Below, one piece after another: positions 1 through 57,830 of a stretch of 57,830 nucleotides of DNA. Within the stretch, counting starts at the first letter, position 1; every line of letters starts with the position of its first letter. This stretch comes from Herpetosiphonaceae bacterium (GTDB taxonomy: Bacteria > Chloroflexota > Chloroflexia > Chloroflexales > Kallotenuaceae), in NCBI GenBank assembly GCA_036374795.1, contig DASUTC010000367.1:1-57830 (forward strand), given 5' to 3'. The translations under genes and the position numbers were made by a program. A model generated the notes under the pieces. The model saw only the letters and a list, made by a program, of their open reading frames with translations, was not told the origin of the DNA and searched no databases.

Positions 1-141
1 GCTTTTTGTGTGCCTTATGACCGCTTTCAAAGCCGAGCCAAAAGAGCAAACCAGCGCCGCACGCGGGACCGCGCCAAGTACCCCGGCCCCAGCGGCAGGC
101 AGCACTCGCAAGCCCATGACGCCCGCCGAGCGGGCGCGCCA
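1..141. repeat. Terminal direct repeat, left copy (circular overlap)
   Basis: These 141 bases are identical to the last 141 bases of the window. An exact overlap of this size is what a circular molecule gives when an assembler with k=141 opens it at an arbitrary point, and the break falls inside a gene. I infer a circular genome of about 57,689 bp. A true packaged terminal repeat is possible but less likely. Confidence 0.95.
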
Positions 142-2578
142 TGCGGCCCTCGTGCGCTGGGGCAAAGAGAATCCCTTTGCGGCACGCATGGCAGCCGTCC
201 GTGAGGCCCGCAAGCAGCGCAAGGCCAAAGGCAAAGCCGCAGCCAAGCCGAAGCCGGGCACGGGCGGCGGGGCAGCGAAGCCGAAAGCGCCGAAAGTCAC
301 GCCGGAGCAGCGCAAGGCCGAGCGCGAGCAGGAGCAGACCGCCACGCGCCGAGCCAATGAGCAGAAGGTCGCTGAACAGGCCGGGCTGGGCGAGAACGTC
401 AGCGAGGCGCTGCTGGAGTTTGCCAGTCCCGACGAGGTGATCGCGCTCTCGCCCAAAATGCAGGACGAGCTCGTGAAGCGCGGCATGGTTGAGATCGGGG
501 CCGATGGCACGCCACGCCTGAGCAGCGCAGGCCGGGCCTACGTGGACGCGGCGCGCTCGGGCGATGTGTCGAAGGCCAGGGACGCGCTCAGCCGGGGCGG
601 GGATCGGGTCAAACAGGCAGCCGACCAGGCGACGGCCAAACAGGAGCGCGAAACCGCACGGGCAGCCCGGCAGGCGGAACGGGAGAAACGGGCGGCAGAG
701 CGCGAGCAGGCCAAGGCCGAGAAAGAGAAGCAGAAACAGGCCAAGGGCGGCGGGGGCGGCGGCAAGGGCAAGGACGATGCCAAAGATAAGGAAAAGACCG
801 CCAAGGAGCAGGCCCGGCAGGAACGTACCGAGCGCGTGCAGGCGCTGCAACTCGGCAGACTTGAGCGCGGCGGGAAGCTCAGCGAGACGCAGCTGGCAGA
901 TCTTGAGGCCGAAGGACTGATCACGATCGACCGCGACGGCGTGCCGAGCCTGACGCCCGACGGCAAGAAGCGTCTGTCCAAGCGCCCGGCACCACGCGGC
1001 GACGAGCTGACGGTGAGCGCCATCAAACAGACCGCCCAAGAGCGGGCGATGTTTGCCAACATGGGCGGGGGTGGCGGCGGGTCCGGGGGATCGGGCGGCA
1101 AGCCGAGCGGCGGCACGGGCGGACTGTGGAAGAAAGGGTCGGATGGTAAGCGGGTGCCGAGCCGGGCGCAAGCGAAAAAGCTGCTGAGTAGTCCGAATGT
1201 GACCAGGCGCACGCTACGGGCGGCGATCGAGGATGCCAAGCCACAGGCGGGAAAAACGCCCAAGTTCGACCTTTCGACCTCGGATTGGCGGGAGATTGCG
1301 AAAACACACTTCAATCGCGGCACACCGTCGTCGATCGCCAAAGCAAAATTGATTGCTGACAACCTGCGCGGCGCAAGCGGGCTGCGCTTCATCAGCGACG
1401 GCGATCTAACCGGACACCAAGCAAACCGCTTCAACCGCAAAGCAACGGAGATCGATATGAGTGACTTTGCCCCGATCCTGGACGACCTAACCGCCACGCT
1501 CGACGAGTTGACCGAGGTCGGGCAGGAGTACGACGCCATCAAAGCCGGGCGGCGCAATAGCGCGGCAGACCAGGCGATCGTGCAGGCGATCTATGACCGG
1601 GCGGAAGAGCTTTGTGAACTGGCGGAAACGCTGGGTGCAGAGACAGGCGAAGCCGACGACGAGTCGGAGATGGGCGAGATGCCCGGCATGGCCGGCAAAG
1701 CGCTGGACTACGAGCAGGTGGCGCAGAAGGTGCGCGAGGCGTGGTATCGCGCCCCGATGCAGATGCCCAGCTACGACGATCGGCCCTACGTCGTGACCGT
1801 GCGCGACGACTCCGTGATCGTGAACCAGGGCGGCACGTTCTACCTGGTCAGCTACACGCAGCAGGACGGCGCGATCAGCTTTGCCCAGCGCGGCGACTGG
1901 CAGGAGGTCAAGCCCGACTATGTGCCGGTCAGCAGCAGCGCTACCAAGAGCGTCGATCCGTTCTACGCCGTGAAAGCGCTCGACGACGACCGGATCGGAG
2001 CCTACGCCGTGCGCTTTGGCAGCGCCGACGAGCCCGACATCTCCATGATGCGCGACTACTTCACGAAAGCGACCGACTACTGGCTCGACAAGTGGAGCAC
2101 GCGCCCGATGCTCTACCACCACGCGCTTGATCCGCAGACCGCCGACGATCCGGTCGTCGGCACCTGGACCAAGGCCACGGTTGACGACGTAGGGATCTGG
2201 TTAGAGGGCGAGTTGGCGAAAGCGCACAAGTACCGGGGCGCGATCCAGCAGATGATCACCAAGGGGGCGCTGGCGCTCAGCAGTGATAGCGCGCCGCACC
2301 TGGTGAAGCGTAAGGCGCAGCCGAACGGCACGAACGAGGTCACGCGCTGGCCCTTGCTGGCCGCGTCGTTGACTCCGACCCCAGCAGAGCCTCGGCTCCT
2401 GCCAGCATCACAAATCAAAGCCGCGTACAAGGCGATCGGCCTTGACGTGACCATAGACGATAGCCCAGAGGCGCACGACACCGAGAGCCGCGAGAGGTCC
2501 GCAGGGACAAAGGCGGCGGCGGACGATCGAGCGCGGCGGTTGTCGCTGCACGCACGAATCGTAGCACTACAGGAGTAA
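17..2578 (+). CDS. Prohead serine protease with long low-complexity N-terminal region
   Basis: HK97-type prohead maturation protease, which cleaves the scaffold/delta region of the capsid protein after shell assembly. The C-terminal part (about residues 640-820 of 853) carries the family pattern: His701/His702 in LYHHALDP and Ser755/Ser756 in GALALSSDSAPH are the likely catalytic residues. About 600 residues precede it: Lys/Ala/Glu-rich low-complexity sequence (residues 1-350, with Gly runs) and then a helical section. Typical family members are about 200 residues, so this one is several-fold longer and may include scaffold. I chose the ATG at 17, 8 nt after the hairpin T-run. No Shine-Dalgarno is visible. 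The major capsid gene follows 5 nt later. Confidence 0.85.
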   Translation: MTAFKAEPKEQTSAARGTAPSTPAPAAGSTRKPMTPAERARHAALVRWGKENPFAARMAAVREARKQRKAKGKAAAKPKPGTGGGAAKPKAPKVTPEQRKAEREQEQTATRRANEQKVAEQAGLGENVSEALLEFASPDEVIALSPKMQDELVKRGMVEIGADGTPRLSSAGRAYVDAARSGDVSKARDALSRGGDRVKQAADQATAKQERETARAARQAEREKRAAEREQAKAEKEKQKQAKGGGGGGKGKDDAKDKEKTAKEQARQERTERVQALQLGRLERGGKLSETQLADLEAEGLITIDRDGVPSLTPDGKKRLSKRPAPRGDELTVSAIKQTAQERAMFANMGGGGGGSGGSGGKPSGGTGGLWKKGSDGKRVPSRAQAKKLLSSPNVTRRTLRAAIEDAKPQAGKTPKFDLSTSDWREIAKTHFNRGTPSSIAKAKLIADNLRGASGLRFISDGDLTGHQANRFNRKATEIDMSDFAPILDDLTATLDELTEVGQEYDAIKAGRRNSAADQAIVQAIYDRAEELCELAETLGAETGEADDESEMGEMPGMAGKALDYEQVAQKVREAWYRAPMQMPSYDDRPYVVTVRDDSVIVNQGGTFYLVSYTQQDGAISFAQRGDWQEVKPDYVPVSSSATKSVDPFYAVKALDDDRIGAYAVRFGSADEPDISMMRDYFTKATDYWLDKWSTRPMLYHHALDPQTADDPVVGTWTKATVDDVGIWLEGELAKAHKYRGAIQQMITKGALALSSDSAPHLVKRKAQPNGTNEVTRWPLLAASLTPTPAEPRLLPASQIKAAYKAIGLDVTIDDSPEAHDTESRERSAGTKAAADDRARRLSLHARIVALQE

Positions 2579-2583
2579 CCATC

Positions 2584-3984
2584 ATGGGATGGAAGGACAC
2601 GCTTGCGGCGGCGGATACCGCGATCAAAGCAAGCAATTTGGACGAGGCGGAAAAGCTGCTGCGGCAGGCCGAGCTGGAGAAAAAGGCCGAGTCGATGGGG
2701 CAGCCCGAGACCAAGAGCGTGGACACGTCGGCGCGGCTGCCGTTTGGCGACGCCAGCGCTGAGCCCGCGCCGGAGAGCACCGATACCATCGCCGTTAAGT
2801 CCTGGTTCGCGCAGAAGTACGGCGCGGTGGACACGGGCGTCCAGCAGGTGGCGACCGAGCTGTACGGTCGCGACTACCGACATGTCGCGTGGGCTAAGGC
2901 TGCCGACTTTGTGCGCTACATCCGCACGGGTCAGGCCGATCCGAAGCTGCATCGCACGCTGCTGTACAGCCCGGAGCAGATCTTAGAGGCCGTCGCCAGC
3001 GGGCGCACCGTCGCCGAACTCAAGGCCACGCAGATCGAGAGTCAGGACACGCTGGGCGGCTACCTCGTACCCGAAGATGTGCGCGACCGGATCGTGAAGC
3101 GCCTGGTGGGCATGACCATCATGCGCGAGGTGGCTGAGAAGATCACCACGACGCGTGACCGCGTGACGTTCCCCGTCGCGCTCGGCGGCGACGATCGCTA
3201 CACGACTAGCGTCCGCGCGACCTGGGTGGACGAGTCGCCGACCAGCAGCCAGGCCGAGACCAACGCGACGTTCGGCCAGGTGACGATCCCGGTGCATACG
3301 CTGATGGCACACACGCCGGTCAGCAAAAACCTGCTCGAAGACAGCGCGGGCGCGAATGCGATCGTGCCGTTCTTGGAGCGGGCCTTTGCGGAAGCGATCG
3401 CGATCGTCGAGGACGAGGCGTTCCTGATCGGCGATGGCGTCGCCAAGCCGCAGGGCGTCCTGAACGGCAATAGCACGGGCGGCCCATTCACCTACGCCTA
3501 TGGCGCGGTGCAGGTGGTCAACAGCGGCGGCGCAACCTCGCTGACCGGCGATGCGTTCCGCAACGTGCCCTACGCGATCGCCAGCCAGTACCGCCAGCAG
3601 GGCGGCATCTGGGCGATGGCGCGCGGCTCGGTGCGCGTCGTGAAGACGCTCAAGGACGGCTCGGGCGCGTATCTGTGGGCCGATCGCAACCAGCAGCTCC
3701 AGAACGGCCAGCCGACCAAGCTGGAAGGCTACGACATCAAAGAGTCGGAGGCGCTGGCCTCGCCGACGACCGCCAGCGGCACGGCCTACACCGCCAACGT
3801 GTACCCGGTCCTGTTCATCTGTCGCGGCGCGTACCTGATCGTCGATCGGGTGGGCATGGACGTGCAGCGCTACGACGATGCCACGACCGCGCGCACGAAT
3901 AGCATTGTCGTCGTCGCGCGCTACCGCGTCGGTGGCCAGGTGATCGATCCGTGGCGGATTGCCACGATGAAAGTTTCGGCCTGA
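2584..3984 (+). CDS. Major capsid protein, HK97 fold
   Basis: Main shell protein, 466 aa. Residues 1 to about 140 are charged and helical and look like a delta/scaffold domain removed by the upstream protease. The remainder matches the phage_capsid family: GGYLVPEDV opening, the E-loop region with VTFPVALGGDD, then PVSKNLLEDS and EDEAFLIGDGVAKPQG, which mark the A- and P-domain helices. The end (DPWRIATMKVS) is also typical. Position directly after the protease is the canonical order. Confidence 0.95.
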   Translation: MGWKDTLAAADTAIKASNLDEAEKLLRQAELEKKAESMGQPETKSVDTSARLPFGDASAEPAPESTDTIAVKSWFAQKYGAVDTGVQQVATELYGRDYRHVAWAKAADFVRYIRTGQADPKLHRTLLYSPEQILEAVASGRTVAELKATQIESQDTLGGYLVPEDVRDRIVKRLVGMTIMREVAEKITTTRDRVTFPVALGGDDRYTTSVRATWVDESPTSSQAETNATFGQVTIPVHTLMAHTPVSKNLLEDSAGANAIVPFLERAFAEAIAIVEDEAFLIGDGVAKPQGVLNGNSTGGPFTYAYGAVQVVNSGGATSLTGDAFRNVPYAIASQYRQQGGIWAMARGSVRVVKTLKDGSGAYLWADRNQQLQNGQPTKLEGYDIKESEALASPTTASGTAYTANVYPVLFICRGAYLIVDRVGMDVQRYDDATTARTNSIVVVARYRVGGQVIDPWRIATMKVSA

Positions 3985-3997
3985 TCGGAGGGCTAAC

Positions 3998-4435
3998 GTG
4001 GCACGCAACCATACACTGTTTGAAAATAGCCGCCTGACCACGATCGGCGGCGGCTCCATCGTCAACACGACGCTGGCGGGCACGGCGGCGGGCACGGTGC
4101 CGGCGACCGACTACCAGTACCACGCCTACACGTTCGCGGGCACCATCGGCAACACCGGGACGGTGTTCGTGTACGCGGTCGGCGCGGGTCTGACCAATAG
4201 CCTGCTGGGCTCGCTGGTCTTCGGCTCGTCCACCGGGCAGGGCATCATCTACGAGGTCAAATCGGATGTGCTGAGCAGCGCGGGCACGGGCTATACGCAC
4301 TTTGGGGCCAATCTCAAGGTCGATAGCGGCGGCACGCTGGGCGGCGCGTTTTTCTGCCTGTCCACGACCGCGCGCACGGCTGGCACCACGCCGGCGGCGA
4401 ACGGCTATGCAGCGGTCGGTACGACGCTGGTCTAA
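3998..4435 (+). CDS. Putative virion/decoration protein, Gly-Thr-Ala rich
   Basis: 145 aa with GTG start after a clear ribosome site (CGGAGGG, 3986-3992). It is rich in Gly, Ala and Thr with alternating beta-like hydrophobics and has no charged N-terminal signal. It lies directly downstream of the capsid gene, where decoration or head-fibre proteins are normally found. I recognise no named family; a structural role is inferred from position and composition. Confidence 0.6.
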   Translation: MARNHTLFENSRLTTIGGGSIVNTTLAGTAAGTVPATDYQYHAYTFAGTIGNTGTVFVYAVGAGLTNSLLGSLVFGSSTGQGIIYEVKSDVLSSAGTGYTHFGANLKVDSGGTLGGAFFCLSTTARTAGTTPAANGYAAVGTTLV

Positions 4436-4447
4436 CGGGAGGCAGGG

Positions 4448-4765
4448 ATGAGCTATAACACGCCAACCGGCTTTCTCCAGGGCGGTACGGCCTTTACCAC
4501 ATTCGCAGGCGGCGCACCCGTGCCCGCGCGCGTGGGCTGGGGCACGACCGCGCTGGCCAGCGGTGTCGGCACCATCGGGATCGGCTTTCCGGTATCGGCG
4601 GCGTTCCCGGTTGCGCTAGGAGCGAACATCGGCGCGGGCACCGTCTCGGGCGCGCAGATCGATCCGGCGCTGTTCTCAGCCGGCAGCGTGATTGTACGCG
4701 GGCTGCTGGGCACCGCAGCGGCGGGCGGCGGCGGCACGATCGGCGTGCTGGCCTTCGGCGGGTAA
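4448..4765 (+). CDS. Small Gly/Ala-rich hypothetical virion protein
   Basis: 105 aa, ATG start behind GGGAGGCAGGG. The composition is almost entirely Gly, Ala, Val, Thr and Phe, with no recognisable domain. It follows the preceding Gly-rich protein by 12 nt and shares its style, so the two may be paired capsid accessory proteins. Confidence 0.5.
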   Translation: MSYNTPTGFLQGGTAFTTFAGGAPVPARVGWGTTALASGVGTIGIGFPVSAAFPVALGANIGAGTVSGAQIDPALFSAGSVIVRGLLGTAAAGGGGTIGVLAFGG

Positions 4766-4809
4766 AACCAGGACAGGGGCGGGGCGTCGGTCCCGCCTTT
4801 GGAGGATCT

Positions 4810-5445
4810 ATGGCACAGGGCACACTCGGACCACGGGGCGCGCTCCACATCCGGCGTATCAAACGCCAATCCGCGCCGCTCGCGTGGAAGCTTGCAAACA
4901 CGCTCCGCTGGGGCTTTCTCAAGGGCTGGATTGCCTATCACCTGATCGCGCCGTTCGCGAATGCCTGGGGCGTGGCGACGATGATCGGCAAGCTCTCGGC
5001 GGTCGTGATCAAGGCCGACGGCCAGCGCATCCACTACGGTACGCTGGGGTATCGGGTCGTCACGACGGCGGGCGTGGGCTACCTCGTCGATGCGTTCCAG
5101 AACGCGACCGAGCTGGAGAACCTCAAGTATCACGGCGTCGGCACGGGCAGCACGGCGGAAGCGTCGGGCGATACCGCGCTGGTCACGGAGAGCACGACCG
5201 CGCTCAATCCCGACAGCACGCGCGCGACGGGCTCGACGACCGAGGGCGCCAGCGCGAACATCTACCGCACCGTTGGCACGCTAACCGCCGACGCGCAGAT
5301 CGTCGCGCGGGAGCACGGGATCTTTTCGCAGGCGGCGACCGGCGGCGGGACGCTCCTCGATCGGACAGTCTTTGCGGCGATCACGCTCGAATCCGGGGAC
5401 TCTCTGCAAACGACCTACGATCTGACGTGTAGCGCGGGCGGCTAG
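4810..5445 (+). CDS. Conserved phage structural protein (capsid-associated)
   Basis: 211 aa. The central pattern KYHGVGTGSTAE...DTALVTE...STRATGS and SQAATGGGTLLDRTVFAAI is one I associate with proteins encoded just after major capsid genes in many siphoviruses; the role is probably a capsid surface or head-fibre attachment protein. Its stop codon overlaps the GTG start of the next gene by one base, indicating translational coupling. Start ATG is preceded by TTTGGAGG. Confidence 0.55.
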   Translation: MAQGTLGPRGALHIRRIKRQSAPLAWKLANTLRWGFLKGWIAYHLIAPFANAWGVATMIGKLSAVVIKADGQRIHYGTLGYRVVTTAGVGYLVDAFQNATELENLKYHGVGTGSTAEASGDTALVTESTTALNPDSTRATGSTTEGASANIYRTVGTLTADAQIVAREHGIFSQAATGGGTLLDRTVFAAITLESGDSLQTTYDLTCSAGG

Positions 5446-7160
5446 TGGCGGTCATCTTTGAAGATCGCTTCGTCGCGACCAGCGATCAGGCGCTGACGGC
5501 GCGCACGCCCGACACGACCGGCACGGGCTATGCCGAGGTCGCGATCACGGGCACGGCGGTGCTGGGCGTGCTGGCTGCGACGGACGAGTTGGGCAGCCTG
5601 ACCAACGCGAACAGCAGCGGGCACCTGGTCAAATCGCAGCCGTCGCCGTCCACGGCTGCCTACGATGTATCGATCACGATCAACGCCGTGGATACAGGAT
5701 CAGCCTCCCGCTGGTGGCGCATCCACGGGCGCATGGCCGACGCCGACAACGGCTACTATGTGGAGTTCGCGCAGCTCGCCAACGCGCAGAACGACACAAG
5801 CCTGTATAAGATCGTCGGCGGCACGCGCACGCTCTTAGCCAGCGTCGATACCGGGCTCGCCAATGGCGACGTGATCACGCTGGAACTCCGCGACAGTGCC
5901 AAGCGCGTACTCAAGAACGGTGTCGAGATCCTGTCGAGCGCCGACAACGCGCTGACCAGCGCCGGAGATGCCGGGATCAGCGCGGGCCGGCCGAACGCCA
6001 ACTATCCGAACGGTGCGGTCAATAGCGCGGCGTGGCGCTTCGGCACCTACAAGGTTACGGAGTCCAGCAGCGGCACGCTCTACACGCAGAGCGCCGCCGG
6101 GACGCTCAGCAGCAGCGGGACGCTGGTTCGGCAGACCGGGAAACAGGCGGCGGGCGGGCTAAGTAGCGCGGGCGCGCTCAGCAGACAAGCGCAGAAACAG
6201 ACCGCCGGGAGCGTGACGAGTGCGGGATCGCTCGCCAATCAGCCGCAGACGGTCACGAGCGGCACGTTGACCAGCGCGGGCAGTCTCAGCCGGCAGATCG
6301 GCAAGCAGGCAGCGGGCGTGCTCACGAGTAGCGGCACGCTGGCGCAACAGGTCGGCAAAGGCGTGAGCGGTAGCCTATCGAGCGCCGGGGCGGTGCTCAA
6401 ATCCACGGCGCGCACGCTGGCCGGAACACTCGGCACGAGCGGCACGCTGACCGCGATCAAGACCGTGCTGCTCTCGCTGGCGGGCAGCCTCAGCAGCAGC
6501 GGGGCGCTGGTTCGGCAGACCGGGAAACAGGCGGCGGGAGATCTGACGAGCACGGGCGCGCTACTGAAACAGGCGCAGAACGTCACTACGGGCACGCTGA
6601 CGAGCGCGGGCGCGCTGTCGAGACAGGCTCAGCAGATCCTGAGCGGGACGCTGACCAGCAGCGGCAGCCTGAGCGTCATCAAAACGATCCTGCTCTCGCT
6701 TGGTGGCACGCTGACCAGTGCCGGGAGCCTGATCAAACAGGCCAGCAAACCCACAGGCGGCAGTCTCGCACCGGGCGGCACGCTCCGCAGCCAGGCGCAG
6801 AAGGTGCTGGCCGGGGCACTCGGTAGCAGTGGTATGCTCCAGCGTCGCACGACGATCGGGCTAGCCGGCGCGCTGGAAAGCACCGGGACGATCACCAAAC
6901 AGATCCAGCGCACGCTCGGCGGGCTACTCAGCAGCAGCGGCACGCTGGCGGCGCAGGCGGTCGGGGGCGGGGCCACGGCGATCCGGGCGTTCGGGCGCGT
7001 GCTCTATGGCCTCGTGCATGGCGGCGCGGTCGGTTTTCAACTGAACCAGACCGGCAGCACGGCGACGACGGCGCACGCGGGCGCGGTGGGCTACCAATTG
7101 AACCAGGATGCCAGCACCACAACCGCCGCGACGACGAACGCCACGGCGACGGAGGAATGA
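5445..7160 (+). CDS. Virion fibre-like protein with 18-residue repeats
   Basis: 571 aa, GTG start overlapping the previous stop. Residues 1 to about 200 look like a jelly-roll/LamG-type beta sandwich (alternating strands, SRWWRIHGRMADADNGYYVEF). From about residue 217 to 505 there are roughly 16 tandem units of 18 (sometimes 19-20) residues with consensus aGtLtSsGtLxrQxxkxx, consistent with a beta-solenoid or triple-helix stalk. The end carries a duplicated HGGAVGFQLNQ / HAGAVGYQLNQ motif. Likely a head fibre or decorated adhesin that binds surface sugars; the role is inferred. Confidence 0.6.
   Translation: MAVIFEDRFVATSDQALTARTPDTTGTGYAEVAITGTAVLGVLAATDELGSLTNANSSGHLVKSQPSPSTAAYDVSITINAVDTGSASRWWRIHGRMADADNGYYVEFAQLANAQNDTSLYKIVGGTRTLLASVDTGLANGDVITLELRDSAKRVLKNGVEILSSADNALTSAGDAGISAGRPNANYPNGAVNSAAWRFGTYKVTESSSGTLYTQSAAGTLSSSGTLVRQTGKQAAGGLSSAGALSRQAQKQTAGSVTSAGSLANQPQTVTSGTLTSAGSLSRQIGKQAAGVLTSSGTLAQQVGKGVSGSLSSAGAVLKSTARTLAGTLGTSGTLTAIKTVLLSLAGSLSSSGALVRQTGKQAAGDLTSTGALLKQAQNVTTGTLTSAGALSRQAQQILSGTLTSSGSLSVIKTILLSLGGTLTSAGSLIKQASKPTGGSLAPGGTLRSQAQKVLAGALGSSGMLQRRTTIGLAGALESTGTITKQIQRTLGGLLSSSGTLAAQAVGGGATAIRAFGRVLYGLVHGGAVGFQLNQTGSTATTAHAGAVGYQLNQDASTTTAATTNATATEE
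6094..6960 (+). repeat. Tandem 54-bp coding repeats (about 16 units)
   Basis: Degenerate in-frame repeats encode the aGtLtSsGtLxrQ units. A stretch around 6112-6160 recurs almost unchanged near 6496-6545 (GCTGGTTCGGCAGACCGGGA in both), showing recent internal duplication. Such arrays can expand and contract by recombination. Confidence 0.85.
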
Positions 7161-7457
7161 ATGAGCGCGTTTACCTGTGATGTCGGCGATGTACCGACGA
7201 TCAGCTTCTTTGTGACCAACGCCGCCGGCGAATCGGTCGATCCGTCCGAGGTACTGCTGTACCTGCAAACGCCTGCCGGATCGGTCGGCACCTACACGCT
7301 GAGCGCGGGGCAGGTCACGCGGCAGGCGCTCGGCACGTTTAGCTACAACGGCACGGCGACGCAGGCGGGCTACTGGAATGTGCGCTGGGTCGGGACCGGC
7401 GCGGCCAACGCCGCCGAGCAATCCCGCTACTTTGTGCGAGGGAGTAACATCACATGA
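7161..7457 (+). CDS. Small beta-sandwich-like structural protein
   Basis: 98 aa with an alternating hydrophobic pattern throughout (ISFFVTNAAG, VLLYLQTPAG, GTFSYNGTATQAGYWNVRW), typical of a single Ig-like or BppU-N-like beta sandwich. It starts one base after the repeat-protein stop and overlaps the connector gene by 4 nt, so it belongs to the head operon. Probable virion accessory protein; family uncertain. Confidence 0.6.
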   Translation: MSAFTCDVGDVPTISFFVTNAAGESVDPSEVLLYLQTPAGSVGTYTLSAGQVTRQALGTFSYNGTATQAGYWNVRWVGTGAANAAEQSRYFVRGSNIT

Positions 7458-8047
7458 GCCGCTATGTCACTCTCCAGGCGCTGCGCGACTACCTCTCGCC
7501 CGATGGCAGCCTCGGCACCGAGCAGGACGGCCTGCTGCAAGACTGTTTGGATCGGGCCGAGGGCGCGATCAGCGCCTATACGCGGCGCAGCTTTGCCGGC
7601 ACGGCAGGCACGGTGTACTACAACCGATTCAGCGGCGGACAGGTGGCGGGAGCCGCGTTCTATCTGGATCAGGATCTCTACAGCCTCACGGGCGTGTATA
7701 ACGGCGACGGGCAGACGATCCCGGTCGGCTCGGTGTGGCTGGAGCCGCGCAACGAGGGACCGCCCTACCGGATCGTGCGGCTCAAGAGCGCGTATGTGTG
7801 GGTGTGGAATACCGATAGCGATGTGGTGTTTAGTGGAACGTGGGGCTACTCGACGACCCCGCCCGCCGACATTCAGCAGGCGACGGTCAGGTATGCGGCC
7901 TATCTGTACCGAGGCAAAGATCAGGGCGGCATGACCGATGTCGCGGGCTTTCAAGAGGGCGGGGAGGTCACTATCATCAGCGGCATCCCTCAAGATGTGA
8001 GGTACCTCCTCGCCCCTTACCGTTCACGTACGGGCGGTGCCGTTTAG
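7454..8047 (+). CDS. Head-tail connector protein (HK97 gp6-like)
   Basis: 197 aa. The N-terminal helix pair YVTLQALRDYLSPDG...LLQDCLDRAEGAISAYTRR and the later PPADIQQATVRYAAYLYRG are the signature of gp6/gp15-type adaptors that form a ring under the portal. The start overlaps the upstream gene (ATGA-type). The 3' end meets the minus-strand HNH gene tail to tail with 4 nt overlap, showing where the HNH cassette was inserted. Confidence 0.8.
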   Translation: MSRYVTLQALRDYLSPDGSLGTEQDGLLQDCLDRAEGAISAYTRRSFAGTAGTVYYNRFSGGQVAGAAFYLDQDLYSLTGVYNGDGQTIPVGSVWLEPRNEGPPYRIVRLKSAYVWVWNTDSDVVFSGTWGYSTTPPADIQQATVRYAAYLYRGKDQGGMTDVAGFQEGGEVTIISGIPQDVRYLLAPYRSRTGGAV

Positions 8048-8733
8048 AGAAGAGTTTGAATCTTGTCGTGCTTGATCGAGTTGCAGGACTGACAAGCCAC
8101 GACAAGATTACTCAGAACGTGCTCCCCACCTTTGACAATTGGAATAACGTGATCAATCGTCTTTTTGCGGCGACTCGTAAAAGGTTTATGGCAGTAATAG
8201 CATCGGTGTTGTGAGTCTAAAAGGGCTTGTAATTTCTCAGGAGTTACATCTCCCTGTCGGCTGAGTGTGCGGCGTAAGGCTTGTTTGTTGCGATTATAAG
8301 CTTTCCAATATGGTGTTTTTGCGGCCTTACGCCGCAGGGCTAAGTACCGTGATCGATTGCGTTCGACCCAATCGCGGCGCAACTTCAGCAAATACTCTCG
8401 ATTTGCTTGCTCATACGCTCGGATCTTGTCTTTGTTACGACGCTTCCAGTCGCGCGCCGCCGCCTGTCCACACTCCTTGCACCGTGTTGTAAATCCTGAG
8501 CGCTGCACCTTGCTCGTCCAAAATTGGTCAACAGGTTTAACCTTTTTGCACAATGCACAAGTCTTGGTATCACCAGGACCGAGAAATCCGGGCGTTGTGT
8601 TATAGCGCGCCAATTTGCGACACACATGACATTGATTTCGATATCCATCGGGGCTATCGCGCCGTGTAGGAAAATCGCTTAGCGGTTTCAACTCCTTGCA
8701 CGTAATGCAAGACTTTTGCGGTACACTGTCCAC
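8044..8733 (-). CDS. HNH endonuclease with zinc-finger N-terminus
   Basis: 229 aa. The N-terminus has two CxxC pairs (CITCKELKPLSDF, CALCKKVKPVDQFW) each followed by another CxxC, as in HNH-associated recognition fingers. The C-terminal half has the nuclease core: CYYCHKPF, IDHVIPIVKGG, LSNLVVACQSCN. Free-standing HNH genes on the opposite strand are typical mobile insertions. The region is visibly more AT-rich than the flanking structural genes. It ends a four-gene minus-strand unit reading from 9507. Confidence 0.85.
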   Translation of the reverse strand: MDSVPQKSCITCKELKPLSDFPTRRDSPDGYRNQCHVCRKLARYNTTPGFLGPGDTKTCALCKKVKPVDQFWTSKVQRSGFTTRCKECGQAAARDWKRRNKDKIRAYEQANREYLLKLRRDWVERNRSRYLALRRKAAKTPYWKAYNRNKQALRRTLSRQGDVTPEKLQALLDSQHRCYYCHKPFTSRRKKTIDHVIPIVKGGEHVLSNLVVACQSCNSIKHDKIQTLL

Positions 8734-8789
8734 ATCATCCTCCTTGCAGGATGGTCATACCCTCGGCTGGTCACGACAGCGCGAGGGTG

Positions 8790-9017
8790 CTATTTTTCTT
8801 GCTTTGGCCTGCCCGCCTGTGGCGGGGCGAAATTGTCAAGATCCGATCGTGGGATCAGCCAATACCCTCGGCGTTCGCCGCCGATACGTTGGGCATGTGG
8901 GAAGCGTCCCTGTTGACACCAATGCTTGACAGTATCAGGTTTTATAGGCTGTCCTTTTTGTCCAGTGTAGCCGCGCTCACTGAGCAGTACAGCCGCCTCT
9001 GTGGTCGTTAGCGCCAT
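8790..9017 (-). CDS. Small HTH (excisionase-like) DNA-binding protein
   Basis: 75 aa of MerR/HTH_17 style: TTTEAAVLLSERGY...IKPDTVKHWCQQGRF with a wing ending in WLIPRSDLDNF. This fold is used by excisionases and small phage regulators. It lies between a zinc-ribbon protein and the HNH gene on the same strand, so it probably regulates the cassette. Confidence 0.7.
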   Translation of the reverse strand: MALTTTEAAVLLSERGYTGQKGQPIKPDTVKHWCQQGRFPHAQRIGGERRGYWLIPRSDLDNFAPPQAGRPKQEK

Positions 9018-9208
9018 GTTTCACCTGAAATACATTTCGGACACCATACCCAAGAGTTGCGAAATTCTAGGGTATCCCACAACCAACCATCGGGAAGCGG
9101 GTCATGGTGTTCTGGCTTTGCGCCACATCCAGCACACATGATATATGGAATAATGGTCGGATCTTTGGTGAGCGGTGGATCTACATCCACCGCTGCCCTG
9201 CGTTCCAT
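9008..9208 (-). CDS. Small zinc-ribbon protein
   Basis: 66 aa with two cysteine pairs (MCAGCG and WCPKC) separated by a Trp-rich stretch. This suggests a single bound zinc and a nucleic-acid or adaptor role. It overlaps the HTH gene by 10 nt and the upstream 108-aa gene by 28 nt in the same operon. No named family recognised. Confidence 0.6.
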   Translation of the reverse strand: MERRAAVDVDPPLTKDPTIIPYIMCAGCGAKPEHHDPLPDGWLWDTLEFRNSWVWCPKCISGETWR

Positions 9209-9507
9209 TTGTCAACCTTTCCTTGGAGTTCGGCACGGTCAACCTTGAAGTAATTCAGCGTCTCAACACTGGCAACAATGGTCATGGTATCGTTCTGAAC
9301 TTTGACGAAAGCTTGTACGTTGCTATAGATGCTCATCTCTCCGCTCGGCGCAACTTCCCATACATACGGCGCGATCTGCTGCTTTTTCGTCGCTGCTTTA
9401 CGCTCTTTCGCGCCGCGCTTCGGAAGATCGGTATTTGGGAGAAATTGGCCGCCTTTGTAAAACTCGCCGTTCTGTCCAGCCTGACCACCTTTGATTGCTT
9501 GTGCCAT
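9181..9507 (-). CDS. Hypothetical protein, first gene of HNH cassette
   Basis: 108 aa. The first 50 residues are basic (QNGEFYKGGQFLPNTDLPKRG, Lys/Arg-rich KERKAATKK); the second half is a small alternating beta region. Transcription probably starts from the strong promoter at 9536-9564, 29 nt upstream of the ATG. Function not recognised. Confidence 0.6.
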   Translation of the reverse strand: MAQAIKGGQAGQNGEFYKGGQFLPNTDLPKRGAKERKAATKKQQIAPYVWEVAPSGEMSIYSNVQAFVKVQNDTMTIVASVETLNYFKVDRAELQGKVDKWNAGQRWM

Positions 9508-9535
9508 TGTCTTGCCCCTTCGTTGCTATGCAATA

Positions 9536-9564
9536 AATATACCACCAGCGGGATAATTTGTCAA
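9536..9564 (-). promoter_or_regulatory. Sigma70-type promoter for the minus-strand HNH cassette
   Basis: On the minus strand TTGACA (9559-9564) is followed by a 17-nt spacer and TATATT (9536-9541). It is a near-consensus promoter pointing at the 108-aa gene, and it stands back to back with the plus promoter at 9583-9611. Confidence 0.8.
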
Positions 9565-9582
9565 GCGGTTTAGCGACCAATC

Positions 9583-9611
9583 TTCAAAACTCGTAGCCCG
9601 CGTGCTATAAT
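9583..9611 (+). promoter_or_regulatory. Promoter of leader element A (extended -10)
   Basis: TTCAAA (9583-9588), 17-nt spacer, TGC-TATAAT (-10 at 9606-9611). The predicted start is near 9618, so the transcript would begin almost exactly with the conserved AACTAAGAGCCATCGG leader. Confidence 0.75.
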
Positions 9612-9617
9612 AGCCGC

Positions 9618-9697
9618 AACAACTAAGAGCCATCGGAAACACCGGCGGCGGTTCTGTCTCTCCTCACTACGAGCGAGAGCCGGGCCGCCGCTTTTGC
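9618..9697 (+). ncRNA. Leader element copy A: conserved CTAAGAGCCATCGG plus GC hairpin
   Basis: CTAAGAGCCATCGG (9623-9636), then a GGCGGCGG arm, an inner CTCTC/GAGAG stem, the GCCGCCGC arm and TTTT. It is one of five copies in the genome, each ahead of virion genes. The hairpin plus T-run reads as an intrinsic terminator or attenuator. About 100 nt follow before the 74-aa gene and can form a second GC stem. Confidence 0.75.
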
Positions 9698-9797
9698 ATT
9701 GCCGATCGGCGCGCGTCTAGGCCGACGGGCTGAACTGGTGCGACCCTGGCACCCGGCGCGCGCTCCCACCAGGGCTATCGAAGGGGGATAGAACACT

Positions 9798-10022
9798 GTG
9801 GACGAACGCTGTATCAAGCAAAGCAGCAAACCTGCCATCAGCAAGCCAGCGCCCGAATCGCCCATCGTCACAGCCGCGCAACGGTACGCCGCCAATCAGC
9901 AGCGGATCGCCTTTCTCCGCCAAGAACAGGGACGAATCCAGCAGGCAATCGAAGACAATATTATTGAGGCGCACGAACTCCGCGCCCGCCTGATCACGCT
10001 GGTCGAAGGGCAGGCGAGCTAA
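9798..10022 (+). CDS. Small coiled-coil protein
   Basis: 74 aa, GTG start behind GAAGGGGGATAG. The second half (AANQQRIAFLRQEQGRIQQ...EAHELRARLITLVEG) is a heptad-type coiled coil. Its stop overlaps the glycosyltransferase start. It is the first gene after leader element A; a partner role for the glycosylation genes is only inferred. Confidence 0.6.
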   Translation: MDERCIKQSSKPAISKPAPESPIVTAAQRYAANQQRIAFLRQEQGRIQQAIEDNIIEAHELRARLITLVEGQAS

Positions 10023-11230
10023 TGCGGTGCTTAATTGCAAGCGATGCGCCCTGGAGCGTATCGGGATACGGGCGACAGATCGCCCTGCTCGCCCCGCGCC
10101 TGGCCGCGCTCGGTCACGACGTGGCGATCCTGACCACGTTCGGGCTGCACGGCGGCTCGATCGAGTGGCAGGGGATCAAGATCTACCCCGGCGGCGCGGA
10201 CCCGTTTGGTAACGACGTGATCCCGGCAGCGGCAGCGGACTGGCGCGCCGACATCGTGATCACGCTCAAGGATGCGTTCGTGTTTCGGCCAGAGACGTTT
10301 CGCGGCCTGCGCTGGTGCCCCTTAGTGCCCGTCGATCACGAGCCCGCGCCCGCTGCGGTGATCGAGGCCGTGCGGTCCTGCTACCGCCCGATCGCCTACG
10401 CCCGGAACGGCGAGCGCGACCTGCACGACGCGGGCTTAGATCCGCTCTACGCGCCGCACGCCTACGATCCGCAGCTGCTCAACCCGCAGAGTAAGGCCGA
10501 GGCGCGACAGTTCTTAGGCATCCCTGACGATCTGTTCCTGGTCGGCACGGTCGCGGTCAATCGCGGCGGCATTCCCAGCCGCAAGGCATGGCCGCAGAAC
10601 CTCGAAGCGTTCGCGCTGTTCGCCCAGCAGCACCCCGACGCGCGCTACTTTGTCCATACCGACGTGTGTACCGACGGCTTCGAGGGTGGCGTGAACTTGC
10701 ACGCGCTCTGTGCGCAGCTCGGCATCACGGATAAGGTGATGTTTTGCGATCAGGCGCGCTACCGCAACGGCGGCTTCCCTGACCAGTACCTCCACGCCTA
10801 CTACAACGCGATCGACGTGCTGAACGCCGTGTCGCTGGGTGAGGGCTTCGGCGTGCCGACGCTCGAATCACAGGCGTGCGGCACGCCCGTGATTGTGGGC
10901 GATTGGGCGGCGTCGGCAGAGCTGTGCTTTGGCGGCTGGAAGGTGCGACGGGAGGAAGCGCTGCGCTTCTACAGCCCGCAGGGGAGCTACCAGTACATCC
11001 CGCAGCCGGCGGCGATTGCGGATCGGCTGGAGCAGGCGTATGTGGCGCTGCAATATGAGCGGGACGAGATCACAGCCGCTGCGTACGAGGGCGCATACGA
11101 CTACCAGATCGATCGTGTCGTCGCGACCTACTGGCAGCCACTCCTAGCCGAGCTTGAGCAGCAGATCGCACGGGAGCGGAGTCGGGGCGTGCTGCGGATC
11201 GTGCGGCCCGAGGAGGTGTTAGCCGTATGA
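10022..11230 (+). CDS. Glycosyltransferase family 4 (GT-B)
   Basis: 402 aa GT-B enzyme transferring a sugar from a nucleotide donor. The N-terminal Rossmann domain begins CLIASDAPWSVSGYGRQ with ALGHDVAILTTFG. The C-terminal donor domain carries the GT4 EX7E pattern in SLGEGFGVPTLESQACGTPVI. No signal or membrane segment, so it acts in the cytoplasm. It opens a run of three sugar-transfer genes within the virion cluster, so the acceptor may be a capsid or tail protein; a host surface polymer is the alternative. Confidence 0.85.
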   Translation: MRCLIASDAPWSVSGYGRQIALLAPRLAALGHDVAILTTFGLHGGSIEWQGIKIYPGGADPFGNDVIPAAAADWRADIVITLKDAFVFRPETFRGLRWCPLVPVDHEPAPAAVIEAVRSCYRPIAYARNGERDLHDAGLDPLYAPHAYDPQLLNPQSKAEARQFLGIPDDLFLVGTVAVNRGGIPSRKAWPQNLEAFALFAQQHPDARYFVHTDVCTDGFEGGVNLHALCAQLGITDKVMFCDQARYRNGGFPDQYLHAYYNAIDVLNAVSLGEGFGVPTLESQACGTPVIVGDWAASAELCFGGWKVRREEALRFYSPQGSYQYIPQPAAIADRLEQAYVALQYERDEITAAAYEGAYDYQIDRVVATYWQPLLAELEQQIARERSRGVLRIVRPEEVLAV

Positions 11231-11439
11231 ATGAGGTGCGCTGGTTTGTGGGATGGGGAACGCTTGAGCAGATGCGTGAGCGGATTCCTGACTTCAATGA
11301 ACCGATCGAACATGGGCCATTCCTGATCATCACCGAAGGCGATCGGGTGATGGTATTCGGCTTCGCTGCTGTGCAAGAAATGGTAGCGGCATACGCTCAG
11401 GTTGTTGAGCGTGTTCGTGAAGGCGGGCAACATGCCTAA
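11227..11439 (+). CDS. Hypothetical small protein in glycosylation operon
   Basis: 70 aa, overlapping both neighbours (ATGA with the GT4 gene, 8 nt with the next gene). It begins MNEVRWFVGWGTLEQMRERIPDF and appears to be a small alpha/beta protein without membrane segments. No family recognised; tight coupling indicates it is translated with the transferases. Confidence 0.6.
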   Translation: MNEVRWFVGWGTLEQMRERIPDFNEPIEHGPFLIITEGDRVMVFGFAAVQEMVAAYAQVVERVREGGQHA

Positions 11440-12715
11440 GATCTCGATTATCACGCCTTGGTCATCAGAAACGCTCGACCTCCTGCCCGACTACAGCCGC
11501 GCCGTCGCCGGGGCTGAGGTCGTCACCGTGGACAATGCCAGCGGCCCGGCCACCGCCGCCGCGCTGCGTGAGTGGCACGCCGAGCACGGGATCTATCGCA
11601 GGAACGATCACAACGCAGGCTTTGCGGCGGGGAATAATCAGGGCTACGCACGCGCCACAGGCGATATTATCGTGTTCCTGAATAGCGACGTTGTACCGGC
11701 GGGCGACTGGCTCGGCATGGTCGCGGCAGATGTGCGCGACGGCGCGCTCTACGGGCCGGAGCTGGGCCAGCAGTGCGTCGGCGGGCGCTGGCTGCCGTAT
11801 CTGTCGGGCTGGTGCATCGCGGCGACGCGGGCGACGTGGGAGCAGCTGATCGACGAATGGAACGAGCGCGACGAGCGTCATGCTATCGTCGGGCCGTGGG
11901 ATGCGATCTACTACCCCGGTCCCTATTGGGAAGATAACGATCTCTGCCTGCGCGCCCTGCAAGCCGGGATCTCGCTCGTGCAGACCGCCTGGCCGATCCA
12001 GCACAAGGGCGGGCGCACGGCGGGGGCGCTTTCCCGCTGGGCCGAGAGCTTCGAGGCCAACCGACGCACATTCGGCGATCGGGTGTGGGCGAGTCTCAAG
12101 CCGACGCAGCCGACGCCGACCTATGCCACCTACCTGAATCATCTCTACACGCCGTCTGACATTCAGCACCACCTTCCGCTGCTGTACAGCCTCGCACGCG
12201 GTAACGTGCTGGAGCTGGGCACGCGCTCGGGCGTGAGCACGGCGGCGCTGCTGGCGGGCGTGGAGCAGCACGGCGGCTACGTGTGGAGTGTGGACGTTGA
12301 TCCCCGGTCGAGCCAGGTCGCGGCGGGGCATCCGCTGTGGCAGTTCATCCAGGGATCGAGCATTGAGCGCGAGACGGTCAATGTACTGTATGACCACTTC
12401 GCAAAGGTGCTGCCGCCAGAATCTAACCCCTTGATCAACCTGCTCTTTATCGACACGCTACACACCTATCAGCACGTCAAGGCCGAACTTGAGTTATGGT
12501 CGCATTGGGTGCGTGAGGGCGGCCATATCTGCATCCACGATCCCGAAACGTTCCCCGGCGTGCGTCGGGCCGTGCAGGAGTTTTGCGACGCGCGCGGCTG
12601 GCCGGTCACGTTCGTACTGCCGTGCAATGGCATGGCCGTGATCGAGGTGCCGCCAGCGCAGCCGGTCGAACGGGCGGGCGCGGCGATCGAGTCGTATCTG
12701 GCAGGTGCGAAATGA
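11432..12715 (+). CDS. Bifunctional GT2 glycosyltransferase - SAM methyltransferase
   Basis: 427 aa from the ATG at 11432, chosen because it begins MPKISIITPWSS, the usual GT2 opening. Residues 1-230 form a GT-A domain: VTVDNASGPAT, NDHNAGFAAGNNQGYARATGD, then FLNSDVVP as the metal-binding DXD-like motif, and PYWEDNDLCLRA as the acceptor loop. Residues 255-415 are a class I methyltransferase (Methyltransf_24 type): VLELGTRSGVSTAALL binds SAM, followed by VDVDP and LLFIDTLHTY. A fused enzyme that adds and methylates a sugar is the natural reading. Confidence 0.85.
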   Translation: MPKISIITPWSSETLDLLPDYSRAVAGAEVVTVDNASGPATAAALREWHAEHGIYRRNDHNAGFAAGNNQGYARATGDIIVFLNSDVVPAGDWLGMVAADVRDGALYGPELGQQCVGGRWLPYLSGWCIAATRATWEQLIDEWNERDERHAIVGPWDAIYYPGPYWEDNDLCLRALQAGISLVQTAWPIQHKGGRTAGALSRWAESFEANRRTFGDRVWASLKPTQPTPTYATYLNHLYTPSDIQHHLPLLYSLARGNVLELGTRSGVSTAALLAGVEQHGGYVWSVDVDPRSSQVAAGHPLWQFIQGSSIERETVNVLYDHFAKVLPPESNPLINLLFIDTLHTYQHVKAELELWSHWVREGGHICIHDPETFPGVRRAVQEFCDARGWPVTFVLPCNGMAVIEVPPAQPVERAGAAIESYLAGAK

Positions 12716-13011
12716 GTACGCGAGAAGTCCGAATATCAGCTGAGGTGTTGCTGATGATCACACAGCAGGGCGCGACGCTGGAAACCACCGACCGGATCGC
12801 TACCTGCATCGAAGGCGTATCAAGTACAGCAGTAGTGACCGGTCTGCACCTTGAAGCAAACAATGTGGTCGTTGTTTCGTTCCATGATCCGCAGGCCGAG
12901 CAGGACGGCGAGCAGCGGGTCATGTGGACACAGCGCACGAAAGAACGCGCGCCGACCGTCTCAACCGAGGGCGCGGCGTGGGCCGCTGAGGTGCCGCATG
13001 GCCGTGATTGA
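12712..13011 (+). CDS. Hypothetical protein between glycosyltransferases
   Basis: 99 aa from ATG 12712 (ATGA overlap with the previous stop). It starts STREVRISAEVLLMITQQG and has a short alternating hydrophobic section (VVTGLHLEANNVVVVSFHDP), with a charged, probably disordered tail. It overlaps the next gene by 14 nt. No recognised family. Confidence 0.55.
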   Translation: MSTREVRISAEVLLMITQQGATLETTDRIATCIEGVSSTAVVTGLHLEANNVVVVSFHDPQAEQDGEQRVMWTQRTKERAPTVSTEGAAWAAEVPHGRD

Positions 13012-14353
13012 TTGCGTGACCTTCTTCAATGAACTCGACATATTAGAGATCCGCCTGCGCGAGCTGTACGACACGGTCGATCGCTTCGTGCTGGTCGAGG
13101 CCACGCACACGCACGCGGGCCAGCCCAAACCGCTGTACTTCGAGCAGCACAAAGAGCGCTTCAAGGACTGGCTACCGAAAATCAGACATATCATCGTCCA
13201 CGACCTCCCGGCAGGCGACGGTCTGCCCGGCACGCGCCGCCGCGAGATGGCCCAGCGCAACGCGATTCTACGCGGACTGTTCGACGCCGATGATACCGAC
13301 GTGGTGCTGATCTCCGATGTGGACGAGATCCCGCGCCGCTCCCACATTCCCCGCACGCTCGATCCCGGCGTCGTGGCGGTGTATGACCAGACACTCTCCT
13401 ACTACAACCTGAACACGACCTGCACGAACGCCCGCTGGCGCGGCACGCGCGCGGCTCCCGCCGCCGACGTGCGCGCCCTCTCCCCCCATGTGATCCGGTA
13501 CGGGCTGGGGATGCCCGACGAACACTACCCCCGCTATGCACTCGTCGAGGGCGGCGGCTGGCACCTCTCCTACTTTGGCGACGTGGCGCACATCCAGCAG
13601 AAGATGACCAGCTTTTTGCACCAGGAACTGATCGACGACACGACGACCGATCCCGGCACGATTGCCGAGCGTATAGCGGCAGGCGTGGACGCCTACGGGC
13701 GCGACGACCAACAATTCGAGATCGGCCCGGCGGCGGATCTCCCGGTCGCGGTCCTGCTCGATCCGATGCGCTGGGTGCATCTGTTTCATCCCGACTGGCG
13801 GCCCGACTTTCACGAGGACTGGTACAGCGGCACGCAGGCGCTGGTTGTGGCCGAGTTGGCCCGGCATGCACCCGCCGGCGGGGCGCTGGTTGAGATCGGC
13901 TGCTGGGAAGGGCGCTCGGCGTTTGTGATCGCGCAGGCGGTCGCGCCGCGTACCCTGCACTGTGTTGACCACTGGCGCGGCAATGAGGCGGAAGGCGACG
14001 ATCATCCGGCGACGGTGGCGGCACGGGAGCGGGATGTGTACCGCACGTTTCGCCAGAACATGACGCGCCTGACAGCGGGCGAGTTTGTGCCGATTATTCT
14101 TGGCTGGGAAGAATGGATCACCGGCTGGCGGCAGGGGAATAATCCGGCGATCGCCTTCCTGCATCTCGACGCCGCGCACGACTATCAGAGCGTGTTCGAC
14201 TGTTTAGAGGCCGTCAAGCCGCACCTTATACCGGGCGCGATCCTGTGCGGCGATGATTGGTATCATCGCGAGGTTATGATGGCCGTGACCGATGCGCTGG
14301 GCGAGCGCGTGCAGGTGCTCGGCGGGCGCTTATGGGTGTATCAGCATGACTAA
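12998..14353 (+). CDS. Bifunctional GT17-like glycosyltransferase - SAM methyltransferase
   Basis: 451 aa from ATG 12998. The N-terminal half matches the GT17 (beta-1,4-GlcNAc-transferase III-like) family: VIDCVTFFNELDILEIRL, DRFVLVEATHTHAGQPKPLYF, RRREMAQRNAI and VVLISDVDEIPRR as the DXD-like motif. The C-terminal half (from about residue 285) is a second Methyltransf_24 domain: GALVEIGCWEGRSAFVIAQ, HCVDHWRGN and AFLHLDAAHDYQSV. It repeats the GT-plus-methyltransferase plan of the gene before the preceding one, but with an unrelated GT family. Confidence 0.85.
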   Translation: MAVIDCVTFFNELDILEIRLRELYDTVDRFVLVEATHTHAGQPKPLYFEQHKERFKDWLPKIRHIIVHDLPAGDGLPGTRRREMAQRNAILRGLFDADDTDVVLISDVDEIPRRSHIPRTLDPGVVAVYDQTLSYYNLNTTCTNARWRGTRAAPAADVRALSPHVIRYGLGMPDEHYPRYALVEGGGWHLSYFGDVAHIQQKMTSFLHQELIDDTTTDPGTIAERIAAGVDAYGRDDQQFEIGPAADLPVAVLLDPMRWVHLFHPDWRPDFHEDWYSGTQALVVAELARHAPAGGALVEIGCWEGRSAFVIAQAVAPRTLHCVDHWRGNEAEGDDHPATVAARERDVYRTFRQNMTRLTAGEFVPIILGWEEWITGWRQGNNPAIAFLHLDAAHDYQSVFDCLEAVKPHLIPGAILCGDDWYHREVMMAVTDALGERVQVLGGRLWVYQHD

Positions 14354-14534
14354 ACAACGAATTGCCGTGTACGGCATTGCAATCGCGATCTTCCTCGCAT
14401 CCGTGTACGTCACGATCTCTTTTCTCTACGTAGAACATGGCTGGATTCCCGGCATTCTTACCTTGTTGATCGGGATTCTCGTGCCGTCGGCATTGATAAC
14501 GATGGCGAATCATCGGGGATCACATGGCGATTAA
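14346..14534 (+). CDS. Small two-TM membrane protein
   Basis: 62 aa with two hydrophobic helices (about residues 6-26 and 31-52) and short charged ends. Its start overlaps the GT17 gene by 8 nt and its end overlaps the tail-terminator gene by 11 nt. Size and topology fit a holin-like or superinfection-type membrane peptide, but the lysis cassette lies elsewhere, so the role is open. Confidence 0.6.
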   Translation: MTKQRIAVYGIAIAIFLASVYVTISFLYVEHGWIPGILTLLIGILVPSALITMANHRGSHGD

Positions 14535-14994
14535 TACGACGATCAATTTGCTCCAGGCGGTGAATCGGGGCGTGCCGGGCGTGAAACGCGCCCCGGTGCT
14601 GGACAAGTACCCGACGCAGCTCAACACCGCCGATCTCCCGTTCGCGATCTCGTGGCCCGCCGATGGCACCTGGCACCATGAGGGCATGGGCGGGGCGCTC
14701 AAGCGCGAAGATCGCACCTATCGCATCCTGGTCTATACCGAGCCGCTCGGCCAAAACGACATCCCGACGCGCGCCGCCGCCGCCGCCGTGCTGCTGCAAC
14801 GGTTCAAGGAGACGTATCTCGATCCGGCGACCGTGGCGCTGGCCGATCCGAGCGGGAGCAATCCCTATCAGGTCACGGTCGAGGAAGGCGCGCAGAGCCC
14901 ACATAGCGACGGCGGGCTGGTGAGCAATCTTGTGTTCGGCGGCGTGCCGTTTCACGGCTTTGAGCTGCGCGTGCGCGTGCGCGAGCTATGGTAA
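14524..14994 (+). CDS. Tail terminator / tail completion protein
   Basis: 156 aa placed just before the tail-tube gene. The arrangement of an N-terminal helix (NTTINLLQAVNRGVPGV), a central beta region with YRILVYTEPLGQND and a helix AAAAAVLLQRFKETYLDP resembles tail-terminator proteins that cap the tube. Assignment rests on order, size and this general pattern rather than a strict motif. Confidence 0.6.
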   Translation: MAINTTINLLQAVNRGVPGVKRAPVLDKYPTQLNTADLPFAISWPADGTWHHEGMGGALKREDRTYRILVYTEPLGQNDIPTRAAAAAVLLQRFKETYLDPATVALADPSGSNPYQVTVEEGAQSPHSDGGLVSNLVFGGVPFHGFELRVRVRELW

Positions 14995-15011
14995 ATTGCC
15001 GATGCACATGC

Positions 15012-15017
15012 TATAAT
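15012..15017 (+). promoter_or_regulatory. Extended -10 promoter upstream of leader element B
   Basis: ATGC-TATAAT, embedded in a CACATGCTATAAT string shared with the promoter at 20795-20806. No good -35 is visible. About 95 nt separate it from the conserved element and contain hairpins such as CGCTA/TAGCG. A second candidate -35 (TTGACA, 15098-15103) lies just before the element. Confidence 0.6.
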
Positions 15018-15103
15018 TGAGTGTATAGTGTCAGGGATGGAGCCCGCTCGAATCGGGAGCGCTACAACGTAGCGGTGGTGTATACCGGAGCACAGTCTTG
15101 ACA

Positions 15104-15180
15104 TAACAACCTAAGAGCCATCGGGAACACCGGCGGCGGTCAGTCAAAGCCAACAGGCAGCGACGACCGCCGCCGTTTTG
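15104..15180 (+). ncRNA. Leader element copy B before the tail-tube gene
   Basis: AACAACCTAAGAGCCATCGG ends at 15124. An ACCGGCGGCGGT arm, a roughly 33-nt loop region, an ACCGCCGCCG arm and TTTTG follow. The hairpin ends about 30 nt before the tail-tube ATG, and the strand carries AGGAGC near the start codon. Confidence 0.75.
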
Positions 15181-15208
15181 ATTCATCCAGCACACAGGAG
15201 CAACGCAC

Positions 15209-16291
15209 ATGCTGGGTCCAGGTCGAAAGGAACTGCGGTCACTGCGACTCAAAGCAGAAGACACGAACGGCGTCGCGGTCGCGCCCCGCTTCCTCTGGCG
15301 CGGCGTGGCGGACATGCCCGACGATCAGCGCGAGCTGGTCATGGTCGAAGAGCAGGTTGGGATCTTCGGCGGTACCGACCGTACCTACATCCCCAAGCTC
15401 ATGGCCGAGTTGAAATTGCCGAGCAACCCGGCCACGTTCGAGCAGTTGCCCGATCTGCTGATGATGCACGGGCTGGGCACGTCGGGCGGCGGCAATCGCG
15501 CCGGCAGCGCGCAGGGGGCCAGCGGCTCGGCGGTCGTCTTTACGCTGCCGATCCCCTCGGACACCGCGCCGTACACACAGAGCTACACGCTCGAAGGCGG
15601 CGAGAACGAGGTCGAAGCCGAAGCGATCGAGTACCTGATCGGCAAAGGTCTGACGATTACCTTTGTGGGCGGCGAGGCCATGACCGTTGAGGCGGATCTG
15701 ATGGGCCGGCAGGTGCAGCGCACGAACAACGCCGGCACGTTTAGCAACGTCGGCACGCTGCCAGCGGTCGAGACGATCCTGGCATCGCGCGGCACCTTCT
15801 ACCTGACGCCGGTCGGCTCTGGCTTCGGCACGGGCCAGGTCACGGTGGGCAACATCCTGGCCGGGCAGCTCAAGATCACGCCGAAGTTCGAGCCGAAGTT
15901 CACCGCCGACAGCGGGCAGTTGTACTTTCATACCGCCGTCTTCACGGGCATCGACATCGAGGGCGAGCTAACGCTGGAGCATCAGATCAGCGGCACCTAC
16001 GGCGCGGCGGGCACGACCGGCCAGAAAAACAAGTGGCGTGAGCAACTGCCGCAGCTGCTCCGTATGCAGTGGACCGGCGGCACGATCCCGCTCGGCACCA
16101 CCTACCAGCGCAAGACCGCGATCTTTGATCTCCCGATCAAATGGCAGAAGTTCGATCCGCTGGGCGACCAGAACGGCAACTCGATCGCCGTCGGCAAATT
16201 CATCAGTAAGTACAACGAAAGCACGCCGGCTGCCGGACGCGGCACCATCACGATCGTGCGCCACGGCACGAGCGAGTTTGCCGGCGCATAA
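15209..16291 (+). CDS. Major tail tube protein
   Basis: 360 aa. The beginning (MLGPGRKELRSLRLKAEDTNGVAVAP), a central beta-rich body (VTVGNILAGQLKITPKFEP) and position between tail terminator and chaperones fit the siphovirus tail-tube protein that polymerises around the tape measure. The AGGAGC ribosome site lies 9 nt upstream. No fused Ig domain is obvious. Confidence 0.75.
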   Translation: MLGPGRKELRSLRLKAEDTNGVAVAPRFLWRGVADMPDDQRELVMVEEQVGIFGGTDRTYIPKLMAELKLPSNPATFEQLPDLLMMHGLGTSGGGNRAGSAQGASGSAVVFTLPIPSDTAPYTQSYTLEGGENEVEAEAIEYLIGKGLTITFVGGEAMTVEADLMGRQVQRTNNAGTFSNVGTLPAVETILASRGTFYLTPVGSGFGTGQVTVGNILAGQLKITPKFEPKFTADSGQLYFHTAVFTGIDIEGELTLEHQISGTYGAAGTTGQKNKWREQLPQLLRMQWTGGTIPLGTTYQRKTAIFDLPIKWQKFDPLGDQNGNSIAVGKFISKYNESTPAAGRGTITIVRHGTSEFAGA

Positions 16292-16321
16292 GCACCGACA
16301 CGCGCGAAGGGGGCGCGAGAC

Positions 16322-16588
16322 ATGATCCGATTCACCATCACCATCGGCAAAGGCGAAACGGCGAAAACGCGCGAGGTGATCGTCGATCCCGACGAGATTA
16401 CGCTGGGCTTCATGGAAGACATGGAGACGGCGCAGGAAACCGGCAAATGGCGCGACCTGTTCAAGCCGATGGGCGAGATGCTGGACCTGAGCCGCGACGA
16501 GCTGCGGGCGATCACCAATAAGCAGTTTCGCGAACTGACGACGGCCATGCAGTCCTCGATCACGGAGCAAACCACGGTCCCAAACTAG
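16322..16588 (+). CDS. Tail assembly chaperone, short form (gpG-like)
   Basis: 88 aa soluble acidic protein between tail tube and tape measure, the standard place for the short tail chaperone that coats the tape measure during assembly. It is compact and helical after residue 25. Its last codons contain the slippery site, so a fraction of ribosomes continue into the next frame. Confidence 0.8.
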   Translation: MIRFTITIGKGETAKTREVIVDPDEITLGFMEDMETAQETGKWRDLFKPMGEMLDLSRDELRAITNKQFRELTTAMQSSITEQTTVPN

Positions 16589-16791
16589 AACGCGCAGCGC
16601 TCTACAACGCGCTGCGCTTTGGGGGGACGAACGTGCCCGCGTGGGCGACGGCGATCCAGATCGCGGAAGAGTCGCGCTGGGGCAAAGCGCCGTGGGAGAT
16701 CATGGCGCAGCCCGGCGCGCTGCGCTGGATCGCCCGGCGCACGGTCTATCTGGAAGAGCGGGAACGCGCCCGCGAGAATAAAAACACCTAA
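16322..16791 (+). CDS. Tail assembly chaperone, frameshifted long form (gpGT-like)
   Basis: A -1 shift at CCCAAAC (16579-16585), immediately before the TAG stop, joins the 88-aa chaperone to a 68-codon -1 frame ending at 16791. The extension reads LERAALYNALRFGG...VPAWATAIQIAEESRWG, typical of the T domain that contacts the tape measure. The frame has no start codon of its own at the right place, and its codon use matches its neighbours. Confidence 0.85.
16579..16617 (+). promoter_or_regulatory. Programmed -1 frameshift signal
   Basis: Canonical X-XXY-YYZ heptamer C-CCA-AAC, a 6-nt spacer beginning with the zero-frame TAG, and a perfect 9-bp stem GCGCAGCGC/GCGCTGCGC (16592-16600 / 16609-16617) with an 8-nt loop. 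Every element is at the usual spacing for lambda G-GT type recoding. Confidence 0.9.
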
Positions 16792-16854
16792 CAGCCATCG
16801 GAACGATCGGCGGCGGTCTTTCTCCTCGGATCGGGGAGCAGGGCCGCCGCGTTG
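16788..16854 (+). ncRNA. Leader element copy C before the tape measure gene
   Basis: CTAACAGCCATCGG (16788-16801) overlaps the stop codon of the long chaperone. It is followed by CGGCGGCGGTC, an inner CTCC/GGAG stem, then GGCCGCCGCG-TTG. The T-run is weak here and no TATAAT promoter precedes it, so this copy probably acts in read-through mRNA. AGGAG and the tape-measure ATG follow within 14 nt. Confidence 0.7.
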
Positions 16855-16867
16855 TGTGTAGGAGCGC

Positions 16868-19438
16868 ATGGCCGCCGAAATCAAGATCGTTGTGTCCAGT
16901 GTCGGTAGCGGCTCGGCCCTCAAGGACGCCAAAAACGACGTTGAATCCCTCGGCTCCGCTGCGGAGAAATCCGGCGGCGGCTTTAGTACGCTCCAAAAGG
17001 TCGGCGTGGCGGGCCTGGCCGCCATCGCAACGGCCACGGTCGCCGCCGGTGTCGGCGTCGCCAAGTTCGTCACCGATAGCGTGGGCTTGGCGGGCAACTT
17101 CGAGGCCGGGATGAACGCCTTTGGCGCGGCGGCGGGCGCAGGCTTTGAGCCGGGCAGCGCGGCGCTGAACGAGTTCAAGGATCTGTTTATCTCGCTCGGC
17201 AAAGAACTGCCGGTCTCGACGACCGAGGTGCAGGAGGCCGCGACCACACTGATCAAGGCCGGTATCGATCCTGCCGTCGTCAAAGCCGGCGCGCTGCGCG
17301 ACTCGCTGCAATTTGCGGCGGCTGCCGGGATGGAGCTTGCTGACGCCGCCGAATTGACCACCAAAATGCTCGGCACCTTTGTGCCAATGGGCGCGAGTGT
17401 CACCGAGCAGACCGAGTTCATGGCCAACGCGCAGGAGCTGATGACCAAAGCCGCCAACGCCTCGACGCTGGACGTGCAGAAGCTCGGCGACGCCATGTTG
17501 CAGGCGGCGGGCGCGGTCAAAGGCGCAGGCATCGACTATCAGGACTTTGTAACGACGATGGGCCTGATCAGTCCCGCGTTCGGCAGCGCTGCCGAAGCCG
17601 GCACGTCATTTAAGAACCTCGTCGCGCGGTTCGTCCCATCCACGAAGGCAGCAACCGAAGCAATGTCGGGCCTGGGCCTAATGACCACCAGCACCACGCG
17701 GATCATGCAGTTTCTCAAGGATAACGGGGTCGAGCCACTCGGCACCGATATCGACACGCTGGGCAACCAATTTACCGAGTTTGCGGTCAAGCAAGGCTTT
17801 ACGGCCAAAGAAACGCAAAAGGTCTGGGATAGCTTTGCGCAGAGCAAGTTCTTTGATATGGACGGCAAGTTCATCGGCATGCGCGACGCGGCGGAACTGC
17901 TCAAGCAATCCTTTGGCGGGCTGTCTGATGCGCAGCGCACCGAGGCGCTGTCAACCATCTTCGGCAACGATGCCAAGGGCGCGGCCATTGCCCTGATCAG
18001 CGCAGGGTCGGAGCAGTACGACCTGTTCGCGCAGAAGATGATGGAGGCGAACGGCGTCCAGGCGCAGGCAGCGGCGACGCAGCAGGGCTTTAACTTCCAG
18101 ATGGAGAACCTGAAGGGCAGTATCGAGGCGCTGCAAATCGTCGTCGGCACGGCGCTGCTGCCGGTCCTGTCGGACTTCCTGGCCAACTACGTGACGCCCG
18201 GTGTCAATCAGGTGATGGCGTTTGCGGAGTCGATCGCCAATGCCGCCAATCCGGTGCAGGCGCTCGTTAGCTCGATCGATCAGGTCATCCCTGGGTTCAG
18301 CGGTATGCTGGCTGCGGCAGAGCCGATCGCGGCGTTCCTGGTAAGCCACTGGCAGCCGATCCTGGCTGGGGTCGCGGCGATGCTGGGCGGCGCGATGGTG
18401 GCGGCGATTGCCTCGGCGGTCGCCTCAATCCTCAGCCTGGCTGCGCCGATCCTGGCAGCGGTCGCGCTCGGCGCGGCGCTGTATGCCGCCTGGGAGTCGG
18501 ATTGGGGCGGCATTCGCACGGTCGTGACCAACGTAGCCGGCTATCTCGGCAGCCTGATTAGCGCCTGGCTGGGCGAGCTGTCGGCGTTTTGGGATCGGCA
18601 CGGCGCGGACATCCTGACCACGGCGCAACAGGCATGGACGAGCATTCAGCAGATCGTGACCGGCGTGCTGCAAATCCTGGATCTGACCATCGGGGAGCGG
18701 CTGCGCTCGGCGACGGCCTGGGTGCAACAGCACGGCGCAGAGATCCAGCTGGCGCTTGATATTGCCTGGGCCGCGATCAAAACCATCGTCCAGACCGCGC
18801 TGGCGCTGATTCAGGGCGTGATCAACACGACGCTGGCGCTGATCAAAGGCGACTGGCAGGGCGCGCTCGACGCGCTCCAGCAGACACAGGATCGTATCCT
18901 GGGCGCGATTATCGCCAACTTCCGCGAGATCTTCGAGGGCATCCGCAGCGCCGTCGTGACGAAAGTGCAGGAACTGGCCGCCGCCGTGCCGTCGATCCTG
19001 TTGGGGCTTGCCAGTCAGATCACCGGGCTCTCGCCGCAGTTCATTAGCTCGGCGCTCTCGATCGGCGGTGGGATTATTACGGGTATTATCAACGGCGTCA
19101 AGAACGGCGTCGGCGCGCTGGTCGGCGCGGTCGTGGACGCGGCCAAGCGCGCACTTGAGGCAGCCAAGGATGCGCTGGGCATCGCCAGCCCGTCGAAGAT
19201 GTTTGCGGATCTGGTCGGCGTGCCGATGATGCAGGGGATGGCGCTGGGCGTGACACGCGGCGCGCCACTCGTGCAGGCAGCCGTCACGCAGGCCAGCGGC
19301 GGCGCGCTCAGCACCGCACAGCAGACGAGTAGCAGCGTCGTGAACAACTTCAACTACAGCCCGACCTACGGCAGCGCGCCGAACAATCCCAGCGCCGACT
19401 TTGCCCTGATGCGCACGCTGGCGAAAGCAGGCTTTTAG
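16868..19438 (+). CDS. Tail tape measure protein
   Basis: 856 aa. The N-terminal third matches the TP901-family core (GLAGNFEAGMNAFG, VQEAATTLIKAGIDPAVVKAG, LTTKMLGTF). The middle has long Ala-rich hydrophobic helices (about residues 488-545), and the C-terminus has the common ALEAAKDALGIASPSKMF closing motif. At about 1.5 angstrom per residue it predicts a tail near 130 nm. The 3' end meets a minus-strand accessory gene with 4 nt overlap. Confidence 0.9.
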   Translation: MAAEIKIVVSSVGSGSALKDAKNDVESLGSAAEKSGGGFSTLQKVGVAGLAAIATATVAAGVGVAKFVTDSVGLAGNFEAGMNAFGAAAGAGFEPGSAALNEFKDLFISLGKELPVSTTEVQEAATTLIKAGIDPAVVKAGALRDSLQFAAAAGMELADAAELTTKMLGTFVPMGASVTEQTEFMANAQELMTKAANASTLDVQKLGDAMLQAAGAVKGAGIDYQDFVTTMGLISPAFGSAAEAGTSFKNLVARFVPSTKAATEAMSGLGLMTTSTTRIMQFLKDNGVEPLGTDIDTLGNQFTEFAVKQGFTAKETQKVWDSFAQSKFFDMDGKFIGMRDAAELLKQSFGGLSDAQRTEALSTIFGNDAKGAAIALISAGSEQYDLFAQKMMEANGVQAQAAATQQGFNFQMENLKGSIEALQIVVGTALLPVLSDFLANYVTPGVNQVMAFAESIANAANPVQALVSSIDQVIPGFSGMLAAAEPIAAFLVSHWQPILAGVAAMLGGAMVAAIASAVASILSLAAPILAAVALGAALYAAWESDWGGIRTVVTNVAGYLGSLISAWLGELSAFWDRHGADILTTAQQAWTSIQQIVTGVLQILDLTIGERLRSATAWVQQHGAEIQLALDIAWAAIKTIVQTALALIQGVINTTLALIKGDWQGALDALQQTQDRILGAIIANFREIFEGIRSAVVTKVQELAAAVPSILLGLASQITGLSPQFISSALSIGGGIITGIINGVKNGVGALVGAVVDAAKRALEAAKDALGIASPSKMFADLVGVPMMQGMALGVTRGAPLVQAAVTQASGGALSTAQQTSSSVVNNFNYSPTYGSAPNNPSADFALMRTLAKAGF

Positions 19439-20109
19439 AAGCCGAGCGCGATCAGCGTCTCATCTCCGCCGAAGAGTTCCAGATCGCTCGCCTTGAGCTT
19501 CAAGTCGGCAGCATCCGCCGGCACTTCCCAGATGCGTGTACACGTCTTCGGTACGTTGGGATTCAGGCTCTCAAATGAGCAGATCTGCTCGCTGTCGATA
19601 AAGCCCACCAGCGCGTCGGTGGACGCCTGGAATGTGCGGTCCTTACTATCGACGAGATCCGCGCCGGTAAAGGATGCGGTATCGCTCTTGAGGTTCTCCA
19701 TCTCCCACTGCACGCGAATAAACTTCCCGCTTGTCTTTTTGGCCTCGATAAACTGATTATCGCTCGGCAGCTCCTGCCCAAGATCCTCAGCCGCGATCAC
19801 CTTCCAGCGCACGTCGCCCACCTGCACATCCTGCCCGACGGCGGGTAAGGGCGTCGGCTCCTGGCTCGGCGCGGCGGTCGGCTCTGCCGTGGGGCTGGGT
19901 TCTGCGGTCGGGCTGGGGTCGGGTGCAGCGGCTGCTGAGGCGACGGGCGCGGTCGTTTGCCCGGTGGTGTCCGGCGCGGCGGCGGTTTGCTGGGGTGTGG
20001 ATGGATTGGTGAGCGCGCCGATGATGCCGCAGACGAGACACAGAACGACCAGGCCACCGAGCGCATACAGCGCCCAGCGCCGCCAACTGCGAGGCTTCTT
20101 CGCTTCCAT
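19435..20109 (-). CDS. Membrane-anchored DUF4352-like protein (accessory)
   Basis: 224 aa: basic N-terminus, one TM helix (about residues 14-34), a Pro/Thr/Ala linker (about 38-88) and an exported beta domain of DUF4352/TRF2-like type (VGDVRWKVIAAEDLG...GKFIRVQWEMENLKSDTASF, DSKDRTF). Such domains are common in single-membrane bacteria and sit outside the membrane. Opposite orientation inside the tail cluster marks it as a moron; changing the surface of an infected or lysogenic cell (exclusion) is a plausible but unproven job. Confidence 0.65.
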   Translation of the reverse strand: MEAKKPRSWRRWALYALGGLVVLCLVCGIIGALTNPSTPQQTAAAPDTTGQTTAPVASAAAAPDPSPTAEPSPTAEPTAAPSQEPTPLPAVGQDVQVGDVRWKVIAAEDLGQELPSDNQFIEAKKTSGKFIRVQWEMENLKSDTASFTGADLVDSKDRTFQASTDALVGFIDSEQICSFESLNPNVPKTCTRIWEVPADAADLKLKASDLELFGGDETLIALGF

Positions 20110-20181
20110 AGAGACTCCTTGGGGGTGTGGATGTGTAGGAGGCTACTATAGCAGATCCGGGCGCGTGGTGTCTATCTGTGA

Positions 20182-20241
20182 AAATTGGCCATAAATCTTT
20201 ACCAGATTCATATAGACAAATTATCACGGTCATGATAATAT
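20182..20241 (+). promoter_or_regulatory. Palindromic promoter of a small-gene cassette
   Basis: An AAATCT-TTACC-AGATT inverted repeat (20193-20208) is followed by TAGACA (20213-20218), 17 nt and TAATAT (20236-20241). A perfect ATTATCA...TGATAAT palindrome (20220-20239) lies between and over the -10. The upstream block recurs at 44302-44330. Confidence 0.75.
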
Positions 20242-20280
20242 ATAGGCATACCAAACAAACACATGGAGACAGTGACCACC

Positions 20281-20490
20281 ATGAGCAACATTGAATTTCA
20301 GCAGGCAGTAATGAGCACGGATTGGTCGGCGGTTGAGGCGATGGTGTACCAGCACCTGAGTGATGATGTGAGCCGCGACGGCCTGGCGGATTGGCTGGAA
20401 GAAGGCGACTGGAAAGGCACGGAAACGGCAGAGAGTGTTGCGGCTGAGTGGACCGAGCTCGATCAACAGGTGGAAGGCGTTGACTACTAA
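20281..20490 (+). CDS. Small acidic protein, first gene of a two-gene cassette
   Basis: 69 aa from ATG 20281, chosen because GGAGA lies at a usable distance, as in the similar cassette at 44.4 kb. The sequence is acidic and helical (DGLADWLEEGDWKGTE, VAAEWTELDQQVEG). It overlaps the HTH gene by 11 nt. The pair (small acidic protein plus HTH) recalls regulatory or antitoxin-like modules; not recognised. Confidence 0.55.
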   Translation: MSNIEFQQAVMSTDWSAVEAMVYQHLSDDVSRDGLADWLEEGDWKGTETAESVAAEWTELDQQVEGVDY

Positions 20491-20779
20491 TACTGACGAG
20501 ATCGGGACGGCGGAAGCGGCGCGCATCCTCGGATGCAGCGCCGCCACGGTCCAGCAGGCGATCCGCAATAAGCGCTTGAGCGCACACATTACACCGAGCG
20601 GCTACCGGCTCAAGCGCGCCGATGTAGAGCAGTACAAAACCACCAAGCGTAAGCCCGGCAGGCCACGCGAAACCGAGCCGGATATTGATGAGATTATGGA
20701 ACGAGATCGCACAACTGCGGAGGCGTTGGCTGATGGTTTTGGCGACCATTGGGCGGACTCGGACCCGGAAGATCTATAG
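20480..20779 (+). CDS. HTH DNA-binding protein (excisionase/MerR-like)
   Basis: 99 aa with a TTG start behind GGAAGGCG, overlapping the previous gene. The motif EIGTAEAARILGCSAATVQQAIRNKRL plus wing GYRLKRADVEQYK is a clear HTH_17 domain. A basic linker (KPGRPR) and an acidic tail follow. It probably autoregulates through the palindrome at 20220-20239. Confidence 0.7.
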   Translation: MTTNTDEIGTAEAARILGCSAATVQQAIRNKRLSAHITPSGYRLKRADVEQYKTTKRKPGRPRETEPDIDEIMERDRTTAEALADGFGDHWADSDPEDL

Positions 20780-20800
20780 GCATCCCTGTACGCCACATGC

Positions 20801-20806
20801 TATAAT
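20801..20806 (+). promoter_or_regulatory. Extended -10 promoter of leader element D
   Basis: ATGC-TATAAT, 12 nt before the conserved leader, the same geometry as the promoter of copy A. No convincing -35 is present; recognition would depend on the TGn extension. Confidence 0.65.
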
Positions 20807-20811
20807 ACCTG

Positions 20812-20891
20812 CAACAATCTAAAGCCATCGGACTTTCGGCGGCGGTCTTTCTCTCCAATGTGGGGAGCGAGGCCGCCGCCTTTTTGTGTGC
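20812..20891 (+). ncRNA. Leader element copy D before the Dit-like gene
   Basis: CAACAATCTAAAGCCATCGG (20812-20831; one base shorter in the core), GGCGGCGGTC arm, CTCTCC/GGGGAG inner pairing, GGCCGCCGCC arm and TTTTTGTGTG. This TTTTTGTGTG tail is shared with copy E at the genome junction. The gene's ATG lies 9 nt further on. Confidence 0.75.
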
Positions 20892-20899
20892 AGGTGTCT

Positions 20900-23320
20900 A
20901 TGGGGTACTGGTCTCTTATCCTGCCCAGCGAGAAGCGCAACCTTACACTTAACCCATCCTTTGAACGCGGCACGATCGGCGCGGGCGCGATTCAATCCGC
21001 GACACTTGGGAGTGCCAGCGATTATCAAGCTGCTGGAGCCTATAGCCTGTTTGTGGTGCCGAACAGCAACGGCACTAGCGGTGCCTACGTCGGCACGTTT
21101 GCCGCGCAGAACGGCACGGCCTACAGCTACAGTGCCTATGTACGCGGCTCGGTGGGTGTCGAGTATATGCTGGCCGTGGCGAATACCTCCAATGCACTGG
21201 CTGGGAGCGTAGTTTTCCAAGGCGGCGGGACGTGGCATAGGTACGTGGGGAGCTACACCGAGAACAGTAGCCAGAACCGACGCATTATTGTGCGGAAAGC
21301 AAACGGGGCCGGCGCGGCCAGCACCGGCACGATCTACATCGATGCAGTACAGGCGGAAGTCGGCTCGGTGACAACCCCGATCGACGGCGATCAGCCCGGC
21401 TGCCGCTGGGACGGCAACCCGCACCAATCGACGAGCTTTCGGCCCGGCACCGTGCGATCGGGCGGCTCGATCGTGGCGCTGAATGACCTCGGCGCGATCG
21501 TGCTGGAGTCGCCCGGCATCGGCATGGCCGACGTGCAGAACATCGCGCAGCAGTACGGGCTGCAAGACGGCGCACTGTATCAAAATACGTTCGCCCAACC
21601 GCGCGCCTTTACGATCGCCTCCCTGATGAGCGGCACGAGCTACCCCGGCCTGCACGCGATCCGCGCCGCGATCATCGACGCCATCAAGCCCGATCTCACG
21701 CCGACCAAGCAGCCGACGCGCTTCTGGTATAGCGGCGCGGGCGGCACGCTTCAGATCGACGCCTACTATGATGGCGGCTTGAGCCTGGAAAGCCGCGCGG
21801 GCTTCTCGGAAACGGCGGGTATGCGGTTTGTGGCGTTCGATCCCTACTGGCAGACGACCGTCGAGTACGGCACGGCACTACTGGCGCAGGGCACGCTCAG
21901 CAATCCCAACTACATCATCCGGCGCGACACAAGCGGCCAGTGGGGCACGCTCGGCGGCGGCACAATCAATAACAGCGTGTATGCGCTGGCCTGGCTGAAT
22001 GGTACGCTGGTCGTCGGCGGGGCGTTCAATAGCGCGGGCGGCACCGTCGCGCAGCGGTTGGCGCTCTGGCATCCGCTCACCGAGCGCTGGGGCACGCTCA
22101 CGGGCGGAACGGTCAACGGCAACGTGGCGACACTCGAAACTACCGCCAGCGGCACGCTCTACGTCGGCGGCAACTTTCAGACGGCGGGCGGCACGCGGGC
22201 GCTCTCGGTGGCGGCCTGGAATGGCGCGTTTGGCACCCTCGGCCCCGGTACGCTCTCCCCTGATCCTTCGGATGTGGTGGCGCTGCACTATGCGCCATCC
22301 GGCACGCTCTACGTCGGCGGCGCGTTCACGCAGGCGGCAGGCACCCGCGCGTTTGGGATCGCGATGTGGACGAGTAGCGGCTGGGGCACACTGACTGGCG
22401 GCACCTTCAATCAGGCCGACGTACGGGCGCTCACCTCGCTACCCAGCGGCACGCTGATCGCGGGCGGGGCATTTACCGCAGCGGCGGGCACCACGGCGCG
22501 CGGGATCGCCGCGTGGAATGGCGGCTGGGGCACGCTGGCGCAGGGCATGAGTAATGCCGATGTACGGGCGCTCACGGTCGGGCCCAACGGCATCTTGTAC
22601 GCCGGCGGCTTCTTTGGCTCAGCCGGGATCGTGGCCGCGCCGAACATCGCCGCCTGGAATGGCGTCGCGTGGTCGAGCCTGCAAACTGGCGTCGGCACGG
22701 GCGGGGCGGCGGTCGGCACGCGCGGCGTGCTGGCGCTGGACGTGGACGCGAGTGGCCTCCTGTTCGCGGCGGGCAGCTTCACGAACGCCGGGCCGCTCTC
22801 GATCCTGGATCGCATCGCGCAATACAACACCTCGATCTGGCTGCCGCTGGATGTGGATCTGCCGACCTCCAACGTGATCCGGGCCGTGCTGGCAGCACCC
22901 ACCGGCGAGCTGTACGTGGGCGGCGACTTTACGGGTGCCGACGGCAATGCCGCCAGCGTCGCCGTGATCAATAACCCCGGCTCGGCCACGGCGTACCCGG
23001 TCGTGACCGTCCGCAATACGACGGCGTTTCAGATCCGCGTGTACGAACTCGCCAACACGACGACCGGCGACGCGATCTACTTCAATCTGGTGCTGGTGCC
23101 CGGCGAGACGCTGACGATCGATCTGCGGCCCGGTTCGCGCGGCATCACGTCGAGCGTGCGCGGCAACGTGATCAGCAGCGTGTTGCCCGGCTCGCGCTAT
23201 GCGACGTGGCGGCTCCAGCCCGGTATAAACAATGTGGCCTTCTTTGCCGAGCCCGGCCCGGAGGTGACGCTGGTCTATCGCCCGCGCGCCTGGAGCGCCG
23301 ATGATCGGGTGGCAAGCTAA
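20900..23320 (+). CDS. Distal tail (Dit-like) protein with sugar-binding N-domain and seven-repeat propeller insert
   Basis: 806 aa from ATG 20900 (longer in-frame starts would lie inside the leader hairpin). Residues 1-160 resemble a carbohydrate-binding jelly roll (NLTLNPSFERGTIG). Residues about 185-345 and 690-806 resemble the two parts of a siphovirus Dit (QPRAFTIASLMSGTSYPGLHA; GETLTIDLRPGSRGITSS). Between them are seven units of about 45 residues with the core GtLyvGGaFt.AgGt...aiAaWNg.WGtL, fitting a seven-bladed beta propeller. An evolved Dit that binds host glycans at the tail tip is the likely role. Confidence 0.75.
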   Translation: MGYWSLILPSEKRNLTLNPSFERGTIGAGAIQSATLGSASDYQAAGAYSLFVVPNSNGTSGAYVGTFAAQNGTAYSYSAYVRGSVGVEYMLAVANTSNALAGSVVFQGGGTWHRYVGSYTENSSQNRRIIVRKANGAGAASTGTIYIDAVQAEVGSVTTPIDGDQPGCRWDGNPHQSTSFRPGTVRSGGSIVALNDLGAIVLESPGIGMADVQNIAQQYGLQDGALYQNTFAQPRAFTIASLMSGTSYPGLHAIRAAIIDAIKPDLTPTKQPTRFWYSGAGGTLQIDAYYDGGLSLESRAGFSETAGMRFVAFDPYWQTTVEYGTALLAQGTLSNPNYIIRRDTSGQWGTLGGGTINNSVYALAWLNGTLVVGGAFNSAGGTVAQRLALWHPLTERWGTLTGGTVNGNVATLETTASGTLYVGGNFQTAGGTRALSVAAWNGAFGTLGPGTLSPDPSDVVALHYAPSGTLYVGGAFTQAAGTRAFGIAMWTSSGWGTLTGGTFNQADVRALTSLPSGTLIAGGAFTAAAGTTARGIAAWNGGWGTLAQGMSNADVRALTVGPNGILYAGGFFGSAGIVAAPNIAAWNGVAWSSLQTGVGTGGAAVGTRGVLALDVDASGLLFAAGSFTNAGPLSILDRIAQYNTSIWLPLDVDLPTSNVIRAVLAAPTGELYVGGDFTGADGNAASVAVINNPGSATAYPVVTVRNTTAFQIRVYELANTTTGDAIYFNLVLVPGETLTIDLRPGSRGITSSVRGNVISSVLPGSRYATWRLQPGINNVAFFAEPGPEVTLVYRPRAWSADDRVAS

Positions 23321-24450
23321 TGGCCGCCACGTATGAACTGATCCTGGCCGATCCGTTCGGCGTGCGCCTGGAGGCCGATCTGTCGGCTTTCCTCAGCCTG
23401 TCCTACACGCTGGCGACGAACACGATCACCGAGCTAACCCTGGAGTTGCCCGGCACAATCCCGCGCGCACTCTTCCGCACCGACGGGCGGATCGCCGTGT
23501 GGCGGAGCGTGGACGGTCGCCCGGCGCAGCTGGAGGGTGTGTGGCTGATCCGGCACCCACGGCGAAAGATCATGCGTAGCGGCGAGCGGCGGCTGATCGT
23601 GCGCGCGTTCTCGCTGCTGACACTGCTCGACCGGCGGATCGTGGCCTACCCGGCGGGCAGCAGCTTTGCCGAGAAGAGCGGCGCGGCAGATGCGCTGATC
23701 GTCGAGGTGGTCAATGAAAACCTGCACAACGGGATCGACAGCGCCGAGCGCGACGCCGAGAGTGGCGGGGCGACGGGCGTCAACCTGTCGGCCTACCTGG
23801 ATCTGGCCGCCGTGGCCAGCGCGGGCGCGACCGTCAGCAAGGCGTTCTCGCGCGACAATGTGCTGGAGGTCTGCCGCGAGATCGCCGACGCCAGCGCACA
23901 GGCGGGCGTGTACGTCGCGTTTGATGTGGTCGCGGTCAACGAGCGGCTGATCCTGCAAACCTATCTGCAACAGCGCGGCGACGATCATCGCTTCCCCGGC
24001 GGCATCAGCCCGGTGATTCTGTCGCCCGATCTCGGCAACCTGACCGACGTCGAGATCGACGAGGACGAAAGCGAAGAAGTGACCGCCGCGATCGTGGGCG
24101 GGCAGGGCGACCGGGAGGCGCGGACGATCGGCGTGTATGCCGACACGGAGCGCATCGGGGCCAGTCCGTTCAATCGCATCGAGCGCCTGGTCGAAAAGAC
24201 CGACACCGCCGACATAACCATCCTCACAAGTGAGGGACAGGCGCGCGTGCGCGCCGCCCGCCCCCGCGTGCGCATCTCCGGGCGGGTGCAGGAAACACCC
24301 GACACGCGCTACGGCGTCCACTGGAAGCACGGCGACTACGTGACCGCCGGCGCGGATACGTACCTGATCGATGCGCGGATCGACCTGGTAAAGATTGAGG
24401 TGGCGGGCGGCACGGAGACGATCGAGGCGTTTGTGCGAGGTGAGCAATGA
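23320..24450 (+). CDS. Siphovirus Gp37-like tail protein (Tal/hub)
   Basis: 376 aa following the Dit gene with a one-base overlap. It matches the ReqiPepy6 Gp37-like family pattern: early beta segment ending WRSVDGRPAQLEGVWLIRHP, SGERRLIVRAFSLLTLLDRRIVAYPAG, then DADALIVEV-type helices and VEIDEDESEE. These proteins form the baseplate hub. No separate protease or lysozyme domain is visible. Confidence 0.75.
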   Translation: MAATYELILADPFGVRLEADLSAFLSLSYTLATNTITELTLELPGTIPRALFRTDGRIAVWRSVDGRPAQLEGVWLIRHPRRKIMRSGERRLIVRAFSLLTLLDRRIVAYPAGSSFAEKSGAADALIVEVVNENLHNGIDSAERDAESGGATGVNLSAYLDLAAVASAGATVSKAFSRDNVLEVCREIADASAQAGVYVAFDVVAVNERLILQTYLQQRGDDHRFPGGISPVILSPDLGNLTDVEIDEDESEEVTAAIVGGQGDREARTIGVYADTERIGASPFNRIERLVEKTDTADITILTSEGQARVRAARPRVRISGRVQETPDTRYGVHWKHGDYVTAGADTYLIDARIDLVKIEVAGGTETIEAFVRGEQ

Positions 24451-25007
24451 ACGATCTGCCGACGATCCGCGACCTGGAACACCTCAAGCGGCGCGTGGAG
24501 CGTATCGCCGCCGCGAACACCACCGAGGCCAGCGGCACCGCGTTTCCCAGCAGCCCGCCAACCGGCCTGCGCTTCTACCGCTCGGATCTCGGCTGGTGGT
24601 GCTTCTACGACGGGGCGCGCTGGCTGACCTGTCACGAGTTGAGCGCCCAACGTGGCGTGACTGGACTCACCGTGGCAACGTCAGTGCCGATCAGTGATAT
24701 TCGCCAGGATTATGCGCCCTACGTTGCGCGCTGTACAACGGGCTATGTTGTCGCCACAACCAACAACGGGTCAAACTACTGGACGATTACTATTCGGGGC
24801 GTCAACGCGGCGTACAACGCTGCAAGTAGCGTGCATCAATTCAATACAAGTGCTGCCAGCTTGACCTGGGCGCAAAACGATGCCGCGCCCAGCGTGAGCG
24901 CGGCACCCTCAAACCGGGCGCGAATTGATGTTGATTTGGCGGTGACTGGCGCGCCGGGATCGCTCTCGATCTACGTGACCGTGTACTATCGCCTGATCGT
25001 TACCTAA
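24447..25007 (+). CDS. Tail-tip / baseplate protein
   Basis: 186 aa overlapping the hub gene by 4 nt. The short motif TGLRFYRSDLGWWCFYDGARWLTC is common in small tail proteins that follow the hub in siphoviruses. A coiled coil precedes it (LEHLKRRVERIAAA) and a beta-rich C-terminus follows. Probable receptor-binding or tip protein. Confidence 0.55.
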   Translation: MNDLPTIRDLEHLKRRVERIAAANTTEASGTAFPSSPPTGLRFYRSDLGWWCFYDGARWLTCHELSAQRGVTGLTVATSVPISDIRQDYAPYVARCTTGYVVATTNNGSNYWTITIRGVNAAYNAASSVHQFNTSAASLTWAQNDAAPSVSAAPSNRARIDVDLAVTGAPGSLSIYVTVYYRLIVT

Positions 25008-25290
25008 CGCGAATCGGAACGGCGGGGCGGCGTCCGATCGATGAAATCGGCGCGCCCGGCGTTGGTCGGATCGGCGGCGGGCTGTCGGTTGGGAGGGTGC
25101 CAGTCGGATCGGGCGGCTGCGGCAGCACGATCTGCGGCGTGGCGTCAGGCGGCGGCGGGCCGGGTGTGGGTGTCGTTGGCGGCGCGACGGTCGGCAGGAT
25201 CGGCGGCAGCGGGTCCGATGCCCGCGCGGGTGCGGACAGACCAGCGAATAGCAGCAGCACAGCAGCTGCTACGATCAACAGAACACGCAT
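25000..25290 (-). CDS. Small exported proline-rich protein
   Basis: 96 aa from ATG 25290: a signal peptide (RVLLIVAAAVLLLFAGLSAPARA, cleavage likely after ARA) and a mature part almost entirely Pro/Thr/Gly. It lies antisense between two tail genes and overlaps the upstream tail gene by 8 nt tail to tail. Composition resembles cell-wall-spanning linkers. Function unknown; probably expressed apart from the tail genes. Confidence 0.5.
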   Translation of the reverse strand: MRVLLIVAAAVLLLFAGLSAPARASDPLPPILPTVAPPTTPTPGPPPPDATPQIVLPQPPDPTGTLPTDSPPPIRPTPGAPISSIGRRPAVPIRVR

Positions 25291-25341
25291 CACAAACCTC
25301 CTAATGGGCTACGGCCCATTGTACACGAAAGGACTACCGAT

Positions 25342-26619
25342 ATGAACCCGCTCCCGCTCTGTACCTTCTCGACCGCGCCGACGAACATTCCCGCCGACCA
25401 GCTGGATCAGCTGATCCGCCATCTCGTGCTCCAGCGCGGCAACGACGATGCGACCGTGGCGAAACTGCGCGCGCTCGGACAGATCCGCCCGACGTGGCCC
25501 AAGTTCTACATCATCCCGGAGCCAGAAAGCTCGCCCAGCTTCCGTGACGAGAACACCATCACCGCCGCGATCCCGACCGCTACGCCCTGGACCAACGGCG
25601 TGATCTTCAGCCGTGACCAGTTTCAGCGCGAGATTCACCCGAATAAAGCCTGGTTCCTGCATGGCCTGGACGGTCGGCGGCTGGCGGCGGTCAATGGCGA
25701 CTCGAAGAATTATTTCTACGATATGGACCCCGGCAATAAAGAGTGGCAGGAGTATTTCTGGACCAAGGTACAAAACGAGTATGTCGAGCGCCTGGGCGCG
25801 CGGTCGTTTGAAATCGACAACTGCCACCTCTCGCTCAATAAAATCAAGCGCGACTACGGCGGCTGCACGGAGTATACCGACGATGCCGCGTACCGCGCCG
25901 CGTGGGCGGCGTTCCTGAAGCGCGGGCGCGAGATCCTTGGTCCCGATGTGATCATCCTCCCCAACGCGATCGAGGGCAAGAACGGCGCAATCTCGAAAGA
26001 CGACTTTCTGGCGGCAGGTATCGATGGCTATCTCGACGAGGCGGCGATCTATAGCTGGGTCGATTACGACGTGGCGATCGTCCCGGCCAGTATCATCCGC
26101 AACCTGCTGGAGATGCAGCGCCACGTGCAGGCGGGCGTGACGGTCATGGCCTCGTTTCGCGGCACAGCGGCCTACAGCGGCGCGTACGCCTACGCCCTGT
26201 TCTGTATGTTCGTCGGCGAGACGGCCAGCTTTCGCTACATCGCGCCGGGCGCGGGCTACTCGACGGTCGCGATCCTGCCGGAGTGCAAGCTGGAGTTGGG
26301 CCAGCCGCGCGGCCCGTTCGTCGTGATCGACGGCACCACGGTGCAGCGTGAGTTCGATCACTATCTGGTCAAAGCCGATCTCAAGAACCGCACGGCCACC
26401 TACACGCCGATCGACCGCGCCGACCCGCTCACACAGGTCCAGCAGGCGCTGGCAGCGCTTCAGCGGCAGCATGACGACCTCAAGGCCGCGCACGACACGA
26501 CGCGATCGGTCGCGACAGCGGCGCAGGCGCAGGCCAGCGAGGCGGCAGCAGCGGCAGCGGCGGCGCTCATTGAGGCGCAGCGTCCGATTGTGATTGAGGC
26601 GACGGCGCGGCGGGAGTAG
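25342..26619 (+). CDS. Putative tail-associated glycoside hydrolase (GHL15-like TIM barrel)
   Basis: 425 aa. The order NGVIFSRDQFQREIHPNKAWFLHGLDG, FYDMDPGNKEWQEYFW, FEIDNCHLSLNK, DVIILPNAIEGKNG and GYLDEAAIYSW follows the hypothetical glycoside hydrolase (GHL15-type) barrel with acidic residues at strand ends. The last 70 residues form an Ala-rich coiled coil. As the last gene of the tail block it may degrade or bind a surface polysaccharide during adsorption. The 3' end overlaps the opposing early operon by 53 nt. Confidence 0.65.
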   Translation: MNPLPLCTFSTAPTNIPADQLDQLIRHLVLQRGNDDATVAKLRALGQIRPTWPKFYIIPEPESSPSFRDENTITAAIPTATPWTNGVIFSRDQFQREIHPNKAWFLHGLDGRRLAAVNGDSKNYFYDMDPGNKEWQEYFWTKVQNEYVERLGARSFEIDNCHLSLNKIKRDYGGCTEYTDDAAYRAAWAAFLKRGREILGPDVIILPNAIEGKNGAISKDDFLAAGIDGYLDEAAIYSWVDYDVAIVPASIIRNLLEMQRHVQAGVTVMASFRGTAAYSGAYAYALFCMFVGETASFRYIAPGAGYSTVAILPECKLELGQPRGPFVVIDGTTVQREFDHYLVKADLKNRTATYTPIDRADPLTQVQQALAALQRQHDDLKAAHDTTRSVATAAQAQASEAAAAAAAALIEAQRPIVIEATARRE

Positions 26620-26983
26620 GCTTAAGCTGTTTCAGTACCAGATCAGAAAGGTGCTCATCTTCACGGATGCAGTCAGAGCATAGGGATAGCCGATCATTCT
26701 CCCGCTTGAAAATGAACATGATCGGCTTGGTCTGATCGCAGAGTCGGCATACAAGCGCAGCACCTAGTGATTTGTGCTCCTGTTCTAAGGCAGCGCACCG
26801 CTGGGCCAATGCTACCGCGTCTAGTGGTCGCATCAGTTCATAGCCGCTCTGTGGATTGTCGATCGGGCACTTGTGGTGCCACGTTGTGCCGCCCCATGTC
26901 CACGAAGGATCGATCTGTGTCGTGTTGCAGCGTGGGCAGTAGTGCGGCGCGTGGAACTTCTGGATTAGTAGATCTCTGTCCAT
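26567..26983 (-). CDS. Zinc-ribbon protein at the end of the early operon
   Basis: 138 aa with three cysteine pairs (YCPRCNTT, VCRLCDQT, LCSDCIRE), suggesting two zinc sites, and a disordered Pro/Ser tail. It is the last minus-strand early gene and runs 53 nt into the glycoside-hydrolase gene in opposite orientation. No named family. Confidence 0.6.
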   Translation of the reverse strand: MDRDLLIQKFHAPHYCPRCNTTQIDPSWTWGGTTWHHKCPIDNPQSGYELMRPLDAVALAQRCAALEQEHKSLGAALVCRLCDQTKPIMFIFKRENDRLSLCSDCIREDEHLSDLVLKQLKPTPAAPSPQSQSDAAPQ

Positions 26984-27036
26984 AATTCACCTACTCAACG
27001 ACCAATAAGTCGCATTATCGACACTTAGATCCGTCC

Positions 27037-27303
27037 CTAAGTAAACCCTTTGGGCGGTTTATTTTTGAATGGACCCTTGATATTCTTCGGCGGCGTTGCT
27101 GGCGTCAGTAGCGATGGCTCTGCACTTGGCCGGAGAGTAACGCTGTTGACAGAGCTATGATCAACATCAAGAAACTGAGCGCCCACGATCTTGATCATTT
27201 CATCGGTGATCGTAAGAAACATCGTGACGCCTTGCCAAGTAAACTCAATATGATCCTCGCCTACATTGCCCCAATTGTCTGTTTGGTAAATAATTCTGCT
27301 CAT
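27037..27303 (-). CDS. Hypothetical small early protein
   Basis: 88 aa. The first half is a compact alpha/beta domain (IIYQTDNWGNVGEDHIEFTW, TMFLTITDEMIKIVGAQFLD) and the tail is basic and Pro/Lys-rich. It is AT-richer than its neighbours, as are other early accessory genes. No family recognised. Confidence 0.55.
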   Translation of the reverse strand: MSRIIYQTDNWGNVGEDHIEFTWQGVTMFLTITDEMIKIVGAQFLDVDHSSVNSVTLRPSAEPSLLTPATPPKNIKGPFKNKPPKGFT

Positions 27304-27344
27304 TTGTTCGCTTCCTCACTACAAATAACCCCGATTATCAGGAG

Positions 27345-27689
27345 TTAGGATTGTGCAATTTTGGATGCTTCAAACGCCTGTAAAGCAGCATTACAACGGG
27401 TTTGCGCTTTCGCGGTTACAAACCCCCATGCACTCGATCGTCCGCGTTCATCCTTGAGCAGTTCTGTCAGCGCCCGCATGTATTGCATCTTCAATCCGAG
27501 TTCGTCTAGCCGTGCCTCCACAAGCGCGGCGTGGTCAAGCCTTGCAATGGGATTCCATTCCGCTTCAAACTTGAACCCCGATCCAATCGGGAAAAAACCA
27601 ACAATATGACCATCTGATGTGTAATAAATGCTGCCGTCTAGCGTCCACCCCATGATCTCCGCCATTTGTCCGTTTGTTGCGTGTTTCAT
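27345..27689 (-). CDS. Hypothetical early protein
   Basis: 114 aa from ATG 27689 (GGAGTAGGG upstream decides the start; the longer open frame is Arg-rich noise over the neighbouring gene). Begins KHATNGQMAEIMGW and continues with a beta hairpin and a helix (DHAALVEARLDELGLKMQYM). No recognised domain. Confidence 0.55.
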   Translation of the reverse strand: MKHATNGQMAEIMGWTLDGSIYYTSDGHIVGFFPIGSGFKFEAEWNPIARLDHAALVEARLDELGLKMQYMRALTELLKDERGRSSAWGFVTAKAQTRCNAALQAFEASKIAQS

Positions 27690-27694
27690 AGTCC

Positions 27695-27907
27695 CTACTC
27701 CTTCACCCAGCAGCCCAGCTGCGCCACGCGGCCCGGCTGCCAGCCGCCGACTACGGGCGCGGCGTCGATCGCGGGGATCTCGTCCTCGGTGCAATCCCCG
27801 ATGCGCGCGACCGGGCGCGACACGGGCGGGGCCAGGTGGGCGGCGTACGTCGGCGCGGGGGCGAGGCTGAGCAGGGCGAGGGCGGCGAGGATGCGTATGC
27901 GGATCAT
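27695..27907 (-). CDS. Small exported protein
   Basis: 70 aa with a signal peptide (RIRILAALALLSLAPAPTYAA; cleavage after TYA) and a 47-residue mature part containing two Cys, possibly disulfide bonded. It ends 5 nt upstream of the next gene's start. Exported early phage peptides may act at the cell surface; function unknown. Confidence 0.5.
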   Translation of the reverse strand: MIRIRILAALALLSLAPAPTYAAHLAPPVSRPVARIGDCTEDEIPAIDAAPVVGGWQPGRVAQLGCWVKE

Positions 27908-27925
27908 GGTTGTGGGCTCCTTTTA

Positions 27926-28510
27926 CTATTTATGGCTTTGCAGTGGCGGATCGAGCTTGGCTGTACCTTGCGCCGCCAGCACAAAATGTGATTGAATCCA
28001 GCGAAACCAACCGCGCCGCGTGCCGTCGTGCTCACCTGTCCGCATGGCCTCGACCGATCCCGGCAGCGCCATGTATTCGTCGATCTCGCCGGTTAGCGTG
28101 CCGAGCGGCACATAGATCCAGGCAGGCGTGAGGCTGGTCGCAAGCTTGTCGGCAGCGCAGAGTTTTGATACAGGTTTGCCCTCGATACGGGCATAGTAGC
28201 GACTGTGCAGGCGGGTGAAGTCGCCCCACTCCTGCCCGAAGAGCCGCGCCATAATCCGCCCACCGAGTTCGGGGTGTGTCTGTCCCTCGATGCCGTCCAT
28301 ATTCGGCTTGCCAAAATAGCCAAGATCGTGGACGAGAAACGCAACCCACAGGCGCGGGTCAAACGGGAAGCCGTACAACTTCCACCAGGCCAGCGCCACA
28401 AACCACGGATGAATCGCCCAGCAGTGAACGCCAAAGAGTACGCTCTTGGAGCCAACGCGCAGGCGGCTACCGATCAGGACGCCGACGATAAAAACAACAA
28501 TAAGAAACAT
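27926..28510 (-). CDS. Membrane-anchored HD-domain-like protein
   Basis: 194 aa: an N-terminal TM (about residues 2-14) and then an HD-type pattern: CWAIHPWFVALAWWK, FLVHDLGYFG, HPELGGRIMARL, RLHSRYYAR and KLCAADKLAT. These supply the His/Asp ligands of the HD phosphohydrolase superfamily. Substrate (nucleotide or alarmone) cannot be told from sequence. It sits among DNA-metabolism genes. Confidence 0.65.
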   Translation of the reverse strand: MFLIVVFIVGVLIGSRLRVGSKSVLFGVHCWAIHPWFVALAWWKLYGFPFDPRLWVAFLVHDLGYFGKPNMDGIEGQTHPELGGRIMARLFGQEWGDFTRLHSRYYARIEGKPVSKLCAADKLATSLTPAWIYVPLGTLTGEIDEYMALPGSVEAMRTGEHDGTRRGWFRWIQSHFVLAAQGTAKLDPPLQSHK

Positions 28511-28512
28511 GG

Positions 28513-28965
28513 CTACAAAATCCCCTCAGTCAGCCGTAAGATTGTCCGCTCGTCGGCCTTGAGATATTCCAGCGCCTGCCGTGCCGCCTGCTGCCAGGAG
28601 CGCGCGATGTGGACCTGATGGCCCGCGCTCAGCAGAAAGTCGCGCCAGTCGCGCTGCTCTTTGCTGAGGCTCCCGCGCTCGGTCTTGAACTCGATCCAGA
28701 GCCCGACATAGGGCGCGACCGGGAACGGCAGGTTGGTATCCAACACGCCCGCCTGCACGCCCTCGGCCTTGAGCTTGGCCGCGACCGCCTTATCACGCTT
28801 CCCGCCGTTCGGGACCGCGTAGAAGCGGCCCAGCACCGGATACTCGACGATCGCCGCCTCGTTGATCCATTGAAAGAACTCGCGCTGGATCACATGCTCA
28901 TCGTCGCGACGGCGGGGCGGTGGCGCGAGCTGCTGGCGGTACTCGTCGAGCGTCAGGATCTCCAT
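28513..28965 (-). CDS. VRR-NUC domain nuclease
   Basis: 150 aa. PNGGKRDKAVAAKLKAEG, AGVLD and LWIEFKTERGSLSKEQRDW contain the D...ExK nuclease motif of the VRR-NUC family, used in phages for recombination or repair and sometimes as Holliday-junction resolvase. The C-terminal helix ARSWQQAARQALEYL is typical. It follows the 101-aa gene by 2 nt. Confidence 0.85.
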   Translation of the reverse strand: MEILTLDEYRQQLAPPPRRRDDEHVIQREFFQWINEAAIVEYPVLGRFYAVPNGGKRDKAVAAKLKAEGVQAGVLDTNLPFPVAPYVGLWIEFKTERGSLSKEQRDWRDFLLSAGHQVHIARSWQQAARQALEYLKADERTILRLTEGIL

Positions 28966-28967
28966 CG

Positions 28968-29273
28968 CTACGCCGCCTGCTCACGCGCCTGGCCGAGAAA
29001 GACCAGATCGTCGGTCGGCGAGTCGAGATAGCGCCGCTCCATGCCGCCATGCTTGATCGGAGGATGAAACTTGATCGTGACCAGATGCTCCCCCGTCGTG
29101 AGCCGGGCCAGCACCGCGCTGATCGTGCCGTTCTGCCTGGCCAGCGACGGCGCGGCCAGCGAGGAAAAGCGCACCGGCTGCCCCACGAGCGACAGATCCA
29201 GCGGGCGAGGCTGCGGCGCGGCGTCGGGCGTTGCTTCCAGCTCAAACGGGCCGTTCTGACGGACCAGGATCAT
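28968..29273 (-). CDS. Hypothetical early protein
   Basis: 101 aa, ATG start overlapping the upstream stop (ATGTCATGA) and preceded by AGGAGG. Predominantly beta (PVRFSSLAAPSLARQNGTISAVL, HLVTIKFHPP). No recognised family; co-transcribed with the VRR-NUC gene. Confidence 0.6.
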   Translation of the reverse strand: MILVRQNGPFELEATPDAAPQPRPLDLSLVGQPVRFSSLAAPSLARQNGTISAVLARLTTGEHLVTIKFHPPIKHGGMERRYLDSPTDDLVFLGQAREQAA

Positions 29274-29524
29274 GACATCCTCCTTAGCGGCGATAGAACC
29301 GCGTGTCCAGGTACTCGGTCGGGCTTGGCGCGATCTGCTCGGCCAACGCTCCCAAAACGACGGCGAATATAGCCTGATAATGCCAACTCTGACCAGTCGA
29401 ACTGCCGCGCGACATGGGCCACGCTTTGACCGGCGCGCACCAGCTGGACGATCTGCTGATCATCGTGCAGGCTCCAGCGGTGCGTTGGCGGTCGGGCGCA
29501 GGCTGGGCGGGATGAACCGGTCAA
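29270..29524 (-). CDS. Small HTH protein (start uncertain)
   Basis: About 84 aa if the TTG at 29524 is used. The clear part is DDQQIVQLVRAGQSVAHVARQF...GYIRRRFG, a simple HTH. It overlaps the upstream gene by up to 65 nt in another frame. The downstream end couples to the 101-aa gene, which supports this frame over the alternative ATG at 29464, whose product looks unstructured. Confidence 0.5.
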   Translation of the reverse strand: MTGSSRPACARPPTHRWSLHDDQQIVQLVRAGQSVAHVARQFDWSELALSGYIRRRFGSVGRADRAKPDRVPGHAVLSPLRRMS

Positions 29525-30128
29525 GGTCGGCACTCCATACATACAGCACGTTCTGAATCTTGATAGACGGCAGAAGGCCCCGATCGACCCAGCTGCCAGC
29601 GCCACTGCGTGAGTAGTGCCGAAAGCGATCGGCGTAGGTCGGGATCTCACTGGTACGAACCCAGCGACCGCCGGCAGCGGCGCGAATTTCGCGGGCGTGC
29701 TCTCGCCAGTCGGGATCGGTAATATCGTCGGCCTCCCACATCACCCAGGCGTCGCGGCATTCCAGAAACGTCAGGATCGCCTCGTCGGTGATCAGGTACT
29801 TCGTGCGGCGATGGCCCTGCGTGCGTCGGTTGCGCCGGGCTTTCAGCCAGCCCGCCTGAATCCAGGTATCGACACGGTTTTCAGCGACGCCAAAGAGCCG
29901 GGCGACAGCAATGCGGGAGCGCACGGCCAGCAGATCGGAGCGGATGGCCGTGACACCGCCGGGCTGGACGAGTCGCAGATAGCAAACGATCGCGTTATAG
30001 GAGCGCTGCACGGTGGCCGTGATGTAATCCATGCCATAGCCAGCGGAGAGCAGATCGACCACGCGCTGCACCTCGTCAGGCGTCCACGGGCGGCGCGGGA
30101 AGCGGTGTTTGGTCCCGGTGTAGCCCAT
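29460..30128 (-). CDS. DNA-binding protein with Myb/SANT-like and HTH segments
   Basis: 222 aa from ATG 30128 (MGYTGTKHRF). RRPWTPDEVQRVVDLLSAGY resembles a Myb-like helix set. A winged/HTH segment follows (RIAVARLFGVAENRVDTWIQAGWL), then a second (VWSADLDRFIPPS). Likely an early regulator or replication accessory. Confidence 0.55.
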   Translation of the reverse strand: MGYTGTKHRFPRRPWTPDEVQRVVDLLSAGYGMDYITATVQRSYNAIVCYLRLVQPGGVTAIRSDLLAVRSRIAVARLFGVAENRVDTWIQAGWLKARRNRRTQGHRRTKYLITDEAILTFLECRDAWVMWEADDITDPDWREHAREIRAAAGGRWVRTSEIPTYADRFRHYSRSGAGSWVDRGLLPSIKIQNVLYVWSADLDRFIPPSLRPTANAPLEPAR

Positions 30129-30130
30129 CA

Positions 30131-30457
30131 CTACACCATCGGCTCGTGGCGCGGCGGTGCGGCGTTGACGGCCGCGCGGGCGGCCTGCATATCGCCGTAC
30201 CGGGGATGGCCGAACTTCGTCGCCTGGAGCGCGGTGGACATGGCGTGCAGTTCCATCTGCACGGCTGGTGATTCGGGGCCGTGGATCGCCAGCATCGTGA
30301 TCAGCCGCCCCAGGCTCCCGGTCGGCAGCGCGCCGAGATCGTCGGTCTTCGCGCCCAGGCACGCGACCGCGCAGTTCGTCAGGCGGCGCTCGACATCCGG
30401 CACGCCCTCAGTAATCCCAAGAATCACGGCTTTCATCTCGTCAGAAATCTGCTCCAT
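30131..30457 (-). CDS. Hypothetical early protein
   Basis: 108 aa from ATG 30457 with GAGG six bases upstream. Acidic, helical N-terminus (MEQISDEMKAVILGITEGVPDVERRL), then LPTGSLGRLITMLAIHG. Stop precedes the next start by 2 nt. No recognised family. Confidence 0.55.
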   Translation of the reverse strand: MEQISDEMKAVILGITEGVPDVERRLTNCAVACLGAKTDDLGALPTGSLGRLITMLAIHGPESPAVQMELHAMSTALQATKFGHPRYGDMQAARAAVNAAPPRHEPMV

Positions 30458-30479
30458 ACGCATCCTCAACTACATTGCG

Positions 30480-30513
30480 GCGGGGCCATCTCTCCCCCGA
30501 GCGACGGCCCCGC
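30480..30513 (-). other. GC stem-loop in an early-operon gap
   Basis: GCGGGGCC (30480-30487) pairs with GGCCCCGC (30506-30513), 18-nt loop, within a 320-nt stretch without a confident gene. No T-run follows on either strand. It may pause transcription or be a processing site. Confidence 0.5.
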
Positions 30514-30553
30514 GCGCAGGTGTGAAACTCAAAGCGATACTCAGGTTCGGCAA

Positions 30554-30784
30554 CTACACCGTGTCGCTCCTTTCTGCTGCTGCGTCTAAGGCGTCCGGTC
30601 CCCTCATCTCGGGCCTGTCGCGCACCCCGTGCGACGGTCTTGGCAGCACACGAACATCGAATAGCATCCGCCTCAATCTGAAGACAGCCGCCAGGACGGA
30701 GTTAGGGTACTGGCTGCGCTGCTCCGCGCTGCCTCGCGACGGGACGAGGAGAAACCGCCGCAAGGTCAGCGCGCAGACGCGCAA
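30554..30784 (-). CDS. Possible small basic ORF
   Basis: A 76-codon frame opens with TTG directly at the previous stop (TGATTG). The product is Arg/Pro-rich without recognisable structure, as expected of a chance frame in GC-rich DNA. It is listed because it is the only frame filling 30464-30784; the stretch could equally be an untranslated spacer. Confidence 0.2.
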   Translation of the reverse strand: MRVCALTLRRFLLVPSRGSAEQRSQYPNSVLAAVFRLRRMLFDVRVLPRPSHGVRDRPEMRGPDALDAAAERSDTV

Positions 30785-30964
30785 TCACTTACCAAGACCT
30801 TTCTGGCAACGAGGGCAGAGCCAGCCATGCAATTTCGTCAATTTCCAGCCAATTTCACGGGCGAAATCAGCGGGCGTTTGGTTCATGGTGTGGGTGAGTT
30901 GTTCGGCATCGTTACATTCGCCACACTTGATCCACGGCTCCCAAAAGATTATGCCCTTGCTCAT
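30785..30964 (-). CDS. Small zinc-ribbon protein
   Basis: 59 aa from ATG 30964. Two CxxC pairs (KCGECNDAE and LCPRCQKG) frame a helix (TPADFAREIGWKL), giving one zinc site. The start overlaps the HTH gene's stop (ATGA). It belongs to the operon under the 31.2-kb operator promoter. Confidence 0.65.
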   Translation of the reverse strand: MSKGIIFWEPWIKCGECNDAEQLTHTMNQTPADFAREIGWKLTKLHGWLCPRCQKGLGK

Positions 30965-31161
30965 GCTTTCCCTCGCTGCTCCCGCCATTGCGCCGTCCGT
31001 CGCCGCCATGCCTCGATCTGCGCGGCAGTGAAGAACCAGATCGACCCGCGTCGCGTGCCTACGAGCTGCCCGCGACGCGCGGCCTGCTGGATCGTGCCGC
31101 GCGGGATGCCATAGTGCGCGGCGGCTTCGGCGGTGGTGTAGGTTTTGAGATTTACATCCAT
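30961..31161 (-). CDS. HTH_17 DNA-binding protein, first gene after an operator promoter
   Basis: 66 aa with YTTAEAAAHYGIPRGTIQQAARRGQL and wing IWFFTAAQIEAW, an excisionase-like HTH. The ATG at 31161 lies within the left operator half-site and only 6 nt below the -10, so the transcript may start at or next to the ATG (leaderless). It may be a Cro/Xis-type early regulator. Confidence 0.7.
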   Translation of the reverse strand: MDVNLKTYTTAEAAAHYGIPRGTIQQAARRGQLVGTRRGSIWFFTAAQIEAWRRRTAQWREQRGKA

Positions 31162-31196
31162 GCAAATATCATAGTACTTTTTTGCATACTTGTCAA
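31154..31196 (-). promoter_or_regulatory. Early promoter with repressor operator (31.2 kb)
   Basis: Minus-strand TTGACA (31191-31196), 17-nt spacer, TATGAT (31168-31173). Half-sites ACATCCATGCAA (31154-31165) and TTGCATACTTGT (31182-31193) bracket it with exactly 16 nt between, as at 41497-41536 and 49152-49191. Confidence 0.8.
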
Positions 31197-31214
31197 TCAA
31201 AGGCGGGTAAAAAT

Positions 31215-31985
31215 CTAGGCGGCGAAATCAAGAACATCTTGTCGGCGCTTCGGCTCAGGCAGCACGATCGGGGCTTCGTAGGTCGCCTGGAGCCGGGCAA
31301 TCGTGAGATCCACCGCGCGGCGGCTACGGTCGATCGAGATCGAGCGCCTGCCGAGCTTCTTACACATCGCCGCCACGGTCCCGCCGCCGCAAAACGGATC
31401 AAGCACGAGGTCGCCGGGATCGGTAAATTGGACGATCCACTTGCCGATCAGCCACTCTGGTTTTTGTGTGCGATACTGGCCGCGCTTCTCCGTCGGACCA
31501 ATGTAGGTCGCCGGATGTCCGCCGCCGTTCCAGCGCTTATGACCGCCGCGATCGGCGTGCATGATACAAATGCTCTCCCAGCCGGTGCCGGGCTCCGTAC
31601 CGGTGAATTGCGGCGCGGGATCGGTCTTGAGCCAGCTACCATGCCGCAGCCACTTGCGAAAACCGATCGGCGGAATCTCCTCAAGGTCGCGCAGGTGCCG
31701 CCAGTCCATGCTCGCCACAAACCAGCGCTTGAGTTGCATCCCGATCAGACCGAGACAGATCCGCACTTGCAGGTCGTCGATACTGGCAAAGTCGATCAGC
31801 ACGCCCGACGTGCCATCGTGGTCGGTGCCGGTGTTCGCGCTGCGCGTGCGTGCGCCTCGGTGGGTGTATTCATGAAACGGCAGGTCGGTCAGGCAATGGT
31901 CGACCATCTCCAACTGCGGCACAATGGCGCACATATCGCCGTGATAGACCGTATGATTGGCCTCGGTGTACACAGGTTCGATCAT
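31215..31985 (-). CDS. DNA adenine/N4-cytosine methyltransferase, catalytic motif altered
   Basis: 256 aa from ATG 31985. Class beta arrangement: motif IV region near the N-terminus (DHCLTDLPFHEYTH) and the SAM motif DPFCGGGTVAAMCKKLGR near the C-terminus, with TQKPEWLIGKWI before it. The normal catalytic (D/N/S)PP(Y/F) reads DLPF, a Pro-to-Leu change that may reduce or alter activity. The target sequence cannot be read from the protein. Confidence 0.75.
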   Translation of the reverse strand: MIEPVYTEANHTVYHGDMCAIVPQLEMVDHCLTDLPFHEYTHRGARTRSANTGTDHDGTSGVLIDFASIDDLQVRICLGLIGMQLKRWFVASMDWRHLRDLEEIPPIGFRKWLRHGSWLKTDPAPQFTGTEPGTGWESICIMHADRGGHKRWNGGGHPATYIGPTEKRGQYRTQKPEWLIGKWIVQFTDPGDLVLDPFCGGGTVAAMCKKLGRRSISIDRSRRAVDLTIARLQATYEAPIVLPEPKRRQDVLDFAA

Positions 31986-31986
31986 C

Positions 31987-32190
31987 TTAGCTCTCCATCG
32001 CCTGCTTGAGCGCCTTCCAGCGCCTGAGATATAACTTCGCCCGCGCCGCATCGCCCCGCCGTCGCCAGGCCATCGCGGAGACGAGCTGCAACGCAATCCA
32101 GGGATCATCCGGCGACAGCGCGCCGCGCACAAACGTCTCGGGCGTCGGCGTGCTGGGCACGGGCCGGGGTGGGGTCGCTCGGCGGGCCAT
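31987..32190 (-). CDS. Hypothetical small basic protein
   Basis: 67 aa between DnaB and the methyltransferase, overlapping the helicase stop by one base. Disordered Pro/Thr N-terminus, then a TPR-like helical pair (PWIALQLVSAMAWRRRGDAARAKLYLRRWKAL). No named family. Confidence 0.55.
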   Translation of the reverse strand: MARRATPPRPVPSTPTPETFVRGALSPDDPWIALQLVSAMAWRRRGDAARAKLYLRRWKALKQAMES

Positions 32191-33521
32191 TAGAAACCCT
32201 CCACGCTTTCGTACGGCGCAAGGCTCTGGAATCGCGTCGTGCGTGTATCGAAGAACAGCGGCACCACACCGAGCGGACCATGACGATGTTTTGCGATATG
32301 GATCTCGGCGATGCCTTTTAGATCGGTATCTTTGTCGTAGAGTTCTGGCCTGTAGATAAACATGACACCGTCCGCGTCCTGCTCCAGACTCCCGCTCTCA
32401 CGGAGGTCGGCAAGCATAGGAACATGACTCGTGCGGCCTTCCACCGCCCGCGACAGTTGCGACAGCGCGATGATCGGGATATTCAGTTCGCGCGCCAGCT
32501 GCTTCAACCCCTTCGAGATCTGGCTGACTTCCTGCACGCGGTTCTCGCTCTTACCGCTGCCGCTCATCAGTTGCAAATAGTCAATGATTAGGAGATCTAA
32601 GCCATGCTCGGCTTGCAGGCGGATCGCCTTCGAGCGCACTTCATGCACGGTCACGCCGGGCGTGTCGTCGATGTACAGCGGCAGCTCGGAGATCCGCGCC
32701 ATCGCGTCCATAACCCGCGCCAGCTCGTCCTGGGTCACGCGCCCGTTGCGCAGGCGCTGCCCGTCGATCCCGGTCTCACCCGCCACCAGGCGCTGGATCA
32801 ACTGCTCCCGGCCCATCTCCAGCGCGAACACGCCGACCGAGAGGTGCAGCTGCATCGCGATATTGAAACCAATCCCCATCGAAAACGCGCTTTTACCGAC
32901 ACCAGGCCGCGCGGCCAAGATCCAGAGATCCGACTTATGCAGCCCGCCGGTATGGCGATCGAAGTCAATAAATCCGGTCGGCAGCCCGCCGATCCCGCCG
33001 CTGGCCGTCGCCGCTTCCAGGAACGTGTAGTACTCGTCCACGGCCTGCGCTGCCGATACGAAACCGCCAGCGCTTCGACTCTGGCTGACCTTATGCAGTT
33101 CGGCCTCTGCCTCTGCGATCGTGGCATCAACGTCGCCGGATTCGTCATAGCCCAGCGCGGCGATTTTGCCGCCGGCGCGAATGAGCCGCCGCAGCGTCGC
33201 CGTGCGCTCCACGATCCGGGCGTAGTACTCGACATGAAAGGCGGTCGGCACCGAGTTGGACAGATCGACCAGGAACGGCACGCCGCCCAGCTGCTCCAGT
33301 CGCCCCGCGCGGCGCAGCTCGTCGGCGACGGTCGTCAGGTCGGGCGGCACGCGCCGGCGATAGCACGCCTGCTGCGCCTCGTAGATCCAGGCGTGTTTCT
33401 CGATGTAGAAATGCTCAGCCGCCAGCCACGCCTCAATCGGCACAATGGCCTCACGATCCAGGAGGATCGCGCCAATGGTCGCGCGCTCGGCGGTCTCGTT
33501 ATGCGGTAGCGTGCGCTCCAT
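32190..33521 (-). CDS. dnaB: Replicative DNA helicase, DnaB-like
   Basis: 443 aa hexameric 5'-3' fork helicase. N-terminal domain PHNETAERATIGAILLD; RecA-like C-terminal domain with AARPGVGKSAFSMGI (Walker A), LLIIDYLQLMSG (Walker B) and IPIIALSQLSRAVEGR, then DLRESGSLEQDAD. Start ATG 33521 overlaps the stop of the loader gene by one base. Complete by family length. Confidence 0.95.
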   Translation of the reverse strand: MERTLPHNETAERATIGAILLDREAIVPIEAWLAAEHFYIEKHAWIYEAQQACYRRRVPPDLTTVADELRRAGRLEQLGGVPFLVDLSNSVPTAFHVEYYARIVERTATLRRLIRAGGKIAALGYDESGDVDATIAEAEAELHKVSQSRSAGGFVSAAQAVDEYYTFLEAATASGGIGGLPTGFIDFDRHTGGLHKSDLWILAARPGVGKSAFSMGIGFNIAMQLHLSVGVFALEMGREQLIQRLVAGETGIDGQRLRNGRVTQDELARVMDAMARISELPLYIDDTPGVTVHEVRSKAIRLQAEHGLDLLIIDYLQLMSGSGKSENRVQEVSQISKGLKQLARELNIPIIALSQLSRAVEGRTSHVPMLADLRESGSLEQDADGVMFIYRPELYDKDTDLKGIAEIHIAKHRHGPLGVVPLFFDTRTTRFQSLAPYESVEGF

Positions 33522-34216
33522 CAGCGGCCTCGCTTTCGGTAGTCGGCGGCGATGACCAGCAGTTCCTCGGCCGCGCCCGCGATCCGGCTGCCGATGCGTC
33601 CGCTGAGCGCGTCGATCCGCACGTTGGACGTAAAGATCGTGGGTCGCTGCGCCAGCATCCGGGCATTGACGATCACGAATAGTTTTTCCTCGGTCCAGTC
33701 GGTGGCGTTCTCGGCAGCGATGTCGTCGAGGATCAGCACCTGCACGCGCTTCAGGGTGTCGAGCCGCTCGTGCGCGGTGCCGTCGTCGTAGCCGGCGCGA
33801 ATGAAGTCGAGCAGATCCGGCGTGCTGGCATACGCGATCATATGGCCGCGCTCGGCCAGGCGATGCGCGGTCGCCGCTGCCAGGTGGCTCTTCCCGCTGC
33901 CGTAGGGGCCGCACAGGTACAGCCAGCCCAGCGGCTGATCGGCGTACGCTTTGGCCCGCCGCCACGCAAACCGCAGGGACTCGCGCTGCTCGTACGGGCT
34001 GAACGTATCGCCACACCACTCGACGGCCTGCGTCGGGCGATCAGGATCGAACGTCGCAAACGTGCAACTGGCCAGCGTGCCAAGCTCCTGCTCCAACCCG
34101 GCCAGCCGGGATCGGACCTGCACCCGCTGGCGCTCCTGGGCAATCTCGCAATCACAAGCGACGATCCCAGCGGGCGACAGACGCCAGCCGGTCCCGTTGC
34201 ATCCACACTCAGCCAT
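33521..34216 (-). CDS. Helicase loader, DnaC/DnaI-like ATPase
   Basis: 231 aa from ATG 34216 (GGAGG nine bases upstream). A short Cys-rich N-terminus (ECGCNGTG, CDCE) precedes the AAA+ domain: YLCGPYGSGKSHLAAATAH (Walker A), VQVLILDDIAAE (Walker B), TIFTSNVRID (sensor 1). It delivers the adjacent DnaB to the origin with the initiator just upstream. Confidence 0.9.
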   Translation of the reverse strand: MAECGCNGTGWRLSPAGIVACDCEIAQERQRVQVRSRLAGLEQELGTLASCTFATFDPDRPTQAVEWCGDTFSPYEQRESLRFAWRRAKAYADQPLGWLYLCGPYGSGKSHLAAATAHRLAERGHMIAYASTPDLLDFIRAGYDDGTAHERLDTLKRVQVLILDDIAAENATDWTEEKLFVIVNARMLAQRPTIFTSNVRIDALSGRIGSRIAGAAEELLVIAADYRKRGR

Positions 34217-35237
34217 GCGCGCCACCTCCCGACGGTTGCAAGAAGGCCAGCTTCGACTTGTCGATCTTCGGCCCGGCGTCGCCGTCGCCGCTCAGCACGC
34301 CCCGACGACGACCGGGCGTGTCTGTGCGCTGATTCGGGCGATCCATCGGCTTCTGGTAGCGGGCGGTCATCTTGCCCACGCTGGCGCAGTTCCAGCCGTT
34401 CAACTGCCAGTCGTCGAGCACCTGCTGCCAGCGGTCGAGATCGCGCACCTTCTCGGCGATGTCGCGCATCTGGATCTCGTTGGGGTAGCGCCCGAACGCG
34501 GCCTGGTAGAGCTTGATCGCCTGCTGGCCGGTCGCGTCGAACTGCGCGAGCAGCGATTGATGCTTGGCGGCCTTGCTCGGTGGCTTGGGAGATTGCAGGT
34601 TATCGGCAACGGGTGCGGCGTCGATCTGTTTGGGCGCTCGTTTCTTCGATTGCCCATCATCAGCCTTTTTTTCAACCGGGGCGGGGGCGGCGTCCGCTGC
34701 AAGCGGCGCTAGTTTCCCCCCTCTCTGATTCTTTGGATTCTGATTCTTCTCTTCTTTTTCTTTGCCTATACTGGCGTATAGGGGGGGGCTATATTCCTGT
34801 ATAGGGGAGGGGGTATCATTCTGTATAGGGCTATACGATTGTACAGGGGTATCATAATGTATAGTCCCTTGATCGTTCTTCCTGAGCCAGATCTCCCAGG
34901 CACGGCGGCTGAACCCAGCAAAATTGTACTCGTTCGGTTTTCCCTCGCTGCCGTGATCGATCACCTCAAGCATCCCCTTTTGCTTGAGGCTCTTTGCTAG
35001 GCGGCGCGGCATCTGCGCATCGGCATAGCCCATGCGCTTGCCGATCGTGGCAAGGCTCGGTGTTGCGCGCCCGCGCTCGCTCTCAAAGTGAAACTGGCTC
35101 AGGTGGATAATGAACATCATCTCAGCGGGTGAGATGCCGAGTTCAGCGTAGCTGTCCAGCAGGAAATCATACACGGGTACGAACTTGAGTTTATCAAGGA
35201 CGTGTATTCCCCAGCGGAAGCTAAAATGATCGTTCAT
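34209..35237 (-). CDS. Replication initiator / replisome organiser
   Basis: 342 aa. Winged-helix N-terminus (GISPAEMMFIIHLSQFHFESERGRATPSLATIGKRM split over residues 33-70, with PRRLAKSLKQKGMLEVID). A repeat-rich linker encoded by iteron-like DNA (residues about 124-155) follows, and the C-terminal DnaD-like end reads AFGRYPNEIQMRDIAEKV and WQQVLDDWQLNGWN. Order initiator-loader-helicase matches lambda O-P logic, with the origin inside the initiator gene. Confidence 0.8.
   Translation of the reverse strand: MNDHFSFRWGIHVLDKLKFVPVYDFLLDSYAELGISPAEMMFIIHLSQFHFESERGRATPSLATIGKRMGYADAQMPRRLAKSLKQKGMLEVIDHGSEGKPNEYNFAGFSRRAWEIWLRKNDQGTIHYDTPVQSYSPIQNDTPSPIQEYSPPLYASIGKEKEEKNQNPKNQRGGKLAPLAADAAPAPVEKKADDGQSKKRAPKQIDAAPVADNLQSPKPPSKAAKHQSLLAQFDATGQQAIKLYQAAFGRYPNEIQMRDIAEKVRDLDRWQQVLDDWQLNGWNCASVGKMTARYQKPMDRPNQRTDTPGRRRGVLSGDGDAGPKIDKSKLAFLQPSGGGAHG
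34770..34866. other. Iteron-like repeats, probable replication origin
   Basis: Five GTATAGGG-type units on the plus strand: GTATAG at 34776, 34799, 34823, GTACAG at 34841, GTATAG at 34859. Intervals are 23, 24, 18 and 18 nt, set in G-runs alternating with AT-rich blocks. It lies inside the initiator gene, as in lambda. Confidence 0.65.
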
Positions 35238-35589
35238 CGTTGAGTCCTTCGGTCATGCGTGCGCCCTTGCGAGAATTGCAAGAGCGACAGGCGAGAACGA
35301 GGTTTGATAAATCATGCGTGCCGCCCTTTGATTGCGGGATAACATGATCGATGGTTGGGATTTTCGTTTTGTCGATTGTGGCTGGATCGATGTAGTAGCA
35401 GGATGGGTGACGCTCAGGCGTACACCACGATTCGCCGCAATGCGTCGCGCCTGTAAAGCGCTGCATGTCGGACACAAGCTGTGGTGAATAGAGCGCTTTA
35501 CCGCAGTAGCGGCAGGTATCGCCGTCGCGAGCCGAGAGCGCAAAGAGCGTCGGCAGCGTGTCGAGTGTTTTTCGCGCCTTTTTCGTCAT
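35221..35589 (-). CDS. HNH endonuclease
   Basis: 122 aa from ATG 35589 (MTKKARKTLD). CRYCGKAL, IDHVIPQSKGGTHDLSNLVLACRSCNSRKG is a complete HNH core with its zinc-binding Cys pairs. A Cys/His-containing insert (HCGESWCTPERHPSCYY) lies between. It overlaps the initiator gene by 17 nt, so it is co-expressed; a homing-type or packaging-associated HNH are both possible. Confidence 0.8.
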   Translation of the reverse strand: MTKKARKTLDTLPTLFALSARDGDTCRYCGKALYSPQLVSDMQRFTGATHCGESWCTPERHPSCYYIDPATIDKTKIPTIDHVIPQSKGGTHDLSNLVLACRSCNSRKGARMTEGLNDERSF

Positions 35590-36323
35590 CACGCCGCCTT
35601 CCGCGCTGGCTGCGCCGTGCTCTGCTCGGCCTGGACGATGCGCTTGAAGGAGATGCACCAGACCCAGGGATTACTCGCCCAGCTGTAGCCGCGTGCCTCG
35701 TTGATGCTGTCCCACAGCGCCGCAAATTCGGCGGTCGGGTCGGCGGGGCCGTTTGCCATCTCCGGCAGGGTCACACCTTCCGCCAGTGCGTCCTTGCCGC
35801 TAATGTCGCGCACGCGCTGCACGCGAATCTCGGTGATCTCCAGGGTGATTCGGCTGGCCCAGCGCGGCATATGGATGGATGGACGCCAACGGCAGCCGGG
35901 ATCGTCCTCATCCTCACCGACCAGCTCAGGCGTCGGATCGGTGGCGCGGTAGTGGCACTGCTGCCAATAGTCGCCGTACTCTGTGCTTTCTGTCCACTTC
36001 ACAGGTCGTCCATCATCAAATGGCGGCTGGTAGTCGCTGTCGATATTGAAGTTCGACTCAATACAGAAGGTTTCCCGTACCCACAGCCGATCGCCCGGTT
36101 CACCGTATGGACAAAATCGCTTCATGCAATAGGGGGCGATGTTGGCAGGCGTGTTTACCTTGTCTTTCCAGGCGAAGAGGAGCGGTGATCCATGTAGGCG
36201 CTCCTCATTCCAGACTTCTGGCTGCGGCGCAATAACCCGCCGCGTCTGCACCTTGGTTCCTGCCAGGATCGCCCGAACCATCGGACCAGAGAATAAAATC
36301 GGGCGTTCTTTCGGTTGACTCAT
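35589..36323 (-). CDS. Conserved phage ASCH-like protein
   Basis: 244 aa from ATG 36323. PILFSGPMVRAILAGTKVQTRRVIAPQP and GDRLWVRETF are hallmarks of a widespread phage/prophage protein with an ASCH-type (PUA-like) fold, thought to bind RNA or modified bases. The last codons overlap the HNH start. It is the first gene after the 36.35-kb operator-like site. Confidence 0.75.
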   Translation of the reverse strand: MSQPKERPILFSGPMVRAILAGTKVQTRRVIAPQPEVWNEERLHGSPLLFAWKDKVNTPANIAPYCMKRFCPYGEPGDRLWVRETFCIESNFNIDSDYQPPFDDGRPVKWTESTEYGDYWQQCHYRATDPTPELVGEDEDDPGCRWRPSIHMPRWASRITLEITEIRVQRVRDISGKDALAEGVTLPEMANGPADPTAEFAALWDSINEARGYSWASNPWVWCISFKRIVQAEQSTAQPARKAA

Positions 36324-36336
36324 AACGCCTCTAGGT

Positions 36337-36373
36337 TTGCATGAAAGCAAAACAATCTTTTACATTCATGCAA
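36337..36373 (-). promoter_or_regulatory. Variant repressor operator (36.3 kb)
   Basis: TTGCATGAAAGC (36337-36348) and ACATTCATGCAA (36362-36373) are the same half-sites as elsewhere but in everted order with 13 nt between. They lie just upstream of the ASCH-like gene. No clean promoter is visible beside them. Confidence 0.55.
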
Positions 36374-36382
36374 ATGCGAGAT

Positions 36383-36533
36383 ATAAAAACACGCCGAGCT
36401 GCTGCAATTGGTGTCTAGGCAATCACTAGCGACCTGCTCGGCGTGTTTTTATTAGGTTTTGTTGTAACGGTGCAACAAAGCACCCTGCTGAACAGCAGCC
36501 CGATCGCTAAACATACATGATTACCTAGACACC
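36383..36533. ncRNA. Structured intergenic region with bidirectional terminator and pseudoknot-like pairing
   Basis: A 17-bp stem (36383-36399 / 36436-36452) flanked by A- and T-runs can terminate both ways. Its 36-nt loop contains GGTGTCTAGGCAATCA (36410-36425), complementary but for one base to 36518-36533. Two small hairpins lie between (TTTGTTG/CAACAAA at 36458-36479; CTGCTG/CAGCAG at 36485-36498). The layout predicts a pseudoknot of about 150 nt. Confidence 0.65.
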
Positions 36534-36563
36534 TTGAGTATAGCATAGCTTCCGCCGTCTGTG

Positions 36564-36917
36564 TTATGCACGAATCGGGGTTCTGATCGAAGTATCCATG
36601 CTTCTACGGTATGATAGGCCCTCCCGGTGCAGCAGCGCCAGCTCGTGCCCGCCCGCACCTCGCAGCGTGAGCAGCTGGTCGTACGCCTCAGCCCGGTAGC
36701 GATCCCGGAGCCGCCGCCCTTTCGCCAGCGCAGCGCCGATGCCATGCGCGGCCAGGAGGTGCGCGGCCAGCGCGGCCTGGTCGGGGTAGGTCGGCAGCGG
36801 GGCGACGAGGTAGCGATCGATCTCCCAGAACCAGACGAACGTCGTGATCGGGAAATCCAGCGGGCCGTAGCGGTCGGGGAGCGGGCGGCAGATCAGGCAG
36901 GTGTAGGTGTCGGTCAT
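36564..36917 (-). CDS. Hypothetical zinc-finger-like early protein
   Basis: 117 aa. Starts TDTYTCLICRPLPDRYG with one CxxC and a later AALAAHLLAAHGIG, together resembling a C2H2-like finger (Cys-Cys ... His-His). Overlaps the methyltransferase stop by 4 nt. Function not recognised. Confidence 0.55.
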   Translation of the reverse strand: MTDTYTCLICRPLPDRYGPLDFPITTFVWFWEIDRYLVAPLPTYPDQAALAAHLLAAHGIGAALAKGRRLRDRYRAEAYDQLLTLRGAGGHELALLHREGLSYRRSMDTSIRTPIRA

Positions 36918-38062
36918 GTGAGATCTCCCAGGGGTAGGCCACAGGTCACGGCGACGATCTGCCGGGCAAAGCGCGACGGCACGCCGTTGCCGATGATCTT
37001 GGTGGCGAGGCTATTCTGCGCTGGCAGTTGATACCAATCAGGTAAGGTCATGAACCGCCCTAATGCCCGTGGAGTCATCTTCACGACGCGGCCCTGCTCC
37101 AGCCAGGCGCGGATCGGTTGTTTATGTCCTGACGACGCAACGACGGTGAACACAGGCTCACCGTCGTTGCGTACGGCAACATAGGAGCCTGAATCCCCTG
37201 GCTTGCCATCCACCAGGAACGCCCGCCAGTGCGAACTATTACTCGCATTCACGCAGCGCGCAGGCTCGGCGGCGTCGGAGACTCCGACGCCGGGCGCGGC
37301 TTGGGCGGCGCTGGTGTTCGCGCCGCCGACCAGGAAGGCGCGGGGCATATTCTTGCCGACGGTTGACGTGATCGTGAAAGCTGGTTCATCGTCCAGGCGC
37401 GGCGGCGTGGTGCCGTCTGCTGTGGTGTAGGGATGCATGAATGATCGCCACTGTTCAGGCAGGCGCTTGAGCTGCCACTCAGCGAACTCGGATTCGGGTA
37501 GTGTCGGGATCAGATCCTCGATCGCCGCGTACCACCCGATCCAGGGCTGCGGCTGGGGTAGCTGCGGCATCATGCCATCCCGGCAGGCCCGGACGATCAG
37601 CCGGCGGCGGGTTTGCGGGACACCATAGTCAGCGGCATTGAGCACCTGCACGTCGTACCAGTAGCCCAGCTCGGCCAACGTGTGGATGATCGCCTTGAAG
37701 CTCCGCGCCCGCTTGTAGCCTTCGACATTCTCCACGAACACGAACGGCGGCTGCCAGGCGCGGAGAAACGGCAGGACCGCCAGCCCGGCGTCGGCATCGT
37801 CCCGGCTGCCGAGCGCCTTATTGCGGGCGGCGCTGTGCTCCTGGCAGGGCGGTGAGAGCCAGAGCATGTCAGGTCGGTCGAAGGCGGCGGGCGTGAGATC
37901 CTCGACGCGCGCCACGCACACATGGTCGCCGTGATTGGCGCGGTATACGTCGGCAATCGCCGGATCGTACTCGACCGCGCCGATCGGCTCGACCAGGCCG
38001 CGCAGGCCCGCCTCGACGAGCCCGCCGCCACTGTAGAAGGATAGGAGGGTCGGGCGGTTCAT
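36914..38062 (-). CDS. C5-cytosine DNA methyltransferase
   Basis: 382 aa. Motif I LLSFYSGGGLVEAGLRG, motif IV with catalytic Cys in WLSPPCQEHS, motif VI FVENVEGY, motif VIII QTRRRLIVRA, and motif X KIIGNGVPSRFARQI at the end. All are in order, so the enzyme looks complete. No restriction partner is nearby; protection of phage DNA from host restriction is the usual reason. The recognition sequence cannot be inferred. Confidence 0.92.
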   Translation of the reverse strand: MNRPTLLSFYSGGGLVEAGLRGLVEPIGAVEYDPAIADVYRANHGDHVCVARVEDLTPAAFDRPDMLWLSPPCQEHSAARNKALGSRDDADAGLAVLPFLRAWQPPFVFVENVEGYKRARSFKAIIHTLAELGYWYDVQVLNAADYGVPQTRRRLIVRACRDGMMPQLPQPQPWIGWYAAIEDLIPTLPESEFAEWQLKRLPEQWRSFMHPYTTADGTTPPRLDDEPAFTITSTVGKNMPRAFLVGGANTSAAQAAPGVGVSDAAEPARCVNASNSSHWRAFLVDGKPGDSGSYVAVRNDGEPVFTVVASSGHKQPIRAWLEQGRVVKMTPRALGRFMTLPDWYQLPAQNSLATKIIGNGVPSRFARQIVAVTCGLPLGDLT

Positions 38063-38064
38063 AA

Positions 38065-38478
38065 CTACGCCGCCCGCAGCTGCTCAGGCCGCAGCGCGAT
38101 CACCTGGATCGGCTCCGGCGGCACGACGACAAACAGGATGCGCGACTCGCGCGTGACCGTGAGCGGCGCGTCCAGATCGACGAGCGGCTGCATCCCCAGC
38201 AGCACCAGAAACGCGCCGCGCTCCCAGGCCGCCAGCGCGTGCTGCACGACGACCGCCACGTCCATCGTCTCGACGCGATCCAGTGGGCCCGTCAGATCCA
38301 GGAGCGACGACGCGAACGCGCCGGTCCCGACGAGCTTGTGCCACTCGGCCCGGACCTTGCGGCTGATCAGGTCGCGCAGCGTCGTCTCGTGCGCCGGCAG
38401 GACGATAAAGCAGTGGCCGTTCGGTTGGATCTGAAGGCCAGCGTGCGCAGTCGGCACGCGCAGGGCAAAGCTACTCAT
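38065..38478 (-). CDS. Hypothetical early protein
   Basis: 137 aa from ATG 38478. Two alpha/beta halves (HCFIVLPAHETTLRDLISRKVRAEW; RILFVVVPPEPIQVIAL). Precedes the methyltransferase by 2 nt and overlaps the upstream TM gene by 4 nt. No recognised family. Confidence 0.55.
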   Translation of the reverse strand: MSSFALRVPTAHAGLQIQPNGHCFIVLPAHETTLRDLISRKVRAEWHKLVGTGAFASSLLDLTGPLDRVETMDVAVVVQHALAAWERGAFLVLLGMQPLVDLDAPLTVTRESRILFVVVPPEPIQVIALRPEQLRAA

Positions 38479-38666
38479 GCGGCTTGGTCCTCCTCGATTG
38501 GCTGCGCCCGCAGCCGCTTCTGGGCTTCCCACTCCAGGAACGCCCGCGATTGGGCCTCGTCCACGTCGCGCAGAAAGCGCCCGGTTGCGACGGCAAACGA
38601 GACAGTGAGCCCGCCGCCGATCGTTCCCAGGATGATCCAGCCAAGCCACATCGGAATCTCAAACAT
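38475..38666 (-). CDS. Small single-TM protein
   Basis: 63 aa from ATG 38666: one TM helix (EIPMWLGWIILGTIGGGLTVSF region, residues 3-24) followed by a charged cytoplasmic helix. Overlaps both neighbours. Could tether another early protein to the membrane; not recognised. Confidence 0.5.
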   Translation of the reverse strand: MFEIPMWLGWIILGTIGGGLTVSFAVATGRFLRDVDEAQSRAFLEWEAQKRLRAQPIEEDQAA

Positions 38667-38898
38667 GACGAGCCTCCCGTTGATCGAGCCACCGGCACCA
38701 GCCGGCGGCATACTGCTGCTGAAAATCGCGGTAATAGGTCGGCGCGGCGTGCGGCGTGAGTCCGCCCGTGACCTGTGACCAAGCGGTCTCGACCAGCGCC
38801 TGCACGCTGTCCTCGTCGCGGCAGGTCTGCGCGTCCTGGTAGCCGGCGGCGCGGGCCGCGCTGAGCATCTGCTCAGGGATAAAGAGGGGCTTGGTCAT
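38659..38898 (-). CDS. Hypothetical small early protein
   Basis: 79 aa helical protein (EQMLSAARAAGYQDAQTCRDED, YYRDFQQQYAAGWCRWLDQRE), overlapping the next and previous genes by 8 and 26 nt. No motif recognised. Confidence 0.5.
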   Translation of the reverse strand: MTKPLFIPEQMLSAARAAGYQDAQTCRDEDSVQALVETAWSQVTGGLTPHAAPTYYRDFQQQYAAGWCRWLDQREARHV

Positions 38899-39046
38899 AT
38901 TTAATTTCCTTTGCCTTGAGGCGCTCTAGGAGTCGTTCGGTTTGTTTTCGCAGTGCATCATGCCGTGCGCAGTACCATCTACCATCATCGGCTGGAATGA
39001 GGAGGTACGATTGTTTGCAGGTTGCACAGCGCGGTTTAGTGCTCAT
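38873..39046 (-). CDS. Small zinc-binding protein
   Basis: 57 aa from ATG 39046. RCATCKQSYLLIPADDGRW followed by YCARHDALRKQTERLLERL gives a CxxC...CxxH ribbon plus a coiled helix. It is one of several single-zinc proteins in this operon. Confidence 0.55.
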   Translation of the reverse strand: MSTKPRCATCKQSYLLIPADDGRWYCARHDALRKQTERLLERLKAKEIKYDQAPLYP

Positions 39047-39047
39047 C

Positions 39048-39389
39048 TCAGTACTCCCAGCCCGGCGACTCTTTGCCGGGATAGCCGCGACAGTACAGAT
39101 CCTCGCCTCGCTCGCCGACACTATGGCTATGCCACACATCGCCTTGCTTCTCGCGCTTCTTCATCGGCACGCCATGCTTGGGGCAGATCGGCAAGCCTTC
39201 GGGCGTGTAGCTCCAGGCTGCCGGGATCTGCACGTTGAGCAGTTGGTTCTCGCGCAGCAGGTGCACGGCGCGGCGGATCTCATCGACTCGCATGGCGCGA
39301 ATGACCAGCGGCCCGGTCACGCCCTCGATCGTCGCCTGGACCGTGAACGTGTAGTCCACGTCGGGCGGGGTAGTCGGCTTCTCGCTCAT
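39048..39389 (-). CDS. Hypothetical zinc-ribbon-containing early protein
   Basis: 113 aa. N-terminal beta region (YTFTVQATIEGVTGPLVIRAMR), a helix pair, then LPICPKHGVPMKKREKQGDVWHSHSV...DLYCRGYPG, in which two Cys and several His could bind zinc. Overlaps the upstream gene by 4 nt. Confidence 0.55.
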   Translation of the reverse strand: MSEKPTTPPDVDYTFTVQATIEGVTGPLVIRAMRVDEIRRAVHLLRENQLLNVQIPAAWSYTPEGLPICPKHGVPMKKREKQGDVWHSHSVGERGEDLYCRGYPGKESPGWEY

Positions 39390-39700
39390 GGCATCCTCGT
39401 TGGCTGGTGCTGATGCTGTGCGGCGCGGCGGCAGAACTTACAGATCAGTGCGATGCGTGTCTGGTCCTTGCTGACGACGATCGGGCCGCGACAAGAGCAG
39501 CGCGGTTGACAGCTGGTGCAGGCGAGAAAGCCGTCGCTATCGGATTGGAGCGGACGATCACAGCGTCCACAGGCCAGCAGGCGCGTATCAGGGAGCTGCT
39601 GCGGTACGCTCCCGCGCACCTTCTCGACCAATTCGGCGTCGCTCAGGCGTGCGTGTTGGCGCACGCGGGGTGCTGCGCCGCGCAAGGGATCAGCGGCCAT
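39386..39700 (-). CDS. Zinc-ribbon early protein
   Basis: 104 aa from ATG 39700, chosen for GGGGAGG upstream. ACGRCDRPL, ACTSCQPRCSCRG and LICKFCRRA supply at least seven Cys, enough for two zinc sites, after a helical N-terminus (DAELVEKVRGSVPQQL). Single-strand or RNA binding is typical of such ribbons, but no family is recognised. Confidence 0.6.
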   Translation of the reverse strand: MAADPLRGAAPRVRQHARLSDAELVEKVRGSVPQQLPDTRLLACGRCDRPLQSDSDGFLACTSCQPRCSCRGPIVVSKDQTRIALICKFCRRAAQHQHQPTRMP

Positions 39701-39702
39701 CG

Positions 39703-39828
39703 CTACCACCTCCCCGACGTGTGGCACATCCCGCACGGCAGGACCGGCGAGTGATAGCCGAGCCCGTTACAGAACGGGCAGTGATGGAAGATTTTGATCT
39801 TGAAGAACCGGATCAGACGTGCTACCAT
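39703..39828 (-). CDS. Very small zinc-ribbon protein
   Basis: 41 aa from ATG 39828 with AAAGGAA upstream. Basic amphipathic start (VARLIRFFKIKIF) then CPFCNGLG...CGMCHTSG, a DnaJ-type CxxCxGxG ribbon unit. Too short for a catalytic role. Confidence 0.5.
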   Translation of the reverse strand: MVARLIRFFKIKIFHHCPFCNGLGYHSPVLPCGMCHTSGRW

Positions 39829-39832
39829 AGGG

Positions 39833-40237
39833 TTATTCCTTTCCCAACGTAGGTGACGGAGATGAGCGGCTTGGTTCTGCGCCAGGCCGTTCGTCGTTTC
39901 CGAAGAATGCACGGCTCCGACTATTGGCCTCGGGCGGATTGATTCCCTCCTGTGCGAGTTGCGCAATGCCTCCGAGTTCGCGCTCCAGCTGTGCCAGTTG
40001 ATCGATTAGATGGTCATGGACCTGCCGGGCGTGATGCTTGGCGGCGATGCTGTGCGCGCTGGCCTCGTGATGTTTGTTTTGCAGCAGCGCTGCCTGAAGA
40101 GCGTCGAGCGTATCGCGTAACGTGCGCAGGTCGGTCTGGATCGGCGTGTAGGACGTGTTGAGAGAGCGCAGGCCGTCAAGAATCAATTCCAGATAGCGCT
40201 TGCGCGTCGTGCCGTTATCGCTCGCTGGCCTCCCCAT
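39833..40237 (-). CDS. Coiled-coil early protein
   Basis: 134 aa. Basic start (RPASDNGTTRKRYLELILDGLR), long coiled coil over residues 25-95, disordered Pro/Ser tail. Overlaps the upstream membrane gene by 23 nt. The start resembles small Arc-type DNA binders, but this is weak. Confidence 0.5.
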   Translation of the reverse strand: MGRPASDNGTTRKRYLELILDGLRSLNTSYTPIQTDLRTLRDTLDALQAALLQNKHHEASAHSIAAKHHARQVHDHLIDQLAQLERELGGIAQLAQEGINPPEANSRSRAFFGNDERPGAEPSRSSPSPTLGKE

Positions 40238-40544
40238 GAGTGGCTAGTCCTTTCAGAATGGCCCAGGCGCGGGCGTGGTCGGCGTCGCGGCGGAGTTCTT
40301 GCCAGAGGACGATCGGGATGCAGCCCACGGCCAGCGATCGGAGCATGTTGCGCTCGTGATCGTTCCAGGTCGCACCGGGCTGGCTGGTGGTGTGCAGGCG
40401 GGCAAAGCCGAGACAGATACCCACGCCCACGGCAACACTCTTCCAGGTGTGATCGGGCGCGATCCGATGATTGAACCGCGCCAGAACGCAGGCGTAGGCG
40501 CTACAGGTGGTCAGGGTGAGCAGGTCGATCTGAACAGGTGTCAT
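40215..40544 (-). CDS. Small membrane protein
   Basis: 109 aa with two or three hydrophobic segments (LLTLTTCSAYACVLA; SVAVGVGICLGFA; SLAVGCIPIVLW). Overlaps both neighbours (4 and 23 nt). Early membrane proteins often block superinfection; that is inference only. Confidence 0.5.
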   Translation of the reverse strand: MTPVQIDLLTLTTCSAYACVLARFNHRIAPDHTWKSVAVGVGICLGFARLHTTSQPGATWNDHERNMLRSLAVGCIPIVLWQELRRDADHARAWAILKGLATHGEASER

Positions 40545-40786
40545 CTCTCATTCCCTTGATGCTCGAAGGCGGCGATTACGCTAGGGCGGTGGATGCGAAA
40601 CCATTTCAGCCAGTTTTCCCGGCTGTATCGGCTGCAACAATCTTTGCAGAAGTCGCCCTTATCGGTCAGTGGTTCCCCCAACTCGTCAGAAAGAACAAAA
40701 AGATCCCCGATCCCGTTCTGACGCGCTGGCGTGCTTTTCCCACATCGATCGCACTTTGATTGATTGAATCGATCTCGTCGGTTCAC
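40541..40786 (-). CDS. Zinc-ribbon early protein
   Basis: 81 aa. KCDRCGKST and FCKDCCSRY form a four-Cys ribbon with a 30-residue knuckle insertion, then an aromatic helix (ENWLKWFRIHRP). Arg-rich start suggests nucleic-acid binding. Confidence 0.55.
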   Translation of the reverse strand: MNRRDRFNQSKCDRCGKSTPARQNGIGDLFVLSDELGEPLTDKGDFCKDCCSRYSRENWLKWFRIHRPSVIAAFEHQGNER

Positions 40787-40858
40787 GTCTTCCTCTTTTG
40801 CACCAACAATGCACCGCTACAAAACGAGGCCGCGTAGTACCATAGGTGTATGAATGAC

Positions 40859-41284
40859 CTACGCCGCCAGATCGAACTCCAGCCGCGCCGCCAGTGCTTC
40901 ACGGCGCTCCTCGGCCAGCTGCGTCTCGGTCGGGATCTCGCCGCTGGCGATCTGCTCCAGCACGATCTCGTTGTCGGCGATGTGCTGCACGGCGACGGCA
41001 TGGATCGCGTCGGCACCGTCCAGGTAGCTCGGCGTCGTGCCGGCCAGCTGACCCTCGATCGTGATGGCCAGGCTGTGCAGTTCGCGCAGGTAGGCGATGG
41101 TTGCCGCTGGGTAGAGCCGGCGATCCTTGAGATGCAGGTTGTTGGTCACGGCAAAGGCGAAACACTGCTTACACAGCAGTTTGTCTGGCGACCAGCGCTG
41201 CCCACGCGGCGCGCGCTCGTCGATCTGACCGAGAAACGCGAACTTCGCGTCGCTGTGCCCGCACGTCTCAGGCGTGGTGTTCAT
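40859..41284 (-). CDS. Hypothetical early protein, second gene after immunity promoter
   Basis: 141 aa. N-terminal Cys/His (CGHSDAKFAFLGQ, LLCKQCFAF) may form a zinc site; the remainder is helical (AVAVQHIADNEIVLEQIASGE). Overlaps the ribbon-helix-helix gene by 17 nt, so it is in the leftward immediate-early operon. No family recognised. Confidence 0.55.
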   Translation of the reverse strand: MNTTPETCGHSDAKFAFLGQIDERAPRGQRWSPDKLLCKQCFAFAVTNNLHLKDRRLYPAATIAYLRELHSLAITIEGQLAGTTPSYLDGADAIHAVAVQHIADNEIVLEQIASGEIPTETQLAEERREALAARLEFDLAA

Positions 41285-41504
41285 GGTCGGCTCCTTCGGT
41301 GGTCTCGGACGGCTCGGCGGGCTGGCGGGCGAAAAAGTCAGCGAGGATGTGACGGACAGCAGCGCTCATGTTTCCGGCGTTTTTCCGCGATGCCGAGCCG
41401 TGATGGGTTCGGGCGTAGGCTTTCAGTTCCTGAAGCTGGCTCGGCGGGAGGTAGATCGTGACGCTGGTATACACCTCTTCCATAGGATCATCCTTTACAT
41501 TCAT
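41268..41504 (-). CDS. Ribbon-helix-helix (CopG/Arc-like) regulator, first leftward early gene
   Basis: 71-78 aa. The core VYTSVTIYLPPSQLQELKAYARTHH...SAAVRHILADFFAR is a ribbon-helix-helix DNA-binding fold. Two starts are possible: ATG 41504, 6 nt below the -10 and inside the operator (leaderless), or ATG 41483 with GGAT upstream. Its place opposite the repressor, under the shared operator, is that of Cro in lambda. Confidence 0.7.
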   Translation of the reverse strand: MNVKDDPMEEVYTSVTIYLPPSQLQELKAYARTHHGSASRKNAGNMSAAVRHILADFFARQPAEPSETTEGADHEHHA

Positions 41505-41539
41505 GCAATTATCATACGCCCTTTTTGCATGAATGTCAA
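41497..41539 (-). promoter_or_regulatory. Leftward early promoter and repressor operator (41.5 kb)
   Basis: TTGACA (41534-41539), 17 nt, TATGAT (41511-41516) on the minus strand. ACATTCATGCAA (41497-41508) and TTGCATGAATGT (41525-41536) are perfect inverted half-sites 16 nt apart, so a bound dimer pair would cover both -35 and start. A third half-site (ACATTTGTGCAA) lies at 41563-41574. Confidence 0.85.
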
Positions 41540-41559
41540 TATCTCAATCGACACGAATA

Positions 41560-41588
41560 TATACATTTGTGCAAACGTTTAGTATAAT
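41560..41588 (+). promoter_or_regulatory. Promoter of the XRE repressor
   Basis: TATACA (41560-41565), 17 nt, TATAAT (41583-41588). The half-site ACATTTGTGCAA (41563-41574) overlaps the -35, which would let the repressor limit its own expression. Confidence 0.65.
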
Positions 41589-41612
41589 AAGACGCTATCT
41601 AGAGGGGTGCAG

Positions 41613-42077
41613 ATGAACGATCCGAAACGCGATGCAAAACTTGCCGGATTTGCGAAAAACCTGGAAGCCGAGATTGATCGGCGTGGCTGGAATAAATCGG
41701 ACTTTGCCCGGCGGCTCAATGTTCAAGCCTCTCAAGTTACACGTTGGTTAAGTGGTCACTTCGAGCCCGAACTGCGGACACTCTACGCGATGGCGCAAGT
41801 CTTTGCGCGCCACGATCGCGACCCCATGCATGGCGTGGATGAGCCGTCGCCCGACGCGGTTGCGCGCTGGCTGGATCGGCTGTTTCGGTGGTACGCGGAA
41901 GACAAAGGGCTGCCGCCGACGGCTAGCACGGTTATGACTGAATTGGTGGATGCCTCCCCGGCCATCGTTCAGGTCATCGAAGCCCTTGCAGCCATCCCGC
42001 CAGCAGACCTGCGGGCGGTAGCGCAGCAAGTTGAGCGCTTGCAGTCGCATCGGAAGCAACACGACGGATCGAAGTAA
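41613..42077 (+). CDS. XRE-family phage repressor (CI-like)
   Basis: 154 aa from ATG 41613 (GAGGGG upstream). Residues about 8-62 are an XRE HTH (GFAKNLEAEIDRRGWNKSDFARRLNVQASQVTRWLSGHFEP split across helices 1-4); the helical C-terminus probably dimerises. There is no LexA-type self-cleavage domain. Divergent from the ribbon-helix-helix gene across the operator, it is the best candidate for the protein binding the ATTCATGCAA sites. Confidence 0.75.
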   Translation: MNDPKRDAKLAGFAKNLEAEIDRRGWNKSDFARRLNVQASQVTRWLSGHFEPELRTLYAMAQVFARHDRDPMHGVDEPSPDAVARWLDRLFRWYAEDKGLPPTASTVMTELVDASPAIVQVIEALAAIPPADLRAVAQQVERLQSHRKQHDGSK

Positions 42078-42174
42078 TCAGGTTTTCAAACGCGGGTCGG
42101 GCGGCTTCGTCGCTGCGTGCCTGCATCAGTGTGAGTTCGGCGCACACGCTCTCTACAACGTCCTGGTTGTCCAT
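41974..42174 (-). CDS. Possible small helical protein antisense to the repressor 3' end
   Basis: 66 aa from ATG 42174 with AAGGAT upstream (MDNQDVVESVCAELTLMQARSDEAARPAFENLI in helices). It overlaps the repressor's last 104 nt in antisense, which is unusual. The composition is protein-like; kept at low confidence. Confidence 0.3.
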   Translation of the reverse strand: MDNQDVVESVCAELTLMQARSDEAARPAFENLITSIRRVASDATASAQLAALPPAGLLAGWLQGLR

Positions 42175-42233
42175 GGTCCATCCTTCACCTTTGGGGGGTG
42201 CCCGACCTGGCGATCGGTTCGTCCTGCATATGT

Positions 42234-42283
42234 GGCACACGATCACGGCGAGGGGTGCCGTGACAGAACGGTGATCGTGTGCC
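42234..42283. other. Large inverted repeat in immunity region
   Basis: GGCACACGATCAC (42234-42246) and GTGATCGTGTGCC (42271-42283) are perfect 13-nt arms. The interior offers a competing CACGGC/GCCGTG hairpin (42244-42262), so two alternative structures exist. No T-run. It could be an operator, cruciform site or RNA switch between the repressor and the next gene. Confidence 0.6.
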
Positions 42284-42325
42284 TTGTTCCTATAAACGAT
42301 CTGAATCTCTTCGAGGATACGGGTG

Positions 42326-42343
42326 AGCCGAATATATTCGGCT
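42326..42343. promoter_or_regulatory. Perfect 18-bp palindrome, likely operator
   Basis: AGCCGAATATATTCGGCT is fully self-complementary, AT-rich at its centre, and lies 49 nt before the GTG of the XRE-like gene at 42392. Exact palindromes of this size usually bind a dimeric regulator, here possibly that gene's own product. Confidence 0.65.
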
Positions 42344-42391
42344 GATCTCATTCTACACGTCCACAACCTGTAGCGCAAGGGGTTTTTATTT

Positions 42392-42820
42392 GTGCCAACA
42401 GACAACGCGACTCTCTCTCCAGATATGCCACTGCCGACGCTGGCAGAGATCGTCGATTGGTTGTTTACGACCTACCGCGATCAGGATGGTCGCACGCTCC
42501 TTCCGCGCGATGTCGCGCTGTACGGCGACAATGTAAGCGTGGACATTATTCAGAAGCTGCGGAGCGGCAAGGCCGACAACCCCACCGCCCGCGTGATTGA
42601 GGCGATCTGTTTGGCGTTTCAATTGCCGCCGATTCTGCTCTTCCCGAAGCTCTGGCCCCTGACACTGCTCTGGGTGCCGCCGAATATCCCCGATCGCGCG
42701 CCGTTCCCCGTCGCCAACCAGTTCATTCATGCCGAGCACCCGTTCTACAGCAATCCGTCGAGCCCCTACCGGATCTGGCGCGATGCCCAACAACAGGATG
42801 CATCAGGGTCGGATGAATAG
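42392..42820 (+). CDS. XRE/HTH-like regulator
   Basis: 142 aa, GTG start. LAEIVDWLFTTYRDQDGR, VSVDIIQKLRSGKADNPTARVIEAICLAFQLPPIL has the helix pattern of an XRE-type domain preceding a Pro/aromatic C-terminus. The 3' end overlaps the opposing methyltransferase gene by 18 nt. A second regulator next to the repressor suggests a decision circuit. Confidence 0.55.
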   Translation: MPTDNATLSPDMPLPTLAEIVDWLFTTYRDQDGRTLLPRDVALYGDNVSVDIIQKLRSGKADNPTARVIEAICLAFQLPPILLFPKLWPLTLLWVPPNIPDRAPFPVANQFIHAEHPFYSNPSSPYRIWRDAQQQDASGSDE

Positions 42821-43585
42821 CCCGGCAAACCCGATCTTGTTCTGGTTCTCCTCGGTGTCGAGCTGCCGGTAGCGGCCATGCTGGCGAAAGAACTGCTCCG
42901 TGGGCATCAGTCCGCCCTGGTACGGCTGCCACGGGCGCATCAACTCGGTGATCTGTGCGGCTGAGCGTGGGTAGAGGGTCTGGCCGCTCTGCTGGTAGCC
43001 CTTCTTGATCGCCGTCGTGCCCTGGTCGCCGGGATCGTCCCAGCCGGTCACGGTTTTGAGCGATCCCGGTGCGGCAAAGTCAAAGGTCGCCTGCGTGATC
43101 GCCTGGATCTCCTCGTCGGATTCGATGAAATACCAGAGCCCGGTTGCATGGACGCCGATCCGCCGGGCTGCGCCGAAGTGTTGGGCCGCAACGGCAAGGA
43201 TCTGCTGGATGTTGCGTACGTCCTCATTCGTGTAAGCGATGTTTGGACGATCGCCTAGCAGCTGCCGGCTCCACGCAATCACAAATGGATCGATGTCGTT
43301 GTAGAGGATCGGCGCGTTCGGCAGGTAGTCGTGCAGGTAGTCCTCTTCGGGCACGCTGGACGCCAGATCCATCGCCGCCTCCAGCCCATGCTCGGCGTAG
43401 ATCTGCCCGGCCAGCGCGGACGCGGCGCGGATGGCCAGCATCCCCTTATAGGCGAATTTCCGGTGTTCCATGATCATCCGGGCACGCTCATGATCGGCGG
43501 GCGTGGCGATCCGGCTGGCATCGCCATAATTGACCGCACTGAACGTACCGGGGATCGTCGCTCCTCGGTCCTGTGGATCTGCCAT
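42803..43585 (-). CDS. SAM-dependent methyltransferase, DUF574 (Methyltransf_19)-like
   Basis: 260 aa from ATG 43585 with AAGGAA upstream. YLHDYLPNAPILYNDIDPFVIAWSRQLLG split at residues 96-125 matches the strand-helix pair VxYVDxDPxVLAHAR of the family, and PRSAAQITELMRPWQPYQGGLMP matches its C-terminal end. The Gly-rich SAM loop before it is less clear. Family members occur mostly in actinobacteria and related hosts; the substrate is unknown. Confidence 0.55.
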   Translation of the reverse strand: MADPQDRGATIPGTFSAVNYGDASRIATPADHERARMIMEHRKFAYKGMLAIRAASALAGQIYAEHGLEAAMDLASSVPEEDYLHDYLPNAPILYNDIDPFVIAWSRQLLGDRPNIAYTNEDVRNIQQILAVAAQHFGAARRIGVHATGLWYFIESDEEIQAITQATFDFAAPGSLKTVTGWDDPGDQGTTAIKKGYQQSGQTLYPRSAAQITELMRPWQPYQGGLMPTEQFFRQHGRYRQLDTEENQNKIGFAGLFIRP

Positions 43586-43639
43586 GCTGGTTCCTTGCTG
43601 CGGGGTACTTCTATATTCTATCAAACCACCCCGCCTTTT

Positions 43640-43676
43640 GTGAAGATCTGACCACCCTCGGTGGTGAAATCTTCAC
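43640..43676. promoter_or_regulatory. 37-bp imperfect palindrome between divergent genes
   Basis: GTGAAGAT...ATCTTCAC (8-bp outer arms) and ACCACC...GGTGGT (6-bp inner arms) lie between the methyltransferase gene and the HTH/coiled-coil gene. Further on, GACAGC/GCTGTC (43712-43727) overlaps a TTGACA. Together they look like operator/centromere-type sites for the HTH protein that follows. Confidence 0.6.
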
Positions 43677-43746
43677 CAAATCAGTGTACCGCGATCCGTC
43701 GCGGCGTCGCTTGACAGCGCAGGCTGTCGCTTCTAGTGTATACCCT

Positions 43747-44238
43747 ATGCCAGAATCTGACTACATCTCAGGCGAAGAAGCCGCCGCGCTGATCGGCGTG
43801 AGCAAACGCACGGTCGAGCGCTGGGCTACCGATGCAACCAAGAATCTGCACGTTTCCCACGCGCCGGGCGGCAAGCAGTTGTATCTGCGGGCGGATGTGG
43901 AGCGCCTGGCCGATGAGTACCAGGCGGGAGAGGCGGCGCGCGCCCGCGCGGCGCAGTTCAGCCCACAGACCAAAGCGCAGGCCGAGATTATGTCAGAGGC
44001 GACGATCCAGCACATTGCCGACCTGGAGCGGCAGCTCTTCGCCGCTTCTCATGAGATCGGGCGGCTGACCGGCGTGCTGGAGCAGCAGCGGCTGCTGACT
44101 GATGATGCGCTTGACGCACGGCGACAACTTGCCGACGCTGAGGCGCGGGCGGGGCATCTGGAGCAGGAGGCCGAGCGGTTGCGCGAAGAGTTGGAACAGG
44201 CGCGGCGACCGTGGTATAAGCGGTTGTTTGGCGGGTAG
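43747..44238 (+). CDS. HTH / coiled-coil DNA-binding protein with amphipathic tail
   Basis: 163 aa from ATG 43747. ISGEEAAALIGVSKRTVERWATDA with wing KQLYLRADVERLADEY is an HTH_17 domain; residues 75-150 are an unbroken coiled coil; the end RRPWYKRLFGG is a short amphipathic anchor. The plan (small HTH, long coiled coil, Trp/Lys tail) is seen in plasmid maintenance and partition-associated proteins, fitting a plasmid-like lifestyle. No ParA partner was found. Confidence 0.65.
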   Translation: MPESDYISGEEAAALIGVSKRTVERWATDATKNLHVSHAPGGKQLYLRADVERLADEYQAGEAARARAAQFSPQTKAQAEIMSEATIQHIADLERQLFAASHEIGRLTGVLEQQRLLTDDALDARRQLADAEARAGHLEQEAERLREELEQARRPWYKRLFGG

Positions 44239-44262
44239 CGACAGGTTGCGACATGGCGCGGT

Positions 44263-44294
44263 ACCACTCGTCAGCATTGGCGGGTGGTTTTATT
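44263..44294 (+). terminator. Intrinsic terminator after the HTH/coiled-coil gene
   Basis: ACCACTCG (44263-44270) pairs with CGGGTGGT (44281-44288), one G-U pair, followed by TTTTATT. It ends the 43.7-kb unit before the next promoter. Confidence 0.65.
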
Positions 44295-44301
44295 GTGCCT
44301 G

Positions 44302-44359
44302 AAATTGCCGTAAATCTTTACCAGATTTATATTGACTTTATTATAATTTCCGATATAAT
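44302..44359 (+). promoter_or_regulatory. Palindromic promoter of small-gene cassette (44.3 kb)
   Basis: TAAATCT-TTACC-AGATTTA inverted repeat (44311-44329), TTGACT (44332-44337), 16 nt, TATAAT (44354-44359), with ATTATA/TATAAT arms across the -10. The upstream block matches 20182-20210 almost base for base. Downstream ACATAGCAAGTAA recurs at 47130. Confidence 0.8.
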
Positions 44360-44391
44360 AATGACATAGCAAGTAATAAGGAGATGCGGAC

Positions 44392-44652
44392 ATGACTGCT
44401 AAGCCAAGCAAGAAGACCATCGATATGCAGATTGCAAGCGAAGGCGCTGGTATGGTTGGGAAGTACAAGCTCGAAGTGTTCACCGTCAAGTCTGGAATGA
44501 ACATCGAACAAACGTTTATCTTCGACCGTGAACACGCCGACGAAGCAGCGGACATCATCGACAGCAACGAAGCGGTAACAAGCTGGACCTCGCACTATAT
44601 CATTCGAACGAACAAGGACGATTGCAATACCCTTGATGACCTGAACTTTTAG
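44392..44652 (+). CDS. Small hypothetical cassette protein
   Basis: 86 aa, GGAGATGCGG upstream. A compact alpha/beta sequence (GMVGKYKLEVFTVKSGMNIEQTFIFD, EAADIIDSNEAV). AT-richer than the late genes. First gene behind the palindromic promoter; unknown function. Confidence 0.6.
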   Translation: MTAKPSKKTIDMQIASEGAGMVGKYKLEVFTVKSGMNIEQTFIFDREHADEAADIIDSNEAVTSWTSHYIIRTNKDDCNTLDDLNF

Positions 44653-44661
44653 GAGGAATAC

Positions 44662-44910
44662 ATGGGCGGTGATGGGAGCGGCAATCGTTCGGGCAAGCCC
44701 CGCGCACCAGGAGCGGGGCGCAAGCCTCAGCGAGAAGCACCAAAGAAAATTGAGATTGCTCAGGACCGACCGTTGCGGATTGGCTTTGTGGACAATGATG
44801 GCGGCTACAGCCCGATCGCAGCAGGCCCGGCGATTATCAAACGTACCGAATCAGGCACGCGCCAGATTGTTGTCAAAACCAGCGACGGCGAGATCAGGAT
44901 TAGTTTGTAG
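44662..44910 (+). CDS. Small hypothetical cassette protein
   Basis: 82 aa, AGGAGG seven bases before ATG. Disordered basic start (GGDGSGNRSGKPRAPGAGRK) then a small beta domain (PLRIGFVDNDGG, RQIVVKTSDGEIRISL). Nine nt after the preceding gene. Not recognised. Confidence 0.55.
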   Translation: MGGDGSGNRSGKPRAPGAGRKPQREAPKKIEIAQDRPLRIGFVDNDGGYSPIAAGPAIIKRTESGTRQIVVKTSDGEIRISL

Positions 44911-44975
44911 CACGCGCGGCGCAGCCTGAGTGCAGCCGCCGCGCGAGATTACATGCGTTTTTATGGAGGTTCACT

Positions 44976-45161
44976 ATGAACGAACAACAGGACGGTGCAG
45001 GTTGGTACGTGGTCCGGCAGTACGAGCCGAACAGCAACGCGGAATCGTATCGTGAGTCGGTCGAATGGTTTGATGAATACCCTCCCAGGAATGAGGTCAT
45101 GGAAACCTATCGCGGCCCGTTCCCGTCGCGCTCGGTGGCCGAACAGCAACAAGCGGTCTAA
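44976..45161 (+). CDS. Small hypothetical cassette protein
   Basis: 61 aa, TGGAGG upstream. Begins NEQQDGAGWYVVRQYEP with a YRGPFPSRSVAEQQQA end, the pattern of short conserved plasmid/phage proteins that fold as a single beta-alpha unit. Last gene before a strong terminator. Confidence 0.55.
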   Translation: MNEQQDGAGWYVVRQYEPNSNAESYRESVEWFDEYPPRNEVMETYRGPFPSRSVAEQQQAV

Positions 45162-45170
45162 AATGTGACA

Positions 45171-45204
45171 CGAAAACCGCCCCAATCGGGGCGGTTTTCG
45201 TTTG
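45171..45204. terminator. Strong bidirectional intrinsic terminator
   Basis: Perfect 13-bp arms CGAAAACCGCCCC / GGGGCGGTTTTCG with an AATC loop, A-run on one side and T-run on the other. It ends the 44.4-45.2-kb unit and would also stop the antisense transcript starting near 45345. Confidence 0.9.
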
Positions 45205-45258
45205 CCCTGCGTGCGCCATGTCGCGGCGTCGTGCGCTGTCGCGATCTGTCGTAGAACG

Positions 45259-45269
45259 TGCTATACTAC
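45259..45269 (+). promoter_or_regulatory. Promoter of the translocase gene (extended -10)
   Basis: TGC-TATACT-AC with the -10 at 45262-45267. The 125-nt leader contains a strong GGGC..GGGGTCGC / GCGA..CCCC..GCCC hairpin and an AGCCGCCG/CGGCGGCT hairpin just before the start codon. Confidence 0.65.
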
Positions 45270-45349
45270 GGCTAGTAAATGGTTCGGGCCGGGGTCGCTT
45301 GCGACGCCCCAGCCCTGGACTAGCGGACTGAAAGCACCAGCCGCCGCCA

Positions 45350-45360
45350 GTAGTATAGCA
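45350..45360 (-). promoter_or_regulatory. Opposing promoter for a possible antisense RNA
   Basis: GTAGTATAGCA is the exact reverse complement of the 11 nt of the sense promoter (TGCTATACTAC). On the minus strand it reads TGC-TATACT, aimed at 45345-45171. The transcript would end at the 45171-45204 terminator, about 165 nt. Confidence 0.5.
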
Positions 45361-45391
45361 GAACACCGGCGGCTCCAACAGGAGCCTACTC

Positions 45392-47008
45392 ATGCGATCG
45401 AAGTCTTCTCGCGTCTCCGTCCTCGGCTCGGCGTCCTTTCTCGTGCTGGCCCTCGTCTTTGCTCTCGTGGTCTTTACGCTCGTCTCGTGCGGGCAAACCC
45501 CTGCCGAGCGTGTGCTGGCCGATCAGCGTGCGCGCTTCGATGCGGCGCAGTATGTCGCGCAGCAGCAGGCGCTTGCGCCCGTCAAAACGAGTGCGACCCG
45601 CATCCTGATCGGTGCGGGCGCGTTTGCGGGCGCTGCGGTCCTGGCTGCGGTGGCGGTTGTCGCCGGTGCGGGCGCATGGTACGCGCTGGCGGTCGCGCAG
45701 CACAAGGCGCGGCTGATCTATGCGCGCGACGGGATGCTGCCCGTGCCCGTGCGGGAACTGAGCGCGACGATCGCGATTGCCTCGATTGCGGACGAGCACC
45801 AGACGCGCCGGGCGATCGGTGCTCCGGCGGTCAACGTCCCGCACACGCTGCACTACGCCCCGCATGTGCGCGATGCGCTGCCGGCTCCTGCGGCAGCGGC
45901 CGAAGATCGCGACGACGATGCGCCGCAGCTGCCCAGCATTGTCGAGCTGTCGCGGGTGCGGGATCGCATCCAGCCCGCGCACCTGGCCTACGGCGTGCTG
46001 GCGAGTGGTGAACTGCTCCAGCTCAAGCTCGGCCACGGCTACCATGGGCTCTACCATGGTGACACGGGCTCAGGCAAGACGAATGCGATCAACAGCATGA
46101 TCGCGCAGCTGCATCATATGGTGGCGGCGGGCGTGCCGCTCCAGCTCTACGCCGCCGACTATAAGCGCGAACTGTCGGCGACCTGGAGCCGCTCGGCGCT
46201 GTTTGAGTCCGGCATCCTGACCGAGCCCGGCGAGATTGCCGAGATGTTGGGCGAGCTAGGCGGCATGGTCCGCACGCGTTATGAACTGTTCGAGGACACG
46301 TCGCGGCGCTATGAGCGCGTCGTGGAGAACTACAGCGCGTATGCCAGCGTGACCGGCGAGACACTGCCGGTGGTGATTTGCATCGTCGATGAGCTGAACG
46401 CCGCGCTTGAGGCGTCCCGCAAGAACGCGCCGCTGGCCGAGAACCTGCGGTCGTTGCTTCAGATTGGCCGGGGCGCGGGCGTGCTGGTGCAGGGCGGCTT
46501 TCAATACATGCGGGCGGAAAACTTCGGGCGCGACGGCTCCAAGCAGTTTGTCACGCGGGCGCACTTCGGCGCGTATGACCAGACCGCCGTCGCGATGCTG
46601 TTCGGCTCCAAGGTCGATCATAACGCTTTACAGCAGGTGATCGACGGCACGCCGGGCCGGGGTATCATCAAGACCGTGCGCCAGCCCACGCCGCAGCCGT
46701 TCCAGGCGCTGCGCTGCGGGGAGCGGGATATTCTAGAGGCGATCGATCTGGTGCGGGATCGTGAAACTGAGGGAAATATGCCGACGTTTGCGGTAGCGCA
46801 TCCGAAACACCTAGAAACGATCGAAACGGTTTCGCAGCAGCCCAAAAGCGGCGCGATCCTGGACCCTGAAATCGTGAAACGGCTCCGCAGTCAGCCCACG
46901 CCGCTCGGCAAGAAACAGATTATCGAGGTGTTGACCGGAGCCAAGCCGGGCGGATCAACGCTCTACACGCAGGCGAGCCGGGAGTATGATCAGATTGTCG
47001 CGGTGTAA
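45392..47008 (+). CDS. FtsK/HerA-type membrane DNA translocase
   Basis: 538 aa from ATG 45392 (AGGAG upstream). Hydrophobic N-terminus ending FTLVSCGQ, which also reads as a lipobox; second TM at about residues 72-98; then the RecA/FtsK motor with Walker A GDTGSGKTNAI (about 223-233) and Walker B VVICIVDEL (about 326-334), followed by SLLQIGRGAGVLVQGG and RAHFGAYDQTA. It resembles TraB/FtsK pumps of conjugative plasmids and mobile elements more than chromosome-segregating FtsK, which is longer and has a gamma domain. Confidence 0.8.
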   Translation: MRSKSSRVSVLGSASFLVLALVFALVVFTLVSCGQTPAERVLADQRARFDAAQYVAQQQALAPVKTSATRILIGAGAFAGAAVLAAVAVVAGAGAWYALAVAQHKARLIYARDGMLPVPVRELSATIAIASIADEHQTRRAIGAPAVNVPHTLHYAPHVRDALPAPAAAAEDRDDDAPQLPSIVELSRVRDRIQPAHLAYGVLASGELLQLKLGHGYHGLYHGDTGSGKTNAINSMIAQLHHMVAAGVPLQLYAADYKRELSATWSRSALFESGILTEPGEIAEMLGELGGMVRTRYELFEDTSRRYERVVENYSAYASVTGETLPVVICIVDELNAALEASRKNAPLAENLRSLLQIGRGAGVLVQGGFQYMRAENFGRDGSKQFVTRAHFGAYDQTAVAMLFGSKVDHNALQQVIDGTPGRGIIKTVRQPTPQPFQALRCGERDILEAIDLVRDRETEGNMPTFAVAHPKHLETIETVSQQPKSGAILDPEIVKRLRSQPTPLGKKQIIEVLTGAKPGGSTLYTQASREYDQIVAV

Positions 47009-47035
47009 ATGAATTGATCCAAAAAGGGGAGGGAG

Positions 47036-47061
47036 CCGCGCCGCAGGGCGCGGTATTTATT
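47036..47061 (+). terminator. Intrinsic terminator after the translocase gene
   Basis: CCGCGCC / GGCGCGG stem (47036-47042, 47047-47053), GCAG loop, then TATTTATTT. Located 28 nt beyond the stop codon. Confidence 0.75.
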
Positions 47062-47142
47062 TACCAAATCTCGACAAAATTGGTCCTTCTAGGCACTTGA
47101 CTTATTGTACGTCATGGCGTACAATAACGACATAGCAAGTAA
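47061..47142 (+). promoter_or_regulatory. Palindromic promoter of small-gene cassette (47.1 kb)
   Basis: TTTACCAAATCT (a variant of the 20.2/44.3-kb block), TTGACT (47097-47102), 17 nt, TACAAT (47120-47125). Perfect 8-bp arms ATTGTACG / CGTACAAT (47104-47125) fill the spacer and include the -10. ACATAGCAAGTAA follows as at 44.3 kb. Confidence 0.8.
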
Positions 47143-47153
47143 GGGGAGCGACA

Positions 47154-47531
47154 ATGATTTCAGTGCTGACGAATAACACGATCATCATCCGACGTAAGGA
47201 TCTGACGAACGATCTGGTACAACAATTTCAAGCGAAGCATGGCTCCGGCAGCGATCATGTGTGGCGCGAACTGCCAGCAGGCTTTCAATCCGGCCTTGAT
47301 GACAGTCCTGGATCGTATGACGATGCTGTTGAACTTGATGGCGATCCGAATATGCCACGCGGAACGACTTACCGTGGCGTTATCTATGAGACAACCAACG
47401 CTGATATGCAGCGCGATGCAGAATTAATTTCCGCGTATCTTGGACAGCGCGACCATATGGGCTCTGAGCAGTGGCACACGATGATGCGGCAGAAGTTGCA
47501 GGAACGAGGCTACCGCACCAATGACCACTGA
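47154..47531 (+). CDS. Hypothetical cassette protein preceding an HTH gene
   Basis: 125 aa, AGGGGAG upstream. Acidic alpha/beta protein (RRKDLTNDLVQQFQAKHG, YETTNADMQRDAELISAYLGQ). Overlaps the HTH gene by 11 nt, the same overlap as in the 20.3-kb pair. Not recognised. Confidence 0.6.
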   Translation: MISVLTNNTIIIRRKDLTNDLVQQFQAKHGSGSDHVWRELPAGFQSGLDDSPGSYDDAVELDGDPNMPRGTTYRGVIYETTNADMQRDAELISAYLGQRDHMGSEQWHTMMRQKLQERGYRTNDH

Positions 47532-47706
47532 GCAAGCCGCTACAGTGCTTGGACTATCCCTTAGAACCGTCCAGGCGCATATTAAGCGCGGCAATCTCAA
47601 GGCTGAGAAGCGCGGGCGCGATTGGTGGATTGAAGCCGACGAAGTAGAGCGCTTTCGCCAAACGCGGCGCGGGCGCGGTAAGCCAAAACAGGAGCCGACG
47701 CCATGA
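47521..47706 (+). CDS. Small HTH DNA-binding protein
   Basis: 61 aa: MTTEQAATVLGLSLRTVQAHIKRG with wing DWWIEADEVERF and a basic RRGRGKPK tail. An excisionase-like HTH, likely regulating the palindrome at 47104-47125. It overlaps the membrane-protein gene by 4 nt. Confidence 0.75.
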   Translation: MTTEQAATVLGLSLRTVQAHIKRGNLKAEKRGRDWWIEADEVERFRQTRRGRGKPKQEPTP

Positions 47707-48590
47707 ACGACCAGCGCGGGCGCTTTCTCGACTTCTTCACGCCGAAGCATACGATCCTGCTGCTGCTGACCGTGCATCAGTGGATCACCCTCTACATGGG
47801 CCATAAGAAGCATCTCAAGATCGACTCGCCCTACAGCCTGGAGGGCGCGTATGCGATCACGGGATCGCTCTCGATCGAGCTGCTGCTGATCTTCGTGCTG
47901 CGCTACGCCGAGCTGTACGGCGCGACGGCCTGGACCTGGGCGACGATCGGCCTGATCACGGTGTACTCGTCGATCATGTCGGTCTATGCGGTGTGGGAGT
48001 TTGGTCCGATCGCTTTTCTTGCGGCGGTGCCGCCGCTGATGATTTGTACGATTAGCATGAACTTCTATGCGACCGCACGCACGCAGCAACATCGTGGCGG
48101 GCTCTGGTATCCAACCGCACGCCCCCGCACGCGCCGGCGCTGGGCATGGCTGCGATTCTGGCAGTGGCGCATCTGGCCCCGCATGACGTGGCGTGTTCGT
48201 GCCTCCGAAGGTGCGCCGCAGGATGCCCCCGCACCGATCGATCTTCCGGTGGACGTGCGACCTGATGCGACGCCGCACGACGCCGCGACGGTGCCGCAGG
48301 CCGATCCCGACGACCGCACGCCCGATCCGGCCCCGCCGCCGATCCCGGCTGCGCTCCCGCATGAGCCGCACGTCCCGATCGTGCGCTATGGTGCGGGGAG
48401 TGACGAGGCCCGCATCGTCGCGCATCTGGAAACGTGCGGGCGCATCGGGCGGCAAGATGTTGAGTCGCTGCTGGGCGTGCGGGAGCGGGCGGCGCAGAAC
48501 AAGCTGCGGGCGCTCGTCGAGGCGGGCGTGCTGGCGACGGACGGACGCGGCGAGTATTGGCGGAACGGGGTTATGGTGGAGGTGACATAA
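47703..48590 (+). CDS. Multi-TM protein with C-terminal winged helix (Spd/DUF2637-like)
   Basis: 295 aa. Four hydrophobic segments in residues 15-120 (HTILLLLTVHQWITLYMG; LSIELLLIFVLRYAELYG; WATIGLITVYSSIMSVYA; IAFLAAVPPLMICTIS). Then come a Trp/Arg stretch, a long Pro/Asp linker and a winged-helix domain (EARIVAHLETCGRIGRQDVESLLGV, LRALVEAGVL). TM bundles with a C-terminal HTH beside FtsK-like pumps recall the Spd spread proteins of actinobacterial conjugative plasmids. Homology is a guess. Confidence 0.55.
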   Translation: MNDQRGRFLDFFTPKHTILLLLTVHQWITLYMGHKKHLKIDSPYSLEGAYAITGSLSIELLLIFVLRYAELYGATAWTWATIGLITVYSSIMSVYAVWEFGPIAFLAAVPPLMICTISMNFYATARTQQHRGGLWYPTARPRTRRRWAWLRFWQWRIWPRMTWRVRASEGAPQDAPAPIDLPVDVRPDATPHDAATVPQADPDDRTPDPAPPPIPAALPHEPHVPIVRYGAGSDEARIVAHLETCGRIGRQDVESLLGVRERAAQNKLRALVEAGVLATDGRGEYWRNGVMVEVT

Positions 48591-49081
48591 TGACAGAACA
48601 GATCGAACCAATGACCAAAGAGGACGCGCTGGCGCATGTGGCACACTATGCGGTGCTCCACTGGTTTGCGGCTCCCGGCAGTCCCGCGCCACATATCTAT
48701 CGTGTGCGGGCGTGGGCCGTGCGCGACGATGGATCGGACTGGCAGCCTGCCGAGCCGAACTGGTGGATCGGGATTGACGATCCAAGCGATCAACTTGAGG
48801 AGATGGGCTACCACTTGTTTGATGACGGGCAGATTGAGCGCGATCCGTCTGACTCAGGGCCAGAGCAGCCCGCCGACGATGAGTGCATGATTTTTGACTT
48901 CACGATCCCCCTGCTTGAAGCCGCACTTCAAGAGCAGATCCGATTTTACAGTTGGTGCGCTCGTGGAAAACAACCAGGCGAGGAAGCCTACCGGGCAGAG
49001 TGTGCGGCTAAGGCTGAAGCGCTGCAATTCGCGCTTAACTTACTGCGTGGCGAATCGTCATCAGTGACCTATATGTCCTGA
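48590..49081 (+). CDS. Hypothetical acidic protein
   Basis: 163 aa from ATG 48590 (TAATG overlap). Acidic alpha/beta, EDALAHVAHYAVLHWFAAPG, WWIGIDDPSDQLEEMGYHLFDDG, CMIFDFTIPLLEAALQEQI. It ends the rightward 47-49-kb unit. No family recognised. Confidence 0.55.
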   Translation: MTEQIEPMTKEDALAHVAHYAVLHWFAAPGSPAPHIYRVRAWAVRDDGSDWQPAEPNWWIGIDDPSDQLEEMGYHLFDDGQIERDPSDSGPEQPADDECMIFDFTIPLLEAALQEQIRFYSWCARGKQPGEEAYRAECAAKAEALQFALNLLRGESSSVTYMS

Positions 49082-49151
49082 CACACCAACGCCCACCGAG
49101 CAGGGCCAGGCGGGCGCGGGCGGCGGTGCGGATTATCCGTAGTATACCAGT

Positions 49152-49208
49152 ACATTCATGCAATTTCTAGGCATGATGATTGCATGAATGTCAAATCGGT
49201 GCTATACT
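49152..49208 (+). promoter_or_regulatory. Rightward promoter with repressor operator (49.2 kb)
   Basis: TTGCAT (49180-49185), 17 nt, TATACT (49203-49208) with TGC before the -10. The operator ACATTCATGCAA (49152-49163) - 16 nt - TTGCATGAATGT (49180-49191) covers the -35. It controls entry into the lysis and packaging genes. Confidence 0.8.
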
Positions 49209-49216
49209 AAATCTGC

Positions 49217-49261
49217 GGTGCAGGAGCTTGATTCGTCTAGCTCCCTGCGCCGTTGTTTGTT
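49217..49261 (+). terminator. Leader attenuator before the lysis cassette
   Basis: GGTGCAGGAGCT (49217-49228) pairs with AGCTCCCTGCGCC (49239-49251), 12 bp with one bulged C, followed by TTGTTTGTT. The hairpin starts about two bases after the predicted transcription start, so nearly all transcripts would stop here without antitermination. Confidence 0.7.
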
Positions 49262-49304
49262 AATCCGCACAGAGGGAGAGAGGCCGAGCGGATGATCGAG
49301 GGCT

Positions 49305-49718
49305 ATGACGACACGACGACGACCGGGGCGGGCTGTGACATCATCAACTGAGACAACATTGCTACAAGATGTACGGACTGGCCTAGAGGCACTAACCACC
49401 GCTATGTCGGATATGCGCGAATCTGTGGAGCGCTTATCGGATCTGGTTGACGGCAATGATCGGCGGGGGGTTGAGGGGATTCGTACCCAGCTCAACTTGA
49501 TCCGAGGTCGCGTCGAGAGTTTACATAAAGATGTTGCGCCCGTACCCCAGATTGTGATCGACATGGCGACGCTCAAGACGCGGATCGGCACGCTGGAGGA
49601 CGAGCGCACCAAGATCCGCTATATCCTGGTCGGCATGGGCCTGCTGCTCACGCTGATCGGGCTCGTCACCGGCGACGATATTTTGACCGGCATTGCTCGT
49701 TTACTAGGAGCGCCTTAG
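49305..49718 (+). CDS. Coiled-coil, single-TM protein of the lysis cassette (XhlA-like)
   Basis: 137 aa. Long coiled coil (residues 25-100) and one C-terminal TM (YILVGMGLLLTLIGLVTG), the plan of XhlA/hemolysin-type proteins that precede holins. It directly abuts the holin gene. Confidence 0.65.
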   Translation: MTTRRRPGRAVTSSTETTLLQDVRTGLEALTTAMSDMRESVERLSDLVDGNDRRGVEGIRTQLNLIRGRVESLHKDVAPVPQIVIDMATLKTRIGTLEDERTKIRYILVGMGLLLTLIGLVTGDDILTGIARLLGAP

Positions 49719-50057
49719 ATGGATCTCGACGTTGTGAATTGGACCAATCTGTTTATCGCGCTCTCGGTGCCGCTGGCCGCGCTGATTGGCCGCTGCGAGT
49801 GGCCGGATCTCGTCAAGTTCTACCTGTCGTTTGTGCTGGCGGCGGGCGCGTACTTCCTCGGCCAGTGGTTTGACGGGCAGGCGCTGCTCTGGCCGCTCCC
49901 GGTCGAGACGGTCGGCGCGATCTTAGCCGCGTTCGGGGTGCAGCAGGGGATTTTCCAGCACGCCAAGCGCTCGACCTGGCTGATCACGCTGGCCGAGTTC
50001 GGGAGCCAGCAGGTGCGGGCGGCGGGGCTGTTCGATACCGATCGGCGGGCGCGCTGA
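49719..50057 (+). CDS. Holin-like membrane protein
   Basis: 112 aa with three hydrophobic segments (LFIALSVPLAALIG; FYLSFVLAAGAYFLGQW; TVGAILAAFGVQQGIF) and a charged C-terminus. One base after the previous stop; overlaps the next ATG. Position before an amidase makes a pore-forming holin the likely role. Confidence 0.7.
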   Translation: MDLDVVNWTNLFIALSVPLAALIGRCEWPDLVKFYLSFVLAAGAYFLGQWFDGQALLWPLPVETVGAILAAFGVQQGIFQHAKRSTWLITLAEFGSQQVRAAGLFDTDRRAR

Positions 50058-50143
50058 TGATCGTGAGTTATCTCTGTCTCGCGCTGTTCTGCGCGGTGTT
50101 GTTTGCGCCGGGCTGCGCGGCCTGGTGGGATCGGGAGGATTGA
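50057..50143 (+). CDS. Tiny lipobox peptide in the lysis cassette
   Basis: 28 aa, ATGA-coupled to the holin. A hydrophobic signal then FAPGC resembles a lipobox, leaving a 9-residue lipopeptide AAWWDRED. Could be a minimal spanin-type or holin-modulating peptide. It is followed 2 nt later by the amidase start. Confidence 0.5.
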   Translation: MIVSYLCLALFCAVLFAPGCAAWWDRED

Positions 50144-50145
50144 GG

Positions 50146-50631
50146 ATGTATTTCGCAACGCCACCACTCGCGATCACGGATCTGCCGACGAAGCACACCT
50201 ACGGGGTGCTTACGCCGCGCCTGATTGTGATTCATGCAACCGCCGGCACGGATAGCCGCGAATGGCTGGTCGAAAACCCCGAAGGACTGTCGATCCATCG
50301 CCTGATCCAGAAGGACGGCACGATCTACAAGATGGCCGATGACCTCGTGTCGTGCGGGCATGTAGGCCGCAGCGCGTTGTGGGGTAATCGCTGGCTGAAT
50401 AAGATCGCACTCGGCATCGAGCTAGAGAACCGGAACAACGGGCGCGACCCGTATCCGACGGCGCAGGTCGAGGCGTGCGCCGCGCAGGTCGTCGAATGGC
50501 TGGGCCGCTTCGGGCCGCTGCCGGTCGTCGGGCATTATCAGGTTGATACGCTCGGCAAGACCGACCCAAAGGGCTTTCCCTGGTGGACGTTTTGGGAGTG
50601 TGTCCGCAAACGCACTCCGCAGGCAGGCTAG
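50146..50631 (+). CDS. Endolysin, N-acetylmuramoyl-L-alanine amidase (Amidase_2)
   Basis: 161 aa from ATG 50146 (GAGG upstream). LIVIHATAGTDSREW gives the first zinc His, SIHRLIQKDGTIYKMADD and GHVGRSALWG follow, and ALGIELENRNNG, VVGHYQVDTLGKTDPKGFPW give the remaining zinc ligands and the catalytic K-D pair. Single-domain; no cell-wall-binding domain and no signal peptide, so export depends on the holin. Confidence 0.9.
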   Translation: MYFATPPLAITDLPTKHTYGVLTPRLIVIHATAGTDSREWLVENPEGLSIHRLIQKDGTIYKMADDLVSCGHVGRSALWGNRWLNKIALGIELENRNNGRDPYPTAQVEACAAQVVEWLGRFGPLPVVGHYQVDTLGKTDPKGFPWWTFWECVRKRTPQAG

Positions 50632-50737
50632 CTGCCGCCAGATCAGCAGGCACACATCCAACTCGAACGCTCCAGCGTGCTCAGCGGTGCTCCGCCCATG
50701 TTCGCCGGAGCACCGCATATTTGAAGAGGATACCCAC

Positions 50738-50884
50738 ATGGATCTCAAGATTCGTATTGATGCCTTTCGCCGACACTGTGAGCAGTTGATCGCGGGCGGG
50801 CGATACCGGCCTACCTGCACGCCGGCGGAATGGTGGGCTCTCTGGGCGCAGCTTGAGCACGATCTTGGGATTGCGGGGGCGTAG
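50738..50884 (+). CDS. Small hypothetical protein before terminase
   Basis: 48 aa from ATG 50738 (GAAGAGGA upstream): DLKIRIDAFRRHCEQLIAGG...TPAEWWALWAQLEHDLGIAG, two short helices. The 106 nt before it (50632-50737) hold no gene; CGCTCCAGCGTGC / GCGGTGCTCCGCC sequences there can form a GC hairpin. Confidence 0.55.
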   Translation: MDLKIRIDAFRRHCEQLIAGGRYRPTCTPAEWWALWAQLEHDLGIAGA

Positions 50885-50885
50885 G

Positions 50886-51338
50886 ATGACCGGGCGGGCA
50901 CAGACAAAACGGACACGTACACGCGCGCGGGCGGTGTTTCTCGTGGAGTTGCGGAAGTGCGGCAATGTCAGCGACGCAGTAGCAGCGGCGGGCGTTGGCC
51001 GATCAACCGTGTATGAGTGGCGGGAGGCCGATCCCGACTTTCGGCAGCAGTGGGATGATGCGCTCGACGAGGCGGTTGATAGCCTGGAGCGGGAGGCATG
51101 GCGTCGCGCCCGCGACGGCGTGCAAGAGCCGGTGATCGGGCGGGTCGGCAGGGATCAGGATGGGCAGATCATCGGCGACGACGGCAACCCGCTGTACATC
51201 CGTAAGTACTCCGATACGCTCATGACTACGCTGCTCAAGGCGCATCGGCCCGACAAGTACCGGGAGCGTGTGGACGCAAATCTCAACCATAGCGGCAATA
51301 TCCAGATCGAGTATGTGAATGATTGGCGCGACCAGTAG
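50886..51338 (+). CDS. terS: Terminase small subunit
   Basis: 150 aa from ATG 50886. Basic start, then AVFLVELRKCGNVSDAVAAAGVGRSTVYEWREADPDF split across an HTH, which recognises the packaging site, and an oligomerisation helix pair (WDDALDEAVDSLEREAWRRA; YSDTLMTTLLKAHRPDKYRER). Overlaps the large subunit by 20 nt. Confidence 0.9.
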   Translation: MTGRAQTKRTRTRARAVFLVELRKCGNVSDAVAAAGVGRSTVYEWREADPDFRQQWDDALDEAVDSLEREAWRRARDGVQEPVIGRVGRDQDGQIIGDDGNPLYIRKYSDTLMTTLLKAHRPDKYRERVDANLNHSGNIQIEYVNDWRDQ

Positions 51339-52575
51339 CAAACGTATCAGGCTCCCTTATCCGCATCCCGGCCAGCGGCATGTGCGCACGCACCGGCGGC
51401 GCTTTACCTGGCTGGCGGCGGGGCGGCGCTGGCGCAAAACCACGCTGTTTGTCTCGCTGATGGTCGAGGCGGCGGCGAGTGGCACGCCGATTGTGTGGGG
51501 CGCGCCGACGTATGATCAGGTATTCACAGCCTGGGAGGAGCTGCGGCGGGCGGGGCGTGAGGTGATCAGCTTCAATCAGTCGCGCATGACCGCCACGCTT
51601 GGGCGCGGGCAGATGCTCTTTCGCTCACTCGACGATCCTGAGAATGCCCGGTCCAAGACAGCCGGCGGGATTGTCCTCGACGAGGTGGCGGATATTGCCG
51701 AAGTCGCCTGGGTGGAAGTGCTGCGGCCCATGCTCATGGACACGAACGGCTGGCTGCTGGCAGGCGGCACGCCCAAAGGTCGCAACTGGTTCTGGCGGGA
51801 GTGCATGGCCGCGCAGCGGGGCGACGATCCCGAAACGGTCTTCTTTCAGGCACCGAGCTTAGGGGCGACGATTACGGCGCAGGGCCTGGTCCGCGCGCCG
51901 CATCCGCTGGAAAACCCCGATCTGCCCTGGAAGGAGATTGAGCACCTGTACCGCACGATGCCGGAGCGCTCCTTTCGGCAGGAGATCCTCGCCGAGTTTA
52001 TCGAGGATGCGGGCGGCGTGTTTCGTGGCGTGCGCCGGCAGGCAACGGCCATACCGCAGACGCAGGCGATCGAGGGGCACGCCTATATCATCGGCGTGGA
52101 TTGGGGCCGCACGAACGATGCGACCGTGTTCAGTGTGATCGACGCGACGCTGATGCAGCAGGTGGCGGTTGATCGCATGACGGCGACCGATTACGCACTC
52201 CAGCGGGCGCGGCTGTGGGCGATGTGGGAGCGGTTTGGGCGCTGTACGGTCGTCGCCGAGATGAATAGCATGGGCGGGCCGCTCGTCGAGCAGCTGAGCC
52301 GCGACGGCCTGCGGGTGCGCGGCTTCCAGACGACGAGCGCGACCAAGAGCGTGATTATCGACGCCTTAGCGCTGGCCTTTGAGCGCGAAACGTTGCAAAT
52401 CCTACCCGACGAGTCGCAGATTGCCGAGCTTGAGGCGTATGAGAGTGAGCGGCTGCCGAGTGGCCTCATCCGCTACAGCGCGCCGGGCGGGATGCATGAC
52501 GACTATGTGATGGCGCTGGCGCTGGCGTATAGCGGCGTTGGGCGCACCAGTAGCGCGATCGGCGCATTTGGCTAA
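51319..52575 (+). CDS. terL: Terminase large subunit
   Basis: 418 aa packaging motor and nuclease. Walker A-like AAGRRWRKTTLF, Walker B GGIVLDEVADI, coupling motif GGTPKG, then the RNase H-like nuclease: IIGVDWGRTNDATVF (first Asp), VVAEMNSMG and MHDDYVMALALA (last Asp). Complete and in the expected place before the portal. The packaging mode cannot be fixed from sequence alone. Confidence 0.93.
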   Translation: MIGATSSKRIRLPYPHPGQRHVRTHRRRFTWLAAGRRWRKTTLFVSLMVEAAASGTPIVWGAPTYDQVFTAWEELRRAGREVISFNQSRMTATLGRGQMLFRSLDDPENARSKTAGGIVLDEVADIAEVAWVEVLRPMLMDTNGWLLAGGTPKGRNWFWRECMAAQRGDDPETVFFQAPSLGATITAQGLVRAPHPLENPDLPWKEIEHLYRTMPERSFRQEILAEFIEDAGGVFRGVRRQATAIPQTQAIEGHAYIIGVDWGRTNDATVFSVIDATLMQQVAVDRMTATDYALQRARLWAMWERFGRCTVVAEMNSMGGPLVEQLSRDGLRVRGFQTTSATKSVIIDALALAFERETLQILPDESQIAELEAYESERLPSGLIRYSAPGGMHDDYVMALALAYSGVGRTSSAIGAFG

Positions 52576-52583
52576 AGGAGTGC

Positions 52584-52901
52584 ATGGTGAGCGAGAGCAA
52601 CGAGACCGAGGTAACAGGCAGTTGGGACGGTGCGCGGATCTTGACGCTGGGCCGTGGTGAGGTGTCGGTCACGGCAGCCTATCAGCCGCACGAAGTAGGC
52701 GAGACGGCGATGCTGCTGCTGGAGCCGGGCCTGGGCTCAAGTGAGATCGGCGGGGAAGTCCCAGCGCGGCAGGCAGGGCAAGCGGTCTATCCGGTCGAGG
52801 GCTCAGTGGTGCTGATCTTCGAACATCCCGGCGCGGTGCAAGTCGTGATCGACAAACTCGAAGAGATCAAGGAGTCGCTGGTGCAGCGACTGGCTGCCTA
52901 A
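52584..52901 (+). CDS. Hypothetical protein between terminase and portal
   Basis: 105 aa beta-rich protein (ARILTLGRGEVSVTAAYQP, AVYPVEGSVVLIFEHPG) with a C-terminal helix. Eight nt after terL. No family recognised; perhaps a minor virion or packaging accessory. Confidence 0.55.
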   Translation: MVSESNETEVTGSWDGARILTLGRGEVSVTAAYQPHEVGETAMLLLEPGLGSSEIGGEVPARQAGQAVYPVEGSVVLIFEHPGAVQVVIDKLEEIKESLVQRLAA

Positions 52902-52902
52902 C

Positions 52903-53079
52903 ATGCAACGACTCCGCGCCATCCTCGTCCATGCGCTGCATCTGCTCCGCGCGGCGCTGCTCTGGCTCACGGCGGGCGGGTGCTATCTGGTCGGGCTGGC
53001 GGTCGGGGTCGGCGTGCGGTGGGCGCTGTGGTGCGTGGCGGGCTATCAGGCGGGCTATCAGGCGGGGAGGCAGCGGTGA
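52903..53079 (+). CDS. Small membrane protein
   Basis: 58 aa with one TM (LLWLTAGGCYLVGLAVGVGVRW) between basic ends and a short repeated YQAG. ATG lies one base after the previous stop. Role unknown. Confidence 0.5.
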   Translation: MQRLRAILVHALHLLRAALLWLTAGGCYLVGLAVGVGVRWALWCVAGYQAGYQAGRQR

Positions 53080-53273
53080 ACATTACCGACATAACCGATA
53101 AGCTCTGTGCTTGTCTTCCGACAATTGAGAAGGCATTGCAGTCTCCAGACTCTAGCGATCGCGAGTGGGGGAAGCAGCGGCTAGCGCTTGTGGCTGCATT
53201 GGCTCCCTTTGTCGGTTTCTATGCGCTGGAGCAGTTGACAGACGGACAGCAATCTAACACAGAGGCATCCTAG
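53076..53273 (+). CDS. Small hypothetical protein
   Basis: 65 aa, GTG start overlapping the previous stop (GTGA). Helical (DITDKLCACLPTIEKALQS; KQRLALVAALAPFVGFYALEQL). It ends one base before the portal ATG, so it is coupled to portal translation. Confidence 0.5.
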   Translation: MNITDITDKLCACLPTIEKALQSPDSSDREWGKQRLALVAALAPFVGFYALEQLTDGQQSNTEAS

Positions 53274-53274
53274 C

Positions 53275-55512
53275 ATGAGCAGCGGCACCGCATCCTGGTT
53301 CTCCCGCGTCGGCGCGACGTTCGCGGCGCTGGACAGCGCGTTCAAGGCCCGCCCGCCTGCGCCGGGGGAGTTGTACCCGGCGCGTTCCGGTGTGCCAACG
53401 TCCTATATGTCGTTTCCTGGGTGGGATGTGCTCGAAGCGCGCGGCAACACGAACAGCCAGGACGAACAGCGGGCCAAGACGGCGATCCGCTCGCCCTGGG
53501 TGTACTCGGACTTGCAGGCGATTGCCAACGAGGCCAGCGCCGCCGAACTGGTCGTCAAGGAGCGGCAGGGCAAGAAGCTCGAAGATGTCGAGAATCACAA
53601 CCTGGAGCTGCTATGGGAAAGCCCAAACCCGCACATGGGCCGCTCCTACCTGATCAGCTTTTGGTGCTGGAGCTACGTGCTGGCCTCCAAGTCCTATCTC
53701 TACTGGATGCCCGGCGATGGTGGAATTGCGGAGCTATGGCCGATCCCGCCGTTTATGATGAGCGCGCTGCCGGATGCCAAGGATCTGGTACGCGGCTATG
53801 CCTTCAAGAGCCGCCCGGACGCCGATCCGATTATCATCCCGCCGGAGTACATCACATTCAGTCGCTCGGTCAACATCTTTGACGTGCGCGACGGCCTGAG
53901 CTTCCTAGCGGCGGCACATCTCGGCATCGAGACGGACCTGGCCGCCGCAGAGTGGAATCGCAGCTTCTTCCGCGAGCAGAACGCGGTCCCGGATGGCCTG
54001 ATTACCATCCCCCGCGACACGCTCGACGGCGATCTGGCCCGCGTGCGGCAGGAGATCCGTGACTTCTTTGGCGGCACTCGGCGTGGCGTGGCGGTGGCGC
54101 GGGCGGGCGATATGGACTATAAGCCGTTCGGGCGCACGCAGAAGGACGCCGAGTTCTTAGCCGGGCGGCAGTTCTCCGAGAAAGAGATCGACCGCACGCT
54201 GGGCTTTCCCCAGGGCTACTGGTCGGAGCGGGCGAACCGGGCCAATGCGGAGCAGGCGCGGGCGACCATGATCGCGGGCGCGGTGTGGCCGCTGCTCGTG
54301 CGACTGGCCGAAGACATCAACGCACAGACCATGCCGCGCTGGTGGGGGGAGCAGTACCGGGCCGAGTTCAAGGACATCCGGCCCGAAGACCGCGAGTTGA
54401 AACTGCGTGAGCTGGAGTTCTACGCCAAGATCGAGACGATTGATCAGCTGCGTGAGCGTGTCGGCGACGAGCCGATCGGCGACGTGCGCGGGCTCATGCT
54501 GATCTCCGAACTGGAGAAGGGCACGCCGATCCCGACCTCGGAGCCGTCGCTGTTGATGGAAGACGAGATCGCGGCGATGGAGGAGGAAGCGGCAGCCGAG
54601 ATGCCAGAGGAGCCGATCGCCGACGAGGTGCCGCCAGAGGACGCCCCGATCGAGGAGGTGCCGCCCGACGCCACCGAGGAGTTGAAAGCCATCGACCTCG
54701 ACCGCTGGGAGCGCAAGGTGATCAAGGCCGTGCGGGCGGGCAAAAGCGCGGCGGCGGTCAAGTTCGAGAGCGCGGCCATTCCCAAAGACGAGCAGCAGCG
54801 CATCCGGCAGGCGCTCGGCGAGGCCCACGACGCGGCGGCGGTGCGGGCGGCGTTTACGGCGGTGGAGATCAAGACAGCGAAGCTTACACCCCAGGAGCAG
54901 GCGCTGCTGGATGAGGTGGAGACGATCCTGAAGCGCTTCAGCGGGCGGCTGGTCGATGCCGTGATCGACGGCGACACGCCCGACCTGACCGATCTGGAGT
55001 CCGCGCTCAAGGCGGCGATCCTGCCGGCGCTCGTCGATGCCGTGGTGAGCGGTGTGGCGCTCCAGGTCGATGCGGTGGGCGTGGCGATGGATGGCGCGCA
55101 GGCGGCGGCGCTGGCGCAGGAGTGGGCGGCGTCCTATGTGCCGGGTGCGGTGGGCGGCATGACGGGCACGACGCGGGACGCGCTGATCAAAGCCATCACG
55201 ACCTACCGCGCCACGTCGGGCATGACACGGCAGCAGGTCGCGCAGCTGCTGGCTCCCTATTTCGGCGCGGCGAAAGCGGATGTGATTGCCACCACTGAGA
55301 TCACGCGGGCCAACGCGCAGGCGGCGAAAGTCTATAACGACTATCTGAAGGAGCAAGGACTGGACTACGAGTTCATCTGGCAAACCAACAACGACGAGCG
55401 CGTCTGCCCGAAGTGCGCGCCGAAGAACGGCCAAGTCACCGACGCCGACACGCTGCCGCCGGGGCATCCGCGCTGCCGGTGCGGCGTGACCCAGCGCCGC
55501 AAGCGAGACTAG
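53275..55512 (+). CDS. Portal protein fused to a MuF head-morphogenesis domain
   Basis: 745 aa. Residues 1 to about 420 are an HK97-type portal (SPWVYSDLQAIANEASAAEL, WESPNPHMGRSYLISFWCWSY, PDGLITIPRD, FLAGRQFSEKEIDRTLGFPQGYW). An acidic linker (about 425-475) leads to helices and then the SPP1 gp7/Mu gpF-type domain (about 560-745): TTEITRANAQAAKVYNDYLKEQ and the zinc-like end NDERVCPKCAPKNG...PPGHPRCRCG. Usually these are two genes; fusion would place the MuF domain at every portal subunit. Confidence 0.9.
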   Translation: MSSGTASWFSRVGATFAALDSAFKARPPAPGELYPARSGVPTSYMSFPGWDVLEARGNTNSQDEQRAKTAIRSPWVYSDLQAIANEASAAELVVKERQGKKLEDVENHNLELLWESPNPHMGRSYLISFWCWSYVLASKSYLYWMPGDGGIAELWPIPPFMMSALPDAKDLVRGYAFKSRPDADPIIIPPEYITFSRSVNIFDVRDGLSFLAAAHLGIETDLAAAEWNRSFFREQNAVPDGLITIPRDTLDGDLARVRQEIRDFFGGTRRGVAVARAGDMDYKPFGRTQKDAEFLAGRQFSEKEIDRTLGFPQGYWSERANRANAEQARATMIAGAVWPLLVRLAEDINAQTMPRWWGEQYRAEFKDIRPEDRELKLRELEFYAKIETIDQLRERVGDEPIGDVRGLMLISELEKGTPIPTSEPSLLMEDEIAAMEEEAAAEMPEEPIADEVPPEDAPIEEVPPDATEELKAIDLDRWERKVIKAVRAGKSAAAVKFESAAIPKDEQQRIRQALGEAHDAAAVRAAFTAVEIKTAKLTPQEQALLDEVETILKRFSGRLVDAVIDGDTPDLTDLESALKAAILPALVDAVVSGVALQVDAVGVAMDGAQAAALAQEWAASYVPGAVGGMTGTTRDALIKAITTYRATSGMTRQQVAQLLAPYFGAAKADVIATTEITRANAQAAKVYNDYLKEQGLDYEFIWQTNNDERVCPKCAPKNGQVTDADTLPPGHPRCRCGVTQRRKRD

Positions 55513-55513
55513 C

Positions 55514-55978
55514 ATGAAGCTGACGATTGATGTGAACATCGGCGATGTGCTCTCCGTCCTGGACAAGGCCGACCCGGAGCCATTGGCGCGGGTGATTGGC
55601 GTGGCGGTGGCCGAAGAGGTCCGAAACGAGGTCACGCCCTACCCGCTGGCGGCGCGCAAGCCGCAGCCGTTCACGAGCGCCAAGCAGCGCCGGTTCTTTT
55701 TTGCGGCGCTCAAGAAAGGGCAGATCACCGTCCCCTACCGGCGCGGCAGCGATCCGCGCTCCGAGACGCTGGGCCGCAAGTGGATTATCCAGCCCGGCGC
55801 AGGCGGCGCGACGCTGACGAACACAGCCAGTTACAGCGACCTTGTGCAGAACAAAAAGAAGCAAGCGCCCTATCACAAAGGTGTCTGGACCACCGACGAG
55901 GACGCCGCCCGCAAAGTGGAGCAGAGCGGCGTCGCCGCCAAGATTGCCGAAGATGTGATCACACGGAGACTCACATGA
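55514..55978 (+). CDS. Head-tail joining protein (gp10-like)
   Basis: 154 aa one base after the portal stop. VIGVAVAEEVRNEVTPYPLAARK, TSAKQRRFFFAALKKGQI, GSDPRSETLGRKW and ASYSDLVQNKKKQAPYHKG follow the pattern of HK97 gp10/neck proteins found in many siphoviruses. Its place before the capsid genes is unusual for a neck protein. Confidence 0.6.
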   Translation: MKLTIDVNIGDVLSVLDKADPEPLARVIGVAVAEEVRNEVTPYPLAARKPQPFTSAKQRRFFFAALKKGQITVPYRRGSDPRSETLGRKWIIQPGAGGATLTNTASYSDLVQNKKKQAPYHKGVWTTDEDAARKVEQSGVAAKIAEDVITRRLT

Positions 55979-56253
55979 CCATCGCCCCCGCACCGCGCCC
56001 GGTCCTCAAAGACGATCCCGTTACCGAAGCGCGACTCGACGAACTCGCCGAGCGCCTGGCTCCCCGCGTGGCCGAGCGGGCGCTGCTGCTCATGCAGGCC
56101 GAGCGCCGACCGGCGGCGATGAAGGTCCGCGAGGCGCTGCTGGCGCTGCTGCGCGGCTGGGAAGATCTGTTCGATCTGCCGCGCTCGGTGCCGACGCGGG
56201 TTGAGCGCGGCGAAGTGGTGCGCCCGGAGCGGCGGGAGCATCATAATCGGTAG
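55975..56253 (+). CDS. Hypothetical helical protein
   Basis: 92 aa from ATG 55975 (ATGA overlap). EARLDELAERLAPRVAERALLLMQ and KVREALLALLRGWEDLFDL are amphipathic helices; the tail is basic. Possibly a scaffold-like or neck accessory; not recognised. Confidence 0.5.
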   Translation: MTIAPAPRPVLKDDPVTEARLDELAERLAPRVAERALLLMQAERRPAAMKVREALLALLRGWEDLFDLPRSVPTRVERGEVVRPERREHHNR

Positions 56254-56305
56254 TTTGTGGCGTTGGGATGCGCTAAATCCTTGACGCGGGGTGTATACTG
56301 AGGGT

Positions 56306-56467
56306 ATGGAAGATCAAATTACAACAGTCAAACCAGGCGCGATCGTTCGAGTATTGGATACTAATCAGATCGTTCGTGTAGTTGAGGAAGCAGATCCCGG
56401 TTGTTGGATCTGCGATGATGGGTATATACGTCCATCGGCGATGCTCAGAACCGTCTTAGAGCAGTGA
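56306..56467 (+). CDS. Small SH3-like protein
   Basis: 53 aa. VKPGAIVRVLDTNQIVRVVEEADPG...DDGYIRPSAMLRTV is the strand pattern of a small SH3-type barrel. A TATACT hexamer (56294-56299) lies 6 nt before the ATG, so it may have its own promoter with almost no leader. AT-richer than its neighbours. Confidence 0.5.
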   Translation: MEDQITTVKPGAIVRVLDTNQIVRVVEEADPGCWICDDGYIRPSAMLRTVLEQ

Positions 56468-56474
56468 GGGAGCT

Positions 56475-56831
56475 ATGGACCAAAATCCTGATAACGATCC
56501 CCTATGCGGACTATCGGCGGCTGATCTCGATCGCATCACACAGGCGGGCCTTGCAGGGGCGGAAGCTGGGCAGACCTGGCGGGATACGATTGCACGGGTG
56601 TTGGATGCCGCACCGAGCGCCGACGATACCCCGTTCTCGGCGCTTGCGCTGGGCCTGACCATGCCCAAAGCTGACGAGGTGAGCGCGGACGGTCGGCGGC
56701 ATACGTGGAATCTCGGTGTTCCTGTGTCTGTACTCTACTCTGGCGATCTGCCGCCCAACACGCTAGAGCTACGCGACGCCAGCGGGCGCGTCGTCGGGCG
56801 GATTGTGAATATTGGAGATGGTGATGCGTGA
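56475..56831 (+). CDS. Hypothetical protein
   Basis: 118 aa, GAGGGAG upstream. Helical first half (SAADLDRITQAGLAGAEAGQTWRD) and a beta second half (TWNLGVPVSVLYSGDLPPNTLELRDASGRVVG). Overlaps the next gene by 8 nt. Confidence 0.5.
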   Translation: MDQNPDNDPLCGLSAADLDRITQAGLAGAEAGQTWRDTIARVLDAAPSADDTPFSALALGLTMPKADEVSADGRRHTWNLGVPVSVLYSGDLPPNTLELRDASGRVVGRIVNIGDGDA

Positions 56832-57117
56832 TCGTTTGATAGCAGCTGAGTTGTGGAGTGTTGACGATCCGCGTGATCCATCAGTCGATCCGGGTGCGGC
56901 GATCGAGGTCTTTCTTTCGTTCGGTGAGTGCCACAAGATCCTGACGCATAAGCCGCGCCGCTCGCTCGGCTGGGACTTGGGGCAGCCCTACGAATGGCAC
57001 TGTACGATCTATGCGGCGAATACCGTTACCGCCGACGCACTGCCAGAGGCGATCTGCCGTGCAGCACTGCAAGCGGTGGAAATCCGGGCCAGCATCCGCA
57101 ACGCTGGGCAGGGCTAG
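56824..57117 (+). CDS. Hypothetical protein, last gene before the tRNA leader
   Basis: 97 aa from ATG 56824 with TTGGAGAT upstream. AAIEVFLSFGECHKILTHKPRRSLGWDLG and WHCTIYAANTVTADALPEAICRAALQAVE suggest a small alpha/beta fold. No recognised family. Confidence 0.5.
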   Translation: MRDRLIAAELWSVDDPRDPSVDPGAAIEVFLSFGECHKILTHKPRRSLGWDLGQPYEWHCTIYAANTVTADALPEAICRAALQAVEIRASIRNAGQG

Positions 57118-57137
57118 CACCCGGCGCGGCGGGGTGG

Positions 57138-57143
57138 TATAAT
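57138..57143 (+). promoter_or_regulatory. Extended -10 promoter of the tRNA/protease leader
   Basis: GTGG-TATAAT; the TGn extension matches the promoters of leader copies A, B and D. The transcript would carry about 550 nt before the protease, including the tRNA and the conserved element. No good -35. Confidence 0.6.
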
Positions 57144-57149
57144 TGGGCT

Positions 57150-57346
57150 ATCGAATGTGGCGGCGTGGATGGACACGCGCAGAGAACCAGGGGCGGCATC
57201 CCTCTCTCGGAAGCAAAGTCACGAAAAGCCCGACCATAGCCGAGGATGCAGGTTTGCGGGTGACGACCGCAATGAAACGAGAGATGTTCCAGGGGTCAGG
57301 CAGTGCCGCGAGTAGGTATCAATTCCTACCCACATTCAGTATTCGA
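57150..57346 (+). ncRNA. Hairpin-rich leader RNA, 5' of tRNA-Trp
   Basis: No protein frame is convincing here. Hairpins: TTGCGG/CCGCAA (57254-57272), GTAGG/CCTAC (57312-57329) and a longer-range CTCGG/CCGAG. Together with 57422-57630 this frames the tRNA inside a structured transcript of about 480 nt. No known class recognised. Confidence 0.5.
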
Positions 57347-57421
57347 TGGTCTGTAGCTCAACCGCAGAGCACTGGTCTCCAAAACCAGAGGTTGCAGGGT
57401 CAAGACCTGCCAGGCCAGCCA
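57347..57421 (+). tRNA. tRNA-Trp (anticodon CCA)
   Basis: 75 nt with encoded CCA. Acceptor TGGTCTG/CAGGCCA, D arm GCTC/GAGC, anticodon stem CTGGT/ACCAG with loop CTCCAAA (anticodon CCA), T stem GCAGG/CCTGC with loop GTCAAGA. Position 54 is G instead of the nearly universal T, so the T-loop is atypical. One isolated tRNA placed between gene groups and within a leader. Confidence 0.88.
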
Positions 57422-57630
57422 ATGCCCGCCATGCTCCCCGGTCGGCCTGTACCGACTGAAATTCAGGGGTGACGCTAGGGCAGCGTACAGGCGGAACGCC
57501 ACGGCTTAGGCGTGACAGCCGGAGAGACGGCACCTAACCTTGACACTACATGAACGCTTATACTGCTTTCTGGTGAAGTAGTCGCCGTGCTGAGCGGGCC
57601 TAGGACCGGCAGCATGGAAACCAGAACAAC
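57422..57630 (+). ncRNA. Hairpin-rich leader RNA, 3' of tRNA-Trp
   Basis: Successive short hairpins: CCCC/GGGG enclosing GTCGG/CCGAC (57436-57469), ACGCT/AGCGT (57472-57486), ACGCC/GGCGT (57496-57513), GCCG/CGGC (57518-57531). No coding frame. It runs directly into leader element E. Confidence 0.55.
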
Positions 57631-57698
57631 CTAGAGCCATCGGGTAATCGGCGGCGTCTCGCGTTTCCACTTCGGAGCGCAGAGACGCCGCTTTTTGT
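57624..57698 (+). ncRNA. Leader element copy E before the protease/capsid genes
   Basis: AACAACCTAGAGCCATCGGG, GCGGCGTCTC arm, loop, GAGACGCCGC arm, TTTTTGTGTG. Here the stem is GCGGCGTCTC/GAGACGCCGC, 10 perfect pairs that keep the pairing while the sequence differs from copies A-D. The T-run lies across the assembly break (57690 = position 1). Confidence 0.8.
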
Positions 57699-57830
57699 GT
57701 GCCTTATGACCGCTTTCAAAGCCGAGCCAAAAGAGCAAACCAGCGCCGCACGCGGGACCGCGCCAAGTACCCCGGCCCCAGCGGCAGGCAGCACTCGCAA
57801 GCCCATGACGCCCGCCGAGCGGGCGCGCCA
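57690..57830. repeat. Terminal direct repeat, right copy (circular overlap)
   Basis: Identical to 1-141. It carries the hairpin end of leader copy E and the first 125 nt of the protease gene, and so restores the link between the leader and the gene at the start of the window. Confidence 0.95.
57706..57830 (+). CDS. Prohead protease, duplicated 5' fragment
   Basis: Second copy of the first 41 codons of the protease gene at 17-2578, cut by the end of the window. It is not a separate gene but the same locus read across the circular join. Confidence 0.9.
   Translation, partial: MTAFKAEPKEQTSAARGTAPSTPAPAAGSTRKPMTPAERAR

Follow-up and report, generated by a model that had tools for sequence, protein, structure and literature searches.

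Three genes between positions 43747 and 48590 of the window, which is the whole of contig C367 (57,830 bp) from a 7.75-Mb draft genome, encode an HTH/coiled-coil protein, an FtsK-family membrane ATPase and a membrane protein with a winged-helix-like end. All three ORFs are real, with coding signal. These genes and the features discussed with them are listed below, the promoter and terminator calls being consensus matches alone:

32190-35237, minus strand: replication block, with a DnaB helicase (32190-33521), an IstB/DnaC-like loader (33521-34123) and a DnaD_N initiator (34209-35237)
41607-42820, plus strand: repressor-like region, with a Cro/C1-type HTH protein (41607-42077; HTH_3, E 2e-7) and a weak HTH_26 protein (42425-42820)
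43636-43680, no strand: imperfect palindrome of 45 bp, two 21-nt arms (86% complementary) with a 3-nt spacer, upstream of the HTH/coiled-coil gene; putative operator or centromere
43747-44238, plus strand: HTH and coiled-coil gene, 163 aa, tail RRPWYKRLFGG; candidate membrane-tethered partition protein (pSK1 Par/RocS/TubY layout)
44263-44288, plus strand: terminator-like hairpin after the HTH/coiled-coil gene
44332-44359, plus strand: sigma-70-like promoter (TTGACT-16-TATAAT) for the small genes at 44392-45161
44392-45161, plus strand: three small ORFs (86, 82 and 61 aa) with no assigned function
45170-45201, plus strand: perfect 14-bp hairpin, terminator-like, upstream of ftsK
45392-47008, plus strand: FtsK-family membrane ATPase, 538 aa, TM segments at about 16-34 and 71-89, Walker A at residue 223, D333-E334 as Walker B
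47035-47054, plus strand: terminator-like hairpin after ftsK
47097-47127, plus strand: promoter-like TTGACT-17-TACAAT, overlapped by a 13-nt palindrome (47102-47127)
47154-47531, plus strand: protein without assigned function, 125 aa
47521-47706, plus strand: HTH_17 (excisionase/MerR-like) DNA-binding protein, 61 aa, Pfam E 1.4e-11
47703-48590, plus strand: membrane protein, 295 aa, 3-4 TM helices, Pro-rich linker, C-terminal winged-helix-like end
48590-49081, plus strand: protein without assigned function, 163 aa

The second HTH protein, at 47521-47706, had been overlooked by the sequence-only reading of this DNA, as had the circularity of the contig. The first and last 141 bases of C367 are exactly identical, so that it closes as a circle with a unit of 57,689 bp. 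The largest k of MEGAHIT is 141, and a de Bruijn assembler that closes a circle at that k leaves an end overlap of 141 bp; the end identity is thus as expected. The gene order also agrees with a circle, with TerS, TerL and the portal near the right end and the major head protein and tape measure on the left, and virion genes and circular assembly are both found on this contig. A search for tyrosine integrases and recombinases found none on C367, although it gave 14 matches in the rest of the genome. Pfam scans of predicted window genes gave no match to integrase, ParA, ParM or relaxase, and serine recombinases were covered by these scans alone. Rfam gave a tRNA-Trp as its sole match on the window. 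C367 is a complete circular tailed-phage genome without a tyrosine integrase, the last point in agreement with the sequence-only reading, which had called the element a phage without integrase. Integrated copies, which that reading had named as evidence against itself, did not appear: searches with the contig ends gave no second copy of C367 in the same genome. An integrated prophage state was rejected because the contig is circular and has no tyrosine integrase.

The proposed repressor circuit corresponds to the repressor-like region with its HTH_3 and weak HTH_26 proteins at 41607-42820. The replication block contains iteron-like repeats (34776-34861) inside the DnaD_N initiator gene, and no plasmid-type Rep was found in the window. 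The repressor region, the missing tyrosine integrase and the circular contig fit an extrachromosomal prophage; the circle is no proof of a plasmid state, because a circularly permuted lytic phage would assemble likewise.

The product of 43747-44238 has an HTH_17-like N-terminus (E 5e-5, under Pfam's own cut-off) followed by a coiled coil and an amphipathic tail. RocS, pSK1 Par and TubY have the same layout of N-terminal HTH, coiled coil and C-terminal amphipathic membrane-binding helix, membrane binding by the helix of Par being a prediction (PMC11500499, PMC7762940). The window protein shows this pSK1 Par-type layout and ends in almost the same tail, RRPWYKRLFGG compared with KKGFWSRLFGG in pSK1 Par. 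Among 3,250 distinct ORFs of all fetched DNA, a small and non-random set, a tail of this type occurred only in the window protein and five fetched Par proteins. The Par-like tail of the window protein is a new observation here. The DUF536 core of pSK1 Par is missing: the protein scored 0.5 bits against a profile of the five Par proteins, with 79 of 500 shuffles as good, and DUF536 homology was rejected by this score despite a by-eye alignment. Since layout and tail match yet the core is absent, the protein may work like Par without being called a Par. The palindrome upstream is a natural candidate for its operator or centromere; exact copies of the 17-nt core in the window are limited to the two arms. 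The sequence-only reading had seen the same protein layout behind a palindrome, which proved to be 45 bp long and not 37 bp.

The ATPase carries an FtsK_SpoIIIE motor (Pfam E 5.2e-12, 46 bits against a cut-off of 24). A structural model built on seven sequences, with pLDDT of about 60-83 in the best motor blocks and 52.9 over the whole chain, gave TcpA of pCW3 and FtsK as best Foldseek matches (E 3e-9 to 2e-8), followed by EssC/EccC. The TM-scores for TcpA and FtsK were modest (about 0.41-0.49 by target), so that the fold places the protein in the superfamily and not in a subfamily. These results support an FtsK-type ATPase and not the packaging or pilus ATPase that would have counted against the sequence-only reading, which had described a TraB/FtsK-like membrane ATPase. 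The FtsK type and the two N-terminal TM segments stand; TraB membership was not supported, since the motor domain scored 7.0 bits with the TraB profile compared with 49 bits (48.8) with chromosomal FtsK. It scored 32 bits with a Chloroflexota mobile-element FtsK family, defined in this work by a two-TM N-terminal domain with conserved GLLPV and PH-x-x-Y-x-P, and profile-profile scores were equal for TraB and chromosomal FtsK, without separation.

The window ATPase has the N-terminal two-TM domain of this mobile-element family: its N-terminal 197 residues matched the N-domain profile, which excluded the window sequence, with 44.3 bits (E 1.1e-12 at Z 1000), whereas 200 shuffles reached at most 8 bits and TraB and chromosomal FtsK were negative. 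The tree puts the window motor on the FtsK/TraB side, apart from the mobile-element clade; its branch is so long (3 changes per column) that the placement is unsure, and the best identity of the motor within the tree set is about 23%. From these comparisons the ATPase is read as a mosaic or an early branch. No close relatives were found in viral and genome contig collections, and phage and plasmid collections gave nothing beyond weak generic FtsK matches.

Members of the mobile-element family occur on several kinds of element. Between 47-bp repeats (45 of 47 positions identical) that resemble a tRNA 3′ end, L018, from Chloroploca, carries a tyrosine integrase, FtsK and a rolling-circle Rep of the REP_ORF2-G2P type with an HYH motif. 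In L042 the repeats are 97 bp long (79%), the first overlapping a tRNA-Gly, and enclose an integrase, FtsK and a D5_N primase; L041 has FtsK and two integrases. By the published definition of AICEs (PMC3218068), which combines an integrase, a Rep or Prim-Pol and an FtsK-type Tra, these three gene sets are AICE-like, those of L018 and L042 lying between tRNA-type repeats; the window has no integrase and falls outside the definition. FtsK adjoins a ParM-like gene in two phage-like contigs, L043 and L075 (in L075 a PHROG partition protein, E 1e-31), the latter a circular contig with a 127-bp end overlap, TerL and no Phage_integrase match. L046, the closest TerL relative of the window, carries an integrase, and FtsK was not detected there; no carrier of the module was detected among the TerL relatives searched.

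In a rival lytic-cycle reading the phage would be non-lysogenic, its FtsK-like protein would handle concatemers or help in replication or packaging, and its HTH proteins would be ordinary regulators. FtsK/SpoIIIE proteins (PHROG_1358) are also reported in lytic phages, with concatemer handling or packaging proposed (PMC13299392), the module adjoins lysis-type and terminase genes just downstream of it, and a headful phage is also expected to give a circular contig. However, the N-domain family is mostly found on integrative or plasmid-like elements and beside ParM genes, the phage has its own TerS and TerL, the TerL relatives searched showed no FtsK, and a repressor-like region is present. We consider a lytic-cycle role unlikely.

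For the product of 47703-48590, hydropathy marks three hydrophobic segments, and a single-sequence model with a mean pLDDT of 48.7, too poor to serve as a search query, has four long helices. Its C-terminal winged-helix-like stretch gave a weak match (phrog_142, E 0.002). The four-TM protein with a C-terminal winged helix that the sequence-only reading had proposed thus holds as an architecture, with three or four segments depending on method and a weak winged helix. No relatives were found among 82 genomes of the order, and phages and plasmids gave nothing useful; the product is an orphan. The suggested kinship with Spd or DUF2637 fell away: hhalign gave a probability of 0.1-0.3% against SpdB, Pfam scans with E up to 1 gave no DUF2637 match, and this homology was rejected. 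The likeness to SpdB/DUF2637 proteins, about four TM segments and a DNA-binding-like C-terminal domain downstream of FtsK, is one of architecture only, with a weak HTH end.

In the phage contigs L076 and L083 a 4-TM protein ending in a C-terminal HTH comes after FtsK; the window shows the same arrangement, with two small genes in between. The HTH end of the L076 protein was read by eye and has no Pfam match, the window and L083 proteins matched by BLASTP with E 0.023, and the three membrane proteins could not be aligned convincingly. The three cases are few and homology is unproven, so the order is best described as an apparently conserved order and architecture in three otherwise dissimilar phages.

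The host belongs to the Chloroflexales, as do Candidatus Chloroploca asiatica and Oscillochloris MAGs, and members of this order are filamentous. The FtsK-like pump and its membrane/HTH partner might thus move the phage circle as double-stranded DNA from cell to cell across filament septa, by analogy with TraB/Spd in Streptomyces mycelium. Gene order and architectures match those of tra-spdA-spdB of pIJ101 type, and ATPase family members occur in the AICE-like elements with integrase, replicase and FtsK. SpdB2, a DNA-binding protein integral to the membrane, interacts with TraB, and the spd genes vary so widely that many share no sequence similarity (PMC4170104). Set against such spread, the membrane protein has no SpdB homology, the motor is not close to TraB, and a search for the 8-bp pump recognition sites that the sequence-only reading had anticipated gave no TRS-like cluster: no 8-mer occurred at least three times in any module intergenic space, and no tandem array was present there. 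Spread of this kind is rather improbable. That reading's general likeness to actinobacterial transfer and spread genes survives in gene order and in relatives on plasmid- or ICE-like elements, not in TraB, SpdB or DUF2637 membership.

The promoter- and terminator-like signals suggest that the three named genes lie in separate transcription units, with ftsK alone in one; a position between terminators is as expected for an independently transcribed accessory gene. Separate units would also suit unrelated accessory genes that are neighbours by chance and form no joint module; HTH_17 proteins are common in phages, and hydropathy alone gives several proteins with at least three hydrophobic segments per phage genome. 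However, FtsK followed by a 4-TM/C-terminal HTH protein recurs in three otherwise dissimilar phages, and chance neighbourhood appears very unlikely.

Taken together, the genes at 43747-48590 are most likely an accessory maintenance module of plasmid or ICE ancestry. The element would be a phage-plasmid in which they make up a composite module for partition and DNA translocation; we give this reading an even chance. We infer a plasmid state in which the three proteins would act jointly. The HTH/coiled-coil protein would dimerise, bind the palindrome beside its gene and stay at the membrane through its amphipathic tail; pSK1 Par and RocS, which are one-protein partition factors, have been proposed to work in this way. 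The two-TM ATPase would act at the septum as a translocase of double-stranded DNA, clearing the phage circle or moving it through the septum as this closes, and the membrane protein with the HTH-like end would tie DNA to a septal membrane site. In favour of a phage-plasmid are the circular contig, the missing tyrosine integrase, the FtsK motor with its mobile-element N-domain, the ParM-adjacent relatives, the gene order of L076 and L083, the Par-like tail and ftsK between terminators. Against it, a lytic permuted phage would also be circular, plasmid Rep, ParA, ParM and DUF536 were not found, the transcription units appear separate and the long motor branch stands apart from the mobile-element clade; L046 combines an integrase with no detected FtsK, and L083 has both FtsK and tyrosine recombinases.

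Little is known of phage persistence in filamentous Chloroflexota. A published virome already described FtsK/SpoIIIE genes on phages of this group, a Chloroflexus phage among them, and drew the comparison with Firmicutes phages, in which the gene is linked to spores (PMC8597652). The ParM-like genes, AICE-like elements, recurrent 4-TM/HTH partner and pSK1-Par-like tail suggest, rather, maintenance outside the chromosome or movement between cells, an idea that these neighbourhoods make testable. AICEs were reported as confined to Actinomycetales in 2011 (PMC3218068), and the AICE-like gene set is extended here to Chloroflexales. In a bolder and quite improbable version, the membrane FtsK of a tailed phage pumps the prophage, a plasmid circle, as double-stranded DNA through the septa of a multicellular filamentous host, together with an HTH partner anchored in the membrane and a tether like Par. 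If true, septal pumping would be a counterpart of Streptomyces TraB/Spd spread outside Actinomycetota and inside a virus.

Compared with known systems, the HTH/coiled-coil protein shares with pSK1 Par, RocS and TubY the three-part layout and a palindromic site beside the gene, and with pSK1 Par a near-identical tail. However, its detectable homology is limited to HTH type and tail, it lacks the DUF536 core and is shorter than pSK1 Par (163 versus 245 aa), and no TubZ or TubR lies near its gene. The ATPase resembles FtsK, SpoIIIE and TcpA in its motor and best folds, and its N-terminal domain is homologous to that of the two-TM family on Chloroflexota integrative elements and phages; its motor is very divergent and nearer to chromosomal FtsK than to its own N-domain family, and there is no sequence evidence of a classical gamma domain. 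In four of the five Streptomyces plasmids fetched, tra, small gene(s) and spdB follow in that order; the window likewise has FtsK, small genes and a 4-TM protein with a C-terminal HTH-like end, and its FtsK also has an extra C-terminal helical domain. The window differs from pIJ101-type plasmids and AICEs in being a Chloroflexales phage without integrase, with a membrane protein that lacks sequence homology and a motor not close to TraB. The iteron-like repeats inside the DnaD_N gene recall the lambda O origin. Like the phage-plasmids P1, N15 and the Bacillus cereus group plasmid prophages, the window is a circular phage genome without integrase and with a repressor-like region; neither Rep nor ParAB was detected here, and its maintenance would rely on a phage-type DnaD/DnaC/DnaB replicon and the Par-like HTH protein.

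Besides the module genes, the window carries the following features:

10022-14994, a cluster of glycosyltransferase and methyltransferase genes lying between the head and tail genes
42803-43585, minus strand, Methyltransf_19 (S-adenosyl methyltransferase; E 5e-19)
57347-57421, a phage-borne tRNA-Trp (CCA)

The Methyltransf_19 gene and the HTH/coiled-coil gene form a divergent pair with the palindrome between them. Two putative promoters of the module (window 44332-44379 and 47097-47144) have the downstream sequence GACATAGCAAGTAA in common, and in this they resemble duplicated control cassettes. Iteron-like repeats were found at window 34776-34861, within the DnaD_N initiator gene, and are a likely replication origin.

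Many TerL relatives of the window phage were found among IMG/VR viral contigs (L046-L070), but their gene content differs greatly. An integrase is encoded by L046, the closest of them (65%). In two phage-like contigs carrying relatives of the window FtsK, the ftsK gene is adjoined by a ParM/actin-like partition gene (L075:8329-11243 and L043:8611-11963). The L075 record is circular, as its ends overlap by 127 bp, and gave no match to Phage_integrase.

FtsK relatives were also found in integrative elements. A compact AICE-like element in Chloroflexota (L018:1-6839, Candidatus Chloroploca asiatica) encodes a tyrosine integrase, an XRE-like regulator, a rolling-circle Rep and FtsK, and is bounded by 47-bp repeats resembling a tRNA 3′ end. 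The second, L042:5227-14746, encodes an integrase, FtsK and a D5_N/DUF5906 primase, and carries 97-bp repeats that are 79% alike; the first of these overlaps a tRNA-Gly. In a 2011 survey (PMC3218068), AICEs were reported from Actinomycetales only.
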